From contig NZ_SJER01000005.1 of NCBI RefSeq assembly GCF_004785955.1, positions 62,001 to 126,000 of the forward strand: a DNA stretch of 64,000 nt, written 5' to 3'. Of this stretch, positions 1 through 64,000 are shown in pieces. The translations under genes were made by a program, and so were the position numbers. Numbering within the stretch: position 1 is the first letter of the stretch; the number at the start of each line of letters is the position of its first letter. Source of the DNA: Halostella litorea. Lineage in GTDB: Archaea > Halobacteriota > Halobacteria > Halobacteriales > Natronoarchaeaceae. The notes beneath the pieces are model-generated. The model saw nothing but the letters and a program-made list of their open reading frames with translations, had not been told where the DNA came from and ran no database searches.

Positions 1-680
1 GCGCGCTGACCGACAGGCTGCTCGGCGTCGCCGACAGGGTGACGGCGATAGAGCGGGACCCGGAGCTGGCCGCCTTCCTGCGCGAGGAGTTCGCCGCGGA
101 GATCGACGCCGGCGATCTCGTCGTGGTCGAGGGCGACGCGCTGGACGTCGACCTGCCGGAGTTCACCGCGTCAGTGTCGAACCTGCCCTACGGCGCGTCC
201 AGCGAGATCGCCTTCCGGCTGTTGCCCCTCGGGAAACCGCTCGTGTTGATGTTCCAGACGGAGTTCGCCGAGCGGATGGCGGCCGCCCCCGGGAGCGACG
301 AGTACGGGCGGCTCTCGGTGTCGGCGGGCCACTACGCGGAGGTGGAGGTCGTCGAGACCGTGCCGAAGGAGGCGTTCTCGCCGCCGCCGGCCGTCGAGAG
401 CGCGGTCGTGCGGACGACGCCGCGGGAGCCCGAATACGAGGTCGAGGACGACGAGTTCTTCCTGCGGTTCGTGAAGGCGCTTTTCACCCAGCGGCGCAAG
501 ACGATGCGCAACGCGGTCCGGAACACCGCCCACATCTCGGGGCTCGACGACCCGGACGCCGTGGTCGAGGCGGCCGACGAGTCGCTGATGAGCAGGCGGG
601 CGGGGACCGTGACGCCCGCGGAGTTCGCGGCGCTGGCGACGCTGGCGGCGGACGTCGGGGTGGTCGAGGATGCTGGCTAG
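1..680 (+). CDS. ksgA: 16S rRNA dimethyladenosine transferase, 5' truncated
   Basis: The reading frame is open from base 3, so the start lies outside the window. The product is the C-terminal part of KsgA/RsmA/Dim1, the SAM-dependent enzyme that dimethylates two adjacent adenosines near the 3' end of 16S rRNA during small-subunit maturation. The catalytic motif reads SNLPYG (the NLPY form of the adenine methyltransferase motif), and a basic segment FTQRRKTMRN typical of the C-terminal domain follows. The SAM-binding glycine motif is missing because it is upstream. Its stop overlaps the start of the MscS gene by 11 bases, which suggests co-transcription. Haloarchaea often carry ksgA next to an mscS-like gene and a hemK-like gene, as here. 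Confidence 0.95.
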   Translation, partial: ALTDRLLGVADRVTAIERDPELAAFLREEFAAEIDAGDLVVVEGDALDVDLPEFTASVSNLPYGASSEIAFRLLPLGKPLVLMFQTEFAERMAAAPGSDEYGRLSVSAGHYAEVEVVETVPKEAFSPPPAVESAVVRTTPREPEYEVEDDEFFLRFVKALFTQRRKTMRNAVRNTAHISGLDDPDAVVEAADESLMSRRAGTVTPAEFAALATLAADVGVVEDAG

Positions 681-1803
681 CCTCGCGGAGTCGGTGAACC
701 AACTATCGGACGTGTTCCAGTCCGTCGAGGCGCGGGTGGCGATCACCGCACTCTGTCTCGTCGCCGTGTTCACGGTCGCACGGCTGTCGCGGGTCGCACA
801 GGCCAAACTGAGCGCGTACGTCAAGCCGATCTGGGCCGACGTCGTCACGACCGTCGGGTTCGTCGTCGGCTTCCTCGGCGCGGCGCTTGTCAGCGTCGGC
901 GTCTGGGGGCAAGCGGACCTGGCCAGCGACGCAGTCGGCCGGTTAGGGCTGGGCAGCGAGGCGATCCCCGACATCGCGTTCACGTTGGTCGTCATCGTGG
1001 GCACGCACGTCCTGATCCGCTTCACGAAGCGCCTGCTGGCGGAGCTTCAGGGGTCCAGCCACGCGGTCTCGGAGCACCAGCGGGAGATCACGCTCCGGCT
1101 GACCCAGGTGATCCTCTGGTCGCTGGCGATCATCGTCGTCCTCGGCGTGTGGGACTTCGACCTGTCGGGGCTGCTCGTCGGGGCCGGCTTCCTCGGCATC
1201 ATCGTCGGCATGGCGGCCAGACAGACGCTCGGCGCGATGCTCGCCGGGTTCGTACTGATGTTCGCCCGGCCGTTCGAGATCGGCGACTGGGTCGAGATCG
1301 GCGAGGAGGAGGGGATCGTCACGGACATCACCATCGTCAACACGCGCATCCAGACGTTCGACGGGGAGTACGTGATGATCCCCAACGACGTGGTGTCGGG
1401 CAACACGATAATCAACCGGACGCGGAAGGGACGGCTCCGGCTGGAAGTCGAGGTCGGCGTCGACTACGAGGCCGACGTGGAGCGCGCCTCGAAGGTGTCG
1501 AAGGCCGCGATGGGCGAGGTCGACGAGGTGCTCACGGTGCCGACGCCACAGGTTGTCACCAAGCGGTTCGACGACTCGTCGGTCGTCCTCGGCCTACGGT
1601 TCTGGATCGACAAGCCCAGCGCCCGCCGCAAATGGCGCGCCCGAACGGGGGTCATCCAGAACGTGAAGTCGGCGTTCGCGGAGGACGGCATCAAGATCCC
1701 GTTCCCGCAGCGCGAACTCATGGGCCGCGAGGAGACCGAGGGGTTCCGCACCGCCGAGCGCCGCGAGGCAGCCCCGACGGCGACCGACGGCGGGGACGAA
1801 TGA
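670..1803 (+). CDS. mscS: MscS-family mechanosensitive ion channel
   Basis: This 377-residue membrane protein should act as a small-conductance mechanosensitive channel in the cytoplasmic membrane and release solutes on hypo-osmotic shock. Hydrophobic segments lie near residues 21-40, 56-78, 97-118 and 143-163. A Gly/Ala-rich pore helix (about 165-195) runs into the family motif ARPFEIGDWVEIG. A beta-rich MscS domain with the segment IPNDVVSGNTIINRTR follows, then a charged C-terminus. It overlaps ksgA upstream and overlaps the methyltransferase downstream by four bases (ATGA), so the three genes look translationally coupled. The N-terminus has more membrane segments than the three-helix E. 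coli MscS, which is common in archaeal members. Confidence 0.9.
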   Translation: MLASLAESVNQLSDVFQSVEARVAITALCLVAVFTVARLSRVAQAKLSAYVKPIWADVVTTVGFVVGFLGAALVSVGVWGQADLASDAVGRLGLGSEAIPDIAFTLVVIVGTHVLIRFTKRLLAELQGSSHAVSEHQREITLRLTQVILWSLAIIVVLGVWDFDLSGLLVGAGFLGIIVGMAARQTLGAMLAGFVLMFARPFEIGDWVEIGEEEGIVTDITIVNTRIQTFDGEYVMIPNDVVSGNTIINRTRKGRLRLEVEVGVDYEADVERASKVSKAAMGEVDEVLTVPTPQVVTKRFDDSSVVLGLRFWIDKPSARRKWRARTGVIQNVKSAFAEDGIKIPFPQRELMGREETEGFRTAERREAAPTATDGGDE

Positions 1804-2396
1804 CGGATCTGGCCGACCGCCGCGGGCTGGAGACGGAGGTGTATCAGCCGGCGGAGGACTCGGACCTCCTTGCGACCGCGGCGGTCGAGGCGGTCGCGGC
1901 CGGCGACAGGGTGCTGGACGTCGGGACCGGGTCGGGGTACGTCGCGGGGACGGTCGCCGCCGAGACCGGCGCGCGCGTCGTCGCGTCGGACCTGAACCCC
2001 CACGCGTGTCGGCAGGCCCGGGAGCGCGCGGCCGAGGCGGGCGTCGACCTCGACGTGGTGCGGGCGGACCTCGTCGCTCCCTTCCGGGACGGCGCGTTCG
2101 ACGCCGTCCTGTTCAACCCGCCGTACCTCCCGGCGAACGAGGAGGCAGAGCGCGACGACTGGATGGAGGTGGCGCTGTCGGGCGGCGAGACGGGGCGGGC
2201 GGTCGTCGACCCGTTCCTCGACGCGGTCGGGCGCGTCCTCGCGCCGTCGGGCGTCGTCCTGTTGCTGGTGAGCAGTCTCACTGGGGTCGACGAGGTGCTG
2301 GCCCGCGCGGCCGACCGCGGGTTCGCCGCCGAGACGGTCGCCGAGGAGTCGTTCCCGTTCGAGACGCTGACCGTGCAGGCGCTCCGGCGGGACTGA
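1800..2396 (+). CDS. HemK2/Mtq2-type release-factor glutamine methyltransferase
   Basis: The 198-residue protein is a class I SAM-dependent methyltransferase. It has the cofactor motif VLDVGTGSGY near residue 38 and the catalytic motif NPPY at residues 106-109, which marks enzymes that methylate the amide of glutamine or adenine. In archaea and eukaryotes this short family without an N-terminal helical domain (HemK2/N6AMT1/Mtq2) modifies the GGQ glutamine of release factor aRF1/eRF1, and this is the likely role. The start is the ATG that overlaps the MscS stop by four bases. The alternative role as a DNA or lysine methyltransferase cannot be ruled out from sequence. Confidence 0.85.
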   Translation: MTDLADRRGLETEVYQPAEDSDLLATAAVEAVAAGDRVLDVGTGSGYVAGTVAAETGARVVASDLNPHACRQARERAAEAGVDLDVVRADLVAPFRDGAFDAVLFNPPYLPANEEAERDDWMEVALSGGETGRAVVDPFLDAVGRVLAPSGVVLLLVSSLTGVDEVLARAADRGFAAETVAEESFPFETLTVQALRRD

Positions 2397-2480
2397 CCGG
2401 CGGCGCGCGTCGCTCGCGACGACCGGAACGTGTCCCTTGCCAACCATTGTCATAACTACAGCGCATTTACTGGAAGGAGA

Positions 2481-2488
2481 AATATTAT
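2481..2488 (+). promoter_or_regulatory. Likely TATA box of the methionine synthase operon
   Basis: An AT-rich stretch (AATATTATAG, from 2481) stands out in GC-rich sequence about 30 bases before the ATG at 2518, preceded by a purine-rich GGAAGGAGA that could serve as BRE. Transcription starting about 27 bases downstream would give an almost leaderless mRNA, the usual haloarchaeal arrangement. Confidence 0.6.
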
Positions 2489-2517
2489 AGGGCATCATGT
2501 CCTAGCCGTAGCTACCA

Positions 2518-3513
2518 ATGACGGAACTCGTAGCGGCCTCCCCGGGGCTGTTCCCGCTCCCGGACTGGGCGAAAGACGACCTTTCGGACCTGAAAGGACA
2601 CCAGAAGCACGACCTGATAAGCGGTAACGAGGGCGACGACATCGTCGCGACGTACGACGAGGCGCGCGCCGAAGTCGTCGACCTCCAGACCGAAGCCGGC
2701 CTCGACCTGGTCGGCGAGGGGCAACTGCGCTGGGACGACATGCTCGCGCACCCGCTGGCCGTCCACGACAACGTGGAGACCCGCGGCATCGTGCGCTACT
2801 ACGACAACAACAACTTCTACCGCGACCCCGTCGTCACGGGCGACCTGACGTTCGACGGCGACGTGGCCGCGGAACTGGAGGCCGCCGCCGAGCGCACCGA
2901 CTCGCTGCAGGCGGTGCTCCCCGGTCCGTACTCGCTGGCCGACCTCGCGACCGACGAGCACTACGGCGACGAGGCCGAGTTCCTCGACGCGGTCGCCGAC
3001 TTCCTCGCCGACGAGGCGGACGCGTTCCCCGACGTCGAGACGCTGTTCCTGCTGGAGCCGTCGCTCGTCGAGAACCCGCCCGAGGACGGCGAAGACGAGC
3101 GCGCCAGCGAGGCTATCGACGCCGTCGCGAGCGCCGTCGACGCCGACGTGGTCGCCCACACCTACTGGGGCGCGCTCGACGAGAAGGTGTACGCCCACCT
3201 GCTCGACGCGGACGTCGACGCCGTCGGCTTCGACTTCGTGAACGAGCAGGAGGACAACCTGTACAACATCAACGAGTACGGCGCGACCGACGACGTGGCG
3301 CTCGGCCTCGTGAACGGGCAGAACACGCTCCAGGAGGAGCCCGACGCCATCCGCGAGCGCGTCGAGTGGGTGCAGGAACAGACCCCCGGCGCGGAGTTCG
3401 ACCGCGCGTACCTCACCGTCAACACCGAGTCGTTCTACCTGCCGTACGCCGAGTTCGAGCGGAAACTGGCGGCGCTGGCCGAGGCCGCGTCGACCCAGGA
3501 GGTGACAGCATGA
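2518..3513 (+). CDS. MetE N-terminal-like protein (split methionine synthase component)
   Basis: This 331-residue protein has the TIM-barrel pattern of the cobalamin-independent methionine synthase/uroporphyrinogen decarboxylase superfamily. Recognisable pieces are LFPLPDWAK at the N-terminus, the barrel segment LPGPYSLADL near 140 and HTYWGALDEKVYAHL near 215. It lacks the zinc-binding HxC plus Cys set found in the following gene. It overlaps that gene by four bases (ATGA). Haloarchaea commonly encode this pair of MetE-like proteins, and together they probably transfer a methyl group to homocysteine. The methyl donor is unknown from sequence. Confidence 0.8.
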   Translation: MTELVAASPGLFPLPDWAKDDLSDLKGHQKHDLISGNEGDDIVATYDEARAEVVDLQTEAGLDLVGEGQLRWDDMLAHPLAVHDNVETRGIVRYYDNNNFYRDPVVTGDLTFDGDVAAELEAAAERTDSLQAVLPGPYSLADLATDEHYGDEAEFLDAVADFLADEADAFPDVETLFLLEPSLVENPPEDGEDERASEAIDAVASAVDADVVAHTYWGALDEKVYAHLLDADVDAVGFDFVNEQEDNLYNINEYGATDDVALGLVNGQNTLQEEPDAIRERVEWVQEQTPGAEFDRAYLTVNTESFYLPYAEFERKLAALAEAASTQEVTA

Positions 3514-4580
3514 CCAACGAGAACAAAGAGCAGTTCCGTCCGGCGGACCACCCGAACGACAGCTTCATCCTGACGACGGTCGTCGGGAGCTACCCCAAGC
3601 CGAAGTGGCTCGACCGCGCCCGCGACCTCTACGAGGACGAGGACGCCGACTTCGACGAGGACGCCTGGGAGGAAGCCAAGGACGACGGCTCGCGGCTCAT
3701 CACCGAGGAGCACGAACGGGCCGGCCTCGACGTGGTCGTCGACGGCGAGATGCGCCGCAACGAGATGGTCGAGTTCTTCGCCGACCGCATCGAGGGCTAC
3801 GAGTTCAAGGGTCCCGTCAAGGTGTGGGGCCACAACACCTTCGACAAGCCGAGCGTCGTCGACGACGTCGAGTACGACGAGTCGTGGCTCGTCGACGAGT
3901 ACGAGTTCACCGCCGACGTCGCCGACCGCCCGGTGAAGGTGCCGATCACCGGTCCGTACACGCTCGCCTCCTGGTGTTTCAACGAGGCCTACGAGGACGA
4001 CGCGGCGCTGGCCAACGACCTGGCCGACCTCGTCAACGAGGAGATAGAGAAACTCGTCGACGCCGGCGCGCGCTACATCCAGATCGACGAGCCGGCGCTG
4101 GCGACGACGCCGGACGACCACGCCATCGTCGGCGACTGCCTGGAGCGCATCGTCGACGACATCCCGGAGGACGTGCGCATCGGCCTGCACGTCTGCTACG
4201 GCGACTACTTCCGCATCTACCCGGAGATCCTCGAGTTCCCCGTCGACGAGTTCGACCTCGAACTCGCGAACGGCGACTACGAGCAACTCGACGTGTTCAA
4301 GGACCCCGAGTTCACGAAGGACCTGGCGCTCGGCGTCACCGACGTCCACGTCGCCGAGGTCGAGTCCGTCGAGGAGATAAAGGAAAACGTCAAGAAGGGC
4401 CTGGAGGTCGTCCCGCCCGAGCAACTCGTCGTCAGCCCGGACTGCGGGCTGAAGCTCCTGCCCCGCGAGGTCGCCTACGAGAAGATGGCCAACATGGTCG
4501 AGGCGACCCGCGAGGTCGAGGCCGAACTGGACGAGGGCGAGATAGACGTCGGGCGGAGCGCGGTCAGCGCCGACGACTGA
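3510..4580 (+). CDS. metE: Methionine synthase catalytic subunit (MetE C-terminal type)
   Basis: This 356-residue protein corresponds to the catalytic half of cobalamin-independent methionine synthase. The expected zinc ligands that activate homocysteine are visible: His227 and Cys229 in GLHVCYGD and Cys312 in SPDCGLKLL. The substrate motif QIDEPAL is near residue 191, and TVVGSYPKP opens the barrel near the N-terminus. The ATG chosen overlaps the upstream stop by four bases; an in-frame extension upstream would only read through the neighbour. At about half the length of bacterial MetE, it matches archaeal core MetE proteins, which can use methyl donors other than polyglutamyl folate. Confidence 0.88.
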   Translation: MTNENKEQFRPADHPNDSFILTTVVGSYPKPKWLDRARDLYEDEDADFDEDAWEEAKDDGSRLITEEHERAGLDVVVDGEMRRNEMVEFFADRIEGYEFKGPVKVWGHNTFDKPSVVDDVEYDESWLVDEYEFTADVADRPVKVPITGPYTLASWCFNEAYEDDAALANDLADLVNEEIEKLVDAGARYIQIDEPALATTPDDHAIVGDCLERIVDDIPEDVRIGLHVCYGDYFRIYPEILEFPVDEFDLELANGDYEQLDVFKDPEFTKDLALGVTDVHVAEVESVEEIKENVKKGLEVVPPEQLVVSPDCGLKLLPREVAYEKMANMVEATREVEAELDEGEIDVGRSAVSADD

Positions 4581-4644
4581 GTGGCGGAGGAGTCAGCGGG
4601 AAGCCGCAGTCGCGCGGTGGTAGCCGACGACTGACGGCGGCGAA

Positions 4645-4649
4645 TTTTT
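4645..4649 (+). terminator. T-tract between convergent genes
   Basis: Five consecutive T residues follow the metE stop after a GC-rich segment. Archaeal terminators are often just such short T-runs. The convergent minus-strand gene ends at 4657, so a terminator is expected here. Confidence 0.35.
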
Positions 4650-4656
4650 AGCCGTG

Positions 4657-5055
4657 TTAGACGACGCCGCGAGTCAGCGAGCCCAGCAGCGGCAGCGCCA
4701 GCGCCGACCCGACGGCGACGTATGCGGGCTGTCCGAGCGCGAGCAGTTCGCCGGCCCCCATCGCCGGCGACAGGAGGACGAACGTCGCCAGGACGATCAC
4801 GCCGACGGCGACGCCCGCTGCGAGTGCGCGGGGGAGGCTCCGGCGGGTGAGTCCGACCAGCGCGCCCGCGAACACCAGGCCGAGCCAGTGGAGCCAGGCC
4901 ACGCCGACGCCAGCCACGAGCGCGACCACCAGCGCGATCCGACGCCGCCGGTCGTCGGCCCGGAACGCAGCGACCCGGCGGTCGAGGGCGGCGAGCAGTC
5001 CGTCCCGGTCGCCCGGCGCGTCCGCCTCGCCGGATTCGGCCGTCGCGTCGCTCAT
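4657..5055 (-). CDS. Small haloarchaeal membrane protein, function unknown
   Basis: The 132-residue product has a charged acidic N-terminus of about 38 residues followed by three or four hydrophobic segments (about 40-58, 61-72, 78-98 and 105-125). No catalytic or binding motif is visible and I do not recognise the family. The start codon overlaps the stop of the penicillin-acylase-like gene by four bases, so it is the second gene of that transcript and may help that exported enzyme, but this is inference from context only. Confidence 0.6.
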   Translation of the reverse strand: MSDATAESGEADAPGDRDGLLAALDRRVAAFRADDRRRRIALVVALVAGVGVAWLHWLGLVFAGALVGLTRRSLPRALAAGVAVGVIVLATFVLLSPAMGAGELLALGQPAYVAVGSALALPLLGSLTRGVV

Positions 5056-7469
5056 TCTCCACCCCCCTCGACGGTCACGTCGGGGTCGCCGTCGGGCACC
5101 TCCCGCCGCATCGGCTTGTACTCGCCGTCCGCCCAGAGTTCGAGCTGGTCGTCGTAGTGCTCGGAGAAGTACGACCCGTCCTGGCCGCCGGGAATGACGC
5201 TGCGGGACTCGGCGTCGCCCATCGGGGTGATCATCCGCCAGCTACTGCCGGCCCCGCCCTCCTTGCGGTAGTTGAACACGGTGTACGCCGACCCGTCGGT
5301 CGGCAGCCGGTCGTAGTTCAGCGCCGACACCTGCCCGCCGAACTGGTGGTCGATCGCGGTGACGTTGTAGTCGCCGTAGGTCTCCCAGCCCGCGTCCTCG
5401 ATGCGGTCGACGGCAGCGTCCATCGCCGTCGCGAGGACTTCCGCGCGGTCGCCGTCGAAGGCCGCGTGGTCGGCCGGCAGCGACACCAGCACGCGCTCCT
5501 GGGGCCAGTAGCTCTCGTCCAGCCCGAGCGCCTCGAAGTCGTCGGCCCAGGTCGCCCGGCGGAACTCCTCGTACCAGATCCGGAAGGCGAGGGCGGCCGC
5601 CGAGTCGCGGTCCATCCGGTAGTCCCAGTCGGCCATGGCGTCGAGCCAGGGGTCGGCCGCCGCGGGCATCCGGTCCCGGGCGTCGAGGACGGCGGGCACC
5701 AGTTCACGCGCCCGTATGTCCAGTGTGTCGTTCTGTAGCGACGCCATCCACTCGCGGTCGACGCCGCCGCCGTCCTCGACGACCCGGTCCAGCCACTCGT
5801 AGATGCGCTGGCCCCGGAACCCGGACGCGTACTCCTGCCCGATGGGGTACTTGGGGTCGTCCAGCGGCCGCTGGTTGGCGGTCCCGAGGTAGTCCGGGTT
5901 GTCGACGCCGGGCTTGTCCCCGAACGGGACGAACGCCTCGGCCTCGCCGTCGGCCTCCCACGTGGATACGCCGAACGGCTCGAACCCGTCCCACTCGACC
6001 GCGCCGGCGGAGCCGTCGAACACGCGGTCGCCGCGGACCACCTCGCCGTCGGCGCGGCGGATCGGTATCTTCCCGGTCGTGTGGTACAGCGTCTCGCCGT
6101 CGCGGTCGGCGTACATCGCGTTCTGCGTGGGCACGTCGAACCGGCGGAGCGCGTCGAGGAACTCCCCCTTGCTCCCGGCCCGGCTGAACCGGTAGATGGC
6201 CGCCGACTCGCGGGTGCCACCCATCCCGGTCCAGGCGACGCCGACGTGCTGGGTCTCGCCGTCGACCTCCCGGTCGAGGTAAGCGCCGTGGACGGTCTTC
6301 CTGACCGCCACCTCGCGGTCGTCGCCGCCCGCCACCTCGACGGTCCGGGTCTCCGTCTCGAACTCGCGCCACTCGCCGTCGTGGCGGTAGCGCTCGCCGG
6401 CGTCGTCGGTCTCGTAGGTGTAGAGGTCGACCACGTCCGCGCCGGTGTTCGTAAAGCCCCAGGCCCCCTGGTCGTTCTGCCCGGTGACGACAAAGGGGAT
6501 CCCCGGGAACGTCGCGCCGCGGACGTCGACGCCGCCGGCGACGATGTGCTGTTCGTACCAGACCGGGGGCACCATCAGCGTGAGGTGCGGGTCGTACGCG
6601 AAGACGGGGCTGCCGCTCTCGGTGTGCTCGCCGCTCACCACCCAGTGGTTCGACCCGAGGAGGTCCGGCGGCTCGAACGCCGACAGCCAGTCCAGCAGTT
6701 CGGGGCCGGCGGCGTCGCCGACGCGGGCGTCGTCCCCGGACTCTGCCGCCCCGTGGACCTCGCCGCCCGTCCGCCCCTCCCGGATGATGGGCGAGTCGTG
6801 GGGGAGCCGCGCGGGGAACAGCTCCCGGTACGTTTCGGCGTCGAGTTCCTCCCGCAGGACGCCCCGCCGGAGCGTCTCGAAACTGCCCGTCAGCCCCCAG
6901 GACACCTGCTGGCCGACCAGCAGCGTGTCGAGCGTCTCCCACTCGCGGGGCTCGTACCCCAGGAGGCCGAACTCCAGGGGGAGCGGCCCGGCGTCGAGGT
7001 AGGCGTTGACGCCGTCCCGGAAGGCCGCCGCCAGTTCGGCCGCCCGCGTGCCCTCGATGGCCGACTGCGAGGCCTCCGCGGCCCCCCGGAAGTCCATCTT
7101 GGCGTGGAACCGGTCCGACTCCAGCGTCCGCTCGCCGAACGCCGCCGAGAGCGTCCCGTTCATCCGTCGGCGGATGAGGTCCATCTCGAACAGCCGGTCG
7201 GCCGCCTGCACGTAGCCGACGGCGAAGTACGCCGCGTCCTCGGTGTCGGCCTCGACGTGGGGCACGTGGTAGTCGTCGTACGTGACCGTCGCGGGGCCGT
7301 GCGGGCCCTCGACGGTGTCGGGGACCGACCGGCGGGCGCTCTCCCAGGCGCTCCCCGAGGGTGCCGCGAATCGGTCGAGCAGGTCGCCGGCGGGCGAGAG
7401 CGACGCCGCGCCCACGCCGCCGCCGACGACGGCGGCGAGCAGCGCCCGGCGGGTCCGGTCGATGTCCAT
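5052..7469 (-). CDS. Penicillin acylase family N-terminal nucleophile hydrolase, exported
   Basis: This 805-residue protein is a full-length member of the penicillin amidase (S45) family. The precursor would be cut before Ser273 in the segment LLGSNHWVVSG, making Ser273 the N-terminal nucleophile of the beta chain. The alpha chain (about 48-250) carries the typical YVQAADRLFEMDLIRR segment, and the beta chain has TGQNDQGAWGFTN and TANQRPLDD. Residues 5-25 (a twin-arginine RR followed by a small hydrophobic stretch) look like a Tat signal, so the enzyme probably acts outside the membrane. Substrates may be acylated amines, N-acyl homoserine lactones or other amides; sequence alone does not choose. 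Confidence 0.9.
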   Translation of the reverse strand: MDIDRTRRALLAAVVGGGVGAASLSPAGDLLDRFAAPSGSAWESARRSVPDTVEGPHGPATVTYDDYHVPHVEADTEDAAYFAVGYVQAADRLFEMDLIRRRMNGTLSAAFGERTLESDRFHAKMDFRGAAEASQSAIEGTRAAELAAAFRDGVNAYLDAGPLPLEFGLLGYEPREWETLDTLLVGQQVSWGLTGSFETLRRGVLREELDAETYRELFPARLPHDSPIIREGRTGGEVHGAAESGDDARVGDAAGPELLDWLSAFEPPDLLGSNHWVVSGEHTESGSPVFAYDPHLTLMVPPVWYEQHIVAGGVDVRGATFPGIPFVVTGQNDQGAWGFTNTGADVVDLYTYETDDAGERYRHDGEWREFETETRTVEVAGGDDREVAVRKTVHGAYLDREVDGETQHVGVAWTGMGGTRESAAIYRFSRAGSKGEFLDALRRFDVPTQNAMYADRDGETLYHTTGKIPIRRADGEVVRGDRVFDGSAGAVEWDGFEPFGVSTWEADGEAEAFVPFGDKPGVDNPDYLGTANQRPLDDPKYPIGQEYASGFRGQRIYEWLDRVVEDGGGVDREWMASLQNDTLDIRARELVPAVLDARDRMPAAADPWLDAMADWDYRMDRDSAAALAFRIWYEEFRRATWADDFEALGLDESYWPQERVLVSLPADHAAFDGDRAEVLATAMDAAVDRIEDAGWETYGDYNVTAIDHQFGGQVSALNYDRLPTDGSAYTVFNYRKEGGAGSSWRMITPMGDAESRSVIPGGQDGSYFSEHYDDQLELWADGEYKPMRREVPDGDPDVTVEGGGE

Positions 7470-7510
7470 ACCACCCCGTGTGAGCGGGGAATCTTAAATC
7501 CCGGGCGGGT

Positions 7511-7870
7511 TTAGGCCGGCACCAGCAGGTACGCGACCAGTACGAGCGGCGCGGCGTACAGCACCGCGAGGAACGCGGGGCGGCTTCCCCGCCGCGTCAC
7601 CGCAAGCGCGACGTGGGCGGCGGGCACCGCGAGCGCCGCCGCTACCACGCCGGGCGAGTCGCCGAGGGCGTTGCTGTGAGGTGTCGTCTCCGCGACGACG
7701 TACGCCGTCGCGAACGCGAGGACGGCCGCCGCCGCGTAGTGGACGCGCCCGGCCGGGTCGGCGAGCGCGGCCAGGAACCCGCCGGCCAGCGAGACGCCGA
7801 ACGTGACGCCGAGCAGGAGCCCCGGGACGGGGTCGCCGTGGCCGGCGTGGAGGATCGCCATCGGAGCCAT
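7511..7870 (-). CDS. Small membrane protein, function unknown
   Basis: A 119-residue hydrophobic protein with about four membrane-spanning segments (about 15-35, 43-62, 74-90 and 97-117). A His-containing N-terminus (HAGHGDP) may bind a metal, but there is no recognised motif. It sits between the penicillin-acylase-like gene and ndk on the same strand, separated by about 40 bases on each side. I do not recognise the family. Confidence 0.55.
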   Translation of the reverse strand: MAPMAILHAGHGDPVPGLLLGVTFGVSLAGGFLAALADPAGRVHYAAAAVLAFATAYVVAETTPHSNALGDSPGVVAAALAVPAAHVALAVTRRGSRPAFLAVLYAAPLVLVAYLLVPA

Positions 7871-7915
7871 CGCTCGTCGGTACGGGCGGCGGCGAAATGA
7901 AGGGTGCGAAAGCGG

Positions 7916-8380
7916 TTACTCGTACAGCCAGGTCTCGTCGACGCGCTCGTAGTCGACCAGTTCCTCCTCGTCGAAGTAGAGGTCGATCTCGCGCTCGTTC
8001 GCGCCGGGGTCCTCGTGGTCCGCGGCGTGGACGACGTTCCTGCCCAGGTCGAGGGCGTAGTCGCCCCGGATGGTGCCGGGCGCGGCCTCGGCCGGGTCGG
8101 TGTCGCCGATGATCTGGCGCACCTGCCGGGTGGCGTCCTGCCCCTCCCACACCATGGGGACGACCGGACCGGACGTGATGAAGTCCGTCAGGTCGTCGAA
8201 GAAGGGCTTGTCGGTGTGCTCGGCGTAGTGCTCCTCGGCCTGCGCCTGGCTCATCTGGATGAACTTCGCGCCGACCAGCTTCAGGCCGCGCTCCTCGAGA
8301 CGGGAGACGATTTCGCCCACGAGTCCGCGCTGGACCGCGTCGGGCTTTGCCATGACGAACGTCCGCTCGCGCTCGCTCAT
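7916..8380 (-). CDS. ndk: Nucleoside diphosphate kinase
   Basis: This 154-residue enzyme transfers the terminal phosphate of ATP to nucleoside diphosphates through a phosphohistidine. His118 in [10 protein letters not shown] is the catalytic residue, and the N-terminal [15 protein letters not shown] motif is characteristic. Length is normal for the family. It overlaps the L24e gene by four bases and is the last gene of the L7Ae-S28e-L24e-ndk operon, an arrangement conserved across haloarchaea that links nucleotide balance to translation genes. Confidence 0.97.
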
Positions 8381-8739
8381 GCTTCGGTCTCCTCGACGTC
8401 GTCGGCCGCCTCGGCGTCCTCGTCGCTGCTCTCGTCAGCGGCGTCCTCGGTCGCCTCCTCCTCGTCGGCGGCCGCTTCCTCGGCCTCGGCCGTCTCGTCC
8501 TGTTCCTCCCGGTCCGCCTCGGCGGCAGACTCTCGCTCCGACTGTGCGGCGCGCCGCTCCTTCTGGGCGTGGGCCTCCTCGGTCCACTCGGTGTCGCGCG
8601 GTTCGCGACCCAGGTCGGCGTTCTTCTCGCACTTGCTGGAGCAGTAGTGGATCGTGGTGCCGTCGGTGCGGACGAACATCGTCCCGGTGCCGGGCTCGAT
8701 GTCCGCGCCGCAGTAGTCACACTCCCGGGTCTGTGGCAT
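8377..8739 (-). CDS. rpl24e: Large-subunit ribosomal protein L24e
   Basis: The first 65 residues form the L24e zinc ribbon: CDYCG near residue 7 and YCSSKCEKN near residue 32 supply the four cysteines. The remaining half is an unusually long acidic, Ala/Glu-rich tail (about residues 70-120), a halophilic extension that is probably disordered. The gene lies between rps28e and ndk, overlapping ndk by four bases. Confidence 0.95.
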
Positions 8740-8741
8740 CG

Positions 8742-8966
8742 TTACTGCCCCCCGATGGAGTCTGCCTCGCGGGCCGTCTCGCGGAGCTGCAGCACGTCAC
8801 CCTCGCGGACGGGGCCGAGGCAGTTCCGCGTGATGATACGGCCCTGGTTCTCGCCTTCCCGGATGCGGCACTTGACCTGCATGGCCTCGCCGTGCATCCC
8901 GGTCTTGCCCACGATCTCGATGACCTCTGCGGGCGTGGATCCGTCTTCGGACTCTTCAGCGCTCAT
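8742..8966 (-). CDS. rps28e: Small-subunit ribosomal protein S28e
   Basis: A 74-residue OB-fold ribosomal protein. The conserved C-terminal end (LRETAREA) and the central [14 protein letters not shown] strand pair identify S28e. An acidic N-terminal extension of about 10 residues is a halophilic trait. It is spaced 2 bases from L24e and 11 bases from L7Ae in the same operon. Confidence 0.95.
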
Positions 8967-8977
8967 GAGTTATCGCC

Positions 8978-9340
8978 TCAGCGGAGGTCCTCGACTTTCT
9001 CGGCGATGTCCTCGACGTCGTCGTCCGCCTCGCCGGCGTCGACGACCGCCGCGGCGGCGCTGCCGACTTCCAGGCCGGCCGCGTGGCCGACGTCGTCCTG
9101 GTTGTCGATGAAGACGTAGGGGATGCCCTTCTCGTCGGCCAGCTCGGGGAGATGCATGACGATCTCCTCGGGCTGGACGTCCTCGGCGACGTAGATGAGC
9201 GCCGCGTTGCCGCGCTCGACCGCCTTCGTCGTTTCGTTCGTGCCTTTCTTCACCGTTCCTGTGTCTCGGGCGACCTCGAGCGCCTCGATGGCGTCGTCCT
9301 GGAGGTCGGCCGGGACGTCGAAATCTGCGTATACTGGCAT
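8978..9340 (-). CDS. rpl7ae: Ribosomal protein L7Ae, k-turn RNA-binding protein
   Basis: The 120-residue protein is L7Ae, a ribosomal protein that also belongs to box C/D and H/ACA RNPs and to archaeal RNase P. It binds kink-turn RNA through the conserved [14 protein letters not shown] segment (about residues 31-44) and the [14 protein letters not shown] loop. It is the first gene of the L7Ae-S28e-L24e-ndk operon. A ribosome-binding site (GGAGGTGA on the minus strand, 9347-9354) sits seven bases before the ATG, and a rather long leader lies upstream. Confidence 0.97.
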
Positions 9341-9647
9341 TGTTAGTCACCTCCCGCGCGTGGGCTCGCGCTCCCCTGCCGTCGCCGCAGCGGTGCGGGC
9401 CGAGGACAGCTGGGTGGGCCCTCGACCGCCCGCCGGCGGCTTGAGTCCTGTGTGGCTAGGAGCATCATCAACCCCGCGCAGGCTGTAACTGCGAATAGCG
9501 CACCACCCCATAAAAGCGCTTTCAAACGTGCGACGCCGTGTCGCCGACTCACACGCCGGCTCGCGAGCGGGGCGGACCCCGACCGATAAACCGCCGCGGG
9601 CGGGCACAAGCGCAAGACCCCTTAGGGCCCGGGGCGAACCGGCGGGT
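9341..9647. other. Divergent intergenic region: L7Ae leader and promoters
   Basis: This 307-base gene-free stretch separates the divergent L7Ae operon and tmcA. On the minus strand a TATA-like TTTTATGG (9508-9515), preceded by TGAAAG as possible BRE, predicts a start near 9484 and hence a leader of about 140 bases, long for a haloarchaeal mRNA. The leader contains a box-C-like TTGATGATGC (9471 down to 9462) close to a possible short hairpin (TCCT/AGGA). I found no matching box D CTGA. On the plus strand no strong TATA box is visible before tmcA; GATAAACC at 9583-9590 is a weak candidate. Confidence 0.5.
9508..9515 (-). promoter_or_regulatory. Likely TATA box of the L7Ae-S28e-L24e-ndk operon
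   Basis: TTTTATGG on the minus strand lies in a GC-rich region with a TGAAAG BRE-like element just upstream. It is the best TATA candidate before the L7Ae gene. Confidence 0.55.
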
Positions 9648-11891
9648 ATGTCAGTCGTCCCCCTCGCCCGGTCGCTCCGCGCCGAGGCCCGCCGGAGCGA
9701 CCAGCGCCGGCTGCTCGTCCTAGCCGGCGAGCGGGCGGCGTGTTACGACGCGCTCGAACGGGTGGTCGACGGCGTCGACCTGCCGCTCGCCCGGACGACG
9801 CTGGTCGGCCCCGACGACCGCCTCCGGTGCGAGCAGTTGCCGCTCCACCGGGCCGGCGACCTGCTCGGCGAGACGCGCGAGGCCGTCGCCGTCGACTGCC
9901 ACGACGAACTCCGCCCCAACGCCGTCGGCAGGGTCGTCGGGGCGGTCGACGGCGGCGGGCTGTTCGTCCTGCTGACGCCGCCGCTGGACGAGTGGCCCGA
10001 GCGCCGCGACGGGTTCGACGAGGGGCTCGCGGTGCCGCCGTTCGGCGTCGACGACGTCACCGGGCACTTCCGGCGGCGGTTCGTCCGGACGCTCCGCGAG
10101 CACCGCGGCGTCGCGGTGTACGACGCCGACGCGGACGCCGTCGAACGGGACGGCCTGACCGACCCCGCCCCCCGATTGCCGGCGGACCCGGTCGCGGTCC
10201 CGGACGACGCCGTCTTCCCGCGGGCCGCCTACGAGGCTTGCCTGACGGGCGACCAGGCCGACGCCGTCCGCGCGTTCGAGCGCCTGCGCGATCCCGGGCA
10301 GGCGGTCGTCGCGGAGGCCGACCGCGGCCGCGGGAAGTCGAGCGCCGCGGGGCTGGCCGCGGCGTCGCTCGCGCTCGCGGGCGACGACGTGCTGGTCGCG
10401 GCACAACAGTACCGGAGCGCCCGCGAGGGGTTCCTGCGCGCCCGCGAACTGCTCGAATCGGAAGACGCGCTCGCGGGCAGCGATGGCGACCCGGCGAACC
10501 CGCAGCGACTGGACGCCGACGGCGGCGGTCGCGTCCGGTTCGCCAAAGCGGCCGAGGCCGCGAGCCTGCCGGACGATCCGGACGTCCTGTTCGTCGACGA
10601 GGCCGCGGCGCTGCCCGTCTCGCTTTTGGAGTCGTTCCTCGCGGCCGACCGCGTCGCGTTCGTCACGACCGTCCACGGCTACGAGGGCGCGGGCCGCGGC
10701 TTCTCGGTCCGGTTCCGGGACCGGCTGGCGGAGCGCGGCCACGAGGCGACCGACGTGCGCCTCGTCGACCCGATCCGGTACGCCGGCGGCGACCCCGTCG
10801 AGGTGTGGGCGTTCCGCGCGCTCCTGCTGGACGCGCGGCCGGCCGTCGAGCCGGTCGTCGCCGGCGCGTCGCCGGACGACGCGATCTATCGGCGGCTCGA
10901 CCCCGCGGAGCTTGCCGCCGACGAGCGCCTGCTCCGGGAGGCGTTCGGCCTGCTCGTGCTGGCCCACTACCGGACGGAGCCGAACGACCTCGCGCGCCTG
11001 CTGGACGCGCCGAACCTCGAAGCCCGCGCGCTCTGCCGGGGCGGCCACGTCGTCAGCGTCGCGCTGCTCGCCCGCGAGGGCGACCTGCCGGCCGACCTGC
11101 GCCGCGAGATGTACGACGGCGCGCGGGTGAAGGGGAACATGGTGCCGGACGTGCTGACGAGCCAGTTGCGCGACGAGGACGCCGGGGCGCCCGCCGGCCT
11201 CCGCGTCGTCCGGATCGCCACCCACCACGCCGTCCGGTCGCGCGGCCTCGGCTCACGGCTGCTCGACGCCGTCCGCGACGAGTTCGACGGGCTGGACTAC
11301 CTCAGCGTCGGCTACGGCGCACAGCCCGGCCTCGTCGATTTCTGGCACGAAAACGGCTTCTCGTCGGTCCACCTCTCGACCACCCGCAACGACGCGAGCG
11401 GGGAGTACTCCGCGGTGATGCTCGCGCCGCTCTCCCCGGCCGGCCGGGACCTGCGGGACCGCAACGCGCGGCGCTTCCTCGGCCGGATCGGCGGCGTCCT
11501 CTCGGACGCGCTCGACGACGCGGACCCGGACGTGGTCAGCGCGGTCCTCCGCTCGGTCGCGACGAGCCCCGCGGTCGACCTGACGCCGTACGAGTGGCGC
11601 GTGGTCGCGGACGCCGCGTTCGGCCCCGGGCTGTTCGACGTGTCGCCGTCGCCGTTCCGGCGGCTCGCCGTCGCCCACCTCGCCGACCGCGAGGCGGACC
11701 TGACGCCCCGCGAGGAGCGCCTGCTCGTGCTGCGGGCGCTGCAGGCGCGGGACTGGTCGGCGGTCGCGGACGAACTCGACTACCCGTCGGCCCGGCAGTG
11801 CATGCGCGCGCTCGGCGACGCGTACGCGCCGCTCGTCGCGGCGTACGGCGACGGGACGGCGCTGGCGGAGCGCGAGCGGTACGGGGAGTGA
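9648..11891 (+). CDS. tmcA: tRNA(Met) cytidine acetyltransferase TmcA
   Basis: This 747-residue enzyme uses ATP and acetyl-CoA to form N4-acetylcytidine in RNA (wobble position of elongator tRNA-Met in bacteria, and tRNA or rRNA in archaea through the Nat10/Kre33 family). The order is an N-terminal TmcA domain, a RecD-like helicase domain with Walker A DRGRGKSS (Lys230) and a Walker B-like VLFVDEAAALP, then a GNAT domain with the acetyl-CoA loop HHAVRSRGLGSRLL near residue 530, and a C-terminal tRNA-binding part. The ATG at 9648 was chosen because the protein family begins at this point; the upstream in-frame extension is Arg-rich leader sequence. Confidence 0.93.
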   Translation: MSVVPLARSLRAEARRSDQRRLLVLAGERAACYDALERVVDGVDLPLARTTLVGPDDRLRCEQLPLHRAGDLLGETREAVAVDCHDELRPNAVGRVVGAVDGGGLFVLLTPPLDEWPERRDGFDEGLAVPPFGVDDVTGHFRRRFVRTLREHRGVAVYDADADAVERDGLTDPAPRLPADPVAVPDDAVFPRAAYEACLTGDQADAVRAFERLRDPGQAVVAEADRGRGKSSAAGLAAASLALAGDDVLVAAQQYRSAREGFLRARELLESEDALAGSDGDPANPQRLDADGGGRVRFAKAAEAASLPDDPDVLFVDEAAALPVSLLESFLAADRVAFVTTVHGYEGAGRGFSVRFRDRLAERGHEATDVRLVDPIRYAGGDPVEVWAFRALLLDARPAVEPVVAGASPDDAIYRRLDPAELAADERLLREAFGLLVLAHYRTEPNDLARLLDAPNLEARALCRGGHVVSVALLAREGDLPADLRREMYDGARVKGNMVPDVLTSQLRDEDAGAPAGLRVVRIATHHAVRSRGLGSRLLDAVRDEFDGLDYLSVGYGAQPGLVDFWHENGFSSVHLSTTRNDASGEYSAVMLAPLSPAGRDLRDRNARRFLGRIGGVLSDALDDADPDVVSAVLRSVATSPAVDLTPYEWRVVADAAFGPGLFDVSPSPFRRLAVAHLADREADLTPREERLLVLRALQARDWSAVADELDYPSARQCMRALGDAYAPLVAAYGDGTALAERERYGE

Positions 11892-11935
11892 CGGGCACCG
11901 GTACACCGAAGGCGTCCGGCGGCGAACGCCCGCCC

Positions 11936-12091
11936 ATGCGGGAGTGTACCGAGGACGGCTGCGACCGCGAGGCGGCGGTGCTGTTGCGGATCCCGTGGAC
12001 GGAGAACCGGGTCGTCTGTGCGGCCCACGCGCGGACCCTCGGACAGCGGGACGGGGTCGTCGCCGACCCGCTGGAGGGCGCCGACCTGTAG
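11936..12091 (+). CDS. 51-residue zinc-finger microprotein
   Basis: A short frame just after tmcA encodes 51 residues with CTEDGC near the N-terminus and VVCAAHA near residue 28. The Cys-x4-Cys and Cys-x2-His pair would bind one zinc ion. Small proteins with this layout (two Cys, then Cys-x-x-His) are frequent in haloarchaea, usually without known function. It starts 45 bases after the tmcA stop on the same strand and may be co-transcribed. Codon use shows the expected GC-rich third positions, which supports it being real. Confidence 0.7.
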   Translation: MRECTEDGCDREAAVLLRIPWTENRVVCAAHARTLGQRDGVVADPLEGADL

Positions 12092-12100
12092 CGACCCGGC

Positions 12101-12838
12101 TCAGAGCCAGCGCGCCATCATCACTTCGTCGACGTAGTCGTCGCCGAGCTTGTAGTGGTCCTCGCGGATGGCCTCGGTCTCCCAGCCGTGGCCCGCGAGG
12201 AACTGGATCGCCGCCTGGTTCGTCGAGGGGATGCTGTTGTAGATCTTCTCGTAGCCCTCGTCGGCCGCCCAGTCGACGCCCCGGTCCATCAGCCGGCCGC
12301 CGATGCCGCGGCCGCGGTACTCGGGCAGGACGCCGAGCGTGAGCCGCGCGGTGTGGCGGAGCTTGCCGACTTCCGGGACGTTGAGGTGGACCCAGCCGAC
12401 CACGTCGTCCTCGACGGTCGCGACGAAGAACACGCGGGACTCCAGTTGGTTGTGGCGGATCAGCACCTCCTCGTGGTCGACCACGTCGGCGACCGTTTCG
12501 GCCTCGATGTACGCCCCCTCCTCCGCGACCTCGCGGATCGCGCCGACGAGGCCGGTGAGGTCCTCCTGACGCGCCCCGCGGATCGTGCAGTCGACGCCGT
12601 CGGCGCTGAACTCCTCCTCGTCGACGTCCTCGAAGGCGACGCGGAGTTCGCCGTCGACCTCCGCCAGGACGCCGTCGCGCTTCAGGATGGCGACGTGGTG
12701 GCCGAACGCCCGCGGCTCGATGTCGAGCGCGCGGCGCAGGCGTTTTGGCTTTATCGAGCCGTGTCGCTCCACGTAGTCGTATATCTCTCCCCGGTCCTGG
12801 TGGCCGAACTCGAACTCGCCGGTCAGTTCCATGTGCAT
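12101..12838 (-). CDS. GNAT acetyltransferase with N-terminal winged-helix-like region
   Basis: The 245-residue protein starts best at the ATG giving MHMELTGEF; a further 21 residues upstream are possible but basic and unlike the rest. Residues about 10-75 look like a helix-turn-helix module (YDYVERHGSIKPKRLRRAL, then HHVAILKRDG), and residues about 85-235 form a GNAT domain with the acetyl-CoA loop LGVLPEYRGRGIGGRLMDRG. The fusion suggests a regulator that senses or uses acetyl-CoA, or an acetyltransferase whose substrate is bound by the helical module. The substrate is unknown. Confidence 0.8.
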   Translation of the reverse strand: MHMELTGEFEFGHQDRGEIYDYVERHGSIKPKRLRRALDIEPRAFGHHVAILKRDGVLAEVDGELRVAFEDVDEEEFSADGVDCTIRGARQEDLTGLVGAIREVAEEGAYIEAETVADVVDHEEVLIRHNQLESRVFFVATVEDDVVGWVHLNVPEVGKLRHTARLTLGVLPEYRGRGIGGRLMDRGVDWAADEGYEKIYNSIPSTNQAAIQFLAGHGWETEAIREDHYKLGDDYVDEVMMARWL

Positions 12839-12866
12839 CGGTACCAGTCTCCAGAACTTAGCTTTT

Positions 12867-12885
12867 GTCACGAAAGTTCGGGACC
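12867..12885 (-). promoter_or_regulatory. Promoter-region element shared with the ferredoxin gene
   Basis: On the minus strand CCCGAACTTTCGTGACAAAA lies about 30-50 bases before the acetyltransferase start. It is nearly identical to the element before the ferredoxin gene (17977-17997), differing by one substitution and one base of spacing. It probably includes the BRE/TATA region. Confidence 0.35.
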
Positions 12886-12974
12886 GTCGCTGCTGTTGCA
12901 ACTCGGTGATCCTCCCGTGACACAGCGGAATCGTGACGGTCGCCCGGGTTCGAGACGCTCCCCGATCGGTCCCA

Positions 12975-13337
12975 TCAGTCCGGGACGCCGGTCAACACGC
13001 GGGCAACGTCGTGGACGTTCTCGGTGTCCAGCAGCGCTTCGGCGGCGGTGCGGACGGCGAAGTCCGCGTCGAGGTCGACTCCGTAGCAGGCGGCGTACAG
13101 TTCCAGCCACTCGTTCATCGCGCGCCGGAGGCGGTCGAACTCCGCCTCGCCGAACCGCACGGCGCGGCCGCCGGTGCGACACTCGACGTACAGCGAGACG
13201 GTCGGCCCGAACCCCTCCCGGAGGACGGCCATCGCGCGCTCCTCGTCCGGGGGGTCGGCCGGCGGGTCGAACGCCGCCCGGCGCTGCTCGGCCGCCCGGG
13301 CGAGGTCGTCGATCCGGTCGCCGACCGCCTCGGTCAT
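12975..13337 (-). CDS. Hypothetical haloarchaeal protein next to fixC
   Basis: A 120-residue soluble, mostly helical protein without a motif that I recognise. It starts seven bases after the FixC-X stop on the same strand and is therefore probably the last gene of the fix transcript. Residues 1-45 are charged helix; a beta-like segment GPTVSLYVECRTGGRAVRF follows, then two helices with a Cys in YAACYGVDL. Its position suggests an accessory role for the electron-transfer complex, but nothing in the sequence proves this. Confidence 0.65.
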   Translation of the reverse strand: MTEAVGDRIDDLARAAEQRRAAFDPPADPPDEERAMAVLREGFGPTVSLYVECRTGGRAVRFGEAEFDRLRRAMNEWLELYAACYGVDLDADFAVRTAAEALLDTENVHDVARVLTGVPD

Positions 13338-13344
13338 CCGAGGC

Positions 13345-15003
13345 TCATCCCTCGCGGTACTCGACGCCCTTGCCGCCCGCGGGGTGGTCCCAGTCCGTCT
13401 CCGCGACCACGGCGCAGGTGCCACACTCGACGCAGGGCTGGGTGTCGAGGCTGACCAGCCGCTCCTCGTGGCCGTTCGTCTTGACCGTCTCCTCGCGGTA
13501 GCAGCCGCCGCCGAAGTCCGTCGCGCTGACGGGGCAGGCCGCGACCGCAGCCCCGGACGCCTCGAAGGAGTTGTCGAGCAGGTCGATGTGGGGCTCGCCG
13601 ACGTCGTAGGTGAGGTCGCCGATCCGGTCGTCGAGTTCCGGCGGCTCGACGTCGTTCACGTCGGTCACCGGCTCGCCCAGTTCCTCGGCGATCACCGTCG
13701 GGACGGTGACGTAGGGTAGCTTCGTGTCGGGGATCATCGAGACCAGCGTCGGCGAGGAGTACGCCCGCTCCAGCAGGCCGCCGGCCGCCCTGACGCCGAG
13801 GCGGCCGAGCGGCGAGTCGACCAGCGCGTCCGCGACGTCGTCGACCGGCCCGGCCTCGCCGAGCTTCCCGAACAGCTCGTAGCGGGTGGGTTTGAGCTTG
13901 TCCATCACGCCCTCGTCGTGGAGCTTCGACTCGTAGATCCGTCCGGCCGCGGTCGGGTCACCTCGGGACCGCGCATCGACGAACGCCTCGGCGGCCAGCG
14001 CGCCGGCCGTGACGGCGTGGTTCATCCCCTTGATGATCGGCCCCTGGGCCTGCATCTGGCCGGCGGCGTCGCCGACCAGCACCAGCCGGTCCCGGTGGGG
14101 CGACTCGTGGGCCACCTTCTTCGAGTCCGGCACCAGCTTCGCGCTGTACTCCCGCTCGTCGTAGTCGTCGCCGAGCCACTGGGCGAGCAGGGGGTGTGTG
14201 AGCAGCCCGTCGAGCAGTTCGTGGGGTTCGGCCGCCTCGGCGGTCAGCGAGTCGAGGTGGAACACCGTGCCGATCGACAGCGAGGCCTCGTTCGTGTAGA
14301 GGAACCCGCCGCCGCGGACGCCGTCGAACAGGTCGCCCGAGAACAGGTGGGCCTCCCCCTCGTCGTCGTCGATGTCGAACCGCTCGTTGATGACCTCGGG
14401 CTCCATGTCGACGACGGCCTTCACGCCCTGGAACCACTCGCCGGGGTCGTCCCAGTCCATCAGCCCCGCGTCGCGGGCCAGTTCGGAGTTGACGCCGTCG
14501 GCCGCGACGACCAGGTCGGCCTCGATGGGCTCCAGTTCCTCGGTCCGCACGCCGACGATCTCCGCGCCGTCCCGGAGCAGTCCGGTGACGTGGACCTCCG
14601 TCAGCAGGCCCCCGCCTGTCTCCCGGGTCAACTCGTGGACGCGCTCGGCGAGCCACGAGTCCATCTTCCGCCGGAGGACCGCGTCGGCCCACTCCGTGTC
14701 GTGGTGGTGCAGGCCGCCGATGTCGAACGTCTTGACCCGTTCCCCGGCGACGTTGTGGATGTAGTTGTCGGTGACCGGCCGCTCGGTCGCCGCCTCCCGG
14801 AACTCCGGGAACAGGTCGTCCATCGTGTACGGCGCGGACTCCTCGGCGTAGATGAGCCCGCCCGAGACGTTCTTCGCGCCGGCGTCCACGCCGCGTTCCA
14901 GCACCAGCGTCTCTACCCCGTTCCGTGCCAGCGTCGCCGCCGCCGCGGCCCCGCCCGGGCCGCAGCCGACGACGACCGCCTCGTAGTGTTCGTGCTCAGT
15001 CAT
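13345..15003 (-). CDS. fixC: FixC-type ETF:quinone oxidoreductase fused to a FixX ferredoxin domain
   Basis: This 552-residue protein combines two subunits. Residues 1-430 are a FixC flavoprotein: the FAD-binding GCGPGGAAAAATLARNG at about 9-27, a family LVLVGDAAGQMQAQGPIIKG motif near 335, and membrane/quinone-facing segments. Residues about 450-552 are FixX-like, with Cys in AACPVSATDF and CVECGTC giving four cysteine ligands for one [4Fe-4S] cluster. It should move electrons from the FixAB electron-transfer flavoprotein to quinone, possibly by flavin-based bifurcation. It overlaps fixB by eight bases. Separate fixC and fixX genes are the rule in bacteria. Confidence 0.88.
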   Translation of the reverse strand: MTEHEHYEAVVVGCGPGGAAAAATLARNGVETLVLERGVDAGAKNVSGGLIYAEESAPYTMDDLFPEFREAATERPVTDNYIHNVAGERVKTFDIGGLHHHDTEWADAVLRRKMDSWLAERVHELTRETGGGLLTEVHVTGLLRDGAEIVGVRTEELEPIEADLVVAADGVNSELARDAGLMDWDDPGEWFQGVKAVVDMEPEVINERFDIDDDEGEAHLFSGDLFDGVRGGGFLYTNEASLSIGTVFHLDSLTAEAAEPHELLDGLLTHPLLAQWLGDDYDEREYSAKLVPDSKKVAHESPHRDRLVLVGDAAGQMQAQGPIIKGMNHAVTAGALAAEAFVDARSRGDPTAAGRIYESKLHDEGVMDKLKPTRYELFGKLGEAGPVDDVADALVDSPLGRLGVRAAGGLLERAYSSPTLVSMIPDTKLPYVTVPTVIAEELGEPVTDVNDVEPPELDDRIGDLTYDVGEPHIDLLDNSFEASGAAVAACPVSATDFGGGCYREETVKTNGHEERLVSLDTQPCVECGTCAVVAETDWDHPAGGKGVEYREG

Positions 15004-16657
15004 CGCTTGCCTCCTGAACCGCCTCGGCCAGTTCGCCCGCCTCGACGGCCTCCGTGAGGCGGGGGAGCACTTCGAACAGGTCGCCCTGCACGTAGTAGTC
15101 CGAGAAGTTCCGGATGTCCGCGTCCGCGTCCGTGTTGATCGCGATGATCGTGTCGGACTCGTCCATCCCGACCTTGTGCTGGACCGCGCCGGAGATACCC
15201 GCCGCGACGTACACGTCGGGTTCGACGACCTGCCCGGACTCGCCGATCTGGCGCTCCTCGGCCACGTAGTCCTCGACGTGGCCCTCGAAGCTGTACGAGG
15301 ACGTGATGACGCCCCGCGAGAGCCCCAGGTCGGCCTCGTCGAACGCGTCGACCAGGTCGAGCGCGAGTTCGATCCCCTCGGTCGGGTCGTCGCCGATGCC
15401 GCGGCCGACCGCGACGACCACGTCGTTGCCGGTGAGGTCCACACCGCCCGAGAGGCGGTCGTGCTCCGTCACTGCGACGCGGAACCAGTCGTCGGACAGG
15501 TCCATGTCGTACTCGACCACCTCGGCCTCGCGCTCCGGGTCGGGGTCGGGCACCTCGAAGCTCCCCGGGATCACCGACCCGCCCTGCGGGTGGAAGTCCC
15601 GGTTCGGCTTGTCGATACAGAGGATCGTGGAGTACTCGAACCCCGAGAAGTCCGGGCGCTTCATGTGCAGGACGCGCTCGAACTCCGTCTTGTCGCCGGT
15701 CCCGCCGGTCTTGGCGGGGTTTGAGATCATCGCGTTCTCGATGTACAGCCCCGAGCAGTCGCTGGCGAGGCCGGAGTCGAGTTCGCCCTGGACCAGCGCC
15801 GAGAGGTCACGGCCGTTGTTCGTCGCCGGGAACAGGGTGTACCGGGGCTCGTGGTACTCCTTCCAGTCGACGCCCTCCCGGCCCTCGGCGGCCAGGTCGC
15901 CGCCCGCCCGCATCATGTCGCAGACGATCTCGGTGTAGGGCTTGTGGCGGAACCGCTCCAGCCGGTCGTCCTCGTGGTAGACGACCAGGTCGGCGCCGAG
16001 CGCCACCACCTCGTCGACGTACGACGACGCGTCGTCCCCGACCAGCACGGCGACGACCCGCTCGTCCTCGTCGTACTGCTCGTTGTAATCGTCCATCAGT
16101 TCGCGGGCCTTCCCGAGCATCTCCCGGGAGACGTCGAGCAGGTCGCCGGCCTGCGTCTCGCAGTACACCCACATGTCGCGGTAGTCGCCGCCGACGGTGC
16201 CCTCGACCCACTGCTTGTCGTTGGTCGGGTGGTCGAGGTCGGGGTACTTCTCCTCGGGCGGCCGGTCGTCTATCTCGGGGCCCTCGCCGTCGCCGTCGTC
16301 GCTGCCCTCGACGGAGTCGATGCGGCTCTCGATCTGGGATTTGGCGGTCTTGCGGTCCTCGCCGTCCTTCTCGCGTTCGAGCAGGTCGCGCAGGACGTCG
16401 CCGTCGTCGATCTCCCGCACGAGGTTCGCCACGTCGGCGACGGTCAGTTCCGAGAGGTCGACCGTCTCGGGGTCGACCTCGCCGTCGTCGCCCTCGACCT
16501 TTTCGATGCGGTCCTCGATGAGCGTCTTGACGGGCGTTCGGTCCTCGCCGCCCTCCTCCAGTTCGAGCATCTCCCGTAGCTCGTCGGCGTCGTCGACCTC
16601 CTTGATCTTCGGGCCGAGCTCCGCGATGTCGTGGTCGGTGGGGTCTATCTCCGGCAT
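14996..16657 (-). CDS. fixB: Electron transfer flavoprotein alpha subunit FixB, with N-terminal duplicated module
   Basis: The 553-residue protein is about 200 residues longer than a normal ETF alpha subunit. Residues about 165-553 form the ETF alpha core, with the FAD-binding C-terminal region SYSFEGHVEDY, QIGESGQVVEPDVYVAAGISGAVQHKVGM and the IAINTDADADI motif. The first 120 residues hold two similar helical modules (about 10-58 and 73-120), each with a D-x-L-R-x-x-L-E core, a G-E-D-R turn and an I-E-x-R-I end. Such modules are absent from bacterial FixB and may bind a partner. It forms the heterodimer with FixA encoded just upstream. Confidence 0.9.
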   Translation of the reverse strand: MPEIDPTDHDIAELGPKIKEVDDADELREMLELEEGGEDRTPVKTLIEDRIEKVEGDDGEVDPETVDLSELTVADVANLVREIDDGDVLRDLLEREKDGEDRKTAKSQIESRIDSVEGSDDGDGEGPEIDDRPPEEKYPDLDHPTNDKQWVEGTVGGDYRDMWVYCETQAGDLLDVSREMLGKARELMDDYNEQYDEDERVVAVLVGDDASSYVDEVVALGADLVVYHEDDRLERFRHKPYTEIVCDMMRAGGDLAAEGREGVDWKEYHEPRYTLFPATNNGRDLSALVQGELDSGLASDCSGLYIENAMISNPAKTGGTGDKTEFERVLHMKRPDFSGFEYSTILCIDKPNRDFHPQGGSVIPGSFEVPDPDPEREAEVVEYDMDLSDDWFRVAVTEHDRLSGGVDLTGNDVVVAVGRGIGDDPTEGIELALDLVDAFDEADLGLSRGVITSSYSFEGHVEDYVAEERQIGESGQVVEPDVYVAAGISGAVQHKVGMDESDTIIAINTDADADIRNFSDYYVQGDLFEVLPRLTEAVEAGELAEAVQEASDD

Positions 16658-16659
16658 TG

Positions 16660-17514
16660 TCAGTCACCCGCCGCGAACGGCGCGAGTTCGTCGACCAGTT
16701 CGTCCATCTCCCCGTCGTCGTCGGGGTCTATCGCCGTCGCCTCCCGCTCGGAGGGCGCTTTCGGGATGGGGTCGACGCCGGCGACGATGGTCGGCGAGCC
16801 GTCCAGACCGATGTAGTCCGGGTCGAGGTTCAGCGCCTCGTGGTCCCACACCGTGAGGTGGTCCTCGAACGCCTCGGCCCGCTTTCGGGCCTCCTCGCGC
16901 AGGTCCTTGTGGGCGAGCCGGTGGCTCGCCTGCCGGTAGCTCGGCTCGAACTCGGGGTCCGCGACGATGAAGGCCGGCATCGGGGCCTCGACGGTCTCTA
17001 TCTCGGAGACGTCGCCCTCGACGAGGCGCTTCGCGCGGACCGTCCCGGCGTCCTCGTCGACGTCCAGCGAGACGACGTGGGTGATCATCGGCCAGTCGAG
17101 ACACCAGCAGGTCTGGGGGCCGGTGTGGCCGGTCTCGCCGTCCGCGGTCTTGAAGCCCGCGAACACCAGGTCCGGCTCGTCGTCCAGTTTCTGGAGGCCC
17201 GTGGCGACGGTCATCGCGGTCGCCCAGGTGTCCGCCGCGCCCATCTCGCGGTCCGAGAGGAGATAGAGGTCGTCGGCGTACACGTCGCGCATCCCCTCCT
17301 GGAGGATCTCCTTGTACCCCGGCGGCCCCATGCTCATCAGCGAGACGTGGCCGCCGTTTCGGACCTTCGTCTGGAACGCCGCCCGGAGGGCGTGTTTGTC
17401 GTTCGGATTCATCACCGTCGGCGTCTTCCCCCGTTCGAGGTGGCCGTCCTCGTCGAAGGACACCTGCCCCTCGCGGAAGTCGGGGACGCCTTTCGTCAGC
17501 GCTACTGTGTGCAT
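16660..17514 (-). CDS. fixA: Electron transfer flavoprotein beta subunit FixA
   Basis: The 284-residue protein is the ETF beta subunit. It begins MHTVALTKGVPDF and has the family pattern MNPNDKHALRAA near residue 35, LLSDREMGAADTWATA near 85 and AGFKTADGETGHTGPQ near 119, which line the flavin/AMP site. With FixB it accepts electrons from dehydrogenases and delivers them to FixC. It precedes fixB by two bases and follows the ferredoxin gene after about 90 bases. Confidence 0.9.
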   Translation of the reverse strand: MHTVALTKGVPDFREGQVSFDEDGHLERGKTPTVMNPNDKHALRAAFQTKVRNGGHVSLMSMGPPGYKEILQEGMRDVYADDLYLLSDREMGAADTWATAMTVATGLQKLDDEPDLVFAGFKTADGETGHTGPQTCWCLDWPMITHVVSLDVDEDAGTVRAKRLVEGDVSEIETVEAPMPAFIVADPEFEPSYRQASHRLAHKDLREEARKRAEAFEDHLTVWDHEALNLDPDYIGLDGSPTIVAGVDPIPKAPSEREATAIDPDDDGEMDELVDELAPFAAGD

Positions 17515-17604
17515 AGTTGTCAGATACCTCGTGGAAGGTACTACCGGACAGTCGGTAATAGTCTTTTGTGGGGATTCTCCCCGCGGCGCCGCGTCACGGC
17601 GGGA

Positions 17605-17946
<342 letters not shown>

Positions 17947-17976
17947 TCACTCCCATTACACGGAACGCCCTCAAAA

Positions 17977-17997
17977 GATTTTGCACGAACGTTCGGG
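17977..17997 (-). promoter_or_regulatory. Ferredoxin promoter element with 10-bp palindrome
   Basis: CGAACGTTCG (17986-17995) is a perfect palindrome just upstream of a possible TATA region (AAAATCTTTT on the minus strand) and 50 to 60 bases before the ferredoxin ATG at 17934. The surrounding sequence CCCGAACGTTCGTGCAAAA resembles the element before the acetyltransferase gene at 12838. Confidence 0.4.
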
Positions 17998-18061
17998 AGG
18001 GTCCGGGCGAGGGCGGGTCGCCGTCGGTTAGCCCTTTCCGTCGCCCGGTCGAACCGGGGGT

Positions 18062-18538
18062 ATGGTCGAGGCGATCACCGTCGTCGCGGTGGCGTTGCTG
18101 GTCGCGGGCGTCGTCGGCAGCGTCGTCCCGCTGGTTCCTGGGGCGCTGCTGTCGGTGGCCGCGATAGCCGGTCACTGGTGGGTCGCCGGCGTCCCGTCCG
18201 GGGTAACCCTCGCTGCGTTCGTCGCCGTCGGCGGCCTCGCGGTCGCCGTCGACTACTTCGCGGGGGCCATCTCGGCGAAGGCGGGGGGCGCGTCGTGGCT
18301 CGCGACGGTCGCCGCCGGCGTCGTCGGCGTCGTCGCGCTGGTCGCCACCGGCCCGCTCGGGGCGCTCGTCGCCGTCGCGCTGACGGTGTTTCTGGTCGAG
18401 GCGTACCGCGGGCAGTCCCGCTCGGCCGGCGCGCGGGCGGCGTTGTTCGCCACGGTCGGGATGCTCGGCTCCGCGGTGGCGCAGGTCCTGCTCACGGCGA
18501 CGATGCTCGTCGCGTTCCTGCTGGTCGTGGTCGTCTAA
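18062..18538 (+). CDS. DUF456 membrane protein
   Basis: The 158-residue protein has five or six hydrophobic segments covering most of its length and the Gly/Pro-rich start VVGSVVPLVPGALLSVAA characteristic of DUF456 proteins. A GAISAKAGGASW segment and the cytoplasmic VEAYRGQSRSAGARAA segment are also family-like. The family has glycine-zipper repeats; its function is not established. It is the first of two short plus-strand membrane genes divergent from the ferredoxin. Confidence 0.75.
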   Translation: MVEAITVVAVALLVAGVVGSVVPLVPGALLSVAAIAGHWWVAGVPSGVTLAAFVAVGGLAVAVDYFAGAISAKAGGASWLATVAAGVVGVVALVATGPLGALVAVALTVFLVEAYRGQSRSAGARAALFATVGMLGSAVAQVLLTATMLVAFLLVVVV

Positions 18539-18586
18539 CCGGTCGGCCGCACAACGCCTTAGTCGCCCGCGCCCGACGGGTCGCGT

Positions 18587-18928
18587 ATGGACCCCGCCCC
18601 GCGGTACTCGATCGCAGCGCTCGTCGCGGCCCTCCTGACCGCCGGCGTCGCCCTCGCCCCGGGGAGCGAGGGGCCGATCCCCGTCCTCGCCGGGATAGCC
18701 GTGGTGACGTTCGTCGGGACGGCGCTCGTCCTCGTCGACCCCGCACCCTTCCGCGAGCGCCGGGAGCGCCCGAACTGGGCGGCCGGGGCGTTCGCGGGCG
18801 CGGCGACGTTCGGGACGCTCGCGCTGCTTATCGGCGCTGGCTCCACTGACAACATCGGTGCGGGCGTCCTCGGACTGGTCCTCGCGTGGACCGGGTTCGC
18901 GGCGGGCGTCGTCCACCAGCGGGAGTAG
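18587..18928 (+). CDS. Small four-helix membrane protein, unknown function
   Basis: The 113-residue product has four hydrophobic segments (about 8-25, 32-50, 64-82 and 88-107) with a basic cytoplasmic loop PFRERRERPN between the second and third. No functional motif is recognisable. It begins 48 bases after the DUF456 gene and is convergent with gltX. Confidence 0.6.
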   Translation: MDPAPRYSIAALVAALLTAGVALAPGSEGPIPVLAGIAVVTFVGTALVLVDPAPFRERRERPNWAAGAFAGAATFGTLALLIGAGSTDNIGAGVLGLVLAWTGFAAGVVHQRE

Positions 18929-18958
18929 CGTAGCCCGACGCGAACGCGGGTCGGCCCG

Positions 18959-20716
18959 CTACTCGTGGGCGAAGTAGGCGACGGACTCCGCGTCCGCGTC
19001 GTCGCGCTCCGCGGGCGCGTCGTGGGCGTCGACCCGCGCGAAGCCGACGCGGACGAACTGCACCATCCCGTCGACCGCGACGTCGGCGAAGCCGGGTTCG
19101 GCGTACCCGGTCACGTCGCCCTCGGGCGTCCGGAGCCGGGTCGGCACCGCGCCGTCGGCGGGTACCCAGTGGACCACGTCGGCGTCGCCCTCGCGGACCA
19201 CCGAGATGTCGTCGTCCGTGTAGCGTAGCCCGTCGCCGTCGTACTCGACGGGGCCGTACCCCTTCAGCCAGAGCATCCCACCCTCGGCCGGGAGGTCGGC
19301 GGCCTCCAGTCGGACGGCGTCGCCGACCGGTATCTCGCGGCGGCCGCGGTCCTCGTGCTCGGGGTGGACCGGCGGCGTCGCCTCGTCGGGCGCGTCGCCG
19401 GAGAGCGGGAGGGACACGGCGTCGTGGCCGTCGCCGTCGCGGACGAGGAAGTAGCGGTTTGCGCCGTCGTCGACCAGTTCGCGGTTGTTCGCGTAGACGG
19501 CGCTCATCGCCAGGTCCACGTCGCTCGTCGAGGTGCCGAGTTCGACCATCGCCTCGGTGATCGCCTCGCCGCGGATGCCCCGGCGGCGGAACGCCGCGAC
19601 GGTGGGCGCGCGCGGGTCGTCCCAGCCGTCGAGTTCGCCGGCCTCGATCAGTTCCTTGATCCGCGAGGTGGACATCTTCACGTCGAAGGCGTCGATCTGG
19701 ACGTGGCCCCAGTGGAGCACCTCGGGGTACTCCCAGCCGAAGTAGTCGTACACGAACTGCTGGCGCTTCGCGGAGTCCTGCAGGTCGATGCCGCGGATGA
19801 TGTGGGTGACCCCCATGAGGTGGTCGTCGACGCCGCTCTGGAAGTCGAGCATCGGCCAGCAGCGGTAGTCGCTCGCTTCCTCGCGCGGGTGGGGCGTGTC
19901 GATCATCCGGAAGGCGACCCAGTCCCGCAGCGCGGGGTTCTTGTGCTCGATGTCGGTGCGCACGCGCAGCACCATCTCGCCGCTGTCGTACTCGCCGTCG
20001 ACCATCGCCTCGAACTCCGACAGCGTGGTCTCGGCGTCCTTCCCGCGGTGCGGGCAGGCCTCCCCGCTGTTTTTCATGTCGGAGAACTCCCCCTGCGGAC
20101 ACGAGCAGGTGTACGCGCCGCCCTCCTCGATCAGGTCGCGGGCGTGGTCGTAGTACGTCTCCATCCGGTCGCTGGCGCGGTAGACGGCGTCCGGTTCGAA
20201 GCCGAGGTACTCGACGTCCTCCAGGATGGCGTCGTACGCGGAGAGGTCGGGCCGCTTCGTCTCGGGGTCCGTGTCGTCGAAGCGGACGCAGAACCAGCCG
20301 TCGTACAGTTCCTTGTACGTCCCGATGACGGCCGGCATCCGGGCGTGGCCGACGTGCCACGGCCCGTTGGGGTTCGGGGCGCTCCGCATCCGGATCTCGT
20401 CGTACTCGTCGGCGTTGGGGAGGTCCGGGAGCGCCCGGTCGTCGCCCTCGTCCTCCGCGAGGATCTCCGCCAGTTCGTCGGGCGCGATCTCCTCCAGTCG
20501 CTCGACGCGCTCCTCGTGGGACAGGCCGTTGACCTCGCTGATGACGCCGCCGGCGACGCCCGGGACCTGATCGCCGTGCTCGCGGAACTCGGGGTTGTCG
20601 CCCATCAGCGGCCCCATGATCGCGCCCACGTCGGCGTCGCTCTCGTGTTTCACCGCGTTGAGCAGGGCGTGCTTCTCGGCCTCCCGCTCTATCGCCTCCC
20701 GGAGGTCGTCGTTCAT
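18959..20716 (-). CDS. gltX: Glutamyl-tRNA synthetase (archaeal GlxRS type)
   Basis: The 585-residue class I synthetase charges tRNA-Glu; in archaea lacking GlnRS it also misacylates tRNA-Gln for the GatDE amidotransferase. The HIGH-type motif is HVGH in APNPNGPWHVGHARM near residue 120, and the KMSKS-type loop is KMSTS near residue 350. The beta-barrel anticodon-binding domain, rather than a helical cage, marks the archaeal/eukaryotic type. The N-terminal 100 residues are helical and acidic. Length fits haloarchaeal orthologues. Confidence 0.95.
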   Translation of the reverse strand: MNDDLREAIEREAEKHALLNAVKHESDADVGAIMGPLMGDNPEFREHGDQVPGVAGGVISEVNGLSHEERVERLEEIAPDELAEILAEDEGDDRALPDLPNADEYDEIRMRSAPNPNGPWHVGHARMPAVIGTYKELYDGWFCVRFDDTDPETKRPDLSAYDAILEDVEYLGFEPDAVYRASDRMETYYDHARDLIEEGGAYTCSCPQGEFSDMKNSGEACPHRGKDAETTLSEFEAMVDGEYDSGEMVLRVRTDIEHKNPALRDWVAFRMIDTPHPREEASDYRCWPMLDFQSGVDDHLMGVTHIIRGIDLQDSAKRQQFVYDYFGWEYPEVLHWGHVQIDAFDVKMSTSRIKELIEAGELDGWDDPRAPTVAAFRRRGIRGEAITEAMVELGTSTSDVDLAMSAVYANNRELVDDGANRYFLVRDGDGHDAVSLPLSGDAPDEATPPVHPEHEDRGRREIPVGDAVRLEAADLPAEGGMLWLKGYGPVEYDGDGLRYTDDDISVVREGDADVVHWVPADGAVPTRLRTPEGDVTGYAEPGFADVAVDGMVQFVRVGFARVDAHDAPAERDDADAESVAYFAHE

Positions 20717-20797
20717 TACCCCCGGCTACTGGCCGGGCGGACTAAACTGCCGTGGATCCGCCCCGAACTACTTGTGGCTCCCCTGGGTAGCGGGGAT

Positions 20798-22090
20798 ATG
20801 GCATCGACCGGCGCGGCCCCGGGGCGCGAGCGCGTGGCGTGGTGGGGCGTCGCCGCCGTCCTGTTCGCCGCGCTGGCGTTCGTCGCGTACACCTACGTCG
20901 GCACGCTCGTCCTCGGCCTGTTCGTCTACTACGCGACCCGGCGGATCCACCGGCGCACCCGCCGGCGCGTCCAACCGCCCTCGCTCGCGGCCATCGTGTC
21001 GCTCGCGACGATCGCCGCGCCGATCCTCCTGTTGCTCGGGTACGCCCTCGTCATCGCGGCACGGGAGGCCGACGAAGCGGTCCCGAACGGGTACACGAGC
21101 GCGCTCGAACCGTACGTCGACGCCGCGTGGCTACAGGACCCCCAGCAGGTGCTCGCCGACCTCGTTGCGGACCCCGGACGGCTCGGGTCGCTGGGGTCGC
21201 CCGAAAACGCGCTCGACGCGGCGTCGACGGTCGCCAGTTCGCTCGGCGTCGTCGTCAACGTGGTCGTCCACCTCTTCATCGCGCTGACGGTCGGGTTCTA
21301 CCTCCTGCGGGACGACCGCCGCCTCGCGGGGTGGGTCCGCGGGGAGTTCGTCGGCCGCGGGTCGACCGCCGACGCCTTCCTCACCGCGGTCGACCGGAAC
21401 CTGGAGGCGATCTACTTCGGCAACATCCTCTTTGCCGCGGCCAACGCCGTCGTCGCGACGGTCGCCTACAACGCGCTCGACCTGGTCTCGCCGGCCGCGA
21501 TCGCAGTTCCGGCCCCGACGCTGCTCGGCCTGCTCACCGGCGTCGGCAGCCTCGTCCCCGTCGTCGGCATGAAGATCGTGTGGGTGCCCGCCGCGCTGTA
21601 CCTGCTCGCGGTCGCCGCGGCGACCGACCCCGAACTCCTGTGGTTCGGCGTCGCCTTCGCCGTCGTCACGTTCGTCGTCGTCGACACGGTGCCGGAGGTG
21701 CTGCTCCGCCCGTACATCTCCGGGCGGGACCTCCACGTCGGCCTCGTGCTGTTCGCGTACATCTTCGGCCCGCTGCTGTTCGGCTGGTACGGCATCTTCC
21801 TCGGCCCGCTGGTCCTCGTCGTCGCCGTCGAGTTCGCCCGGATCGTCCTCCCGGAACTCGTCCGCGGGGAGCCGCTGACGGCGGCCGCGGCCGCCGAGGA
21901 GCCGACGGGCCTCGACGCCCCGGACCCCGAAACCGTCGTCCCGGACGACGGGGACGCGGAGGACGACGGGCACGCCGAGGGGGGCGACGCGACCGGGGCG
22001 ACGGACGACGCGGCGGCGTCCCCGGACCGCGCCGCTGAAGACGCTCCCGACGGGGGGTCCGGCGACGCTGACGAGTCGACGGCCGAGTGA
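20798..22090 (+). CDS. AI-2E/PerM family membrane transporter
   Basis: This 430-residue protein has about eight membrane segments between residues 15 and 350. The conserved AI-2E motifs are visible: GFYLLRDD near 168, PAPTLLGLLTGVGSLVPVVG near 235-255 and the C-terminal PYISGRDLHVGLVLFAYIFGPLLFGWYGIFLGP pattern. Family members export small molecules such as AI-2 or act as sodium/proton antiporters. The last 75 residues are an acidic, Ala/Asp/Gly-rich tail, probably cytoplasmic and disordered. The ATG at 20798 was chosen because upstream in-frame sequence is antisense to gltX. Confidence 0.88.
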   Translation: MASTGAAPGRERVAWWGVAAVLFAALAFVAYTYVGTLVLGLFVYYATRRIHRRTRRRVQPPSLAAIVSLATIAAPILLLLGYALVIAAREADEAVPNGYTSALEPYVDAAWLQDPQQVLADLVADPGRLGSLGSPENALDAASTVASSLGVVVNVVVHLFIALTVGFYLLRDDRRLAGWVRGEFVGRGSTADAFLTAVDRNLEAIYFGNILFAAANAVVATVAYNALDLVSPAAIAVPAPTLLGLLTGVGSLVPVVGMKIVWVPAALYLLAVAAATDPELLWFGVAFAVVTFVVVDTVPEVLLRPYISGRDLHVGLVLFAYIFGPLLFGWYGIFLGPLVLVVAVEFARIVLPELVRGEPLTAAAAAEEPTGLDAPDPETVVPDDGDAEDDGHAEGGDATGATDDAAASPDRAAEDAPDGGSGDADESTAE

Positions 22091-22155
22091 CGCCGCCGGA
22101 ATCGACCGCCTTCGCGGCGACCAAGCTACTTGTCCCGGGCGCGCCACGATCCCGC

Positions 22156-22638
22156 ATGGGAAAAGTCAACGCCGACGACGTGGAGCGGACCCGCACCGAG
22201 CGCGGCGAGACGGCGTTCGACCGCCGGAAACTCGCGGCCGCCGCGGGCGGCGAGGAGATCGGCTGTAGCCTCTACGAGATCCCCCCGGGCCGGCGCTCCT
22301 GGCCGTACCACTACCACACCGGGAACGAGGAGGCGATCTTCGTGCTCGACGGCCGCGGGACGCTCCGGCTGGACGGCGAGCGCGTCCCGCTCGAACCGGA
22401 CGACTACGTCGCCCTCCCCGCCGGCGAGCGGGGCGGCCACCGGGTCGTCAACGACTCCGAGGGGACGCTGCGCTACCTCGCGATGTCGACGATGGCCGAG
22501 CCGGACGTGACGGTGTACCCCGACACCGGGAAGGTCGGCGTGTTCGCCGGCTCGCCGCCGGGCGGCGAGGACGAACGGACGGTGCACGGCTACTTCCGGG
22601 AGGGCGACGCCGTCGACTACTGGGACGAGGAAGCGTAG
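22156..22638 (+). CDS. Cupin-domain protein
   Basis: The 160-residue protein has a single cupin barrel (about 40-125). Metal-ligand candidates are two His and one Glu in the first motif (YHYHTGNEEAIFVLDG) and a His in the second (PAGERGGHRVVND). These proteins are often sugar-phosphate or phosphonate-binding enzymes or dioxygenase-like, but this one cannot be assigned a substrate. The ATG giving MGKVNADD is preferred; the longer frame adds an unlike leader. It is convergent with the GGPP synthase gene. Confidence 0.8.
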   Translation: MGKVNADDVERTRTERGETAFDRRKLAAAAGGEEIGCSLYEIPPGRRSWPYHYHTGNEEAIFVLDGRGTLRLDGERVPLEPDDYVALPAGERGGHRVVNDSEGTLRYLAMSTMAEPDVTVYPDTGKVGVFAGSPPGGEDERTVHGYFREGDAVDYWDEEA

Positions 22639-22664
22639 AACGGCCGGGCGGCCCGGCGGCCGGC

Positions 22665-23714
22665 TCAGTAGCCGCGCTCTATCAGGTAGTCGGCGATCTG
22701 TTCCAGCAGCCGCCGGGCGTCGTTGTCGGGGAGCACGTCGAGCCGCGCCTTCCCGTTGGCGACGAGTTCCTCGGCGGTTTCCTTCGCGTAGTCGATGCTG
22801 CCGGCCTCCTCCAGCGCGGCGACGGCCTCGTCTATCTCCGCCTCGGTGACGGCGTCCACGTCGTCGGTCTCGACGAGGTCGTCGACGTCGACGCCCTGCT
22901 TCCGGGCGTGCAGCGTGATCAGCGTCCGCTTGTCCTCGACGAGGTCGCTCCCGCGCTGCTTGCCGAGCCGGTCGCTCGGCACCGTCAGGTCGAGCACGTC
23001 GTCCTGTATCTGGAACGCGCGGCCGACGTCGAGGCCGTAGCCGTACAGCGCGTCGACGGTGTCGTCGTCCGCGCCGAGCAGGATCGCCGGGAGCGCGGCG
23101 CTCGCGGCGTACAGGACCGCCGTCTTCTGTTCGACCATCCTGAGGTACTCCTCCGGCAGCACGTCCTCGCGGTTCTCGAACTCGACGTCCAGCGACTGCC
23201 CCTCGCAGATCTGCGTGCAGGTGTTCGCCAGCACGTCCAGCGCCTCGACGGACCGCTCCGCCGGCGCGCCGGTGTCGAGCATGATCTCGAACGCCTTCGA
23301 GTACAGCGTGTCGCCGGCCAGTATGGCGGTTTCCAGGTCGTACTCGCGGTGGACCGCCGGCACGCCGCGCCGGAGGTCGTCGTCGTCCATGATGTCGTCG
23401 TGGATGAGGGTGAACGACTGGATCACTTCGACGCTCACCGCGGCGGCCATGACGTCGACCGGCTCGCCCGTCAGGTCCGGGAACGACCGGTAGTCGACCG
23501 ACTCCGGGGACTGGTCGGCGAGCGCCTCGGCGACGGCCAGCAGGACGGTGGGGCGGAGCCGCTTCCCGCCGGCGTCCAGCAGGTACCGCGACGCCTCGTA
23601 CAGCCGCTCGGGCTCGGCGATCGGGAGCGACTCCTCGATGGCGTCGTTGACGATCTCGCGCCGCTCCGCGACCGCCGACAGCACCGTCTCCTCGCGCGCC
23701 TCGGGGCTCGTCAT
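22665..23714 (-). CDS. idsA: Geranylgeranyl/polyprenyl diphosphate synthase
   Basis: The 349-residue trans-prenyltransferase makes the C20 (or longer) isoprenoid chains of archaeal ether lipids from IPP and allylic diphosphates. The first Asp-rich motif, DDIMDDDD, starts at residue 106, and the second, QIQDDVLD, lies near residue 235. GGKRLRP (49-55) binds IPP. It is four bases from RNase J on the same strand. Upstream on that strand lie IPK and mevalonate kinase, which supply IPP, so this gene and those two form an isoprenoid cluster. Confidence 0.93.
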   Translation of the reverse strand: MTSPEAREETVLSAVAERREIVNDAIEESLPIAEPERLYEASRYLLDAGGKRLRPTVLLAVAEALADQSPESVDYRSFPDLTGEPVDVMAAAVSVEVIQSFTLIHDDIMDDDDLRRGVPAVHREYDLETAILAGDTLYSKAFEIMLDTGAPAERSVEALDVLANTCTQICEGQSLDVEFENREDVLPEEYLRMVEQKTAVLYAASAALPAILLGADDDTVDALYGYGLDVGRAFQIQDDVLDLTVPSDRLGKQRGSDLVEDKRTLITLHARKQGVDVDDLVETDDVDAVTEAEIDEAVAALEEAGSIDYAKETAEELVANGKARLDVLPDNDARRLLEQIADYLIERGY

Positions 23715-23718
23715 TGGG

Positions 23719-25065
23719 TTATTCGACCAGCTGGATCAGGTTGCCGTTTCGGGTGACGTGCAGGTCGCGGCCCAGCTCGTACCCCTCGCTCTCGCAGAGG
23801 TTGACGTACGACGAGTACCCGCTCATGTCCTGGTGGGCCGGGATGACGTGCTGGGGCTGCAGCGCGTCCAGCATCTCGTAGTGGCCCTCCTGGTTCAGGT
23901 GGCCGGAGACGTGGATGTCGTCGTAGATCCGGGCGCCTTGCATCTTCAGCAGCCGCTCGGACTGGTAACGCTGGCCCTCGTTGGTCGGCTCGGGGATGAC
24001 CCGCGCCGAGAAGACGACCTTGTCTCCGTCGTCCAGTTCGTACGGCGTCTCGCCCCGGCCCATCCGGGTGAGCATCGCGCGGGGCTCGCCCTGGTGGCCC
24101 GTGACGACGGGCAGGTAATCCTCCTTGCCCTCCTTCATGATCCGCTTGAACGTCCGGTCGACGGACTTGCGGTGGCCGAACATCCCCAGGTCCTCCGGGA
24201 AGTCGACGAAGTCGAGCCGCTCGGCGGTGCCGGAGTACTTCTCCATCGAGCGCCCCAGAAGCACCGGCTGGCGGCCGATGTCCTTGGCGAACTCGACGAG
24301 GCTCCGGACCCGCGCGATGTGGCTGGAGAACGTCGTCGCGACGATGCCGCCGTCGTAGTCCTCCATGCTGTACAGCACGTCCTTCAGGTGCCGTCGCGCG
24401 ACGGACTCCGAGGGCGTGCGGCCCTTCTTGTTGGCGTTGGTACAGTCCTCGATGTAACAGAGGACGCCGTTGTCCTCGCGGCCGATCTCCCGGAACCGCT
24501 TCATGTCGATGGGGTCGCCGATGACCGGCGTGTGGTCCATCCGCTTGTCGAGGCCGTAGACGATGGCGCCCTCGGGCGTGTGCAGGACCGGGTTGATCGC
24601 GTCGATGATGGAGTGGGTGACGTTGACGAACTCCAGTTCGTTGCGCTCGCCGATGCTCATCGTCTCGCCGGCCTCCATCTTCACGAGGTTGTTCTCGACC
24701 CCGAACTTCTGCTCGCTCTCGATCTGCTGTTTGACCAGCTCGATCGTAAACGGCGAGGCGACGATGGGCGCGTTGTAGCGGTGCGCGAGCTTGCTGATGG
24801 CACCGATGTGGTCGAGGTGGCCGTGCGTCGGCACGATGGCCTTCACGTCACCTTCGAGGTCGCTCATCACCCGGTCGTCGGGGATGGCGCCCATGTCGAT
24901 CAGGTCGAGGCTGTGCATCTTTTCGGTCTCGACGTTGTCGTGGATCAGAACCTGCGAGAGGTTCAGACCCATGTCGAAGACGACGACGTCGTCGCCCGCG
25001 CGGACGGCAGTCATCTGCCGGCCGACTTCTTCGTAGCCGCCGATGGTTGCGATTTCGATTTCCAT
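23719..25065 (-). CDS. rnj: Ribonuclease J (aRNase J), beta-CASP metallo-beta-lactamase
   Basis: The 448-residue protein is a beta-CASP ribonuclease of the RNase J type, acting in 5'-to-3' RNA decay and processing. The metal site is HGHLDH (His81, His83, Asp85, His86), with further ligands around THSIIDA and the C-terminal [11 protein letters not shown] segment. It is the short archaeal form without a KH domain, which distinguishes it from aCPSF1. It follows an intergenic stretch of about 390 bases and precedes the GGPP synthase by four bases. Confidence 0.93.
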
Positions 25066-25456
25066 GGTTTGATCCGAGCATTGAAAGCCACGGCGTCGTG
25101 GCGATGTCGCTCACTGAAACTCCCACGGGGGACGGATACGTCGACCCCGGCGTCTTACAGCACGTCGGCCACGCACCCGCTATGCGAAACGCGGGGCCCG
25201 AAGGGCCACAGCACCGCGAAGGCCGCGTTTCACACTTTCCCGCGGGTTTCCGTTATTGCCCCTTACACACCCAGGTGTTAAAAACTGCGTGGGTTGGCCG
25301 GCGGGTCCCCAGCCTACGGGCGGCAACAGGTTTACCTACCGGACCGAAACCAGTCCGGGCTATCCCCTGACTACGTGCCGCGGAGCGCCGAGCGATCGCG
25401 CGACGCAGCGCTCCGTGGGCGGTTCGCGTCGCCTGCTCGCCCACCCGCCGGCGGCG
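25066..25456. other. 391-base gene-free region with hairpins, between rnj and ipk
   Basis: No convincing gene is seen here: possible short frames have codon use unlike the neighbours. The region holds two strong inverted repeats. One is CCGGAC/GTCCGG (25339-25344 and 25353-25358, 8-base loop). The other is CGGAGCGC/GCGCTCCG (25381-25388 and 25408-25415), which encloses the palindrome GCGATCGC (25392-25399). A TTAAAAAC (25278-25285) could be a plus-strand TATA box, and the same bases give a TTTTTAA run on the minus strand, where a transcript with these hairpins could end. A structured small RNA or an ipk terminator plus rnj leader are both possible. Confidence 0.4.
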
Positions 25457-26191
25457 TTACCCGCCGTCGATCGTCGTTCCGGGCTCGTGCCCCGCGAGAA
25501 AGGCGTCCAGCCCGTCCAGGTCGAACACCGACGCCGGCCGCTGTAGCGCCAGCAGTTCCCGCACCTTCCCGGCCATCCCGCCGCTCACGTCCGTGGCGTC
25601 GCTCCCGCCGAGCGCGTCGGCCACGTCCGCGAACGCCTCGATGCGGTCGATCACTTCGTCCTCGGCGTCCAGCACGCCCGGCACCGTCGAGCAGACGCCG
25701 ACGCGGTCGGCGCCCAGTTCCGAGGCGACGTGAGTGACGATCTCGTCGCCGGAGAGGACCGTCACGCCCTCGCACTCGTGGGCGATCACGTCGCCGTGCA
25801 ACACGGGGACGAACCCCTCGCCGAGCATCGTCGCCACCTGCGCCGTCGGGAGCGACAGCCGCGCCACGTCGTCCCGCGCGGCGGCCGAGAGCGGATGCAC
25901 CGGGAGCGCCGGCACGTCCCGCTCCCGGAGCCGGGAGATGACGAAGCGGTTCAGCGTCGTCATCGCGCCGTGGATCGCCAGCGCGCCGTCTGCGTCCCGC
26001 GTCCCGTCGGTCGTCGACACGCCGTGCTCCTCGGCGTGGTGGTGGCCGAAGCTCCCGCCGCCGTGGACGACGACTAGGTCCCCCTCGGCGTCGGCGACGG
26101 CGTCGGCGGCGCGGTCCAGCGCCCGCCCGTCGAGCGTCTCGGGGCGGTCCTTCTCGGTGATCACGCTCCCGCCGAGTTTGAGGACGATCAC
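25457..26191 (-). CDS. ipk: Isopentenyl phosphate kinase
   Basis: The 244-residue amino-acid-kinase-fold enzyme phosphorylates isopentenyl phosphate to IPP in the archaeal mevalonate pathway. The N-terminal LKLGGSVITEKDR (phosphate-binding) and GGGSFGHHHAEEHG, with His residues at 50-52, identify it. LHGDVIAHECEG and SGDEIVTHVA are the other nucleotide and substrate segments. The start is GTG at 26191, whose GTGA overlaps the mevalonate kinase stop by four bases; this fits better than the far-upstream in-frame ATG, which reads antisense-like Arg-rich sequence. Confidence 0.92.
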   Translation of the reverse strand: MIVLKLGGSVITEKDRPETLDGRALDRAADAVADAEGDLVVVHGGGSFGHHHAEEHGVSTTDGTRDADGALAIHGAMTTLNRFVISRLRERDVPALPVHPLSAAARDDVARLSLPTAQVATMLGEGFVPVLHGDVIAHECEGVTVLSGDEIVTHVASELGADRVGVCSTVPGVLDAEDEVIDRIEAFADVADALGGSDATDVSGGMAGKVRELLALQRPASVFDLDGLDAFLAGHEPGTTIDGG

Positions 26192-27192
26192 TCGGCACGC
26201 ACCCCTTCGGTCGCCAGTTCGGCGCGGAACGCCTCCTCGCAGCCCGGCGTGAACTTGAGCGCCGTCTCCGTCTCCTCGGTTTCGTCCAGCGCGACGATGC
26301 AGCCGCCGCCGCCCGCGCCGGTGAGCTTCGCGCCGTGCGCGCCGGCATCGCGGGCGGCCCACACCATCGCGTCCAGCGACCGCGAGGAGACGCCGAGCGA
26401 CTCCAGGAGGCCGTGGTTGAAGTCCATCAGGTCGCCGAGTTCGGCCAGCCAGCCGCCGTCCGGGTCCTCGGCGGCGTCGGCGAGGACGCGCTCGCCCTCG
26501 GCCACGATGTCGCCGATGGTCCCGACCGTGTCGGCCGCGAAGCCGTACTCCTCGCGGAGCTCCCGGACCCCCGCGACGAGCTTCCCGGTGTCGCCCGCGC
26601 CGCCGTCGAAACCGATGACGAAGGGCAGGTCCGGCGCGCCGATCCGCTTGCAGTCGTCGCCCTCGACCCGGACCGCCCCGCCCATCGCGGAACAGAACGT
26701 GTCCGCCCGCGAGGCCTGGCCGTCCTGGACCTCGTACTCCGCGCGGAACGCGCGGTCCGCGAGTTCCTCCGGCGGGAGGTCGACGCCGAGTTCCCGCGTG
26801 GCGGCGTCGATCCCGGCCACGGTGACGGCGGCCGACGAACCGAGGCCGGCCCCGAGCGGGATGGCGCTCTCGATGGTGACGTCGAAGCCCGCGTCCGGCG
26901 CGTCGGCCGCGTCGCGGGCCTGCCCGACGGCGGCGTCGACGTACCCCATCGCCGCCTCCAGCAGCGACTCGGAGACGTCGACGTCGGGGTGGGTCTCCGC
27001 GCCGCCGCTGTACTCGACGGTGAAGCCGTCGAGCGAGAGGTCCGCGGCGTGGACCCGGAGCTTCCCGTCGGTCCGCTCATCGACGGTCACGCGTGCGCGG
27101 CGCTCGATCGCACACGGGACCGCGGGTTCGCCGTAGACGACCGCGTGCTCCCCGAACAGGTACACCTTCCCGGGAGCGCTCGAAACAGTCAT
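26188..27192 (-). CDS. mvk: Mevalonate kinase
   Basis: The 334-residue GHMP-family kinase phosphorylates mevalonate, the first kinase step towards IPP. Motif 1 is APGKVYLFGEHAVVYGEPA (6-24), motif 2 is PLGAGLGSSAAV (112-123), and motif 3 is the Gly-rich KLTGAGGGGCIVAL near residue 290. It is translationally coupled to IPK (GTGA overlap) and starts 24 bases downstream of the cytochrome P450 stop. Confidence 0.95.
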   Translation of the reverse strand: MTVSSAPGKVYLFGEHAVVYGEPAVPCAIERRARVTVDERTDGKLRVHAADLSLDGFTVEYSGGAETHPDVDVSESLLEAAMGYVDAAVGQARDAADAPDAGFDVTIESAIPLGAGLGSSAAVTVAGIDAATRELGVDLPPEELADRAFRAEYEVQDGQASRADTFCSAMGGAVRVEGDDCKRIGAPDLPFVIGFDGGAGDTGKLVAGVRELREEYGFAADTVGTIGDIVAEGERVLADAAEDPDGGWLAELGDLMDFNHGLLESLGVSSRSLDAMVWAARDAGAHGAKLTGAGGGGCIVALDETEETETALKFTPGCEEAFRAELATEGVRAE

Positions 27193-27216
27193 ACCGGCCC
27201 GTGCGGGCCGCGGGGG

Positions 27217-28563
27217 TTAGGAGTTTTCGGACCGCTCCGTGACCCGCATCTCCATCGTCTGCCGGGGATGCACGGTCAGGGACGGGTGCAGTTCCAGCGG
27301 CGTCTCGCCGACGTACTCCAGGCGGTACTCGCTCGCGACGGTCGCGACGATGAGCTGTGCCTCCAGCATCGCGAGGTGTTTCCCGATGCAGTGGCGCGGC
27401 CCGCCGCCGAACGGGAAGTAGGCGAACCGCGGCCGCTCGCTCGCCCGCTCCGGCAGCCACCGGTCGGGGTCGAACGTCTCAGGGTCGTCCCAGAACCGCT
27501 CGGATCGGTGGACACCCCACTGCGGGAGCATCAGCGTCGTGCCGGCGTCGATCCCGTAGCCGGCCAGTTCGACGTCGACCGTCGGCTCGCGGAAGATGGT
27601 GTACACCGGCGGGTAGAGCCGCATCGCCTCCTGTATCACCCGTTCGACGTAGTCGAGCGCCTGGACGTGTTCGCCGCCCGGGCGCTCGCCGTCGAGCACC
27701 GTGTCAACCTCCTCGTGGACGCGCCGCTCGATCTCCGGGTGTTCCGACAGCAGGTACCAGGTGTAGGTGAGCGTGAGGGCGGTGGTGTCGTGGCCGGCGA
27801 GCAGCATCGTCATCATCTCGTCGCGGAGTTGGTCGGGCGACTGCTCCCCGCGGTCCCGGGCGCGCAGCAGGACCGAGAGGAAGTCCATCGGCCCGTCCTC
27901 GTCGCCCGTCGTGCCGGCCCGCGCCGCGATGATCTCGTCCAGCACGTCGTCCAGCGTCGCGACGGCCCGCTCGAACTCGGCGTCGCCCGGCATCGGCGCC
28001 CACTCCGGCGCGGCAAACCGGATCGGGTCCGGCTCGAACCGCGCGCCCAGCGGCTCCAGTTGCTCTTGGATCGTCCGCACGCGGTCGTCGGGCAACTGCA
28101 CGCCCATCATCAGGTCGAGGATCACGTCCAGCGTCACCCGGGTCATCTCGGTTTCGACGTCGACCGTCTCGCCGGGTTGCCACGGCTCGATCCGCGCCTC
28201 GGCGTGGTCGGTGACCCGGCCGGCCATCCCGGCGAGGCGACGCATCGAGAACGCCGGCTGCGCGAGGTCGCGCTGGCGCTCCCAGGTGTCGCCCTCCGAG
28301 AGCAGGAGGCCGTCGCCGAGCAGGTCGCCCAGCGCGTCGCCCTGGAAGTCGGGCTTGCGGAACTCGTCGGCCTCCGAGACGAGCACCCGTTCGATCGCCT
28401 CCGGGGCACACAGCACGTAGGTGTCGAGCGGCCCCATGTTGAACCGCGACACGTCGCCGTACGTCCCCTCCAGCGCGGCGATGAAGCTGAACGGGTCCCG
28501 GGCGTAGCGTCGACTGTCGCCGAACAGCGGTTCCCCTTTCGGGCCGGGCGGTGTGTCAGCCAT
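27217..28563 (-). CDS. Cytochrome P450
   Basis: The 448-residue soluble P450 has every core motif. AGHDTTA (256-262) is the oxygen-activating I-helix element, E312-x-x-R315 lies in EAMRLYPP, FDPDRWLPE is the PERF-type region, and FPFGGGPRHCIG places the haem-binding Cys at 392. There is no membrane anchor, as in CYP174-like archaeal P450s. It lies between rps2 and mvk on the same strand with a 94-base gap upstream, so it may have its own promoter. Substrate is unknown; an isoprenoid, retinoid or fatty acid would fit the neighbours. Confidence 0.93.
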   Translation of the reverse strand: MADTPPGPKGEPLFGDSRRYARDPFSFIAALEGTYGDVSRFNMGPLDTYVLCAPEAIERVLVSEADEFRKPDFQGDALGDLLGDGLLLSEGDTWERQRDLAQPAFSMRRLAGMAGRVTDHAEARIEPWQPGETVDVETEMTRVTLDVILDLMMGVQLPDDRVRTIQEQLEPLGARFEPDPIRFAAPEWAPMPGDAEFERAVATLDDVLDEIIAARAGTTGDEDGPMDFLSVLLRARDRGEQSPDQLRDEMMTMLLAGHDTTALTLTYTWYLLSEHPEIERRVHEEVDTVLDGERPGGEHVQALDYVERVIQEAMRLYPPVYTIFREPTVDVELAGYGIDAGTTLMLPQWGVHRSERFWDDPETFDPDRWLPERASERPRFAYFPFGGGPRHCIGKHLAMLEAQLIVATVASEYRLEYVGETPLELHPSLTVHPRQTMEMRVTERSENS

Positions 28564-28657
28564 CGGCACGGCTAGGGACCGCAACCGCTTAACCGTGTGG
28601 CCGGGCGGAGCGGCCGCTGTTCGGCGTGGAGAACGGAAAACGAAGCGAAACGGACCG

Positions 28658-29431
28658 TTAAATCCCGCTCTCGAAGTCGTCGAGCGAGTAGGCGGGTTCG
28701 GCGCCGCGGCGGTCGAGCGTCTCGTTGGCCAGCAGCCAGTAGACGACCGACAGCGCCTTGCGCCCCTTGTTGTTCGTCGGGACGACGAGGTCGACGTTGC
28801 CGAGGCTGTTGTTGGAGTCACACATCGCGATGACCGGGATGCCGACCGTGATGGCCTCCTTGACGGCCTGGGCGTCGCCGATGGGGTCGGTGACGACCAG
28901 CACGTCCGGCTCGATGTAGCCGTCGTACTTGGGGTTGGTCAGCGTGCCCGGGATGAACCGGCCGGTGCGGGCGCGAGCACCCACGGCCTCGGCGAACTTC
29001 TCGGCCGGGAAGCGGCCGTACTGGCGCGAGGACGTGACCAGGATCTGCTCGGGGTCGTAGTTCGACAGGAAGTCCGCGGCGGTGCGGATCCGGCTGTCGG
29101 TCTTCGAGACGTCCAGCACGTACAGCCCGTCGGTCCGGACGCGGTGGATGTACCGCTCCATGTCCTGGGTCTTCTGCTGGGTCCCGATGTGGACGCCCGC
29201 GCCGAGGTAGTCCTCGACGGGGATGAGGAGGTCGGCCTCCTCGTCGGACATGACGTCCTCGTCCAGCTGCGGTTCGTCCTCGGTCGCCTCGTCGGCGTCC
29301 TCGGCGGTCGCTTCCTCAGCGGGCTCCGCGTCCTCGGCCTCGGCCGCCGGGCCGGCGTCCGCCGCCGGCTCCGGGTCGACCTCCTCCTCGGCCGCGTCGA
29401 GCCCTTCCTGTTCTGCGTCGTTCTCTGTCAT
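28658..29431 (-). CDS. rps2: Small-subunit ribosomal protein S2
   Basis: The 257-residue S2 protein has a core from about residue 65 ([20 protein letters not shown]) with [13 protein letters not shown] and [20 protein letters not shown] near the end. The first 60 residues are an acidic Ala/Glu/Asp extension, longer than in non-halophiles. The start overlaps the enolase stop by four bases (ATGA). It ends the large S13-to-S2 ribosomal protein and RNA polymerase series. Confidence 0.96.
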
Positions 29432-30633
29432 AGTGCGTCGTCCGCGATGCGGATGAGTTCGTTCAGCTTTGCGGTTCGCTCGCCGCCGACGGTGCCGGTC
29501 TTGATGAACGGCGCGTCGGTCGCCACGGCGAGGTGTGCGATCGTCGCGTCCTCCGTCTCGCCGCTGCGGTGGGAGACGACGGCGTCGTAGCCGTGCTCCT
29601 CGGCGAGCTCGATGGCGTCGAACGCGTCGGTGAGCGTGCCGATCTGGTTGGGCTTGATGAGGATGCTGTTGCCGGCACCGACGTCGATGCCGTCCTGCAG
29701 GCGCGCCGTGTTCGTCACGAACAGGTCGTCGCCACAGACCAGCGTCCGGTCGCCGACCTCGTCGGTCAGCTCGGCGAAGGCCTCGTAGTCGTCCTCGTCG
29801 AGGGGGTCCTCGACGTAGACCAGGTCGTACTCGTCGACCAGCTCCGCGACGTACGCTATCTGCTCGTCGGTGTCGCGGACCTCGTCGCCGTACACGTAGC
29901 CGTCCTCGTCGGCGTCGTACAGCTCGGCACCGGCCATGTCGAGGCCGAAGCCGATCTCGAAGCCGAACTCGTCGGCGACGGTCGCGACGGCCTCGTCCAT
30001 GATCTCGAACGCCTCCGCGTCGTCGATCGACGGTGCCCACGCGCCCTCGTCGCCCTTGCCGGCGGGGACGCCGCGCTCGTCGAGGACGTCGGCGACCTCC
30101 TGGTGGACGGCGGCGTTGGCAAACACCGCGTCGGAGACGCTCGGCGCGCCGACCGGCGCGGCGAGGAACTCCTGGATGTGGGTCGCGTCGGCGGCGTGTT
30201 CGCCGCCGCCGATGACGTTGCCGAGCGGGACCGGGAAGTTCTCGCCCCGGAACGTGCCGCCGAGGTGCTGGTACGTCGGCGCGCCCAGCACGTCGGCACC
30301 GGCCTTCGCGGCGGCCATGCTGATGGCGACGGCGCTGTTCGCGCCGATCTCGGAGAAGTCGTCGGTGCCGTCCGCGCCGCGCAGGGCGGCGTCGACGTCG
30401 CGCTGGTTGCCCGCGTACACCTGCCCCTCAAGTCGGGGCACGGCGAGTTCGCGGGCCTTCGCGATGGCCTCCTGGGCCGGCAGTTCGATCGCCTCGTACT
30501 CGCCGGTGCTCGCGCCGCTGGGGGCCGCCGCGCGGCCGAAGCCGCCGCTCTCGGTGAGCACGTCGGCCTCGACGGTGGCGTTCCCGCGGGAGTCGAGCAC
30601 GCGCCGCAGTCGGACGGTGGTGATGAGCGTCAT
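29428..30633 (-). CDS. eno: Enolase
   Basis: The 401-residue enzyme interconverts 2-phosphoglycerate and phosphoenolpyruvate. Signature elements are [12 protein letters not shown] (14-25), [11 protein letters not shown] (about 39-49), the catalytic loop segment [10 protein letters not shown], and the C-terminal [18 protein letters not shown] plus SHRSGETED that contain the catalytic Lys and substrate His/Arg. It overlaps rpoK upstream and rps2 downstream by four bases each, a conserved archaeal arrangement. Confidence 0.97.
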
Positions 30634-30809
30634 GTTTGCTCCCTGTTGACGGTGAAGGGGAGGACGCCGGCGTCGTACTCCTCGGCGGCGATCAGGATCG
30701 GCTCCGTCTGGTCCGTCTCGATGAGGACCGGCGCGCCGTAGGACACCTGCAGCGCTCGTGCGCCGAGGATGCGTGCTTTCTCGTACCGGGTGAAGCGTTC
30801 GTGTGACAT
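30630..30809 (-). CDS. rpoK: DNA-directed RNA polymerase subunit K
   Basis: The 59-residue protein is the archaeal homologue of Rpb6/omega. It starts at [21 protein letters not shown], the highly conserved segment that binds the RNA polymerase clamp. The upstream rpoN stop and this start share one base (TAATG), and its stop overlaps the enolase start by four bases. The longer in-frame start lies inside rpoN and is unlikely. Confidence 0.96.
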
Positions 30810-31003
30810 TACTGGTAGGGTGCGACGATGTCGACCAGGTCCTTGTGCGACACGAGCATCCGCCGGCAGCACTGGCGCTCGACGCCCAGCTCGTCGAGGA
30901 CCTTCTCCGGGTCCTCGTCGCCCTCGCGCGCCCGGGCCTTGAACTCCTCCCAGTGTTCACCCACGACGTTGCCGCAGGTGAAACACCGGACTGGTACCAT
31001 CAT
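30809..31003 (-). CDS. rpoN: DNA-directed RNA polymerase subunit N
   Basis: This 64-residue Rpb10 homologue has the diagnostic zinc site: [10 protein letters not shown] at residues 7-16 and RQCCRRM near residue 44. It is four bases from rps9 and shares one base with rpoK. The start may be either of two adjacent ATGs. Confidence 0.96.
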
Positions 31004-31006
31004 GGT

Positions 31007-31402
31007 TCAGCGGTAGGACTTCTGGTAGCGGGCCCGCGCACCGGGACCGCCCCACTTCTTGGGCTCGGACTGGCGGACGTCGTTGACCAGCAGCGAGCGG
31101 TCGAACTCCATGAACGCGTCGCGGAGTTCGGCGTCGCCGAGGTGCTGGACGATGCCGCGGGCGATGGCGGTGCGGACGGCGTCGGCCTGACCGCTGATGC
31201 CGCCGCCCTCGACGCGGACGTCCACGTCGACCTGTTCGCGCTCGTCGCCGGCGATGCGGAACGGCTCCAGCATCTTCAGGCGCGAGAGCTCCGGTTCGAC
31301 CAGCTCGACTGGCTGGGAGTTGATGCGGACCTTACCGTCGCCGTCGCTCACGGTGGCGCGGGCGATTGCGGTCTTTTTCTTGCCGCTCGTGTTGGTTACC
31401 AT
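31007..31402 (-). CDS. rps9: Small-subunit ribosomal protein S9
   Basis: The 131-residue S9 shows [11 protein letters not shown] at the start, [18 protein letters not shown] in the middle and the basic C-terminal tail [17 protein letters not shown] that reaches the ribosomal P-site tRNA. It overlaps rpl13 by seven bases. Confidence 0.97.
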
Positions 31403-31833
31403 GTGACGTTAGCACCCAGTTGCTCGCTGACCTCGCCCAGGTGGACGAAGCGGATGTTCGACAGTCGGTCCAGCGACGTGCCCTCGAGGATCTCCCCGTC
31501 GCGGTCGTGGGGGTTGCCCACGTAGACGCGGACGTTCTCGAACGCCTCTCGGCCGCGCTGCTTCTTGTAGGGGAGCATCCCGCGGATCGAGCGCTTGAGG
31601 ATCTCGTCCGGACGCTTCGGGTAGTACGGCCCGCTGTCGGAGCCGAGATCCCGGCGCTTCCGGAACGTGGACATGATGTCTTCCTCGCCGCCCGTGATCA
31701 CCGCGTCCTCCGCGTTGATCACGGCCACGCGATCGCCGTCGAGCGCGGCCTCCGCGACCTGACTTGCGACGCGGCCGAGGATGCAGTCGCGCGCATCCAC
31801 GACGACGTCGGCTTCGAACTCGGCGAGACTCAT
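31396..31833 (-). CDS. rpl13: Large-subunit ribosomal protein L13
   Basis: The 145-residue protein is L13: [18 protein letters not shown] at the N-terminus, [12 protein letters not shown], and the [22 protein letters not shown] segment that contacts 23S rRNA. It overlaps rps9 and overlaps rpl18e by four bases. Confidence 0.97.
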
Positions 31834-32180
31834 CGGATCACCCGCACGTTGCTGCCTTCGGGGTTCTGTTCGATCGCCTGTTCAAGCTTGATCGTTTCGC
31901 CGACCTGCTCTATCTTCGTCTCTGCCGTCGACGAGAAGTCGACGGCGGCGACGGTGACGCTTTTCTGCAGCGCGCCGCTCCCGAGAACCTTGCCGGGCAC
32001 GATGACCGTCTCGTCCTCCTCGGCGTACCGCTCGATGCGGCCGAGATTGACTTCAGCGTGCGTTCGGCGTGGTTTCTCGAGGCGGGCCGCGACGTCCTTC
32101 CAGACGTTCGCGTCCGCATCTCGCGCCACCGATTTCAGCTCGGCGACAAGACTGCTCAGCCTCGGATTTGTCTTACTCAT
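31830..32180 (-). CDS. rpl18e: Large-subunit ribosomal protein L18e
   Basis: The 116-residue protein is L18e (L15-like fold), with the N-terminal [13 protein letters not shown], the [16 protein letters not shown] segment and [11 protein letters not shown] typical of the family. It begins 26 bases after the tRNA-Leu gene and overlaps rpl13 by four bases. Confidence 0.96.
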
Positions 32181-32206
32181 AACGTACCTCCTGATTGAAG
32201 AAGTGA

Positions 32207-32291
32207 TGCAGGGAGCAGGATTTGAACCTGCGGACTCCTACGAGACAGCGCCCTGAACGCTGCGCCGTTGGCCTGACTTGGCTATCCCTGC
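32207..32291 (-). tRNA. tRNA-Leu (anticodon CAG)
   Basis: The 85-base class II tRNA has a 7-bp acceptor stem (GCAGGGA/TCCCTGC, discriminator A), an anticodon arm CAGCG-TTCAGGG-CGCTG with anticodon CAG, a long variable arm and a T-arm GCAGG-TTCAAAT-CCTGC. CCA is not encoded. It lies between rpoD and rpl18e, a site conserved in haloarchaea. Confidence 0.97.
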
Positions 32292-32432
32292 ACGTCGAGC
32301 CCTCGTAGGCATTCCATCGTTCTTGCCGGCCCTTCAAACCAGTTTCGATTGCCGACCGATGTCGGGTCCCGCGGCTGTCGCCGTCGAAGGGGCGAACCGC
32401 CGTCAGGGAACCGGTGTGAAGGGGCATCTGTG

Positions 32433-33212
32433 CTATAGTTGAACCGCGTCGCGGAGTTCCGTCGCCCGGTCCTCCAGCGTGTCGACCGCCCGGGTCACGA
32501 GTTCCTCGACCGAGAACGAGCCGTCGGTCTCGACGTGGAACACGAACGCGTTGTCGACGTCGTGGACCTCGACCTCCTTGCCCGGGTAGCGCTGCGAGAG
32601 GTCGTGGTCGAACGTCTCGGTGAGCACGAGGTCGCCGTTCTCGACGTCGGCGTCGGCGTGCTCGGCCGCGCGCTCCTCGATGACGCCGCGCAGGACGTTC
32701 GCCTCCTGCTCTTCGAACTCGCTGGCGTCGCCGACGACCTCCACGTACTGGAGGTGGCGGTAGCCGACCGCGACCCCGCCCTGGTGTTTGGCGTGGTTCT
32801 TCCCGGAGTCCACCACCGCTTCGGCCTCCAGTTCGAGGCGCTGGTCGTCCTTCAGGTCGATGATCGGCACGTTGTCGTCGGCCGGTTCGACCATGCTGTC
32901 GGCGCTGACGAGGTCGCCGGAGTAGGCGGTGTCCGGCCCCTCGACGTCGATGCTCAGGGTGACCGTGTCGCCCGCCTCGAACTCCCCGGCGGGCGTGGTC
33001 AGCGGCACCATCCCGAGCCGGTGGGCGATCTGCTCGTCGAACATCACCGACGAGTTCTCGATCACCCGCACGGTGTCGACCGAGAGCGTCGGCACGTCGG
33101 CGATCATCGCCCGGCGGATGCCGTTGGCGAAGGCCGGCGTGACGTCCCGGACGAGGAACCGGGCGGATCGGTCCTCGCGTTCGATGAACTGGACGTCGTA
33201 CTCCTCAGCCAT
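32433..33212 (-). CDS. rpoD: DNA-directed RNA polymerase subunit D
   Basis: The 259-residue protein is the archaeal alpha-like assembly subunit (Rpb3 homologue). It shows [24 protein letters not shown] near the start and [12 protein letters not shown] near residue 60, the segments that form the dimer with subunit L. No Cys-rich ferredoxin-like insert is seen; the region that binds Fe-S clusters in some archaea has no cysteines, as expected for halophiles. It lies between rps11 and tRNA-Leu. Confidence 0.96.
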
Positions 33213-33215
33213 GGG

Positions 33216-33608
33216 TTAGAATCCGCCCTTCCCCTTGGGAGCGCGCGACCCGTCGTGCGGGATCGGCGTGACGTCCTCGATGCGGCCGATCTCCAGGCCG
33301 GCACGGGCGAGCGCGCGGATCGTCGCCTGCGCGCCCGGACCGGGGCTCTTCTGGAGGTTGCCGCCGGGGCCGCGCACGCGGACGTGCACGCCCTCGACGC
33401 CGGCCGCGAGCACCTCTTCGGCGACCGTCTCGGCCATCTGCATGGCCGCGTACGGCGACGCCTCGTCGCGGTTCTGCTTGACGACCGCGCCGCCGGAGGA
33501 CTTCGCGACCGTCTCCGCGCCCGTCAGGTCGGTGACGGTGATGATGGTGTTGTTGAACGATGCGTGCACGTGGGCGATGCCCCACTTCTCGTCCTGTGAT
33601 TCGCTCAT
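33216..33608 (-). CDS. rps11: Small-subunit ribosomal protein S11
   Basis: The 130-residue S11 contains [31 protein letters not shown] and the C-terminal [23 protein letters not shown], all diagnostic. It is one base from rps4 and three bases from rpoD in the ribosomal operon. Confidence 0.97.
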
Positions 33609-33609
33609 G

Positions 33610-34134
33610 TTATTGTTCCTCCGCGCGTTCGGGGTGGAGTTCGTCCGCGAGCGGGCTGGTCTCGTCGAAGGCGATGACGCCCTCCTCGTCGACGTCGACC
33701 TTGTACGACGGCCGCGTGACGCGGGCCTCGCCGACGACGACGTGCCCGTGGACGATGAACTGTCGCGCCTGCTCGGGCGTGTTCGCCAGGCCCTTGCGGT
33801 AGACGACCGTCTGGAGGCGACGCTCGAGCACGTCGTTGATCTCCAGGGACAGGATGTCGTCGAGGCCGTCCTCCTCGTCGAGGACGCCGATGCGCTTCAG
33901 GCGGGCGAGGAACTCGTCGCCGCGCTCGGCGGCGGCCTCGGCGTCGCCCTGTGCGCGGCCGAGCAGCGCCCGCGCCTCGCGGCGGTAGGAACGCAGTTCG
34001 GACTGTGCGCGCCACAGTTCCTCCTTGTTCTTGAGGCCGTAGCGGCCGACCAGGTCGTGCTCCGAGGCGATGCGCTCGCCCTGGAACGGGTGGTTCGGCG
34101 TCTCGTAGGCCTTCGTCTTGCTACCGAGCGGCAT
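33610..34134 (-). CDS. rps4: Small-subunit ribosomal protein S4
   Basis: The 174-residue S4 shows [28 protein letters not shown] near the start and an S4 RNA-binding domain from about residue 105 ([34 protein letters not shown]). It shares one base with the rps13 stop. Confidence 0.97.
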
Positions 34135-34658
34135 TATTCCTCACCACCCTCCTCGGCGGCTTCTTCCTCGGCTTCCTCGCGGATCTCCTCCACGTTGACG
34201 CCGATGGTCCCCTCGGTCCGGCCGGTGGACTTGGTGCGCTGCCCGCGGACCTTCTGCCCGCGCTGGTGGCGCACGCCCCGGTAAGAGCTGATCATCTTCA
34301 TGCGGTTGATGTCCTGCCGGCGGGTCATCGAGAGGTCGTTACCGGTCTCGTGGGTGGTCTCGCCGGAGAAGAAGTCGTTCCGGCGGTTGGTGAGCCACTC
34401 CGGGACCGTGTCCGCGTAGCTCTCGACTTCCTCGACCACGCGGTCGATCTCGTCGTCGTCGAGGCGGCCGAACGTCGCCTTTCGGTTGACGTCGGCCTCC
34501 TCGGCGATGATGCGGGCCGTTCGTCGCCCGATGCCGTTCATCTCGATGAGGGACCGTTCGACTGACTTCGTCCCATCGAGGTCCGTCTGCCCGATGCGGA
34601 CGAAGTACCGAAGGTCCTCGTCGTCTTCGGGTGTGTCCTGTGGTTCTTCTGCACTCAT
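34134..34658 (-). CDS. rps13: Small-subunit ribosomal protein S13
   Basis: The 174-residue protein is S13, with the helix-hairpin-helix segment [20 protein letters not shown] and the basic tail [26 protein letters not shown] that contacts 16S rRNA and tRNAs. The ATG giving MSAEEPQD was chosen; the longer frame runs into the tRNA-Ser leader. Both ends are acidic, as in other halophiles. It is the first protein gene of the series after tRNA-Ser. Confidence 0.96.
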
Positions 34659-34752
34659 GGCTTGTGTGTTGTCTGGGTCGAAGCGTGGAAAACGCTTCGA
34701 TGGTTTCGACGGGGTGAGCCCCCTCACGAACCGGAAGTCCGGTTCGATACGA

Positions 34753-34837
34753 CGTCGTGGCGGGGATTTGAACCCCGGAGGCTTGACGCCACAGAGTTAG
34801 CAACCCTGCGCCTTGGGCCAGGCTAGGCTACCACGAC
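34753..34837 (-). tRNA. tRNA-Ser (anticodon GCT)
   Basis: The class II tRNA has acceptor stem GTCGTGG/CCACGAC with discriminator G, anticodon arm CAGGG-TTGCTAA-CTCTG with anticodon GCT (reads AGC/AGU), a long variable arm and a standard GTTCAAAT T-loop. It lies about 95 bases upstream of rps13 on the same strand and probably heads that transcript. Confidence 0.97.
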
Positions 34838-34920
34838 TCGCCGTTCTATCTTCGCCCTTCCGGACTCGGGACGCGGTGCCCCTGCAGCGTATTGCAAATT
34901 GAAGTACTCCGTGGAGGGTA

Positions 34921-34937
34921 CTTAAGCGTCACGAAAG
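34921..34937 (-). promoter_or_regulatory. Likely promoter of the tRNA-Ser/rps13 operon
   Basis: On the minus strand CTTTCGTGAC is followed by GCTTAAGTA, a BRE/TATA-like pair in the AT-richest part of the region, about 85 bases before the tRNA. The CTTTCGTGAC decamer also precedes the acetyltransferase gene at 12838. Confidence 0.5.
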
Positions 34938-35019
34938 AACCGGCACACGGTGCGCGCCGCGGCTCGCCGGGGGCGCGGGGAAACCGGACGACGGGACGCC
35001 GATCCGCGTTCCGGGCCGG

Positions 35020-36036
35020 TCAGGCGAGGTACTCCTCGTTCATCTCCCACTCGCCGTCCTCGTTCTCGACCATGTACTCGCCGTAGTACGGCACGCGGTT
35101 CTCGACGGTCTCGCGGAACGTCTCCCTGATCTCCGCTCTGGTCATCTCGCCCATCGAGCGCAGGTCGTCGTTGCGGTTGAGACAGCCTTTGAGGTATCCT
35201 TCGTGCGTGACGCGCACGCGGTGGCAGTTCGCGCAGAACGATCTGTTCTCGACGGGGTCGACGATCTCGACCATCCCCGCGTCGCCGTCGGCCGCGACGT
35301 CGCCCGCGCCGGTGCCGCCGGCCGCGGCCCCGTCGTCCGGCGTCACCCAGTAACGGCGCCGGCCGTGCATCTCGCGGCGCTCGACCCGGTCGGCCTGCTC
35401 GGCCAGCCAGCCGTGGACGCGCTCGATATCGACCGCCCACTCGGGCCGGCCGGTCAGCTCCGGCATGTACTCGATGAGCTGGAGCTGCAGCCCCTCGTTC
35501 TCGGCGACGTGGTCGACCATCTGCGGGACGTATCCCGCGGTCTGCTCGAACACGACCATGTTGAGCTTCACGGGGTCGAGGCCGGCGTCGAGCGCCGCCT
35601 CGACGCCCTCGATGACCTGCTCGTACGCGCCGCTCTGGGTGACCTTGGCGAAGTCGTCCGGGTCCAGCGCGTCCTGCGAGACGTTGACGCGTTCGAGCCC
35701 GGCGTCGACGAGCGCCTCGGCGCGTCCGGGGAGGAACGTGCCGTTGGTCGTCATCGACACCTCCATCGCGTCGGGCGTGCGGCGGACGATTTCCTCCAGG
35801 TCGTCGCGGAGCATCGGCTCGCCGCCGGTGAACTTCACCGAGTCGACGCCGAACTCCGCGGCGACCTCCAGAAAGCGGACGACCTCGTCGGCGGTCATCT
35901 CGTCGTCCTGGGGGTCCATCGGGCCGCGGGTGTCGCCCAGCCCCTCGTTGTGACAGTAGACGCAGTCGAAGTTACACCGGTCGGTGAGCGACACCCGGAC
36001 CCCCGTGACCTCCCGACCGAAGTCGTCCGCGAGCAT
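35020..36036 (-). CDS. moaA: GTP 3',8-cyclase (molybdenum cofactor biosynthesis)
   Basis: The 338-residue radical SAM enzyme catalyses the first step of molybdopterin synthesis. The N-terminal cluster is Cys21-x3-Cys25-x2-Cys28 in [14 protein letters not shown]. The second cluster, which binds GTP, is [18 protein letters not shown] near residues 280-297. A Gly/Ala/Asp-rich insertion (about 242-265) between the barrel and the second cluster is unusual and looks like a flexible halophilic loop. It is divergent from the next gene. Confidence 0.94.
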
Positions 36037-36185
36037 ATCGCGGAGGTTGCCGCCGCGAGTTATTAAATCCGCCGTCGAACGCGACCCGATTGTAACCAGA
36101 ATCGGTTACCCCCTCAGCGTCCTCGCGCGTCCCGGGGACGGGCCGACGCACAGCGCTTATTGCCGGCCGGATGCGAACGGGCCAC

Positions 36186-37133
36186 ATGGCCGACCCCGCC
36201 GATGCCGACGCCGCGTTCGAGACGCTCGGGAGCGAGCCGCGGCTGCGGGTGCTGCGGGCGCTCGTCGACGACGACGGGCGGCCGACCCGGCGCTCGTTCT
36301 CGGAGCTGTTCGAGGCGACGGCGGTCGACACCACCGCCGGCTTCGCGTACCACCTCCGGCAGCTGACCGACCGCTACGTCCGGAAAGTCGACGAGGCCTA
36401 CGAACTCACCGACGCCGGCCGCCGCGTCGCCCGCGCCGTGGCGGCGGGCACGTACACCGAGAGCGTCGACAGCGACCCGGTCGCCCTCGACGACGACTGC
36501 CCGTTCTGCGGCGACGCCGCGCTGGCCGCGACCGTCGCGGACAACGTGACGACCGTCGCCTGCGACGCCTGCGGCCGGGCGGTGCTGGAGCTTCCGTTCC
36601 CACCGAGCGGCCACGACACGCACGGGGACGACCTGCCGCGGGCGTTCGACGTCCACCACCGCCACCGCATCGCCGAGTTCTCCGCTGGCGTCTGTCCCGA
36701 GTGTGGCGGTGCGGTCGAGGCCGAGACCGAGGCGGCCGGCGACCCGGGGCCGGCCGTCGCGACGTTCACCTGCGCGGCCTGCGGCGCGCGGCTCCGCTGT
36801 CCGGTGACGCTGACGACGCTGTCCCACCCGGCGGTCGTCGCCTTCTACCACGACCACGCGTGCGACGTGCGGGACCGCCCGCTGTGGAACGTCGGCGACG
36901 AGTGGCGCGAGCGCGTCGTCTCCGAGGACCCCTGGTGCGTCCGGGTGGCGACGCGGCTCGACGGCGAGGAACTCGCCCTGTTCGTCGCCCGCGACGCGAC
37001 CGTCGTGGAGCACCGGCGCGCGGACGTGCGGGACCGGGCCGAGGGGGCGGACGCCGAGGGAACCGACGAGACCGGCGTCGAGGGGTCCGACGCGTCGGCC
37101 GTCGAGGACGACGCCGGGAGCGCCTCCGCCTGA
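36186..37133 (+). CDS. ArsR-like winged-helix regulator with zinc ribbons
   Basis: The 315-residue protein starts at MADPADAD. Residues about 8-95 form a winged helix (ETLGSEPRLRVLRAL, then FAYHLRQLTDRYVRKVDEAYELTDAGRRVA) as in haloarchaeal ArsR-like regulators. Two zinc-ribbon-like elements follow: CPFCGD with CDACGR (about 105-138), and CPECGG with CAACGA (about 175-205). The last 40 residues are acidic. A DNA-binding role is likely; target and signal are unknown. An ATG five codons upstream is an alternative start. Confidence 0.8.
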   Translation: MADPADADAAFETLGSEPRLRVLRALVDDDGRPTRRSFSELFEATAVDTTAGFAYHLRQLTDRYVRKVDEAYELTDAGRRVARAVAAGTYTESVDSDPVALDDDCPFCGDAALAATVADNVTTVACDACGRAVLELPFPPSGHDTHGDDLPRAFDVHHRHRIAEFSAGVCPECGGAVEAETEAAGDPGPAVATFTCAACGARLRCPVTLTTLSHPAVVAFYHDHACDVRDRPLWNVGDEWRERVVSEDPWCVRVATRLDGEELALFVARDATVVEHRRADVRDRAEGADAEGTDETGVEGSDASAVEDDAGSASA

Positions 37134-37151
37134 CCACGCCGCCCGACTGTT

Positions 37152-37838
37152 TCACCCGTCGTCGCGACTCGCGTTCCGGTAACCCTCGCCGTCGATCACC
37201 GCCACGTCCGCCTCCCCGTCGGCGAGTTCGTCGTCCGCGTCCGCCCGGAGCGCGTCGAGCGCGCGGTCGACGGCCGCGGACTCGTCGAGGCCCGGTTCGT
37301 ACGTCCCCTCCAGGTGATCGAGGAGTCCGCCGTCGCCCCCGACCGCGACGGCCCGCCATGCGGTCGGCGTGCCCGAGGGGTCGACCTCGTACAGCGCCGG
37401 GCCGTCGCGGTCGACGCCGGCGACCAGCAGCGCCACGCCGAACGGGCGCGCCCCGCCGGTCTGGGTCGTCTCCTGCACTGCGTCGGCAAGCGACTTGGCC
37501 AGCGCCTCGACGGGCATCGGCTCGCCGTAGCGCAGGCGCTCGCGCTGTGCGGTCACGCGGGCCAGGTCCACCAGCCGCCGGGCGTCGGCCACGTGACCCG
37601 CGGTCGCGACCCCGAGGTGGTCGTCGACCGCGTGCAGTTTCTCGACGCTGTCGGCCACCTGGAGCGACGACCGCCGCCGCCCGTCGGCCGCGAGGGCGAC
37701 GCCGTCGGCGTACCGGACGCCGACCGTGGGGTGGCCCCGCGTCACCGCCTCGCGGGCGTACTCGACCTGGTAGAGCCGGCCGTCGGGCGAGAACACCGTG
37801 ACGCCGCGGTCGTAGGCCGTCTGGTCGTGGCCCTGCAT
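37152..37838 (-). CDS. psmA: Proteasome alpha-type subunit
   Basis: The 228-residue protein is a 20S proteasome alpha subunit. It starts with the gate-forming N-terminal region QTAYDRGVTVFSPDGRLYQVEYAREAV. The SVEKLHAV segment holds the Lys expected in the pocket that binds the PAN/Cdc48 C-terminal HbYX tail. It directly follows the beta gene with no gap, so the two form one transcript. A shorter, less acidic C-terminus than main haloarchaeal PsmA suggests a second isoform, but no other copy can be seen in this window. Confidence 0.9.
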   Translation of the reverse strand: MQGHDQTAYDRGVTVFSPDGRLYQVEYAREAVTRGHPTVGVRYADGVALAADGRRRSSLQVADSVEKLHAVDDHLGVATAGHVADARRLVDLARVTAQRERLRYGEPMPVEALAKSLADAVQETTQTGGARPFGVALLVAGVDRDGPALYEVDPSGTPTAWRAVAVGGDGGLLDHLEGTYEPGLDESAAVDRALDALRADADDELADGEADVAVIDGEGYRNASRDDG

Positions 37839-38528
37839 CTACGCCACCTCCGTCGGGTCGTCGTGGGTCTCGAACGCCACGCCGTCCGCCGTGACGCGCG
37901 CGACCAGGACGCCGTTGCCGCTGGCCGTGTCGCGCTCGCTGGCCGCGGCGACCGCGTCGGCGGCGGCCGCGACGGCTCCGTCGAGGTCGGCGTCCGGCTC
38001 GTACTGCCGCTCGAGGACGCCGTAGGCGACCTGCATCCCGCTGCCCGTCGCGGCGTAGTCGTCGGCCATCACCCCGCCGCCGCCGTCGAGGTCGTACACG
38101 TGCGTCCCGTCGCCGTCGACGCCGCCGAGGACGGGCGTCACCGGCGCGCCGCGGAGCAGGTCGCCCGCGACCCGCGCCAGCGCGTCCATCGACAGCGGCC
38201 GCCCGCGACGCGCCTCGTAGAGGCTCGCCTCGGAGCGGAGCTGTCGGACGACCGCCTGCGCGTCGCCGACGGACCCCGACAGCGTCATCGCCGCCGAGGG
38301 GTGGACCTGCTCGACCTTGTCGACGCCTTTGTTCGCGACGAACCGGCCGCCGAGGCTGGCCCGGCGGTCCGCCGCGAGGGCGACCCCGTTGGTCGCCGCG
38401 ATGCCGACGGTGGTCGTCCCCGTCTTTGCGACGGTCCCGTCGGGGGCTGTCCGCCGGCCCGCGCCGTCGCCGTCCGCGTTCCGTGCCGTTCCGTCGTGGG
38501 CCGCCGCCGGCCCGGAGGGTCGTGCCAT
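37839..38528 (-). CDS. psmB: Proteasome beta subunit precursor
   Basis: The 229-residue precursor has a 37-residue propeptide ending TVAKTG; autolysis would expose Thr38 (TTTVGIAATNGV) as the nucleophile. An Asp at mature position 17 and a Lys at mature 34 (shifted by one from Lys33 of Thermoplasma) complete the active site, so it should be active. The propeptide is Gly/Ala/Asp-rich. It is the first gene of the pair with the alpha subunit and stands behind an 18-bp palindrome. Confidence 0.92.
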   Translation of the reverse strand: MARPSGPAAAHDGTARNADGDGAGRRTAPDGTVAKTGTTTVGIAATNGVALAADRRASLGGRFVANKGVDKVEQVHPSAAMTLSGSVGDAQAVVRQLRSEASLYEARRGRPLSMDALARVAGDLLRGAPVTPVLGGVDGDGTHVYDLDGGGGVMADDYAATGSGMQVAYGVLERQYEPDADLDGAVAAAADAVAAASERDTASGNGVLVARVTADGVAFETHDDPTEVA

Positions 38529-38563
38529 GCGAACCGATCGGGGCCGCCCGGGGAAATATGTTA

Positions 38564-38581
38564 GCTAAAATATATTTTAGC
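38564..38581. promoter_or_regulatory. 18-bp perfect palindrome over the psmBA promoter
   Basis: GCTAAAATATATTTTAGC is a perfect inverted repeat, 36 bases upstream of the psmB start, in a GC-rich background. Its AT-rich centre is well placed as TATA box for psmB, while the symmetry suggests an operator for a dimeric regulator. The divergent mrp gene has a separate TATA candidate (CCTTATC near 38648). Confidence 0.6.
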
Positions 38582-38679
38582 CGGCGGTCGCCGACGGCGG
38601 GAGCGGGGCAACCGGCCCCCGACGGCGGGCGGTCCCGGGACGAAAACCCTTATCGGCGCGTCCGCGCCTATCTACGGGT

Positions 38680-39711
38680 ATGGACGCAGACGACGTGCTC
38701 GACCTCCTCCGGGAGGTCGAGGACCCGGACCTCGGCGACGACATCGTCTCGCTGAACCTCGTCAACGACGTGACGGTCCAGGGCGACACCGCGCGGGTGT
38801 CCCTGGCGCTCGGTGCGCCGTACTCGCCCAACGAGACGCACATCGCCGACCGCGTCCGGGAGGTGCTCGGTGACGCGGGGCTGGACGCCGACCTCTCCGC
38901 CGAGGTCGACGACGGCCTGTCGACCGACGAGCAGGTGCTCCCCACCGTCGAGAACGTCATCGCGGTCGCGAGCGGGAAAGGCGGCGTCGGCAAGAGCACC
39001 GTCGCCGTCAACCTCGCGGCCGGGCTCTCGCAGTTGGGCGCGCGCGTCGGCCTGTTCGACGCCGACGTGTACGGGCCGAACGTGCCGCGGATGGTCGACG
39101 CCGACGAGGCCCCGCAGGCCACCGCCGACGAGACCATCGTCCCGCCCGAGCGCTACGGGATGCAGCTAATGAGCATGGCCTTCCTCGTCGGCGAGGACGA
39201 CCCCGTCATCTGGCGCGGCCCGATGGTCCACAAGATCCTCACCCAGCTGTGGGAGGACGTCGAGTGGGGCCACCTCGACTACATGATCGTCGACCTGCCG
39301 CCGGGCACCGGCGACACCCAGCTCAGCCTGCTCCAGAGCGTCCCCATCGCCGGGGCCGTCATCGTCACGACGCCCCAGGAGGTCGCGCTGGACGACGCCC
39401 GGAAGGGCCTGGAGATGTTCGGCAAGCACGACACGCCCGTGCTCGGCATCGCGGAGAACATGGCGACGTTCAAGTGCCCGGACTGCGGCGGCGAACACCC
39501 CATCTTCGGCGAGGGCGGCGGCGAGCGCTTCGCCGCCGAGCACGACATGCCGTTCCTCGGGTCGGTGCCGCTGGACCCGGAAGTTCGCACCGGCGGCGAC
39601 GAGGGCGAGCCGGTCGTGCTGGACGAGGACAGCGACACGGGCCAGGCGTTCCGCGACATCACCGAGCGCGTGGCGAACAACGTCGGCATCGTCAAGCGCC
39701 GCCGGCAGTAG
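38680..39711 (+). CDS. Mrp/ApbC Fe-S cluster carrier ATPase
   Basis: The 343-residue protein has an N-terminal DUF59/MIP18 domain (about 1-85) and a P-loop ATPase domain with the deviant Walker A GKGGVGKST (99-107), DADVYGPN, and VDLPPGTGD. Cys266 and Cys269 in FKCPDCGG bind the bridging Fe-S cluster at the dimer interface. It probably delivers [4Fe-4S] clusters to target proteins. A CCTTATC element about 30 bases upstream suggests a nearly leaderless transcript, divergent from psmBA. Confidence 0.93.
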   Translation: MDADDVLDLLREVEDPDLGDDIVSLNLVNDVTVQGDTARVSLALGAPYSPNETHIADRVREVLGDAGLDADLSAEVDDGLSTDEQVLPTVENVIAVASGKGGVGKSTVAVNLAAGLSQLGARVGLFDADVYGPNVPRMVDADEAPQATADETIVPPERYGMQLMSMAFLVGEDDPVIWRGPMVHKILTQLWEDVEWGHLDYMIVDLPPGTGDTQLSLLQSVPIAGAVIVTTPQEVALDDARKGLEMFGKHDTPVLGIAENMATFKCPDCGGEHPIFGEGGGERFAAEHDMPFLGSVPLDPEVRTGGDEGEPVVLDEDSDTGQAFRDITERVANNVGIVKRRRQ

Positions 39712-39824
39712 TGCGGTTCGCGTGGGAGCGACCGCGGGCCGCCGTCGTCGGCCCGGTCGCCCGTCGCCGGTTTCTCGATCCCGTCGCGTAGCCGTTAACA
39801 ACGACGGCCGCCGTAGCGTCCGAC

Positions 39825-40040
39825 ATGTCCGAGTTCGACCCCGACGCCGAGCGCGTCGAGACGCTGCGGGCCGTCGCCGAGGACGTGCGGGGCGACAGCT
39901 CAGAGAGCAAGCAAGTCGCCGCCATCCTCTACCGCGTCAGCGACCTCTACGACCCCGACGAGGACACCGACCCGCGGGAGATATACCTCAACGTCCGCAA
40001 CATCCTGAACGTGAAGGAGCAGGGCGGGCTGGAGCGCTGA
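39825..40040 (+). CDS. Small conserved haloarchaeal protein
   Basis: A 71-residue acidic, helical protein with the central segment SSESKQVAAILYRVSDLYDPDEDTDP. I do not recognise a named family. Length, codon use and the downstream gene on the same strand support it being real. It follows mrp after 113 bases. Confidence 0.65.
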   Translation: MSEFDPDAERVETLRAVAEDVRGDSSESKQVAAILYRVSDLYDPDEDTDPREIYLNVRNILNVKEQGGLER

Positions 40041-40122
40041 GTCGCCCCGACCGACGCTGCCGGCCGCCGGCCCGCCGCGCCGCACCGCGGCCGTTTTTAC
40101 GCTGGACCCCTTCGGACGAGGC

Positions 40123-40755
40123 GTGGACGCACACCAGCAGGACACCGCGAACCCGTTCGGGATGGACGAGGACTGCGAGAACTGTCCCGGCCTCTGCGGG
40201 GCGCGCACGCAGGTCGTCCACGGCTACGGCGACGTGGGTGCGGACTTCGCGTTCGTCGGCGAGCGCCCCGGCCCGGGCGCGGACGGGACGGGCGTCCCCT
40301 TTACCGGCGACGCGGGCGGCGAGGCGTTCCTCTCGGTGTTGCGGCGGCTCGGGCTGTGTGCCTCCCCGGCCGACAGCGAGGAGCCGGAGCTACACAACGC
40401 CTTCCTCACGTACCTCACGCGCTGTCGCCACCCCGAGCGCCCGCCGACCGACGAGGAGGTAGCGACCTGCGAACCGTATCTCAACGCCGAGATCCGAATG
40501 ATAAACCCCGAGATCATCGTGCCCGTCGGGGAGCGCGCGCTGGCGGAGGTGTCGACGGAGTACACGACGACCCCCGCCGACGAGTTCGACCTCGTCTCCG
40601 ACGCCGGCGAGGCGATCCGCGGGCGCGGCTTCGAACTCGTCCCCATGATACCGCCCGGCGAGGCGACCGACGAGCAGACGCAGTCGTTCGTCGAGTCGTT
40701 CTCGGCGCTGATGGCCAGCGACTACCGGCAGACGAAGGGCCGCCGGAGCCGATAG
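40123..40755 (+). CDS. Uracil-DNA glycosylase superfamily protein with Fe-S-type cysteines
   Basis: The 210-residue protein resembles family 4/5 UDGs: FVGERPGPGADGTGVPFTGDAG near residue 43 matches the GExPGxxEDxxGxPF motif that activates water and binds uracil. Cys18, Cys21 or Cys25, together with Cys near 101 and 116 (TRCRHPERPPTDEEVATC), could bind a [4Fe-4S] cluster. The second catalytic motif, normally HPS, reads MIPPGEATDE and lacks the His, so activity may be weak, altered or lost. The start is GTG at 40123; an ATG 13 codons later is possible. Confidence 0.8.
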   Translation: MDAHQQDTANPFGMDEDCENCPGLCGARTQVVHGYGDVGADFAFVGERPGPGADGTGVPFTGDAGGEAFLSVLRRLGLCASPADSEEPELHNAFLTYLTRCRHPERPPTDEEVATCEPYLNAEIRMINPEIIVPVGERALAEVSTEYTTTPADEFDLVSDAGEAIRGRGFELVPMIPPGEATDEQTQSFVESFSALMASDYRQTKGRRSR

Positions 40756-40807
40756 CTCGCCGGGGCGGAGCCGGACGTGGGGTGCCACGGCCGACTCCGC
40801 CCGTTTC

Positions 40808-41344
40808 CTACGCCGGGTCGAACTCGGCCTCGGTCACGCCCCACAGCGAGATGTCGCGGTAGTCGCCGTCCTTGTAGTGGTGGTCCCGGCGGGTGCCCTC
40901 ACACTCGAAGCCGATCTTCTCCAGGACGCGCTCGCTGGCGGGGTTGTCCGCCTGCACCTCCGCGGCCACCTTGTGCGCGTTCAGCTCCTGAAAGGCGTAT
41001 GCCACGAGCAGCGACGCGGCCTCGGTGGCGTACCCGTTGCCCTGCTCCTCCGGCAGGACGTAGTAGCCGAGCGTGGCGGTCCGGGCCCGCAGGTCGTCCA
41101 CCCTGCAGCCCGCCCAGCCGACCGTGTCGCCCGCGACCCGTATTGCACACAGGGCGTTGGGGGCGTCGGTCGACTGTTTCCGCTCGATCCACTCGCTCGC
41201 GGCCTCCCGGGTCACCGTTCCGCCGTACGCGCCGGTCGTGCGCATCTCCGGGTCCGTCCGCGACCGCGCGTAGGCTCGAACGTGTGGTTCCCGGGACGGG
41301 TCGAGCGGGACGAGCTCGACGCTGGAACCTTCGAGGAACGCCAT
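40808..41344 (-). CDS. RimJ/RimL-type GNAT acetyltransferase
   Basis: The 178-residue protein is a GNAT N-acetyltransferase of the RimJ/L type: LGYYVLPEEQGNGYATEAASLLVAYAF is the acetyl-CoA loop and helix, and NPASERVLEKIGFECEG is the C-terminal signature. It could acetylate ribosomal-protein N-termini, an aminoglycoside or a small amine. The ATG at 41344 is preferred to a TTG five codons upstream. Confidence 0.88.
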   Translation of the reverse strand: MAFLEGSSVELVPLDPSREPHVRAYARSRTDPEMRTTGAYGGTVTREAASEWIERKQSTDAPNALCAIRVAGDTVGWAGCRVDDLRARTATLGYYVLPEEQGNGYATEAASLLVAYAFQELNAHKVAAEVQADNPASERVLEKIGFECEGTRRDHHYKDGDYRDISLWGVTEAEFDPA

Positions 41345-41377
41345 GCGACTAGTTGGCAAGGAAACGTAATAGTTCTT

Positions 41378-41569
41378 TCACCAGTACGGCGTCCCGCCGC
41401 GCCCGCGCCGGCCGGCGGCGGTCCAGGCGACGACGAGGACCGCGACCAGCGCGGCCGTCGCCAGCGCCGCCGTGTCCGGCCCGGCGGCGACGAACGTGAC
41501 CGGCCCGCCGACCGCGGCGACGGCGGTCAACAGCGCGGCGAGCCCGGCGATCGGTTTGGTCGGGTGCAT
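41378..41569 (-). CDS. Small two-helix membrane protein
   Basis: The 63-residue product starting at MHPTKPIAG has two hydrophobic segments (about 5-27 and 34-50) and a basic Gly/Arg-rich C-terminus. No motif is recognised. A start 13 codons upstream is possible. It lies between two divergent genes and has GC-rich codon use, so its reality is only moderately supported. Confidence 0.45.
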   Translation of the reverse strand: MHPTKPIAGLAALLTAVAAVGGPVTFVAAGPDTAALATAALVAVLVVAWTAAGRRGRGGTPYW

Positions 41570-41637
41570 GCGTCCGCCCACTCGCCGCAGGGGCATAAAA
41601 CGGCGCACCTAAGGGAGCGGACGCCCGAGCCACGGGC

Positions 41638-42387
41638 ATGACAGTCGTCGCAGTCCCCGCCGACCCGCCCCGCGAGGGCGTCGTGCTGCCCCGGCTCCCG
41701 GACACGTCACCGCTCTCGGCCGCCGAGGCGGCCGACCTGTACGAGGCCTCGTTCAAGGACGTCGTCGTGGCGGTCGCCGGCAGCGGCGCGGACCTGCTCG
41801 TGAACTACCGCGCCGACGACGACCTGCCGGCGTGGGACGGCGAGAGCGCCGAGGCCCAGCTCCGCGCCGCCGTCGTCGACGCGCTCGGGAGCGCCGAGGA
41901 CGTCCGCTTCGAGGTACAGGTCGGCTCCTCGCGGGCGGCCCGCGTCGGCAACACGGTGACGCACCTGCTGGAGACCGAAGGGGTCCAGTCCGCGGCGGTG
42001 CTGTCGCCCGCCGCGCCGCTGGTCGACCGGACGAAGGTCGACGAGGCGGCGATGAAGCTCCGCCGGAACGAGGTCGTCCTCGGTCCCGGCGAGGCCGGCC
42101 GCGCGTACTACGCCGGCTTCACCGACACCGTGGACTTCGAGGGCGCGTACGCCCCGCCGGTCCTGGAGACGCTGACGACCCGCGGGGCCGACGCCGGGCA
42201 CGACGTGGACTACCTGCCGATGCTGCCCGTGATCGAGACCGGACGCGACCTGGCGACGGTCGTCTCGACGGTCCGCGCGCTGACCCACGCGGGGCGGGCC
42301 ATCCCGGAACACACCGCGACGGTCCTCGCGGACCTGGGCCTGCGCGTCGCCGAGGGCGGCGACGGCCCCGCGGTGGTCCGCGACTAG
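41638..42387 (+). CDS. DUF2064-like / GT-A-fold nucleotidyltransferase-related protein
   Basis: The 249-residue protein resembles the MobA/CofC/GT-A-like proteins grouped as DUF2064: a short N-terminal beta strand, YEASFKDVVVAVAG, then VLSPAAPLVDRTKVDEAAMKLRRNEVVLGPGEAGRAYYAGFTD near residues 120-165, which corresponds to the region that holds the nucleotide-sugar-binding Asp and glycine loop. It may transfer a sugar or nucleotide. The canonical DxD motif is not clear, so the assignment is tentative. It is convergent with the next lipoprotein gene, overlapping by four bases. Confidence 0.55.
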   Translation: MTVVAVPADPPREGVVLPRLPDTSPLSAAEAADLYEASFKDVVVAVAGSGADLLVNYRADDDLPAWDGESAEAQLRAAVVDALGSAEDVRFEVQVGSSRAARVGNTVTHLLETEGVQSAAVLSPAAPLVDRTKVDEAAMKLRRNEVVLGPGEAGRAYYAGFTDTVDFEGAYAPPVLETLTTRGADAGHDVDYLPMLPVIETGRDLATVVSTVRALTHAGRAIPEHTATVLADLGLRVAEGGDGPAVVRD

Positions 42388-43502
42388 CGCAGGTCGAACG
42401 CGACGGCGACGGCCGGCTCCCAGAAGGCGAACCGGTAGCGCCCGGCGGGGAGGCCGGGACAGACCGCCAGGCTACGCTCGTTGACGTGGCCCTCGACCAC
42501 GCCGTCCGCGCTCATCGGCAGCCGCCACTCGAACCCCTCCCCGGGCGCGTGGCTGACCGCCTCGTCGGTGTACTCGAGCGGGCTCCCGTCGGGCGACCCC
42601 CGGACGTCCTGCCAGCCCGCCTCGGTCCTGACCTGCAGGTTGTACTTGTAGCGATTGCCGGTGTGTCGCTCCGCCTCGCTGACGTTGGTCAGCGTGACGA
42701 CCACCTCGTCGCCGGGGTCGGCCGCGAGTTCGTCGACGCGGAGCGCGAACGTCGGCTCGCCGCGGTCGTCGGTCGCCTCGCCCCACGACAGTTCGCCCTC
42801 CTCGAACCCGGTGCCGTGCCGCGCGAAGTCGTCGTTCTCGCAGGACAGCGCCGCGGGGACCGTCTCGGGTTCGCCGTCCGGCCGGACGTGTCCGGGCAGC
42901 GATTCGAGGTCCGGCGCGAGCGGGTCCTGGGCCGTCGCCGACAGTTCGGTCGTCTCGCCCCAGCCGTCGGTCACCGCGACGCGGGCCTCGGTGACGGGGT
43001 CGCCGTCGAACGTCGCACGGATCAGCGCGCTCGGGTAGGTGATCGCCTGCGTGCACATCGTGTTCTCGTCGCCCTCGGTGGCCGCCTGAGCGTCGGCCGT
43101 CACCGCGCCGTCGGCGAGCGCGACCTCGTTCACCGTCAGTTCGCGGTAACAGCCGTTCGGTGCCGCCGCGGTCACGAGCAGCAGCGTCGACGACCCGAAA
43201 TCGGTGTTGCCGACGAAGCGTCGGGCTGGGTCGGAGAGACCACTCCCGAGCGCCGCGTCGGCCCGCTCCCGGCTGTCGATGACGACGAGGTCCGCGGTCG
43301 TCTCGCCGCCGTCCCAGCCGATCCGGCCGACGGACGGCGCTTGCTGTACCTCGCTGTTGACTAGTTCCGGCGGCTCGTCGGTGTCGCTGGGGTCATCGGA
43401 GCCGTCCGATCCGGGTGCCGCGTTGCCGATACAGCCGGCCAGCGCCGCCGCGAGGGACGCGCCGCCGAGCCGGAGCGCCGTGCGTCGGGAGGTCGGGGAC
43501 AT
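42384..43502 (-). CDS. Exported lipoprotein, unknown function
   Basis: The 372-residue protein starts MSPTSRRTALRLGG and has a Tat-like twin Arg, a hydrophobic stretch and a lipobox ending LAGC (Cys24), so it should be lipid-anchored outside the membrane. A Gly/Ser/Asp linker (about 26-50) follows. The body looks beta-rich, with an Ig-like or immune-globulin-type segment (VVVTLTNVSEAERHTGNRYKYNLQV) near residue 260. The function is unknown. A longer frame would add 21 residues before the signal. Confidence 0.75.
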   Translation of the reverse strand: MSPTSRRTALRLGGASLAAALAGCIGNAAPGSDGSDDPSDTDEPPELVNSEVQQAPSVGRIGWDGGETTADLVVIDSRERADAALGSGLSDPARRFVGNTDFGSSTLLLVTAAAPNGCYRELTVNEVALADGAVTADAQAATEGDENTMCTQAITYPSALIRATFDGDPVTEARVAVTDGWGETTELSATAQDPLAPDLESLPGHVRPDGEPETVPAALSCENDDFARHGTGFEEGELSWGEATDDRGEPTFALRVDELAADPGDEVVVTLTNVSEAERHTGNRYKYNLQVRTEAGWQDVRGSPDGSPLEYTDEAVSHAPGEGFEWRLPMSADGVVEGHVNERSLAVCPGLPAGRYRFAFWEPAVAVAFDLR

Positions 43503-43625
43503 ACACGGCGGTACGACAGCCGGTATAAGGTGCTTTGTGGAGAGTACAGGAGTCGCTGTAGTCACGCCGTCGGGCGGGTGCCGTTCCGACAGTTCTTAAA
43601 CCCGCCCCGCCGTAGACGGGGGCGA

Positions 43626-43709
43626 GGTGGGGTGGCAGAGCGGCCTATTGCGCCTGCCTTGAGAGCAGGTGTCCGAGAGGACTCCTGGGTTCAAATCCCA
43701 GCCCCACCG
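43626..43709 (+). tRNA. tRNA-Ser (anticodon TGA)
   Basis: The 84-base class II tRNA has acceptor stem GGTGGGG/CCCCACC with discriminator G, anticodon arm CCTGC-CTTGAGA-GCAGG with anticodon TGA, a long variable arm and T-arm CTGGG-TTCAAAT-CCCAG. CCA is not encoded. Its 3' end is repeated downstream (43808-43829). Confidence 0.97.
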
Positions 43710-43829
43710 TGAGACCGCGGCGCACCCTCGCGCCGCGGGCGAACGCAACCTGGGGTTCGAAGTAGACCGGTCGCAGCGCCGAGGAAGCGAGGCGACCGTC
43801 CGGGCGTGGTTCAAATCCCAGCCCCACCG
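43688..43829 (+). repeat. 22-bp direct repeat of the tRNA-Ser 3' end
   Basis: GGTTCAAATCCCAGCCCCACCG occurs at 43688-43709 (3' end of tRNA-Ser) and again at 43808-43829, with a 120-base period. No acceptor 5' strand, anticodon arm or D-arm precedes the second copy, so it is not a second tRNA gene. Such a copy of the tRNA 3' end is what integration of an element at a tRNA, or its later loss, leaves behind. Confidence 0.7.
43715..43738 (+). terminator. Strong GC hairpin just after tRNA-Ser
   Basis: CCGCGGCGC and GCGCCGCGG (43715-43723 and 43730-43738) form a 9-bp perfect stem with a 6-base loop, five bases after the tRNA end. No T-run follows, so it may be a processing or transcription-attenuating structure rather than a typical archaeal terminator. 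Confidence 0.4.
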
Positions 43830-43966
43830 CGTCCGTTCCGAGCGTTCATATGATGAGCGACGCGTCCGCGGCGGACCCGCGGTAGCGTAAATACCTTTCC
43901 CAGCGTTGCGCCGGGAGTGACACCGCTGCCCGGGTTAAGGGGGAGGGTGGCGAACGTGGGAGTGCA

Positions 43967-45115
43967 ATGGTTCCCCGCTTGACGCGACGACGGTTTGCGA
44001 GTGGTCTCTCCATGGTCGGCGTGGCCGCGCTCGCCGGCTGTACCGGTTCTTCGGACGACGGTGACGACAGTACGGACGCCGACAACGAGTCCGGCGGCAG
44101 CGACGACACGGACACCGAAGCGACGACGACCGACGAACAGGACGGCCAAGAGAGCGTGAGCGGCAGTCCCGAGGATACGGTCCGCGGGTACGTCGAGGCC
44201 AGCGCGGAGGCCGACGACTCCGAGACCGTTGCGACGTACTTCCACAGGGTCCACCCGTTCCACCCGGACAACCTCGACGAGGACGCCGACGAGTGGCTGT
44301 TGACCGACCGCGAAATCGAGAGCGTCGAGACCGAGGTCGCGGAGGACGCGGAGGCGACGGTCGACGCGGTCATGTCCGCCCCGCTGATGCGGATGTCCGA
44401 GGTGGAGCGCGACACGGTCGCCGACGTCCTCGACGGCGGGCGGGCCGCGGTGGTCGACGCGACGGTCACCTACGGTGACGGCGAGACGACCGAGTTCCGG
44501 TCGGTGACCGTCGCGTCCGACGGCGAGTGGGTCGTGCTCGCCCAGGGGATCGAAGCCGGCGAGGGGAGCGACGGCGGGACTGGCTCGTCGGAACTGGAGG
44601 CGCGGGTCGTCGACCGCGTCACGTTCAACACCGAGGAGGACAGCGCGCGGGTGTACCTCGTCGATTCGCCGGTCGCCGACAGCGTCTCCGTGGAGGCGGA
44701 AAACAGGTTCTCCGGGACGTCGACCGACACGCCCGACCCAGTGAGTTACCTCTCCGTCTACCTCGACCCGGCGGGCGACGCCGTGCTCGTCTCCGCGACG
44801 GTCGACGGCGAGTCCCGGCCGGTCCACCGCGAGGGGTACCCCCCGTCCGAGCGCGTGGTCGACGGGGTCACGTTCGACGACGACCCGGAGACGGACCTCT
44901 ACGACGCGACCGCCAGGGTCGAGTTCACCGGCAACGCCGAGGGCGACCGGCTCGCCGCCGAGTCGACCGTCGCGGGCGGCGAGGCGTCGACCGACTCCCC
45001 GTCGGCGCTCGAACACGCCACGGTCGGCGTCGACCCCGACGGCGACGAAGTCGTGGTGACCCTGACGGCCGACGGCGAGGGGCAGGTGGTCCACCGCGAA
45101 CGGTACCACCCGTAG
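43967..45115 (+). CDS. Exported lipoprotein with two homologous C-terminal repeats
   Basis: The 382-residue protein starts with a twin Arg region (LTRRRFASGL) and a lipobox LAGC (Cys25), then an acidic Ser/Thr/Asp linker to about residue 65. A helical domain (EDTVRGYVEASAEADDSETV) resembling nuclear-transport-factor-like lipoproteins follows (about 66-190). The final 190 residues contain two similar modules, each ending in VHRE-x-Y-x-P (VHREGYPP and VHRERYHP), which suggests duplication. Function is unknown. It is downstream of the tRNA-Ser 3'-end repeat. Confidence 0.75.
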   Translation: MVPRLTRRRFASGLSMVGVAALAGCTGSSDDGDDSTDADNESGGSDDTDTEATTTDEQDGQESVSGSPEDTVRGYVEASAEADDSETVATYFHRVHPFHPDNLDEDADEWLLTDREIESVETEVAEDAEATVDAVMSAPLMRMSEVERDTVADVLDGGRAAVVDATVTYGDGETTEFRSVTVASDGEWVVLAQGIEAGEGSDGGTGSSELEARVVDRVTFNTEEDSARVYLVDSPVADSVSVEAENRFSGTSTDTPDPVSYLSVYLDPAGDAVLVSATVDGESRPVHREGYPPSERVVDGVTFDDDPETDLYDATARVEFTGNAEGDRLAAESTVAGGEASTDSPSALEHATVGVDPDGDEVVVTLTADGEGQVVHRERYHP

Positions 45116-45206
45116 CCCAGTCCGTGCCGGCGGGCCGCCAGCGACGAACGCCCCGGCCTCCCGGACCAGAACCCTCATTGCCGCCCATAGCGAACGTCCG
45201 GACGAA

Positions 45207-45788
45207 ATGGCCCCCGGTCGGAACGCTGCTGGCGAGGACGCGACGGTCGTGGTCGCGGACGACGAGCCGAAGGTGACGGACCTCTACGCGAAGTACCTCG
45301 AACCGTCGTTCGAGGTGCGGCGCGCGTACGGCGGCGAGGAGGCGCTCGATGCGGTTGACGAGAGCGTCGACGTCGTGTTGCTCGACCGCCAGATGCCGGA
45401 GATGTCCGGCGACGACGTGCTGGAGGGGATCCGCGAGGCCGGGTACGGCTGTCAGGTGGTGCTCGTGACCGCCCTGGAGCCGACGATGGACGCCGTCGAC
45501 ATGGCGTTCGACGACTACATCGTGAAGCCGACCGACGAGGAGGAGCTAAACGCCGTCGTCGACCGCCAGTTGCTCCGGGCGAGCTACGACGCGCAGGTCA
45601 ACGAGTACCTGCGCCTGCGGTCGAAGATCGACGTGCTCCGCGAGGAGAAATCCGAGGAGGGACTCGCCGACAGCGACCGCTTCGAGATGCTCACCGTCCT
45701 CGCAGACTCGCTGTACGACGACCTGCAGGCGGCCGTCGACGACCACGAGGAACTGGAGGACGTGGACGACCTCGTCGGGGAGTCCTGA
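45207..45788 (+). CDS. HalX-type response regulator
   Basis: The 193-residue protein has a receiver domain (12-125) with acidic residues ADDEP near 18, phosphoacceptor Asp60 in VVLLDRQMPEMSG, a Thr in VTAL and Lys107 in IVKPTDEEE. The C-terminal 65 residues are a HalX domain, a helical module found with haloarchaeal receivers. There is no DNA-binding domain, so it probably acts by protein contacts downstream of an unlinked histidine kinase. Confidence 0.9.
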   Translation: MAPGRNAAGEDATVVVADDEPKVTDLYAKYLEPSFEVRRAYGGEEALDAVDESVDVVLLDRQMPEMSGDDVLEGIREAGYGCQVVLVTALEPTMDAVDMAFDDYIVKPTDEEELNAVVDRQLLRASYDAQVNEYLRLRSKIDVLREEKSEEGLADSDRFEMLTVLADSLYDDLQAAVDDHEELEDVDDLVGES

Positions 45789-45798
45789 CGGGGCCGCG

Positions 45799-46833
45799 CT
45801 ACCACGACGGGTCGAGCGCCAGCGCGCGCTCCAGCAGGTCCGCGTCGTAGGCCGCCGCGGTCTGTTCCGGCCGCGCGGCGTCTATCCTACGGACGGTCCG
45901 GACGGTGTTCGCGAAGTTCCTGAACGTCGCCTCGTCGACCATCTGCCCATCCAGCGTGACCGCCCCGGTTCCCTCGGACTTCGCCGCCTCGAACCGCTCT
46001 ATCTTCCCCACGTCGCGCCGGAGTTCCTCCGCGGTCGGCATGTGGATCCGGTTGGCCTGCGCGGTCTGTTTCGGGTACAGCGACCAGCTCCCGTCGAGCC
46101 CGAGTTTCGCCTCGCGCTCGACCTGATCGGCGTAGGCGTCGCCGTTGTAGAAGCGGACCCCCGCGCGCTCCCGGAACAGGTCGTCGAACGGGCCGCCGAC
46201 CGCGACGAGGTCGTTCGCGCTGGCCTCGTTCGAGAGGTCCGCGAGCAGGCCGTCCCACGCCGGGCGCGCGCCGTCGATAGCGCGGCCGCCCAGTTCGGCG
46301 GTGTAGTCGACCGGCCCGAACACGAGGCCGGTCAGCCGCGAGTCCGCACCGAACCGTGCGATCTCGCGGAGGTCGGACTTCGCCCGCGCCGTCTCGACGA
46401 TGACGGCCAGTGCGACCGACCCGTCCGGGCGGCCGGACGCCCGCTCGGCCTCCGCGACGGCCTCGGCCGCGCGCTCGACGTCGGCGACGCGGCCGACCTT
46501 CGGGACGACGACGCCGTCGAGGGCGTCGCCGGCCTCGCGAACGAGCGTTCGGATCTCCTCGCGGCCCCGCTCCCGGTCGCGCTGACTGTCGTAGCCCCAC
46601 TGCACGCGGGGCCAGACCTCGCCGGCGAAGTCGGTGCCGCCGGAGAGCCGGTCGACGGCGTTCTCCAGGGCCTCCTCCTTGCGGTCCGGCGCGGTTCCGT
46701 CCTCCAGGTCGGGGACCAGCCAGTCGGGGGCCTCGAACCCCTCGGCGGACAGCGCGGAGTCGAGGTACTTCGCCGAGTTCTCCTTCGGGACGGCGGCCGG
46801 TGCGGTCTGGAACGTGCGGCAGAGTCGTGTCAT
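45799..46833 (-). CDS. CitE-like lyase (beta-methylmalyl-CoA / malyl-CoA lyase candidate)
   Basis: The 344-residue protein belongs to the HpcH/HpaI citrate-lyase beta family. LVPDLEDGTAP near residue 39 has the Asp and Glu region for Mg, WPRVQWGYDS has the substrate Arg, and VIVETARAKSDLREIA near residue 144 carries the Glu metal ligand. In the methylaspartate cycle an enzyme of this family cleaves beta-methylmalyl-CoA to glyoxylate and propionyl-CoA. Its position directly after mesaconyl-CoA hydratase supports that role. Confidence 0.85.
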   Translation of the reverse strand: MTRLCRTFQTAPAAVPKENSAKYLDSALSAEGFEAPDWLVPDLEDGTAPDRKEEALENAVDRLSGGTDFAGEVWPRVQWGYDSQRDRERGREEIRTLVREAGDALDGVVVPKVGRVADVERAAEAVAEAERASGRPDGSVALAVIVETARAKSDLREIARFGADSRLTGLVFGPVDYTAELGGRAIDGARPAWDGLLADLSNEASANDLVAVGGPFDDLFRERAGVRFYNGDAYADQVEREAKLGLDGSWSLYPKQTAQANRIHMPTAEELRRDVGKIERFEAAKSEGTGAVTLDGQMVDEATFRNFANTVRTVRRIDAARPEQTAAAYDADLLERALALDPSW

Positions 46834-46861
46834 CGTAGGTGTCTGGGGTCGGTCTGGGTGG

Positions 46862-47932
46862 CTAGCGGACGAGCGCGGTTCGCGTGCCGGAGTACACCGG
46901 CTCCTCGCGCTGGTTAAAGGCGACGTGCTGGAAGCGGACCCGGCCGCCCCCGGGCGGCCCGTCGGACGGGTCGGCGTCGAGGACGCGCGTGAACCCGTAC
47001 ACCGTGTCGCCCGGCGCGACGAACGTGTGGAACCGCTCGTCGCCGTAGCCGAGTTCGCGGTGGGTCCGCTCGTCGGACCGCGCGTGGGCGAGCGCGACGG
47101 AACGGGTCACGTCGCCGTAGGCGACGATGCCCCCGGACGGCGAGTCGGCCATCCGGTTGGCGTCGTGGTGCTGTCCCGCGGTGTTGAGCGTCGCCAGCGG
47201 GAGCCCGGAGACGAGTTCCGCGTCCATCGTCCGCCCGCGCTCGTGGCGGTAGGCGACGGCGGCGTCGCGGTCGGCCGCCGCGTCGAGCGCCCGCCGGAAG
47301 TCGTCGAACGCCGGCCCGTCGGGCGCGATAAGGTCGTCGGGGAGCGCGGGCGGGTCGTCGCCGTCCCCGGACTCGTCGTCGGTTCCGCCCCCGTCGGCCC
47401 CGCCGCCGTCGGTCGCCAGCGGCTCGTGGCGCGGCACCATGTTCGTGCGCTCGTAGGAGAGCAGCGTCTCGCCGGACTCGGCGTCGACCCCCCGCGTTTC
47501 CCACGTGACGATGCCGTACGCCGGGCGGGAACTCGATTCGCGGGTCGACCGGACGGTCGACTCCACGCGGAGTTCCGTCCCCGGGTACACCGCGGGGTCG
47601 TGGACGGTCACGTCGTCGCGGCCGAGGAAGTAGCCGCCCTTCTCGCTCAGGTCCTCGACGCTCGGCCCCATGGTGCAGGCGACGAGGTAGTCGGGGTGGA
47701 CCGGCGGCTCGTCGAACCCGCGCTCCCGCGCGGCGTCGGTCCGCCAGTACGCGGGGTCGTGGTTGAGCGTCCGGCTCATCCACTCGTCGTTGCCGTGGCG
47801 GGTGAGGCGGATCCCGGCGTCGTGGGCGATCCGGTCGCCCTCCGCGAACGCCTCGAAGTGGTTGCCCTTCTCCAGGGTCTCCGCGCGGTCGAGGGCCGCG
47901 GCGAACGTTGCCGGGTCGGTCCAGTCAGTCAT
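46862..47932 (-). CDS. mch: Mesaconyl-CoA hydratase (MaoC-like), methylaspartate cycle
   Basis: The 356-residue protein has two hotdog/MaoC-like halves, with LNHDPAYWRTD in the first and NTAGQHHDANRM with the HHDANR catalytic-type motif in the second. A Gly/Asp-rich insert (about 173-192) joins the halves. It should hydrate mesaconyl-CoA to beta-methylmalyl-CoA. It overlaps the ammonia-lyase stop by eight bases and is followed by the CitE-like lyase, which would take its product. Confidence 0.85.
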   Translation of the reverse strand: MTDWTDPATFAAALDRAETLEKGNHFEAFAEGDRIAHDAGIRLTRHGNDEWMSRTLNHDPAYWRTDAARERGFDEPPVHPDYLVACTMGPSVEDLSEKGGYFLGRDDVTVHDPAVYPGTELRVESTVRSTRESSSRPAYGIVTWETRGVDAESGETLLSYERTNMVPRHEPLATDGGGADGGGTDDESGDGDDPPALPDDLIAPDGPAFDDFRRALDAAADRDAAVAYRHERGRTMDAELVSGLPLATLNTAGQHHDANRMADSPSGGIVAYGDVTRSVALAHARSDERTHRELGYGDERFHTFVAPGDTVYGFTRVLDADPSDGPPGGGRVRFQHVAFNQREEPVYSGTRTALVR

Positions 47933-49196
47933 CCGCGGCCACCTCCGGGGGGTCGCGGCCGCGCCGCGCCAGCGCCCGGCGCATCTCGTTGGTGACGACC
48001 ATGTACCCCTCGTCGAACCCCATGCCGGGCTTCGCGAGGACCTGCGCGGCGTCGGTGGCGAGCGCGACGTGCGCGCAGGCCCGGGCCGAGGTGACCGTCT
48101 CGTTGCACGTGCCGCCGAGGTAGGCGCGCGCGTCGGTGCCCTCGCAGTACCGGACGGCCTCGCCCGACCGCTGTACGCCGCCCAGGTCCGGCGTCTTCAC
48201 CTGCACCACGTCGGCCGCGCCCGCGTCGACGAACGCCCGCACGTCGGCGAGCGTGTTGCACCACTCGTCGGCGACGACGTCCACGCCGACGCCGGCGGCC
48301 GCGAGGCCGTCGCGCAGTTCCGCCATCGCGTGGATCTGCTCGGCCCGGCCGCCCGCGTCCATCGGCCCCTCGACCTGCAGGGGGTAGGGCGCGGCCGCGG
48401 CGCGCAGGTCGGCGAAGTAGTCGGCCACCTCGGCGCGGTCGTACGGCGGCCCGAACACGTCCCCGAGCGTCCCGTACACGTCGACGTGGAACCGCGGCGA
48501 GTAGCCCTCGGGGCCGAGTTCGCCCGCCCGGGTCGAGAGCCAGTCGAGGTAGTCGACGAGGCCCTCGCCGTCCTCGCCGACCTTCCCGGCGCTGTTGAAC
48601 AGGCCGTGTGGGAGCACCGGGACGCCCTTGACCAGCATCTTCTCGGCGTTCTCCCGGCGCGCGTCGCCCGACTGGCCGAACACCGGGACCGGCCGGTCGG
48701 CGGGCGTCGCGTCGAGCGCAGCGGCCAGCACGTCGGTTCGGGTCGTCCGGCGCGCCCGGGCGGCCGCGGCGAGCAGCGCCTGCGAGACGCCGTAGCGGAC
48801 CGCCGTGTGGAGGCGGTCGCCGTCGCTCTCGGCCGGCGGGAGGTCCGCCACGACCGCGGCGTTCCGTGCGAACTCGGCCGCCTCGCGGCCCCGCAGGGCG
48901 TCGGCGACCGGCCCCTCGACGACGTCGGCGTACCGCTCGGCGCGGAACAGCGGGTCCCGGCCGCCGGCCCCGGAGTACTGGACGGCGGCGCAGTCGCCGG
49001 AGACGACCGTGCCGTCCGACAGTTCCAGGTCCACCGTCAGCGCCTCGCCCGCCTCCCGGATCCGGTCGAACCCGGGCGTGACGGGGTCGCCCTCGTAGGT
49101 GAACCCGTCCCGGGTCGCGCCGCGGGTGATCGCCCGCTGGTCGTCGAAGAAGAAGCCGGAGACGGCGGGGACCGCCCGGACGCGCTCAATCCGCAT
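47925..49196 (-). CDS. mal: Methylaspartate ammonia-lyase
   Basis: The protein (about 423 residues from MRIERVRAV) is an enolase-superfamily lyase that removes ammonia from 3-methylaspartate to give mesaconate. Family features are QYSGAGGRDPLFRAE near residue 74, PVFGQSGDARRENAEKMLVKGVPVLPHGLFN near 170-200, and VVQVKTPDLGGVQ with the catalytic Lys near residue 335. An ATG three codons upstream (49205) is an alternative start. It overlaps the mutase E gene by about ten bases. Confidence 0.92.
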   Translation of the reverse strand: MRIERVRAVPAVSGFFFDDQRAITRGATRDGFTYEGDPVTPGFDRIREAGEALTVDLELSDGTVVSGDCAAVQYSGAGGRDPLFRAERYADVVEGPVADALRGREAAEFARNAAVVADLPPAESDGDRLHTAVRYGVSQALLAAAARARRTTRTDVLAAALDATPADRPVPVFGQSGDARRENAEKMLVKGVPVLPHGLFNSAGKVGEDGEGLVDYLDWLSTRAGELGPEGYSPRFHVDVYGTLGDVFGPPYDRAEVADYFADLRAAAAPYPLQVEGPMDAGGRAEQIHAMAELRDGLAAAGVGVDVVADEWCNTLADVRAFVDAGAADVVQVKTPDLGGVQRSGEAVRYCEGTDARAYLGGTCNETVTSARACAHVALATDAAQVLAKPGMGFDEGYMVVTNEMRRALARRGRDPPEVAADD

Positions 49197-50628
49197 CCGT
49201 CCCACCTCCGGGGCGGCCGATGAGTTTGCCGTCGCTTATCGCGTCCACGTCGTCGGCGACCATCGTGAACGAGCGGTCGCGGCCCTCGGTGCGCGCCCGG
49301 TCGTCAAGGCGGGCGCCATGGACCTCCTTGATCTCGTCCCGGACGGCGAGATCCGCGAACGTGAAGATCCGGACGCGGCCGTCGTCGTCGCGGGCGGGCA
49401 ACACGTCGCCCGCCGCGCTGTCGCTGGGCGCGAACGGGACGTCGAGGGCGCCCGATTCGAACGTGCGGACGACGCCGCGGGCCACGTCGCCGTCGCCGCG
49501 TCGATACACGGCGTCCAGCAGGTCGCGGGTGGCGCGTTCGATCAACTCCCGTTCCTCGGCGATGCCGTCGATGTCGATGTCCTGCTCGATGAGCATGTCG
49601 ATGAGCTGTCTCGTGGTGCGGAGTCCCGCGGCGTTTGCCTCCTTCGTCGGGACGCCCCGGAACTCCTGGGGGGACTTCGTGATCACCTTGTCGGGTCGCG
49701 CGAGGGCGGCGGTCGCGCCGCCGAGGCCGATGACGCCGTTCGCGCGGGCCTCGTCCGGCGGGAACCCGCCCATCCACTCGTGGAAGACGGTCGTCACCGT
49801 CACCGCGTCGGGGAGGTACTCCTCGCCGAGGCTCCGGAGCGCGCGCAGGGCGGCCACGTCCTGCACGACGTTGCCGACCTGCCCGTAGCCGAGCGTCAGC
49901 GAGCGGACGCCCTGCGTGGCCGCGAGCAGCCCCTCCACGACCATCACCGCGATGGCGATGCAGGGCGGGACGAGCGTCCCGGTCAGCGGCCCGAACGGCT
50001 CGCGGTTGATCCGGACGCCGCGGTCGGTGTACGCGCCGGCGAGGCGGTCGACGTACTGCCAGTGTTCGATCGTCGTTTCGAGGTCGTCCTCCTTCGTGTA
50101 GGGGATGTTGTAGGATATCGGCCCGCCCTCGAAGCTCTGGAACCCGCCGGCGAACGTGACCGCCGCCAGCAGGCGCGCGTCGGGCGTCCCGTGGCGGACC
50201 TCTATCGGCCGGTCGAGCGCCTCGATCAGCGTCCGGCAGCCGTCGACGCCGTGGTTGACGGCCGGGAAGCCGTTGAGCGCGTCCTCGCCGGTCTCGCGGG
50301 ACTCCGCGAGGCCCTCGCGGGCCTTCGCGTACTCGTTGTCGCGCGTGTACGAGTCGATGGTCGTCGGCAGCAGGTCCGCGAGGCCGTCGCGTTCCAGGTG
50401 GCGGAGCAGGTCGATCTGGTCGTCCAGCCGCGGGACGCCGGCCCGGGGCTGAAGCAGCGGTCGGTCCGCCGTCTCCAGCACGCGGGCGAACCGCTTGCCG
50501 TCGGGAAGCGACTCGTGGTACGCCACCGCCTCGTCGAAGTCGACGTCCTCGCCGGTGGGCCAGTCGCCCCGGACGGACTCGTCGATGCGTCGCAACTCCT
50601 CGGGGGGAAGGCGTTCGTCGCGTATCAT
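49186..50628 (-). CDS. glmE: Methylaspartate (glutamate) mutase epsilon subunit
   Basis: The 480-residue TIM-barrel subunit of adenosylcobalamin-dependent glutamate mutase. The segments LQPRAGVPRLDDQIDLLRHLE, GGPISYNIPYTK and YGQVGNVVQDVAALRA are typical. With GlmS it converts L-glutamate to threo-3-methylaspartate by radical carbon-skeleton rearrangement. It starts 7 bases after the glmS stop and overlaps the ammonia-lyase. Confidence 0.95.
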   Translation of the reverse strand: MIRDERLPPEELRRIDESVRGDWPTGEDVDFDEAVAYHESLPDGKRFARVLETADRPLLQPRAGVPRLDDQIDLLRHLERDGLADLLPTTIDSYTRDNEYAKAREGLAESRETGEDALNGFPAVNHGVDGCRTLIEALDRPIEVRHGTPDARLLAAVTFAGGFQSFEGGPISYNIPYTKEDDLETTIEHWQYVDRLAGAYTDRGVRINREPFGPLTGTLVPPCIAIAVMVVEGLLAATQGVRSLTLGYGQVGNVVQDVAALRALRSLGEEYLPDAVTVTTVFHEWMGGFPPDEARANGVIGLGGATAALARPDKVITKSPQEFRGVPTKEANAAGLRTTRQLIDMLIEQDIDIDGIAEERELIERATRDLLDAVYRRGDGDVARGVVRTFESGALDVPFAPSDSAAGDVLPARDDDGRVRIFTFADLAVRDEIKEVHGARLDDRARTEGRDRSFTMVADDVDAISDGKLIGRPGGGTDAD

Positions 50629-50634
50629 GCGTCG

Positions 50635-51072
50635 CTACGCCCGAACCCGTTCGTCCGGCTCCGTGCTGTGGATCCCGAGGTCCTGTCGGAGGGCGGCGAC
50701 TGCCTCCTCGGGGTCGGTCTCGGAGTCGAAGACGCGGTCGAAGCCGAGCCGGCGGAACCGCTCGCGGGTCTCGGCGAAGTCGTTTTGCCCGACCGCGAGG
50801 TTGCCGCCGATGTAGGTGACCGCGTCGGTCTCGTGCCCGGCGAGCGTCTCGTGGAACCCCTGGCAGTCCTGCTCGGCGTGGCCGTACAGCGAGGAGACCA
50901 GTACGGCCTCGGCGTCGTGGGACGCGGCTGCGCTCGCGAACTCCTCCTGGGAGGTCTGGACGCCGAGGTTGACGACGTCGAAGCCGGCCGCTTCGAACGT
51001 CTGTTCGAGGATCGTGATGCCCACGACGTGGGCATCGGACCCGATAACGCCGAGGATGACTGTCTGGGCCAT
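50635..51072 (-). CDS. glmS: Methylaspartate mutase S (cobalamin-binding) subunit
   Basis: The 145-residue protein has a Rossmann-like B12-binding domain with the motif Asp13-x-His15-x-x-Gly18 in SDAHVVG, where the His is the lower cobalt ligand, and VSSLYGHAEQD and YIGGNLAVG for the nucleotide tail. It is the first gene of the glmS-glmE-mal-mch-citE series. The ATG giving MAQTVILG is preferred to one ten codons upstream. Confidence 0.93.
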   Translation of the reverse strand: MAQTVILGVIGSDAHVVGITILEQTFEAAGFDVVNLGVQTSQEEFASAAASHDAEAVLVSSLYGHAEQDCQGFHETLAGHETDAVTYIGGNLAVGQNDFAETRERFRRLGFDRVFDSETDPEEAVAALRQDLGIHSTEPDERVRA

Positions 51073-51108
51073 CGGTACCACCACGGACCCGGACCGGGGC
51101 ATTAAACC

Positions 51109-51145
51109 TAATGGTCTTTCATGATAATACTCCTTAATGGTCTTT
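51109..51145. repeat. Direct repeat TAATGGTCTTT in the methylaspartate divergent promoter
   Basis: TAATGGTCTTT occurs at 51109-51119 and 51135-51145, a 26-base period (about 2.5 turns). It lies between glmS and the divergent CoA-transferase gene, in the AT-rich promoter stretch, and could be bound by a regulator. Confidence 0.5.
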
Positions 51146-51153
51146 TCACATGT

Positions 51154-51172
51154 ATGTGGGCACTAACCACAT
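51154..51172. promoter_or_regulatory. Inverted repeat ATGTGG-n7-CCACAT
   Basis: A 6-bp perfect inverted repeat with 7-base spacer (ATGTGG GCACTAA CCACAT) lies in the same divergent promoter region, some 50-70 bases before the CoA-transferase ATG at 51225, close to where its promoter must be. It has the size of an archaeal operator. Confidence 0.45.
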
Positions 51173-51224
51173 TCATCACGAACTATAGCCAAGGTTTTTC
51201 CGCCGGGTCGACCCAGGGAGTCGC

Positions 51225-52388
51225 ATGGGAGCCCTCGACGACCTGCGCGTGCTCGACCTGACGCAGGTGCTCGCCGGCCCGTACTGTACGATGCTGCTCG
51301 CGGACATGGGCGCGGACGTGGTAAAGGTCGAACGGCCCGGCGGCGACCTCATCCGGTCGAACCCGCCGTTCGCCGAGGACCCGGAGGCCGAGGCGTACGG
51401 CGGGTACTTCCAGAGCGTCAACCGCGGCAAGCGGAGCCTCGAACTCGACCTCGGGGACGGGCGCGACCGCGAGGCGTTCCTCGACCTCGTCGAGCGCGCC
51501 GACGTCGTCGTCGAGAACTACCGCGCCGGCACGATGGAGTCGTTCGACCTGGGCTACGAGACGCTCCGGGAGCGCAACCCCGAACTGGTGTACAGCGCGA
51601 TCCGGGGCTTCGGCGACCCGCGAACCGGCGCGACCGACCGGCAGGGCCAGCCCTCGTTCGATCTCGTCGCGCAGGCGCTGGGCGGCGTCATGGAGATCAC
51701 CGGGCAGGCCGACGGCCCGCCGACGAAGGTCGGCCCCGGGATCGGCGACCTGTTCACCGCCGCGCTGAACGCCGTGGGGATCCTCGCGGCGGTCCACCAC
51801 CGCGAGCGAACCGGCGAGGGGCAGTTCGTCGACACCGGCATGTACGACGCCATCGTCTCGCTGTGCGAGCGGACGGTGTACCAGCACTCCTACACCGGCG
51901 ACCCGCCGACGCGACGGGGGAACTCCCACCCGACGCTGTTTCCCTACGACGCCTTCGAGACCAGGGACGGCCACGTCGTCGTCGCGGCGTTCGGGAACAA
52001 CCACTGGACGGCGCTGTGCGAGGCGATGGACCGCCCGGACCTGGCGGCCGACTACCCCGACCCGGGGAGCCGCCTGCGGAACCGCGAGTCGCTCCGGGAG
52101 ACCATCGCCGCGTGGACCGCCGACCGGACGACCGACGAGGCCGTCGCCGCGCTCGACGGACTGCCCGTCGCGCCGGTGCAAAACACCGCGGACATCTTCG
52201 ACGACCCGCACCTCCGCGAGCGGGAGATGCTGGTCGAGGTCGACCAGCCCGGCGCCGACCGGCGCGTCACCGTCGCCGGCACGCCGATCAAGATGACCGG
52301 GACGCCGCCGGAGCCCGGCGACCGCGCGCCGCTGCTCGACGAACACCGCGAGGAGGTCCTCGGCCGGACCGCCGCCTCGGACGACTGA
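51225..52388 (+). CDS. mct: CaiB/BaiF CoA-transferase (succinyl-CoA:mesaconate CoA-transferase candidate)
   Basis: The 387-residue family III CoA-transferase has LDLTQVLAGPYCTMLLADMGADVVKVERPGGD at the start (11-41), the ENYRAGTMESFDLGYE segment near 97, and Asp175 in GIGDLFTAALNA as the likely catalytic residue. In the methylaspartate cycle it transfers CoA from succinyl-CoA to mesaconate. Here it is divergent from the glmS operon, sharing its intergenic region; other CoA acceptors remain possible. Confidence 0.85.
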   Translation: MGALDDLRVLDLTQVLAGPYCTMLLADMGADVVKVERPGGDLIRSNPPFAEDPEAEAYGGYFQSVNRGKRSLELDLGDGRDREAFLDLVERADVVVENYRAGTMESFDLGYETLRERNPELVYSAIRGFGDPRTGATDRQGQPSFDLVAQALGGVMEITGQADGPPTKVGPGIGDLFTAALNAVGILAAVHHRERTGEGQFVDTGMYDAIVSLCERTVYQHSYTGDPPTRRGNSHPTLFPYDAFETRDGHVVVAAFGNNHWTALCEAMDRPDLAADYPDPGSRLRNRESLRETIAAWTADRTTDEAVAALDGLPVAPVQNTADIFDDPHLREREMLVEVDQPGADRRVTVAGTPIKMTGTPPEPGDRAPLLDEHREEVLGRTAASDD

Positions 52389-52535
52389 GAGCGTTCGCTC
52401 TCGCCGAGTGCCGGTGAGCGCCGGTACCGGTGGGCGATCCCGGTACATAGCGAGAGCAAACGCCGTGTGGGGCCAGACCCCTGTGGGATCGACGGTATGG
52501 AAATCCTTTTGCGCCGCCCGTCCGCAGGTCCCCGC

Positions 52536-52856
52536 ATGGACTGGCCCCACGACCCCGACGGCGACGAGGGCAGCGAAGGGATGCGGAAGTACGGGATGGC
52601 GATCCTCGCCAAGAAACTGGACGAGGACGAGGGCTTCCCGCTCGACGTCGACGAGTTCGTCGCGGAACATGGCGACGAGCCGCTCCGGCTCAACCACCGC
52701 CGCATCGTCAGCGTCGCCGACGTGTTCGAACACGTCCGCGAGGACGAGTTCGAGGACATCGTCTCGTTCCACAAGGGCGTCGGCCGCGCGATGCGCGAGG
52801 GCGGCTTCTGGGAGTACCACCCGCAGGGCGAGGACCCCGAGCACAAGCCCGCGTAA
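52536..52856 (+). CDS. DUF5785 haloarchaeal protein
   Basis: The 106-residue acidic protein starts MDWPHDPDGDEGSEGMRKYGMAILAKKLD, a start conserved in the family (DUF5785, as I recall it). It ends EYHPQGEDPEHKPA. A longer frame would add 23 residues of unlike sequence. Function is not known. Confidence 0.7.
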   Translation: MDWPHDPDGDEGSEGMRKYGMAILAKKLDEDEGFPLDVDEFVAEHGDEPLRLNHRRIVSVADVFEHVREDEFEDIVSFHKGVGRAMREGGFWEYHPQGEDPEHKPA

Positions 52857-53008
52857 CGCGGCCCCGTTTTCGACCGATCTCGCGCCGCCGAGCGCCGACG
52901 CCGTCGCGCACTAACCGCCGGAGGGTTGTCCGATCTCGGTACTTCGACGCGTGTTCGCTTAAAGATAGCGGGGGTAGATTTTAGACACGCCGTGGCAACG
53001 TTTCGCAC

Positions 53009-53596
53009 ATGGAAAGCGTGACGATCAGAGACGTGATGACCAGGGAGTACGTCGGCGTCAGCGAGTCCGACACGGTCCTCGGGGCGGTGCGGCTGATGCG
53101 CGAGGAGGAGGCCGGCAGCGTCGTCGTGCTCCGCGGCAGCGACCCGGTCGGGATGCTGACCGAGTGGGACGTGCTCGGTGTCGTCGCCGACGAGGCGGAC
53201 CCCGCGGAGACGACCGTCGCCTCGGTGATGTCGGAGCCGGTTCTCACCGTCGCCGCCGACGAGAGCCTTCAGACTGCGACCGGGAAGATGTCGAGCGAGC
53301 GGGTCCGGCGGCTGGTCGTGACCGACGACGGCGAAGTCGTGGGCGTGCTGAGCGAGCGCGACGTCATCGCGGCCGCCGCTACTGGCTCCGCGCCCGAGTC
53401 TGCCCCGGCCGCGCCCCACGACGCGGACCCGGTCGCGGCCGCCACGGTCGAGGGGGCCCAGCGCGACGACCGGGTCCGGGCGGAACCGAACGGCGGCTAC
53501 TCCGATCAGGGCGTCTGTGAGGCCTGTGGCGCGCTCGCCGACACGCTCCGGGAGTTCAACGGCCAGCTCGTCTGCGCCGAGTGTCGGGAAGTCTAA
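53009..53596 (+). CDS. CBS-pair protein with C-terminal zinc ribbon
   Basis: The 195-residue protein has two CBS motifs (about 8-62 and 70-125), each with the VMSxxVLTV-type start and LTEWDVLGV/LSERDVIAA ends, which normally bind adenosyl ligands. A Pro/Ala linker leads to a C-terminal zinc-ribbon pair, CEACGA and CAECRE (about 170-193). The combination suggests a nucleotide-sensing regulator. The ligand is unknown. Confidence 0.85.
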   Translation: MESVTIRDVMTREYVGVSESDTVLGAVRLMREEEAGSVVVLRGSDPVGMLTEWDVLGVVADEADPAETTVASVMSEPVLTVAADESLQTATGKMSSERVRRLVVTDDGEVVGVLSERDVIAAAATGSAPESAPAAPHDADPVAAATVEGAQRDDRVRAEPNGGYSDQGVCEACGALADTLREFNGQLVCAECREV

Positions 53597-53814
53597 CCCG
53601 ACCCGGCGCGGCCGCCCCGTGCGCGCCCGCCGCGTCGCCGATACCCCGCGGCCACGGCGGGTTCGCGCGCGCCGCGTCGCGGCCGACGACCCCCGTCGAA
53701 GGGCGTCAGACCGGTCCTCACGGGCTGGATCCAGAGATTTGGAGTTTTAATCGATACGCGAAATACGCCAACTATGATCATTTATCTCCCGGATCGTTGA
53801 ACGACGTAGGGATA

Positions 53815-53825
53815 TACTTATAACA
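53815..53825 (+). promoter_or_regulatory. Likely TATA box of the substrate-binding protein gene
   Basis: ATACTTATAAC lies about 27 bases before the ATG at 53847, so transcription should start at or close to the A of the start codon, giving a leaderless mRNA. The region between 53597 and 53810 shows no gene. Confidence 0.6.
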
Positions 53826-53846
53826 GATGACCCTATACGGGTACAC

Positions 53847-55157
53847 ATGTCATACCGCATGAGACGGCGTGACGTGTTAAAGGGTGTCGGAGTTGCTGGA
53901 ACGGTCGGCGTCGCCGGCTGTATCGGAAGCGATGACGGCGGCGACGGGGGCGGCAGCGGCCCCGACCTGCTGACCGTCATCGGTTACCCCGAAAGCGGGA
54001 TCCAGTTGTTCCGTGACTACTACAGTGCGTCCGACGGTTCCGAGGACATCCTCATCCCGGACGGCCTGCAGGACCCGGCGCTGCCGGGGCAGGTCGGCAA
54101 CGAGATGAGCAACGTCACCGGCACGGCCCCGGCGGCCGGCGGCCCGAACCAGGAAGCGTTCACCTCGCTCTACGAGGACGAGTACGGCGAGTCCCCCGGC
54201 GTGTTCACGTCGCAGTCCTACGACTCCAGTGCGATCCTCATCCTCGCCAACGCCGCGGCCGGCGAGAACAGCGGCCCGGCGGTCCGCGACCAGATGCGCC
54301 GGATGGCCAACCCCGAGGGCGACACCTACGGCCCCGAGGAGTTCGTCTCCGCGGTCGAGGCGGCCGCCAACGGCGAGAACGTCAACTACCAGGGCGCGTC
54401 CAGCGCCGTGAACTTCGACCAGAACGGCGACCCCGCCTCCGCGGCCTACCAGATCTGGGAGTTCGCGGGACAGGACGCCGACTCGGTCGACGTCCAGGAG
54501 ACCCAGAACTTCGAGGGCGAGAACCCCGATGGGGCCGGTCCCTCGGCCGACGAGTCGCCCGGCGGCACGGGCCGCACCATCGAACTGGGCGTGTTGCTCC
54601 CCGAGACCGGTGACCTGGCGTCGACCGGCGGCCCGATGATCAACGCCTCCGAGATCCCGGCGATGCAGGTGAACAACTCCGACCTGGACCTCGAAGTGAA
54701 CGTCCAGTTCGAGGACACCAACACCTCGCCGGACCAGGGTGTCAGCGGCGCGGGGTCGCTCATCAGCGGCGGCGTGCCCGGCGTCAACGGCACCGCGTCC
54801 TCCGGCGTGAACGTCCCGGTGTGCCAGGAGTCGCTCATCCCGAACGAGGTCGTCGGCTGCTCGCCGTCCAGCACCGCGCTGTCGGTGACGAACCTCGACG
54901 ACGACGACTTCATCTTCCGGACCGCGCCGAGCGACCAGCTGCAGGGCCGCGTGATGGCCCAGGTCGCCTCCGAGCGGCTCGGGGCGGAGTCCGCCGCGAC
55001 GCTGTACGTCAACAACGACTACGGCCAGCAGCTCTCGAACCGCTTCAGCAACGTGTTCGAGGACACGTTCGACGGCGAGGTGTACGACCAGATCAGCTTC
55101 AACATCGGCGAGTCCTCGTACACCAACGTCATCGACTCGGCGCTGTCGAGCGGATAG
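53847..55157 (+). CDS. Circularly permuted LivJ-type substrate-binding lipoprotein
   Basis: The 436-residue protein has a Tat-type signal (RRRDVLKGVGVAG) and lipobox VAGC (Cys25), then an Asp/Gly linker. The binding-protein body is in reversed order. Residues 39-210 match the usual C-terminal half (LLTVIGYPESGIQLFRDYYS, PDGLQDPALPG, FTSQSYDSSAILILANA). About 30 linker residues follow, and residues 244-436 match the usual N-terminal half (TIELGVLLPETGDLASTG, ending SSYTNVIDSALSSG). The normal order would join SALSSG directly to PDLLTV. Both halves look complete, so a folded, anchored protein is likely. It is convergent with livF. Confidence 0.85.
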   Translation: MSYRMRRRDVLKGVGVAGTVGVAGCIGSDDGGDGGGSGPDLLTVIGYPESGIQLFRDYYSASDGSEDILIPDGLQDPALPGQVGNEMSNVTGTAPAAGGPNQEAFTSLYEDEYGESPGVFTSQSYDSSAILILANAAAGENSGPAVRDQMRRMANPEGDTYGPEEFVSAVEAAANGENVNYQGASSAVNFDQNGDPASAAYQIWEFAGQDADSVDVQETQNFEGENPDGAGPSADESPGGTGRTIELGVLLPETGDLASTGGPMINASEIPAMQVNNSDLDLEVNVQFEDTNTSPDQGVSGAGSLISGGVPGVNGTASSGVNVPVCQESLIPNEVVGCSPSSTALSVTNLDDDDFIFRTAPSDQLQGRVMAQVASERLGAESAATLYVNNDYGQQLSNRFSNVFEDTFDGEVYDQISFNIGESSYTNVIDSALSSG

Positions 55158-55181
55158 TCGGGACGCGGCCGAACCCACTCG

Positions 55182-55187
55182 TTTTTT
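55182..55187 (+). terminator. T-run after the substrate-binding protein
   Basis: Six consecutive T residues 25 bases after the stop, following a GC-rich stretch, look like a simple archaeal terminator between the convergent binding-protein and livF genes. Confidence 0.5.
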
Positions 55188-55308
55188 GACCGCTACGTCG
55201 CCAGCGACGGCGTCGGCGGGCACGCCGTGACGATCCACGTGCCATACGGGCGGCTCAATGCGGTGTGCTACGAGCCGTCGAACCGCGAAAAGGAAAGACC
55301 GCCGGGCG

Positions 55309-56013
55309 TCAGCCGCCGAGGAACTGCTGTCTGACCTCCTCGTCGTTCAGCAGCACCGTCCCTTCGTCCTCGAACCGGTTCTGCCCGTTGGCGAGCACGT
55401 AGCCGCGGTCACAGCGGCGCAGCGCCTCCTTGGCGTTTTGCTCGACCATGAGGATCGCCGTCCCGTCGTCGTTGATCTCGTCTATCTTGTCGAACATCTC
55501 GTCGACCAGGTCCGGCGCGAGGCCGGCGCTCGGCTCGTCGAGCAGGAGCAGGTCGGGGTCGAGCATCAGCGCCCGGCCCATCGCCAGCATCTGCTGCTGG
55601 CCGCCGCTCATCGTGCCGGCCTTCTGGCCCTTGCGCTCCTCGAGGATGGGGAACCGGTCGTACACCTCGCGGAGCGCGTCCTCGGGCACCTCGTCCAAGA
55701 TGTACGCGCCCATCTCCAGGTTCTCCTCGACGGTCAACTCCGCGAACACGTTGTCGCTCTGGGGGACGTAGCCCATCCCCTTGTGGATGACGTCCTCCGG
55801 CTCGATGCCGGTGATGTCCTCGGTCGCGAAGGTGACGGTCCCGGCCATGTGGGTCGTCAGCCCGAACACGGACTTCATCACCGTCGACTTCCCCGCGCCG
55901 TTGGGGCCGACGATGGTGACGTACTCGCCGTCTGCGACGTCCAGGTCGACGTCCGTGAGGATCTGGAGGTCGCCGTAGCCGGCGTCCAAGTTGCGGACTT
56001 CGAGCAGGCTCAT
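55309..56013 (-). CDS. livF: Branched-chain amino-acid-type ABC transporter ATPase LivF
   Basis: The 234-residue ATPase has Walker A GPNGAGKS (36-43), a Q-loop, the signature MSGGQQQMLAMGRALM and Walker B LLLLDEPSAGLAP. The sequence YVPQSDNVFAELTVEENLEMGAY is typical of LivF. With LivG, LivH and LivM it forms a HAAT-type importer. It overlaps livG by four bases and is the last gene of the minus-strand operon. Confidence 0.95.
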   Translation of the reverse strand: MSLLEVRNLDAGYGDLQILTDVDLDVADGEYVTIVGPNGAGKSTVMKSVFGLTTHMAGTVTFATEDITGIEPEDVIHKGMGYVPQSDNVFAELTVEENLEMGAYILDEVPEDALREVYDRFPILEERKGQKAGTMSGGQQQMLAMGRALMLDPDLLLLDEPSAGLAPDLVDEMFDKIDEINDDGTAILMVEQNAKEALRRCDRGYVLANGQNRFEDEGTVLLNDEEVRQQFLGG

Positions 56014-56843
56014 ACTTCACCACCGAGATACGCCTCGATGACGTCGTCGCTCGCCTTGACCTCGGCGGGCGTGCCGTCCTTGAGCACCCGGCCCTGGTGC
56101 ATCACGATCACCCGTTCGCAGTTCTCCATGATCAGGTCCATGTCGTGTTCGACGATGAGGAACGTGTAGCCCTCCGCCCGGAGCTCGTGGATGTGGTCGA
56201 GCAGTCGGTTCTCCAGGGAGGGGTTGACGCCCGCGAACGGCTCGTCGAGCAGGAGCACGTCCGGGTCCGTCAGCAGCGCGCGGGCCATCTCCAGCAGCTT
56301 CCGCTGGCCGCCCGAGAGGTTGCCCGCGTACTCGTCGGCGAGGTGGTCGATCTCGAAGAAGTCGAGCACCTCCCACACCCGCTCTAGCTGTTCGGTCTCC
56401 TGGCGCTGGACGTTGTCGCGAACCCCGGGGGTGATCGAGCGCCACAGCGCCTCGCCGATCTGCCCCTTGGGCGCGAGCATCATGTTCTCCAGCACCGTCA
56501 TCTCCTCCAGTTCGCGGGCGATCTGGAAGGTGCGTGCGAGCCCGCGGTTGGCGATCTCGTGGGGTGCGAGTCCGGTGATGTCCTCGCCGTTGAACCGGAC
56601 CGCGCCGCTGTCGGGGTCGTGCATCCCCGTGATGAGGTTGAACGTCGTCGACTTCCCCGCGCCGTTGGGGCCGATGAGGCCGGTGAGGGTCCCCTTCTCG
56701 ACCCCGAAGCTGACGTCGTCGACGGCGGTGATGCCGCCGAACGTCTTGCGCAGTCCCTCGACCTTGAGGGGGACGTCGGACTCCGTCTCGACGCCGCCCC
56801 CCGTGATGTCCGTTTCGCCGGTCGTGTCGGTGGTGCCGCTCAT
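56010..56843 (-). CDS. livG: Branched-chain amino-acid-type ABC transporter ATPase LivG
   Basis: The 277-residue ATPase has Walker A GPNGAGKSTTFNLITG near residue 58, the signature LSGGQRKLLEMARAL, and Walker B VLLLDEPFAGVNP. An acidic/Thr-rich N-terminal extension (about 1-25) is halophile-like. It overlaps livF and livM by four bases each, so the operon is translationally coupled. Confidence 0.95.
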   Translation of the reverse strand: MSGTTDTTGETDITGGGVETESDVPLKVEGLRKTFGGITAVDDVSFGVEKGTLTGLIGPNGAGKSTTFNLITGMHDPDSGAVRFNGEDITGLAPHEIANRGLARTFQIARELEEMTVLENMMLAPKGQIGEALWRSITPGVRDNVQRQETEQLERVWEVLDFFEIDHLADEYAGNLSGGQRKLLEMARALLTDPDVLLLDEPFAGVNPSLENRLLDHIHELRAEGYTFLIVEHDMDLIMENCERVIVMHQGRVLKDGTPAEVKASDDVIEAYLGGEV

Positions 56844-58228
56844 TGTTGTTCACCTCCGTCGGTCGCCGCGGCGTCCGCGTCGCCGCCGACGCCCTCGGGC
56901 CGCGAGAGGTCGATGCTCGACGCGGTCTCCTTGCGGTGCCCGAGCATCCCGTCCGGCCGGTTGTGCATCAGCCAGATCAGGACCAGCCCCATGATGACGA
57001 GCCGGAGCTGGCTGATACTGTTGAGCGTGTACGCGAGCAGCGGCCACGGGTCGAACGACCCCATGGCGGCCATCGCCTGGCCGAAGCTCCCCGGTCCTTC
57101 GAGGCTGCCGACCGCCGCCTCGATGAGGTTCTTGATGAGACGCGGCCCCTCGTACAGCGCCGCCGCGAAGACGGCACCGCCGAGGAAGCTCCCGGTGTTG
57201 GAGCCGGGACCGCCGATTATCAGCGCGATCCAGATGTAGAACGTGATGTTCGGCCGGAACGACGGGGGCGTGATGCTCCCGCGGCCGGCGTACCAGAGGA
57301 TGCCGCCGAAGGCCATCAGCGCACAGCCGAACACGAACGACTTCAGCTTGAAGCGGTTCGTGTTCTTCCCCAGCGAGTTGGCGACGTCCTCGTCCTCGCG
57401 GATCGCCTTGAGGACGCGGCCGAACGGCGACGAGCCGGTCCGGGTGAGCAGCCAGTAGAACAGGGCACACACCAGCAGCAGGATCAGCCCGTACGTGAGG
57501 CTGTCGACGACCGGCTTGGGGTTGTTGGCGATGAAGTTCTGCTGGACGAAATCGACGAAGCCGAGATACGGGTCCCAGAGGAACAGCGCGCTCAGTATCG
57601 CCTCCAACGGTGGCGTGTAGTTGAGTATGAGCCCGCCGCCGCCGCCCAGCCCGATCGTGTCCGCCGCCGGGTCGAGCGTGAACAGCCACAGGTCGATCGT
57701 ATCCGGGACCGTGTACGTCTGGAACGTCCGGGACATCAGCGTGAACCGGATGATCTCGGAGAACGCGATCGTGACGATAGCGAGGTAGTCCGCCCGCAAG
57801 CGAAGCGCTGGCAGTCCGACCAGGAGGCCGAACAGCGCCGCGACGACCACGCCGGCGACGACGCCGACGCCCAGCGGCAGCCCGAAGCCGCCGACCTGGG
57901 CAGCGCCGCCCTGTGCCGCCGGCGGCTTGGAGACGATAGCGGTCACGTAGACGCCGATCGCCATGAACCCGACGATGCCGATGTTGAACAGCCCGGTGTA
58001 TCCCCAGTGCAGGTTCAACGCGAGCGCGAGCATGCCGAACACGCCGATGTAGAACGTGAGGTTGGCGACGGTGTTCAACTGCCCGCGCAGCGAGAACCCG
58101 AAGACCACGCCCGAGAGGATGTACACCAGGTAGATGGCCCCGAGGACGCCCAGCACGAGTCCGGGGTCCCGGTTGAGGAAGCCAAAGAGGCGGTCGCCGA
58201 CGCCGGCGGAGGAGGCGTCGTCGCTCAT
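56840..58228 (-). CDS. livM: Branched-chain amino-acid-type ABC permease LivM
   Basis: The 462-residue permease has about ten membrane segments. NLHWGYTGLFNIGIVGFMAIGVYVTAI near residue 68 and the coupling-type loop SPFGRVLKAIREDEDVANSLGKN near 290 are diagnostic. It pairs with LivH in the membrane. The ATG at 58228 gives the normal N-terminus; a longer frame lies inside livH. It overlaps livG and livH by four bases each. Confidence 0.93.
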   Translation of the reverse strand: MSDDASSAGVGDRLFGFLNRDPGLVLGVLGAIYLVYILSGVVFGFSLRGQLNTVANLTFYIGVFGMLALALNLHWGYTGLFNIGIVGFMAIGVYVTAIVSKPPAAQGGAAQVGGFGLPLGVGVVAGVVVAALFGLLVGLPALRLRADYLAIVTIAFSEIIRFTLMSRTFQTYTVPDTIDLWLFTLDPAADTIGLGGGGGLILNYTPPLEAILSALFLWDPYLGFVDFVQQNFIANNPKPVVDSLTYGLILLLVCALFYWLLTRTGSSPFGRVLKAIREDEDVANSLGKNTNRFKLKSFVFGCALMAFGGILWYAGRGSITPPSFRPNITFYIWIALIIGGPGSNTGSFLGGAVFAAALYEGPRLIKNLIEAAVGSLEGPGSFGQAMAAMGSFDPWPLLAYTLNSISQLRLVIMGLVLIWLMHNRPDGMLGHRKETASSIDLSRPEGVGGDADAAATDGGEQQ

Positions 58229-59337
58229 GCTGTCGACCTCCCGCTGAAGATCCCCTGCGGTTTGAACAGCAGGATGGTTATCATCACGAGGAACGCCGCC
58301 GCCCGGCCGAACGCCGAGGGGATCCAGATCACGGACATCGACGCCGTCAGCCCGATGATGATCCCGCCGGCGATCGCGCCGTATATCGACCCGATGCCGC
58401 CGAGGATGACGGCGGCGAACACGAGCAGGAGAAGCAGCCAGCCGTCGTTGAAGCCGAGCGTCCCCTTCCAGAGGACGAACATGTAGCCCGCGATACCGGT
58501 GAGTCCGCCGCCGATGATCCACGTCGAGCGGATGACCCGCTCGGTCGGGATCCCGGTGACGCGAGCGAGATCCTCGTTGTCAGACATCGCGCGCATCGCC
58601 TTGCCGAGTTTGGTCCGCTGGAGCAGGAGGTGAACCCCGAGCATCAGCGACCCGGCCACGACCAGCAGCGTGAGGTCGTGTGCGTGGACGAACACCGTCC
58701 CGTCGATGAACACCAGGCTCCACTCCGGCTGACCCCCGGCGTCGGTCGTGCCCCGAACGCCCGGACCGAAGACGAACTGGATCAGGTACCGGAGCGCGAA
58801 GGCGACACCGACGCTCGTGATGAGCAAGGCGATCCCGTCCTCGTCACGGATCGGCTTGTACACGTACCGGTCGACGAGCAGCGAGAGAGCGATAGTCGAC
58901 AGTCCGGCAACGATCATCCCGAGAATCACCGCAAGCGGCGACGTGACGATGCCGGCACCGATCGCGCCACCGAACACCGACCCGCCCGCGCCGACCAGCA
59001 GAAGGGAACCGATGTTGGCGTTCCCGTAGCCGGCGACGAGATACGTCGTCGCCCAGCCGGCGAACGCCCCGCTCGTGAGGTAGTCCCCGTGCGAGAAGTT
59101 CGCGAAGTTGAGAATGCTGTACGTCATCGAGAGTCCGACGCCGGCGAGTCCGACGACCAGGCCGCGCATCAGCCCGTCCCAGACGTAACCGCCGACGTCG
59201 CTGAACGCCACTCGACCGGCGATCAGCCCCTCGATGAGAAACCACGCCATCCAGACGGCAACGAGACCGACAACGATGGCGAACGGTTGCTCTACGACAA
59301 CCCGCCGCCCACGTGAATACGTTTCAGATACACCCAT
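58225..59337 (-). CDS. livH: Branched-chain amino-acid-type ABC permease LivH
   Basis: The 370-residue permease has about eight membrane segments. It contains LSMTYSILNFANFSHGDYLTSGAFA near residue 75, the EAA-like loop TKLGKAMRAMSDNEDLARVTGIP near 238 and the C-terminal GSIYGAIAGGIIIG and FKPQGIFSG. It is the first gene of the livHMGF operon. The ATG giving MGVSETYSRGRR was chosen over one seven codons upstream. Confidence 0.93.
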   Translation of the reverse strand: MGVSETYSRGRRVVVEQPFAIVVGLVAVWMAWFLIEGLIAGRVAFSDVGGYVWDGLMRGLVVGLAGVGLSMTYSILNFANFSHGDYLTSGAFAGWATTYLVAGYGNANIGSLLLVGAGGSVFGGAIGAGIVTSPLAVILGMIVAGLSTIALSLLVDRYVYKPIRDEDGIALLITSVGVAFALRYLIQFVFGPGVRGTTDAGGQPEWSLVFIDGTVFVHAHDLTLLVVAGSLMLGVHLLLQRTKLGKAMRAMSDNEDLARVTGIPTERVIRSTWIIGGGLTGIAGYMFVLWKGTLGFNDGWLLLLLVFAAVILGGIGSIYGAIAGGIIIGLTASMSVIWIPSAFGRAAAFLVMITILLFKPQGIFSGRSTA

Positions 59338-59512
59338 TGGCAACACTCCACACAACACCTTCCCGCACTCAACTCATAATAACTTTTCCTTGACCGTTCG
59401 TCACGCCGGAGGGCGGATTTTGGTAAACGATTGCCGGATTTCATCGGCATCTAGTTGAGGAAAACACCTATGCCCGAGCGGCCGGGATTCCGGAGCACAG
59501 CAGCTAGCAACG

Positions 59513-60001
59513 ATGCAGATCGATACCCCGACGACCGACGACCTCGCTGCCCTGGTCGACCTGTGGGTCCGGTTGGCCGACGAGCAGCGCCGACACGGCT
59601 CCCGCCTCCTCGCCGAGGGCAACCGGACGCCGGTCCGCGAAACCATCGCCAGAAGCGTCGTCACGGGGAACGCCCGGATCGCCCGCCGGGACGGCGACAT
59701 CGTGGGCTTCGTCACGTACGAGATGGACGCCGGGACGTACGAACTGGACCTGACGCGGGGGTCAGTCACCAACCTGTTCGTCCGCCGGGACGACCGGAAC
59801 GCCGGCGTCGGCAGCGAGTTGCTCGCGGCCGCCGAGCGGGCGCTTGCCGAGGACGGAGCGGACGCGGTCACGCTCGAAGTGCTCGCCGAAAACGAGGCGG
59901 CCCGACGGTTCTACCGCCGGGCGGGCTACGGCGACCGCCGCGTCGTCATGGAGAAGGCGCTGCCGGACAAAAGCGATACTCACTCAAAGGGCGACCGATA
60001 A
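59513..60001 (+). CDS. GNAT family N-acetyltransferase
   Basis: The 162-residue protein is a GNAT enzyme: SVTNLFVRRDDRNAGVGSELLAAAERAL is the acetyl-CoA loop and helix, and EVLAENEAARRFYRRAGY the C-terminal signature. The substrate is not predictable. It is divergent from the livH operon with about 175 bases between the starts and lies just before tRNA-Thr. Confidence 0.85.
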   Translation: MQIDTPTTDDLAALVDLWVRLADEQRRHGSRLLAEGNRTPVRETIARSVVTGNARIARRDGDIVGFVTYEMDAGTYELDLTRGSVTNLFVRRDDRNAGVGSELLAAAERALAEDGADAVTLEVLAENEAARRFYRRAGYGDRRVVMEKALPDKSDTHSKGDR

Positions 60002-60013
60002 CTACGCCGTAGC

Positions 60014-60087
60014 GCCAGGGGAGCTTGGGCGGTTCAAGCACTCGACTTGTAATCGAGACTCCCAGGGTTCAAATCCCTGCCCTGGCT
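60014..60087 (+). tRNA. tRNA-Thr (anticodon TGT)
   Basis: The 74-base tRNA has acceptor stem GCCAGGG/CCCTGGC with discriminator T, anticodon arm CTCGA-CTTGTAA-TCGAG with anticodon TGT, and T-arm CAGGG-TTCAAAT-CCCTG. CCA is not encoded. Confidence 0.97.
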
Positions 60088-60214
60088 TCGGTGTGTCCTC
60101 TCGTCCGGAGGGCACGACCCGCGCCCGGAGTTTTTCGCGGTTCGGCACGTGAACAGGTCGGCCTGTCGCGGAAACAGCCTTATGTACCGAAGCGCGCCCA
60201 GGGACAGGTAGCGA

Positions 60215-60361
60215 ATGGCAGCCGACCACCAACCCCCCGCCGACGGAACCGACGACAGATACCGTGCCTACGAGACCGACGACGACCGGTTCGTCGTGTA
60301 CGACGCCGACAACGGGGACGCGTGGCTCCACTCGACGGTCGCGGTGCCCGTCGATCGATAG
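60215..60361 (+). CDS. 48-residue haloarchaeal microprotein (DUF7331-like)
   Basis: A short frame 127 bases after tRNA-Thr encodes 48 residues, starting MAADHQPPADGTDDRYRAYE and ending AWLHSTVAVPVDR. Small acidic haloarchaeal proteins with a Tyr-rich middle and a W-[IL]-x-S end (DUF7331, as I recall the family) look like this. Function is unknown. Codon use is normal for the genome. Confidence 0.65.
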   Translation: MAADHQPPADGTDDRYRAYETDDDRFVVYDADNGDAWLHSTVAVPVDR

Positions 60362-60390
60362 CGACGCCCGCCGACGCGGTTCCCGCCCGA

Positions 60391-60774
60391 CTACCCCGTC
60401 TTGTACACGCCGCGAGCGTCGGCGACGGCGGTGCCGTCGGCCGCGAACACGTCCACGTCGACGACGCCAACGTCGCTCCCGCAACGCACCACGTCCGCCT
60501 CCGCGCGCAGGTCGCCGGTGCCGGCCTCCAGGTAGTCGATCCGCATGTCGATCGTCGGCACGGGCTGGTCGACCAGCGAGACGAGGGCGGCCCCGCCGAC
60601 GGTGTCGGCGAGCGTGAACGTCACGCCGCCGTGGGCCATCTGTCGGTCGGCGTTCCACGACAGGTCCTCGCGCATCTCGATCCGTCCCTCCGCGTGACCG
60701 TCGTCGACGGCGGTCACTTCGACCCCGAGCAGGTCGGCGAAGGGCATCTCCTCGAAGAATGACTCCACGTCCAT
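60391..60774 (-). CDS. PaaI-type hotdog thioesterase
   Basis: The 127-residue hotdog-fold protein starts MDVESFFEEMPFADLLG. WNADRQMAHGGVTFTLADTVGGAAL contains the active-site HGG-x4-LAD motif of PaaI/YdiI-type thioesterases. It should hydrolyse acyl- or aryl-CoA esters, for example phenylacetyl-CoA. A start 25 codons upstream would add an unlike basic leader. Confidence 0.85.
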   Translation of the reverse strand: MDVESFFEEMPFADLLGVEVTAVDDGHAEGRIEMREDLSWNADRQMAHGGVTFTLADTVGGAALVSLVDQPVPTIDMRIDYLEAGTGDLRAEADVVRCGSDVGVVDVDVFAADGTAVADARGVYKTG

Positions 60775-60875
60775 ACCGCCGCGTATGCGAACCGGGAAAT
60801 TAAACGTGTATGATCCCCGTCCGGTCGGAACGGCCGCCAAAGGGTTCATACCCGTTGGGGAAATAGCCCCGGTCG

Positions 60876-61112
60876 ATGCCCCGCATCGAAGTGACGCTAC
60901 CGGACGACGTCGAGGTCCAGCTCGATCAGATGGTCGACCAGGGGGAGTTCGTCAACCGCGAGGAGGCGATAGAGGAGCTGCTGTCGCTCGGCATCAAGGA
61001 ACACCAGACCGTCGCGGAGACCGAGGAGCGCGGCGAGGTCGGCTTCGAGGAGGAGATGATGGCGACCGACGAGCGTTCCATCGGCGACGACGACGACGGC
61101 TACGCGTTCTAG
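60876..61112 (+). CDS. Ribbon-helix-helix-like small protein (DUF7120-like)
   Basis: The 78-residue protein begins MPRIEVTLPDDVEVQLDQMVDQGEFVNREEAIEELL, the beta-strand-helix-helix pattern of CopG-type proteins, followed by an acidic tail ending DDGYAF. It may bind DNA as a dimer or act as an antitoxin-like partner, but no toxin is adjacent. It overlaps the amidohydrolase stop by four bases, in convergent orientation. Confidence 0.7.
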   Translation: MPRIEVTLPDDVEVQLDQMVDQGEFVNREEAIEELLSLGIKEHQTVAETEERGEVGFEEEMMATDERSIGDDDDGYAF

Positions 61113-61981
61113 AGGTCGAGGAAGCGTTCCGCGTTCTCCCAGAGGAGCTTCCGCTGGATGTCCTCGGGGAACTCGAGGTCGGCGAACTGCGACAGCCACG
61201 GCTCCGGGTCGAGCATCGGGTAGTCCGTGCCGAACATCACCTTGTCCGACAGCAGCGTCTTCGCGTAGTGGAGCACCTGCTCGTCGATGTAGTTGGGCAT
61301 CCAGCCCGAGAGATCCATGTACACGTTGCCCTTCTGCTGGCAGATGGCCAGTTGCTCTTTCTCCCACGGGAACGCGGGGTGGGCGATCAGGATCTGCAGG
61401 TCGGGATGCTCCGCGGCCACGTCGTCTATCAGCATCGGGTTCCCGTACTTGATCTTGAGGCCGCGCCCGCCGGGGCTGCACGCGCCGAGCGTGGAGTTGC
61501 CGCCGTGGAACACGACCGGTACGCCGAGTTCCTCGATGGTGGCGAACAGTTCCTCGTGTTCGGGGTCGCTCGGGTCGAACCCCTGTGCGATCTGCTGGAA
61601 CTTGAACCCCGAGAGGTCCAGATCCTCGACCGCGCGCCGGGCCTCGGCCACGCAGTCGTCCTTGAGCGGGTCGACGGAGGCGAAGCCGACGAAGAAGTCG
61701 TCGTACTCGTCGCGCACCTCCGCGACGTAGTCGTTGGGAACCGGCGGGTTGCCGGTGTTGGTCTCGGCGTCCCAGCCCAGCAGGACCGCGCGGCCGACGC
61801 CGGCGTCGCGGTACTCCGCGATCATCTCGTCATAGCCGTGGGTCTCCAAGTCCGTGCCGAAGCGGTCGGCGGCGTCGCGCATCATCTGCCCGCCGGCGTC
61901 GTGGAGGAACTCCTCGGTCGGCTGGTGGGCGTGCGTGTCGATGGCGCGGGGCTCGTCCGCGAGAACGTCGGGCGTCGCCAT
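61109..61981 (-). CDS. Amidohydrolase-2 (TIM-barrel metal hydrolase)
   Basis: The 290-residue protein belongs to the ACMS decarboxylase-like amidohydrolases. Asp15, His17 and His19 in IDTHAHQP, His in ILIAHPAFPW and Asp in MFGTDYPMLDPEPW form the metal site. Members decarboxylate or hydrolyse aromatic or lactone compounds. With kynureninase encoded 1 kb further on, a role in tryptophan or aromatic degradation is possible but not shown. Confidence 0.85.
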   Translation of the reverse strand: MATPDVLADEPRAIDTHAHQPTEEFLHDAGGQMMRDAADRFGTDLETHGYDEMIAEYRDAGVGRAVLLGWDAETNTGNPPVPNDYVAEVRDEYDDFFVGFASVDPLKDDCVAEARRAVEDLDLSGFKFQQIAQGFDPSDPEHEELFATIEELGVPVVFHGGNSTLGACSPGGRGLKIKYGNPMLIDDVAAEHPDLQILIAHPAFPWEKEQLAICQQKGNVYMDLSGWMPNYIDEQVLHYAKTLLSDKVMFGTDYPMLDPEPWLSQFADLEFPEDIQRKLLWENAERFLDL

Positions 61982-62019
61982 GCCTCACCCGTCGTCGGAG
62001 GGGACCAAAAACCCCGGCG

Positions 62020-62964
62020 TCAGAGCCGCGCCCGGAGCGACGCCGCGACGTCGTCGAACGCCTCGTCGGCGACGGCCGCGTCGTCCGCGAGGCTCAGGAC
62101 GCCGTGGGGGACCGACGGGTAGTGCAGGTGGTCCACCTCGACGCCTTCCTCGGCCAGCGCCGCGGCGTAGTCGGCCCCCTCGTCGTGCAGCGGGTCGTGG
62201 CCGCAGGTGACGACCGTCGCGGGCGGGAGGCCGGCGAGGTCGGTCGCGCGGGCCGGCACCGCGTACGGGTTCGCCCGGTCGACGTCGCTCCGCAGGTACT
62301 GGTTCCAGAACCACGCCACGTCGCGCCGCGTCAGAAGCGGGCCGTCGGCGTTCTCCGCGTAGGACCCGCCGACGTCGCCGCCGTCGGCCGCGGCGTCGTC
62401 GACCATCGGGTAGCACAGCGCCTGCGCCGCGAGGTCGGGGCCACCCACGGCCCGTGCCCGAAGCGCCGTCGCCGCGGCGAGATTGCCGCCCGCGCTCGTG
62501 CCGGCGACCGCGAGGCGCTCGGGGTCGCCGCCGACCGCGCCCGCGTGCTCGGCGACCCACTGGAGCGTCGCGTACGCGTCGTCTATCGCCGCCGGGAACG
62601 GGTGCTCCGGCGCGAGGCGGTAGTCGACGGCGACGACGACCGCGCCAGTTCGGCGGGCAAACCGCCGGCAGATGTCGTCCGACGAGTCCAGCGTCCCGAG
62701 CGTCCACCCGCCGCCGTGGTAGAAGACGACGACCGGCACGGGCGTCTCGACGTCGGGGCGGTAGACCCGGAGCGGCAGGTCGCCGCCCGGCCCGTCGATG
62801 GCCATGTCGCGGACGAGGTCGACCGGCGGCGGGTCCGCGCCGCCGAACACCTCGTCCTCGATCCGGCGCGCCGACTCGACCGACAGCGCGTGCCACTCCG
62901 GGATCCCCTCCCGCTCGATGCGCTCGACGACCACCGCGACCTCGTCATCGAGTTCCGTGCGCAT
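62020..62964 (-). CDS. Alpha/beta hydrolase of the HSL family (esterase)
   Basis: The 314-residue protein has the oxyanion motif FYHGGGW near residue 85, the nucleophile elbow GTSAGG near residue 153 (Ser in the middle), Asp in CGHDPLHDEG and His in SVPHGVLS, all positioned as in hormone-sensitive-lipase-like esterases. It should hydrolyse short-chain carboxylic esters. No signal peptide is visible, so it is probably cytoplasmic. Confidence 0.92.
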   Translation of the reverse strand: MRTELDDEVAVVVERIEREGIPEWHALSVESARRIEDEVFGGADPPPVDLVRDMAIDGPGGDLPLRVYRPDVETPVPVVVFYHGGGWTLGTLDSSDDICRRFARRTGAVVVAVDYRLAPEHPFPAAIDDAYATLQWVAEHAGAVGGDPERLAVAGTSAGGNLAAATALRARAVGGPDLAAQALCYPMVDDAAADGGDVGGSYAENADGPLLTRRDVAWFWNQYLRSDVDRANPYAVPARATDLAGLPPATVVTCGHDPLHDEGADYAAALAEEGVEVDHLHYPSVPHGVLSLADDAAVADEAFDDVAASLRARL

Positions 62965-63026
62965 TCCTGCCGGCCCTTCCCGCCGCGGGACAAAGGTACT
63001 TGCCCCGCGCGCCCGCTGTGACGGGC

Positions 63027-64000
63027 ATGGATGAACTCGACGCCGACGCCGCGGTCGCCGAGCGCCGCGACGAGGCCGACCCGCTCGCCGAGTTCGCGGA
63101 CCGGTTTCACGTCCCCGACGACGGGCTGTACATGGACGGCAACTCGCTCGGGCCGCTGTCGACTGACGCCGAGCGGACGCTGGACCGCGTGGTCGAGGAG
63201 TGGCGCGAGATGGGCATCGAGGGGTGGACCGAGGGCGAGCCGCCGTGGTTCCGCTACGCCGAGCGCCTCGGCGACCGCCTCGCGCCGCTGCTGGGCGCGG
63301 ACGGGGACGAGGTGGTGATCGCCAACTCGACGACGGTCAACGTCCACAACCTCGTGGGGACGTTCCTCGACCGGGCCGACGGCGACGCGGTGGTCGTCGA
63401 CGAACTCGACTTCCCGACGGACCACTACGCGGTCCGCGCCCAGTTGCGCCAGCGCGGCCTCGACCCGGAGGAGAAACTCGTCGTGGTTGAGAGCCGCGAC
63501 GGCCGGACGATAGCGGCCGAGGACGTGGTCGCCGCGATGGACGAGCGCGACGACGCCGGCGTCGTGTTCCTCCCGAGCGTGCTGTACCGGAGCGGCCAGT
63601 TGCTCGACGTGGAGCGGATCACCGCCGCGGCCCACGAGCGCGGCCTGCTGGCGGGGTTCGACCTCGCACACTCCGTCGGCGTCGTCCCGCACGACCTCTC
63701 CGCTCACGGCGTCGACTTCGCGACGTGGTGTAGCTACAAGTACCTCAACGCCGGGCCGGGCGCCATCGCCGGCCTCTACGTGAACGAGCGCCACTTCGGC
63801 GAGACGCCGGCGCTGGCCGGGTGGTGGGGCCACGAGAAGGAGACGCAGTTCGAGATGAACATGACCTACACCCCGGCCGACTCCGCGGGCGCGTGGCAGA
63901 CGGGGACGGTGCCGATGCTCTCGGCCGCGCCGCTGGAGGGGTCGCTGGAGGTGCTCCACGACGCGGGGATCGACGCGGTGCGGGAGAAATCGGTCGAACT
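63027..64000 (+). CDS. kynU: Kynureninase, 3' truncated
   Basis: The first 324 residues of a PLP enzyme are present; the gene runs off the window. MDGNSLGPLS at about 36-45, FPTDHYAVR, FDLAHSVGVVPHDL with the cofactor Asp, and SYKYLNAGPGA with PLP-binding Lys238 are diagnostic. It converts kynurenine to anthranilate (or 3-hydroxykynurenine to 3-hydroxyanthranilate) and alanine. It starts 62 bases from the divergent esterase gene. Confidence 0.94.
   Translation, partial: MDELDADAAVAERRDEADPLAEFADRFHVPDDGLYMDGNSLGPLSTDAERTLDRVVEEWREMGIEGWTEGEPPWFRYAERLGDRLAPLLGADGDEVVIANSTTVNVHNLVGTFLDRADGDAVVVDELDFPTDHYAVRAQLRQRGLDPEEKLVVVESRDGRTIAAEDVVAAMDERDDAGVVFLPSVLYRSGQLLDVERITAAAHERGLLAGFDLAHSVGVVPHDLSAHGVDFATWCSYKYLNAGPGAIAGLYVNERHFGETPALAGWWGHEKETQFEMNMTYTPADSAGAWQTGTVPMLSAAPLEGSLEVLHDAGIDAVREKSVE

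What the first reader, a model, noticed from the sequence alone, without database searches (positions are those of the whole stretch)
53847..55157. Substrate-binding lipoprotein appears to be circularly permuted
After the lipobox Cys25 and an Asp/Gly linker, residues 39-210 are what is normally the C-terminal half of LivJ-type binding proteins (VIGYPESGIQLFRDYYS through FTSQSYDSSAILILANA to the final strand). Residues 244-436 are what is normally the N-terminal half (IELGVLLPETGDLASTG through SSYTNVIDSALSSG, then stop). The last residues, SALSSG, would continue directly into the first body residues, PDLLTV, in an unpermuted protein. Both halves look complete and the frame is open, with promoter and terminator in place. 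A natural circular permutation that keeps the lipid anchor at the new N-terminus would be remarkable in an ABC transporter receptor. An assembly or rearrangement artefact must be excluded first.
Basis: partly seen in the sequence, partly recalled or inferred. Interest (0 to 1): 0.85.

Follow-up and report, generated by a model that had tools for sequence, protein, structure and literature searches.

The report
Circularly permuted amino-acid receptor in haloarchaea
In many salt-loving archaea the surface protein that captures nutrients for a branched-chain-amino-acid-type importer is built with its two halves in swapped order, and its gene neighbours suggest that this swap happened in place, most likely more than once at the same spot.

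Summary
Confirmed and enlarged. The gene at 53847-55157 encodes a Tat/lipobox substrate-binding protein of LivJ type (Pfam Peripla_BP_6) with its halves swapped: residues 39-224 are the ordinary second half, 243-436 the first. It is no artefact: near full-length permuted genes occur in 5 of 5 genomes of the genus and in 126 of 292 Halobacteria genomes (counted). Listed matches outside Halobacteria covered one half each. Receptors of both orders stand convergent to LivF (92 of 100 permuted, 28 of 39 ordinary ORFs), so the swap probably happened in situ. An HMM of 32 ordinary proteins aligns to 47 of 47 permuted ones as positions ~228-412, then ~31-227. AlphaFold folds it (pLDDT 85, pTM 0.79). 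Trees of the receptor and, independently, of neighbouring LivFGMH reject a single permuted clade (AU p 0.011 and 6.6e-5): at least two origins at one loop, unless ordinary order was repeatedly restored. The known precedent, the permuted glucose-binding lipoprotein TpMglB-2, is another family cut elsewhere. Most ordinary relatives carry a lipobox too, so tethering alone does not explain the swap. Verdict: real; new variant of a known kind.

The parts
53847..55157 (+). permuted LivJ-type substrate-binding lipoprotein, 436 aa
   Evidence: conserved
53847..53921 (+). twin-arginine signal peptide and lipobox, Cys25 (residues 1-25)
   Evidence: Cys25 nearly invariant; the N-terminal start of the ordinary-order HMM matches here in 43 of 47 permuted relatives
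53922..53960 (+). Gly/Asp/Ser-rich tether (residues 26-38)
   Evidence: tether lengths 5-47 aa in 44 permuted relatives
53961..54518 (+). ordinary SECOND half, now first (residues 39 to about 224); ordinary HMM positions about 228-412
54519..54572 (+). linker that joins the old C- and N-termini (residues about 225-242, ENPDGAGPSADESPGGTG)
54573..55154 (+). ordinary FIRST half, now last (residues 243-436); ordinary HMM positions about 31-227
55309..56013 (-). LivF-type ATPase, convergent with the receptor gene
   Evidence: convergent neighbour
56010..56843 (-). LivG-type ATPase
56840..58222 (-). LivM-type permease (start codon not settled)
58225..59358 (-). LivH/UrtB-type permease
52467..52856 (+). 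DUF5785 protein, upstream neighbour shared by some permuted and some ordinary receptor loci
   Evidence: 29 of 100 permuted, 7 of 39 ordinary
53009..53596 (+). CBS-domain protein, upstream neighbour shared by some loci of both kinds
   Evidence: 22 of 100, 4 of 39
59513..60001 (+). GNAT acetyltransferase, downstream neighbour shared by some loci of both kinds
   Evidence: 39 of 100, 5 of 39

Best explanation
The gene encodes a genuine, conserved circular permutant of the LivJ-type (type I, Peripla_BP_6) receptor of an ABC importer. The protein is exported by the Tat route, lipidated at Cys25 and tethered by a short Gly/Asp-rich stretch that now enters the C-terminal lobe (equivalent to E. coli LIVBP residue ~193/194) instead of the start of the N-terminal lobe. 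A linker joins the old termini. The two halves fold back into the usual two-lobed receptor, which binds an amino-acid-like ligand in the cleft and delivers it to the convergently encoded LivH/LivM/LivG/LivF. The ordinary order is ancestral; the swap took place in situ in this locus, perhaps by tandem duplication of the receptor gene followed by loss of the outer halves, and most likely at least twice (clade C apart from A/B/D). Shown: sequence order, conservation, shared gene arrangement, common breakpoint, confident predicted fold, polyphyly in two data sets. Inferred: export, lipidation, ligand class, transport, and the duplication route.
For: Pfam/PDB matches in swapped order and their union on re-ordering. 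Near full-length permuted homologues in 5 of 5 genus genomes, 75-91% identical apart from the window's own; 79 distinct loci from named records; 126 of 292 Halobacteria genomes (counted). 143 permuted, 46 ordinary and 2 partial ORFs among the 191 that match the ordinary HMM (E up to 1e-20, stretches over 60 bits) in all loci held, with some genes held under two locus ids. HMM of 32 ordinary proteins: 47 of 47 permuted proteins read second half then first half; second-half starts at positions 223-231 (mode 228) and first-half ends at 226-228 (mode 227). LivF convergent within 3 kb beside 92 of 100 permuted and 28 of 39 ordinary receptor ORFs; the full set DUF5785, CBS, LivF, GNAT in 7 and 3 of these. 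AlphaFold2: permuted pLDDT 85.1, pTM 0.79; ordinary relative L122 85.8, 0.82; same secondary-structure elements in rotated order. Order-dependent structural alignment covers nearly all of 3td9 with the ordinary model (Z 41.5, 343 aligned, 2.2 A) but only the half 244-436 with the permuted one (Z 12.5, 187 aligned), as expected of a permutant. Codon positions differ 0.12-0.17, 0.10-0.14 and 0.32-0.36 (1st, 2nd, 3rd) against three relatives, as under purifying selection.
Against: I found no experiment on any member in the papers looked at. AlphaFold may have recalled the fold, and I could not measure lobe closure from coordinates. No duplication intermediate (N-C-N or C-N-C) appears among 191 matched ORFs and no relict half was found in 1.5 kb flanks apart from known tandem copies and the IS-split gene, so the route is unproven. 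The outer neighbours are shared by a minority of loci only. The ligand is not determined; NCBIfam matches of receptor and transporter are all below NCBI's cut-offs, and the LivH-like permease scores higher with UrtB than with LivH. Four other genomes of the window's family have no match at 1e-10.
Confidence: 0.92

Rival explanations
1. Assembly or rearrangement artefact, or a private pseudogene of this genome.
Against: Same order and open in independent assemblies of many genera, among them complete chromosomes such as Halostella pelagica CP040678.1; purifying pattern of codon changes.
Confidence: 0.005
2. One single permutation in an ancestor of Halobacteria; the ordinary-order genes inside the tree are later restorations or replacements.
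For: The breakpoint is the same in the four permuted clades, and linkers of clades A, B and D look alike in places (SIPGSSxDRTV in A and D, GSDSGRT in B and D; read by eye). Clades A+B+D as one group are not rejected by LivFGMH (AU p 0.184). One ordinary gene, L135 (G086), lies next to clade A, or beside permuted L175 at support 83.
Against: All permuted as one clade: AU p 0.0096 (86 rows) and 0.011 (45 rows) from the receptor, 6.6e-5 from LivFGMH. Clade C groups with ordinary L122/L131/L141/L143 in the first-half tree, with L122 alone in the second-half tree, and with all four in the LivFGMH tree. Restoration would be needed several times, each time to a junction without the extra residues a second swap would be expected to leave; the 32 ordinary proteins, which built the HMM, match it in one piece.
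Confidence: 0.2
3. One origin, with later gene conversion of both halves from local ordinary copies, which makes the permuted genes look polyphyletic.
For: Genomes can hold both forms, e.g. G002.
Against: Needs separate conversion of both halves in each lineage; the neighbouring LivFGMH genes, outside the converted stretch, tell the same story for clade C; the linker of clade C looks unlike the others.
Confidence: 0.08
4. The permutation is an adaptation to membrane tethering, as was suggested for TpMglB-2.
For: 44 of 47 permuted proteins bear a lipobox Cys by motif.
Against: 24 of 27 haloarchaeal ordinary-order relatives bear one too, with overlapping tether lengths where these could be parsed, and in the same arrangement with LivF.
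Confidence: 0.15

Closest known systems
TpMglB-2 (Tp0684), 'Type Ic / Cluster Bc' circularly permuted ligand-binding proteins (PMC4990184; abstract and passages read)
   Same: Lipidated ABC-transporter receptor of type I fold with circularly permuted topology; binds its ligand; relatives with the same topology in other bacteria.
   Different: MglB (glucose) family of treponemes and Gram-positive bacteria; there the first three N-lobe strands moved to the C-terminus and the C-lobe strand order is unaffected. Here it is the LivJ/Peripla_BP_6 family of archaea, cut inside the C-terminal lobe, with ordinary relatives in the same gene arrangement and evidence for repeated origin.
LivJ/LivK, LIVBP and TM1135 (3td9)
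   Same: Family, fold, neighbouring LivFGMH-type genes, acidic and hydroxyl residues at the amino-acid-binding positions (positions recalled).
   Different: Order of the two halves; anchor enters the C-terminal lobe; extra linker between the old termini.
Other natural circular permutants, e.g. transhydrogenases, whose domain arrangements are said to have been acquired independently (PMC3320104; passages read)
   Same: Swapped order recognised from sequence; independent acquisition.
   Different: Those arrangements join whole functional units of an enzyme; here one loop inside a lobe of a receptor is the cut each time.
Engineered circular permutation of ligand-binding modules in FRET sensors (cited in PMC3454389; passages read)
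   Same: Receptors of this kind tolerate new termini.
   Different: Made in the laboratory, not natural.

Membership tests
LivJ-type substrate-binding protein (Pfam PF13458 Peripla_BP_6) | Score above the curated cut-off | tested here: met
   93 bits against cut-off 31.7, in two stretches; 47 of 47 permuted relatives match at E up to 0.001
LivJ-type substrate-binding protein (Pfam PF13458 Peripla_BP_6) | Ordinary order of the two halves | tested here: not met
LivJ-type substrate-binding protein (Pfam PF13458 Peripla_BP_6) | NCBIfam LivJ model (NF011933) above its cut-off | tested here: not met
   38 bits against 477; the ordinary relative L122 also fails with 65.3
LivJ-type substrate-binding protein (Pfam PF13458 Peripla_BP_6) | Encoded beside LivF, LivG, LivM, LivH | tested here: met
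   by Pfam, and by best NCBIfam match for LivF, LivG and LivM (below cut-offs; the fourth scores best as UrtB)
LivJ-type substrate-binding protein (Pfam PF13458 Peripla_BP_6) | Two-lobed fold with ligand cleft | tested here: inconclusive
   pLDDT 85.1, pTM 0.79 and rotated secondary structure; order-dependent search covers mostly one half; no coordinates inspected
LivJ-type substrate-binding protein (Pfam PF13458 Peripla_BP_6) | Binds a branched-chain or other amino acid | not testable with these tools
   no experiment available
Circular permutant (N part of one = C part of the other and the reverse) | Both parts homologous in swapped order, little lost or duplicated | tested here: met
   47 of 47: HMM about 228-412 then about 31-227
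TpMglB-2-like 'Type Ic' receptors | Circularly permuted type I receptor | tested here: met
   definition from PMC4990184
TpMglB-2-like 'Type Ic' receptors | MglB-type sugar-binding sequence family | tested here: not met
   Pfam at E up to 1 lists only Peripla_BP_6, ANF_receptor and TAT_signal
TpMglB-2-like 'Type Ic' receptors | Cut in the N lobe, C lobe unaffected | tested here: not met
   cut equivalent to residue 193 of 2liv/2lbp, which is in the C-terminal lobe (lobe borders recalled)
Archaeal lipoprotein | Twin-arginine signal and lipobox Cys | tested here: met
   sequence motif only; lipidation itself not testable

The most novel reading that the evidence does not exclude
The same circular permutation, at the same loop of an orthologous receptor beside the same transporter, arose independently at least twice (clade C; A with or without B/D) in haloarchaea, so that ordinary and permuted orthologues form a natural replicated experiment on where an ABC receptor may be tethered.
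Probability: 0.68. Interest if true: 0.78.

Novelty: new variant of a known kind. Interest (0 to 1): 0.68.

Why it matters
A natural circular permutant among ABC receptors has been described in at least one family (TpMglB-2). Here is a second, archaeal case that offers what I did not see reported there: ordinary and permuted relatives in the same arrangement beside the same transporter, a common breakpoint, and probably repeated origin. That makes it testable whether permutation is neutral, is forced by a single permissive loop, or is selected because the anchor enters the other lobe; and it argues against tethering as a sufficient cause. It also matters practically: order-dependent profile and structure searches see mostly half of these receptors.

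Tried and rejected
Artefact or private rearrangement: rejected by independent genomes. Microhomology between the Gly/Asp tether DNA and the junction DNA as the reason for the shared breakpoint: 39 ordinary genes (some of them copies of one gene), junction windows ranked at mean percentile 0.51, so no signal. Relict halves in 1.5 kb flanks: none found beyond tandem permuted copies and an IS-split gene. Duplication intermediates: none among 180 and 191 matched ORFs.

Weak points of the trees. The first LivFGMH tree (68 of 86 rows, the other 18 lacking a full liv set) counted 5 changes; row L044_ORD had wrongly been given the liv genes of the permuted neighbour, and L135/L175 sit on long branches. 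One search was run on 45 of these 68 rows, chosen by hand without L044, L135, L139 and L175 among others, with the simpler LG+G4 model. The AU groups were named after a tree had been seen. A+B+D: not rejected by LivFGMH (p 0.184), weakly rejected by the receptor (p 0.037). B+D: joined by LivFGMH (100/99), weakly rejected by the receptor (p 0.032). The number of origins above two is therefore open. Rows dropped before the trees: L010, L100, L174; permuted rows thinned at 86% and ordinary at 93% identity (150 to 86 rows).

Labels to distrust. In one search my clade letter A was a default, so L170 and L174 there may belong elsewhere; L174 looks like clade C by sequence. The label 'colinear' came from the signal-peptide match; one search gives the order. 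My note says that 200 of 200 bootstrap trees need 3 changes (and that likewise 4); the outputs say 0% with one change and 5-95% ranges of 3-3 and 4-4.

Structure searches compare chains in sequence order, so the lack of a whole-length match for the permuted model says nothing against the fold; one row, 5er3, did align 238 residues from 40 to 407 (Z 11.5, 4.5 A).

Papers. Eight searches on permutation and two on context in the held open-access library; no listed title or abstract reports permuted receptors in haloarchaea. Most hits were seen as listings only. Passages were looked up in PMC12667903, PMC11757225, PMC8241124, PMC8305020, PMC3320104, PMC8303175 and PMC3454389; abstract and passages of PMC4990184; outline with abstract of PMC8416018. 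Subscription papers are mostly missing there.

Full report
What is there. The window gene at 53847-55157 (+) encodes 436 residues: a twin-arginine signal, lipobox Cys25, a Gly/Asp/Ser tether, then residues 39 to about 224 that match the second half, and 243-436 that match the first half, of LivJ-type receptors, joined by a linker. Pfam PF13458 finds it in two stretches at 93 bits; put back into ordinary order the same residues give one stretch at 105.7 bits and one main alignment to TM1135.

Is it real? The window lies in G000, contig C4. The permuted gene is present, open and nearly full length in 5 of 5 genomes of the genus (the other four 75-91% identical); G002 has the coordinates of Halostella pelagica DL-M4, CP040678.1. 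Four of the nine genomes searched in the family have no match at 1e-10. In the order, 323 of 392 genomes have some match, of either order. In the class search, single alignments that span both halves in the swapped order occur in 126 of 292 genomes (128 rows of the listing, read by hand and counted; G162, whose gene is split by an insertion, is included; only the 5 best candidates of a genome were scored, so this is a lower bound). Named records cover Halorubrum, Haloferax, Halobellus, Halorussus, Haloquadratum, Halogeometricum, Haladaptatus, Natrialba, Natronorubrum and others. In the phylum search (392 genomes, 185 with a match at 1e-6) the rows listed from outside Halobacteria each cover one half, as for ordinary-order or partial genes; the list is cut. 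Of eight plasmid records, seven cover both halves as two pieces and one holds a half. Among all loci held, 143 permuted, 46 ordinary and 2 partial ORFs matched the ordinary profile, some genes under two locus ids.

The junctions. A profile of 32 ordinary-order proteins (413 positions) matches each of them in one piece and each of 47 permuted ones as second half (start 223-231, mode 228) followed by first half (end 226-228, mode 227). The cut falls in the loop between a helix (SYTSxLxxAL) and the next strand (PDxLxVIGYP), equivalent to residue 193 of E. coli LBP/LIVBP. The old termini are joined by a variable linker, 2-22 unaligned residues, mostly 9-18. Linkers resemble each other within clades; A, B and D share motifs in places, C differs (by eye).

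The locus. In loci of at least 7000 bases, LivF lies convergent within 3 kb downstream of 92 of 100 permuted and 28 of 39 ordinary receptor ORFs (copies included); two ordinary ones have LivF in the same direction. The same convergent order occurs in three ordinary loci from outside Halobacteria, L151-L153. The outer neighbours are shared by fewer: DUF5785 by 29 and 7, CBS protein by 22 and 4, GNAT by 39 and 5, all four features together by 7 permuted loci (the window, L046, L049, L052, L098, L168, L176, of which L098 and L176 look like one gene) and 3 ordinary ones (L119, L122, L143). I read this as one orthologous locus in which the swap occurred in place; the ordinary order, shared with the outgroup, is ancestral.

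How often? With halves aligned apart and set in ordinary order, 47 permuted rows need 4 changes on the tree; 0% of 200 bootstrap trees have one change and the 5-95% range is 4-4. One clade is rejected (p 0.0096; 0.011 on 45 rows). Each half alone also needs 4 changes, with starred branches forcing 2. LivFGMH, which is independent of the receptor's own sequence, gives three groups, A, B+D and C, with 3 changes forced and a bootstrap range of 3-3 (45 hand-chosen rows, LG+G4), rejects all permuted as one clade (p 6.6e-5), A+C (3.3e-6) and B+C+D (0.0019), but not A+B+D (0.184). The receptor rejects B+C+D (0.0034) and B+D (0.032), A+B+D (0.037) and A+C (0.0185). I conclude: at least two origins are likely, three possible. 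Results that sit badly: ordinary L135 lies next to clade A or pairs with permuted L175 at support 83, on long branches; and receptor and LivFGMH disagree about B+D. The same breakpoint each time speaks either for a loop that alone tolerates new termini or for one origin with a complicated later history.

Fold and function. AlphaFold2 gives mean pLDDT 85.1, pTM 0.79 for the permuted protein and 85.8, 0.82 for an ordinary relative; the elements follow in rotated order: permuted E41-45 corresponds to ordinary E250-254, permuted H426-433 to ordinary H237-244. VIA-align covers nearly all of 3td9 with the ordinary model (Z 41.5, 2.2 A, 343 residues) and only 244-436 with the permuted one (Z 12.5, 3.2 A, 187 residues); most rows are like this, an exception being 5er3 with 238 residues from 40 to 407 at Z 11.5. 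Residues at the recalled amino-acid-binding positions of LIVBP fall in both halves: S319 and T343 (first half) and D72 (second half) are invariant in 47 permuted sequences, and the alignment to TM1135 pairs the TPAST, GYP and DG motifs. This supports an amino-acid-like ligand, by inference only. Upstream lie methylaspartate mutase E and S and succinyl-CoA:mesaconate CoA-transferase (NCBIfam above cut-off), but they flank the receptor in only some relatives, so they say little about the ligand.

Tethering. Lipobox Cys by motif: 44 of 47 permuted and 24 of 27 haloarchaeal ordinary proteins, with overlapping tether lengths where they could be measured (five ordinary tethers were not parsed and one value of -9 is a parsing error). 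The suggestion made for TpMglB-2, that permutation may serve anchoring (PMC4990184, passages), is thus not sufficient here; what changes is the lobe to which the anchor is attached.

Known or new? TpMglB-2 is the closest precedent that I found and founds a permuted 'Type Ic' class; the haloarchaeal receptors belong to another sequence family and are cut in the other lobe. Ten searches of the held library showed no account of them (listed under Tried and rejected). I file it as a new variant of a known kind.

Noticed in passing
L174 (G162:C2), 5845-8643: A permuted receptor gene split by a ~1.4 kb insertion that carries a 388-aa transposase-like ORF (6967-8133; judged by eye, no family search); LivFGMH-type genes follow.
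   Followed up: partly
L090, L094, L095 (Haladaptatus): Two tandem permuted receptors before one LivFGMH set; in L090 and L095 the second copy keeps the twin-arginine signal but lacks the lipobox Cys.
   Followed up: partly
L044 (Halorussus litoreus), 9839-17322: A second, distant ordinary-order receptor with its own livF/G/M hits lies directly beyond the permuted receptor locus.
   Followed up: no
L047 and L048 (Halorussus halobius): The permuted receptor locus occurs on two scaffolds of one assembly with identical match values; real duplication or assembly effect not tested.
   Followed up: no
window 49186-52388: Methylaspartate mutase E and S and succinyl-CoA:mesaconate CoA-transferase next to the transporter locus; homologues of the three stand there in L049, L053 and L061 too.
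   Followed up: partly
L139, L144 (G027, G083): Ordinary receptors followed by LivH-M-G-F in the same direction rather than convergent; L139 is a long branch in the trees.
   Followed up: no
L135 (G086): Ordinary-order receptor on a long branch next to permuted clade A; a candidate for either the nearest ancestral form or a restoration.
   Followed up: partly
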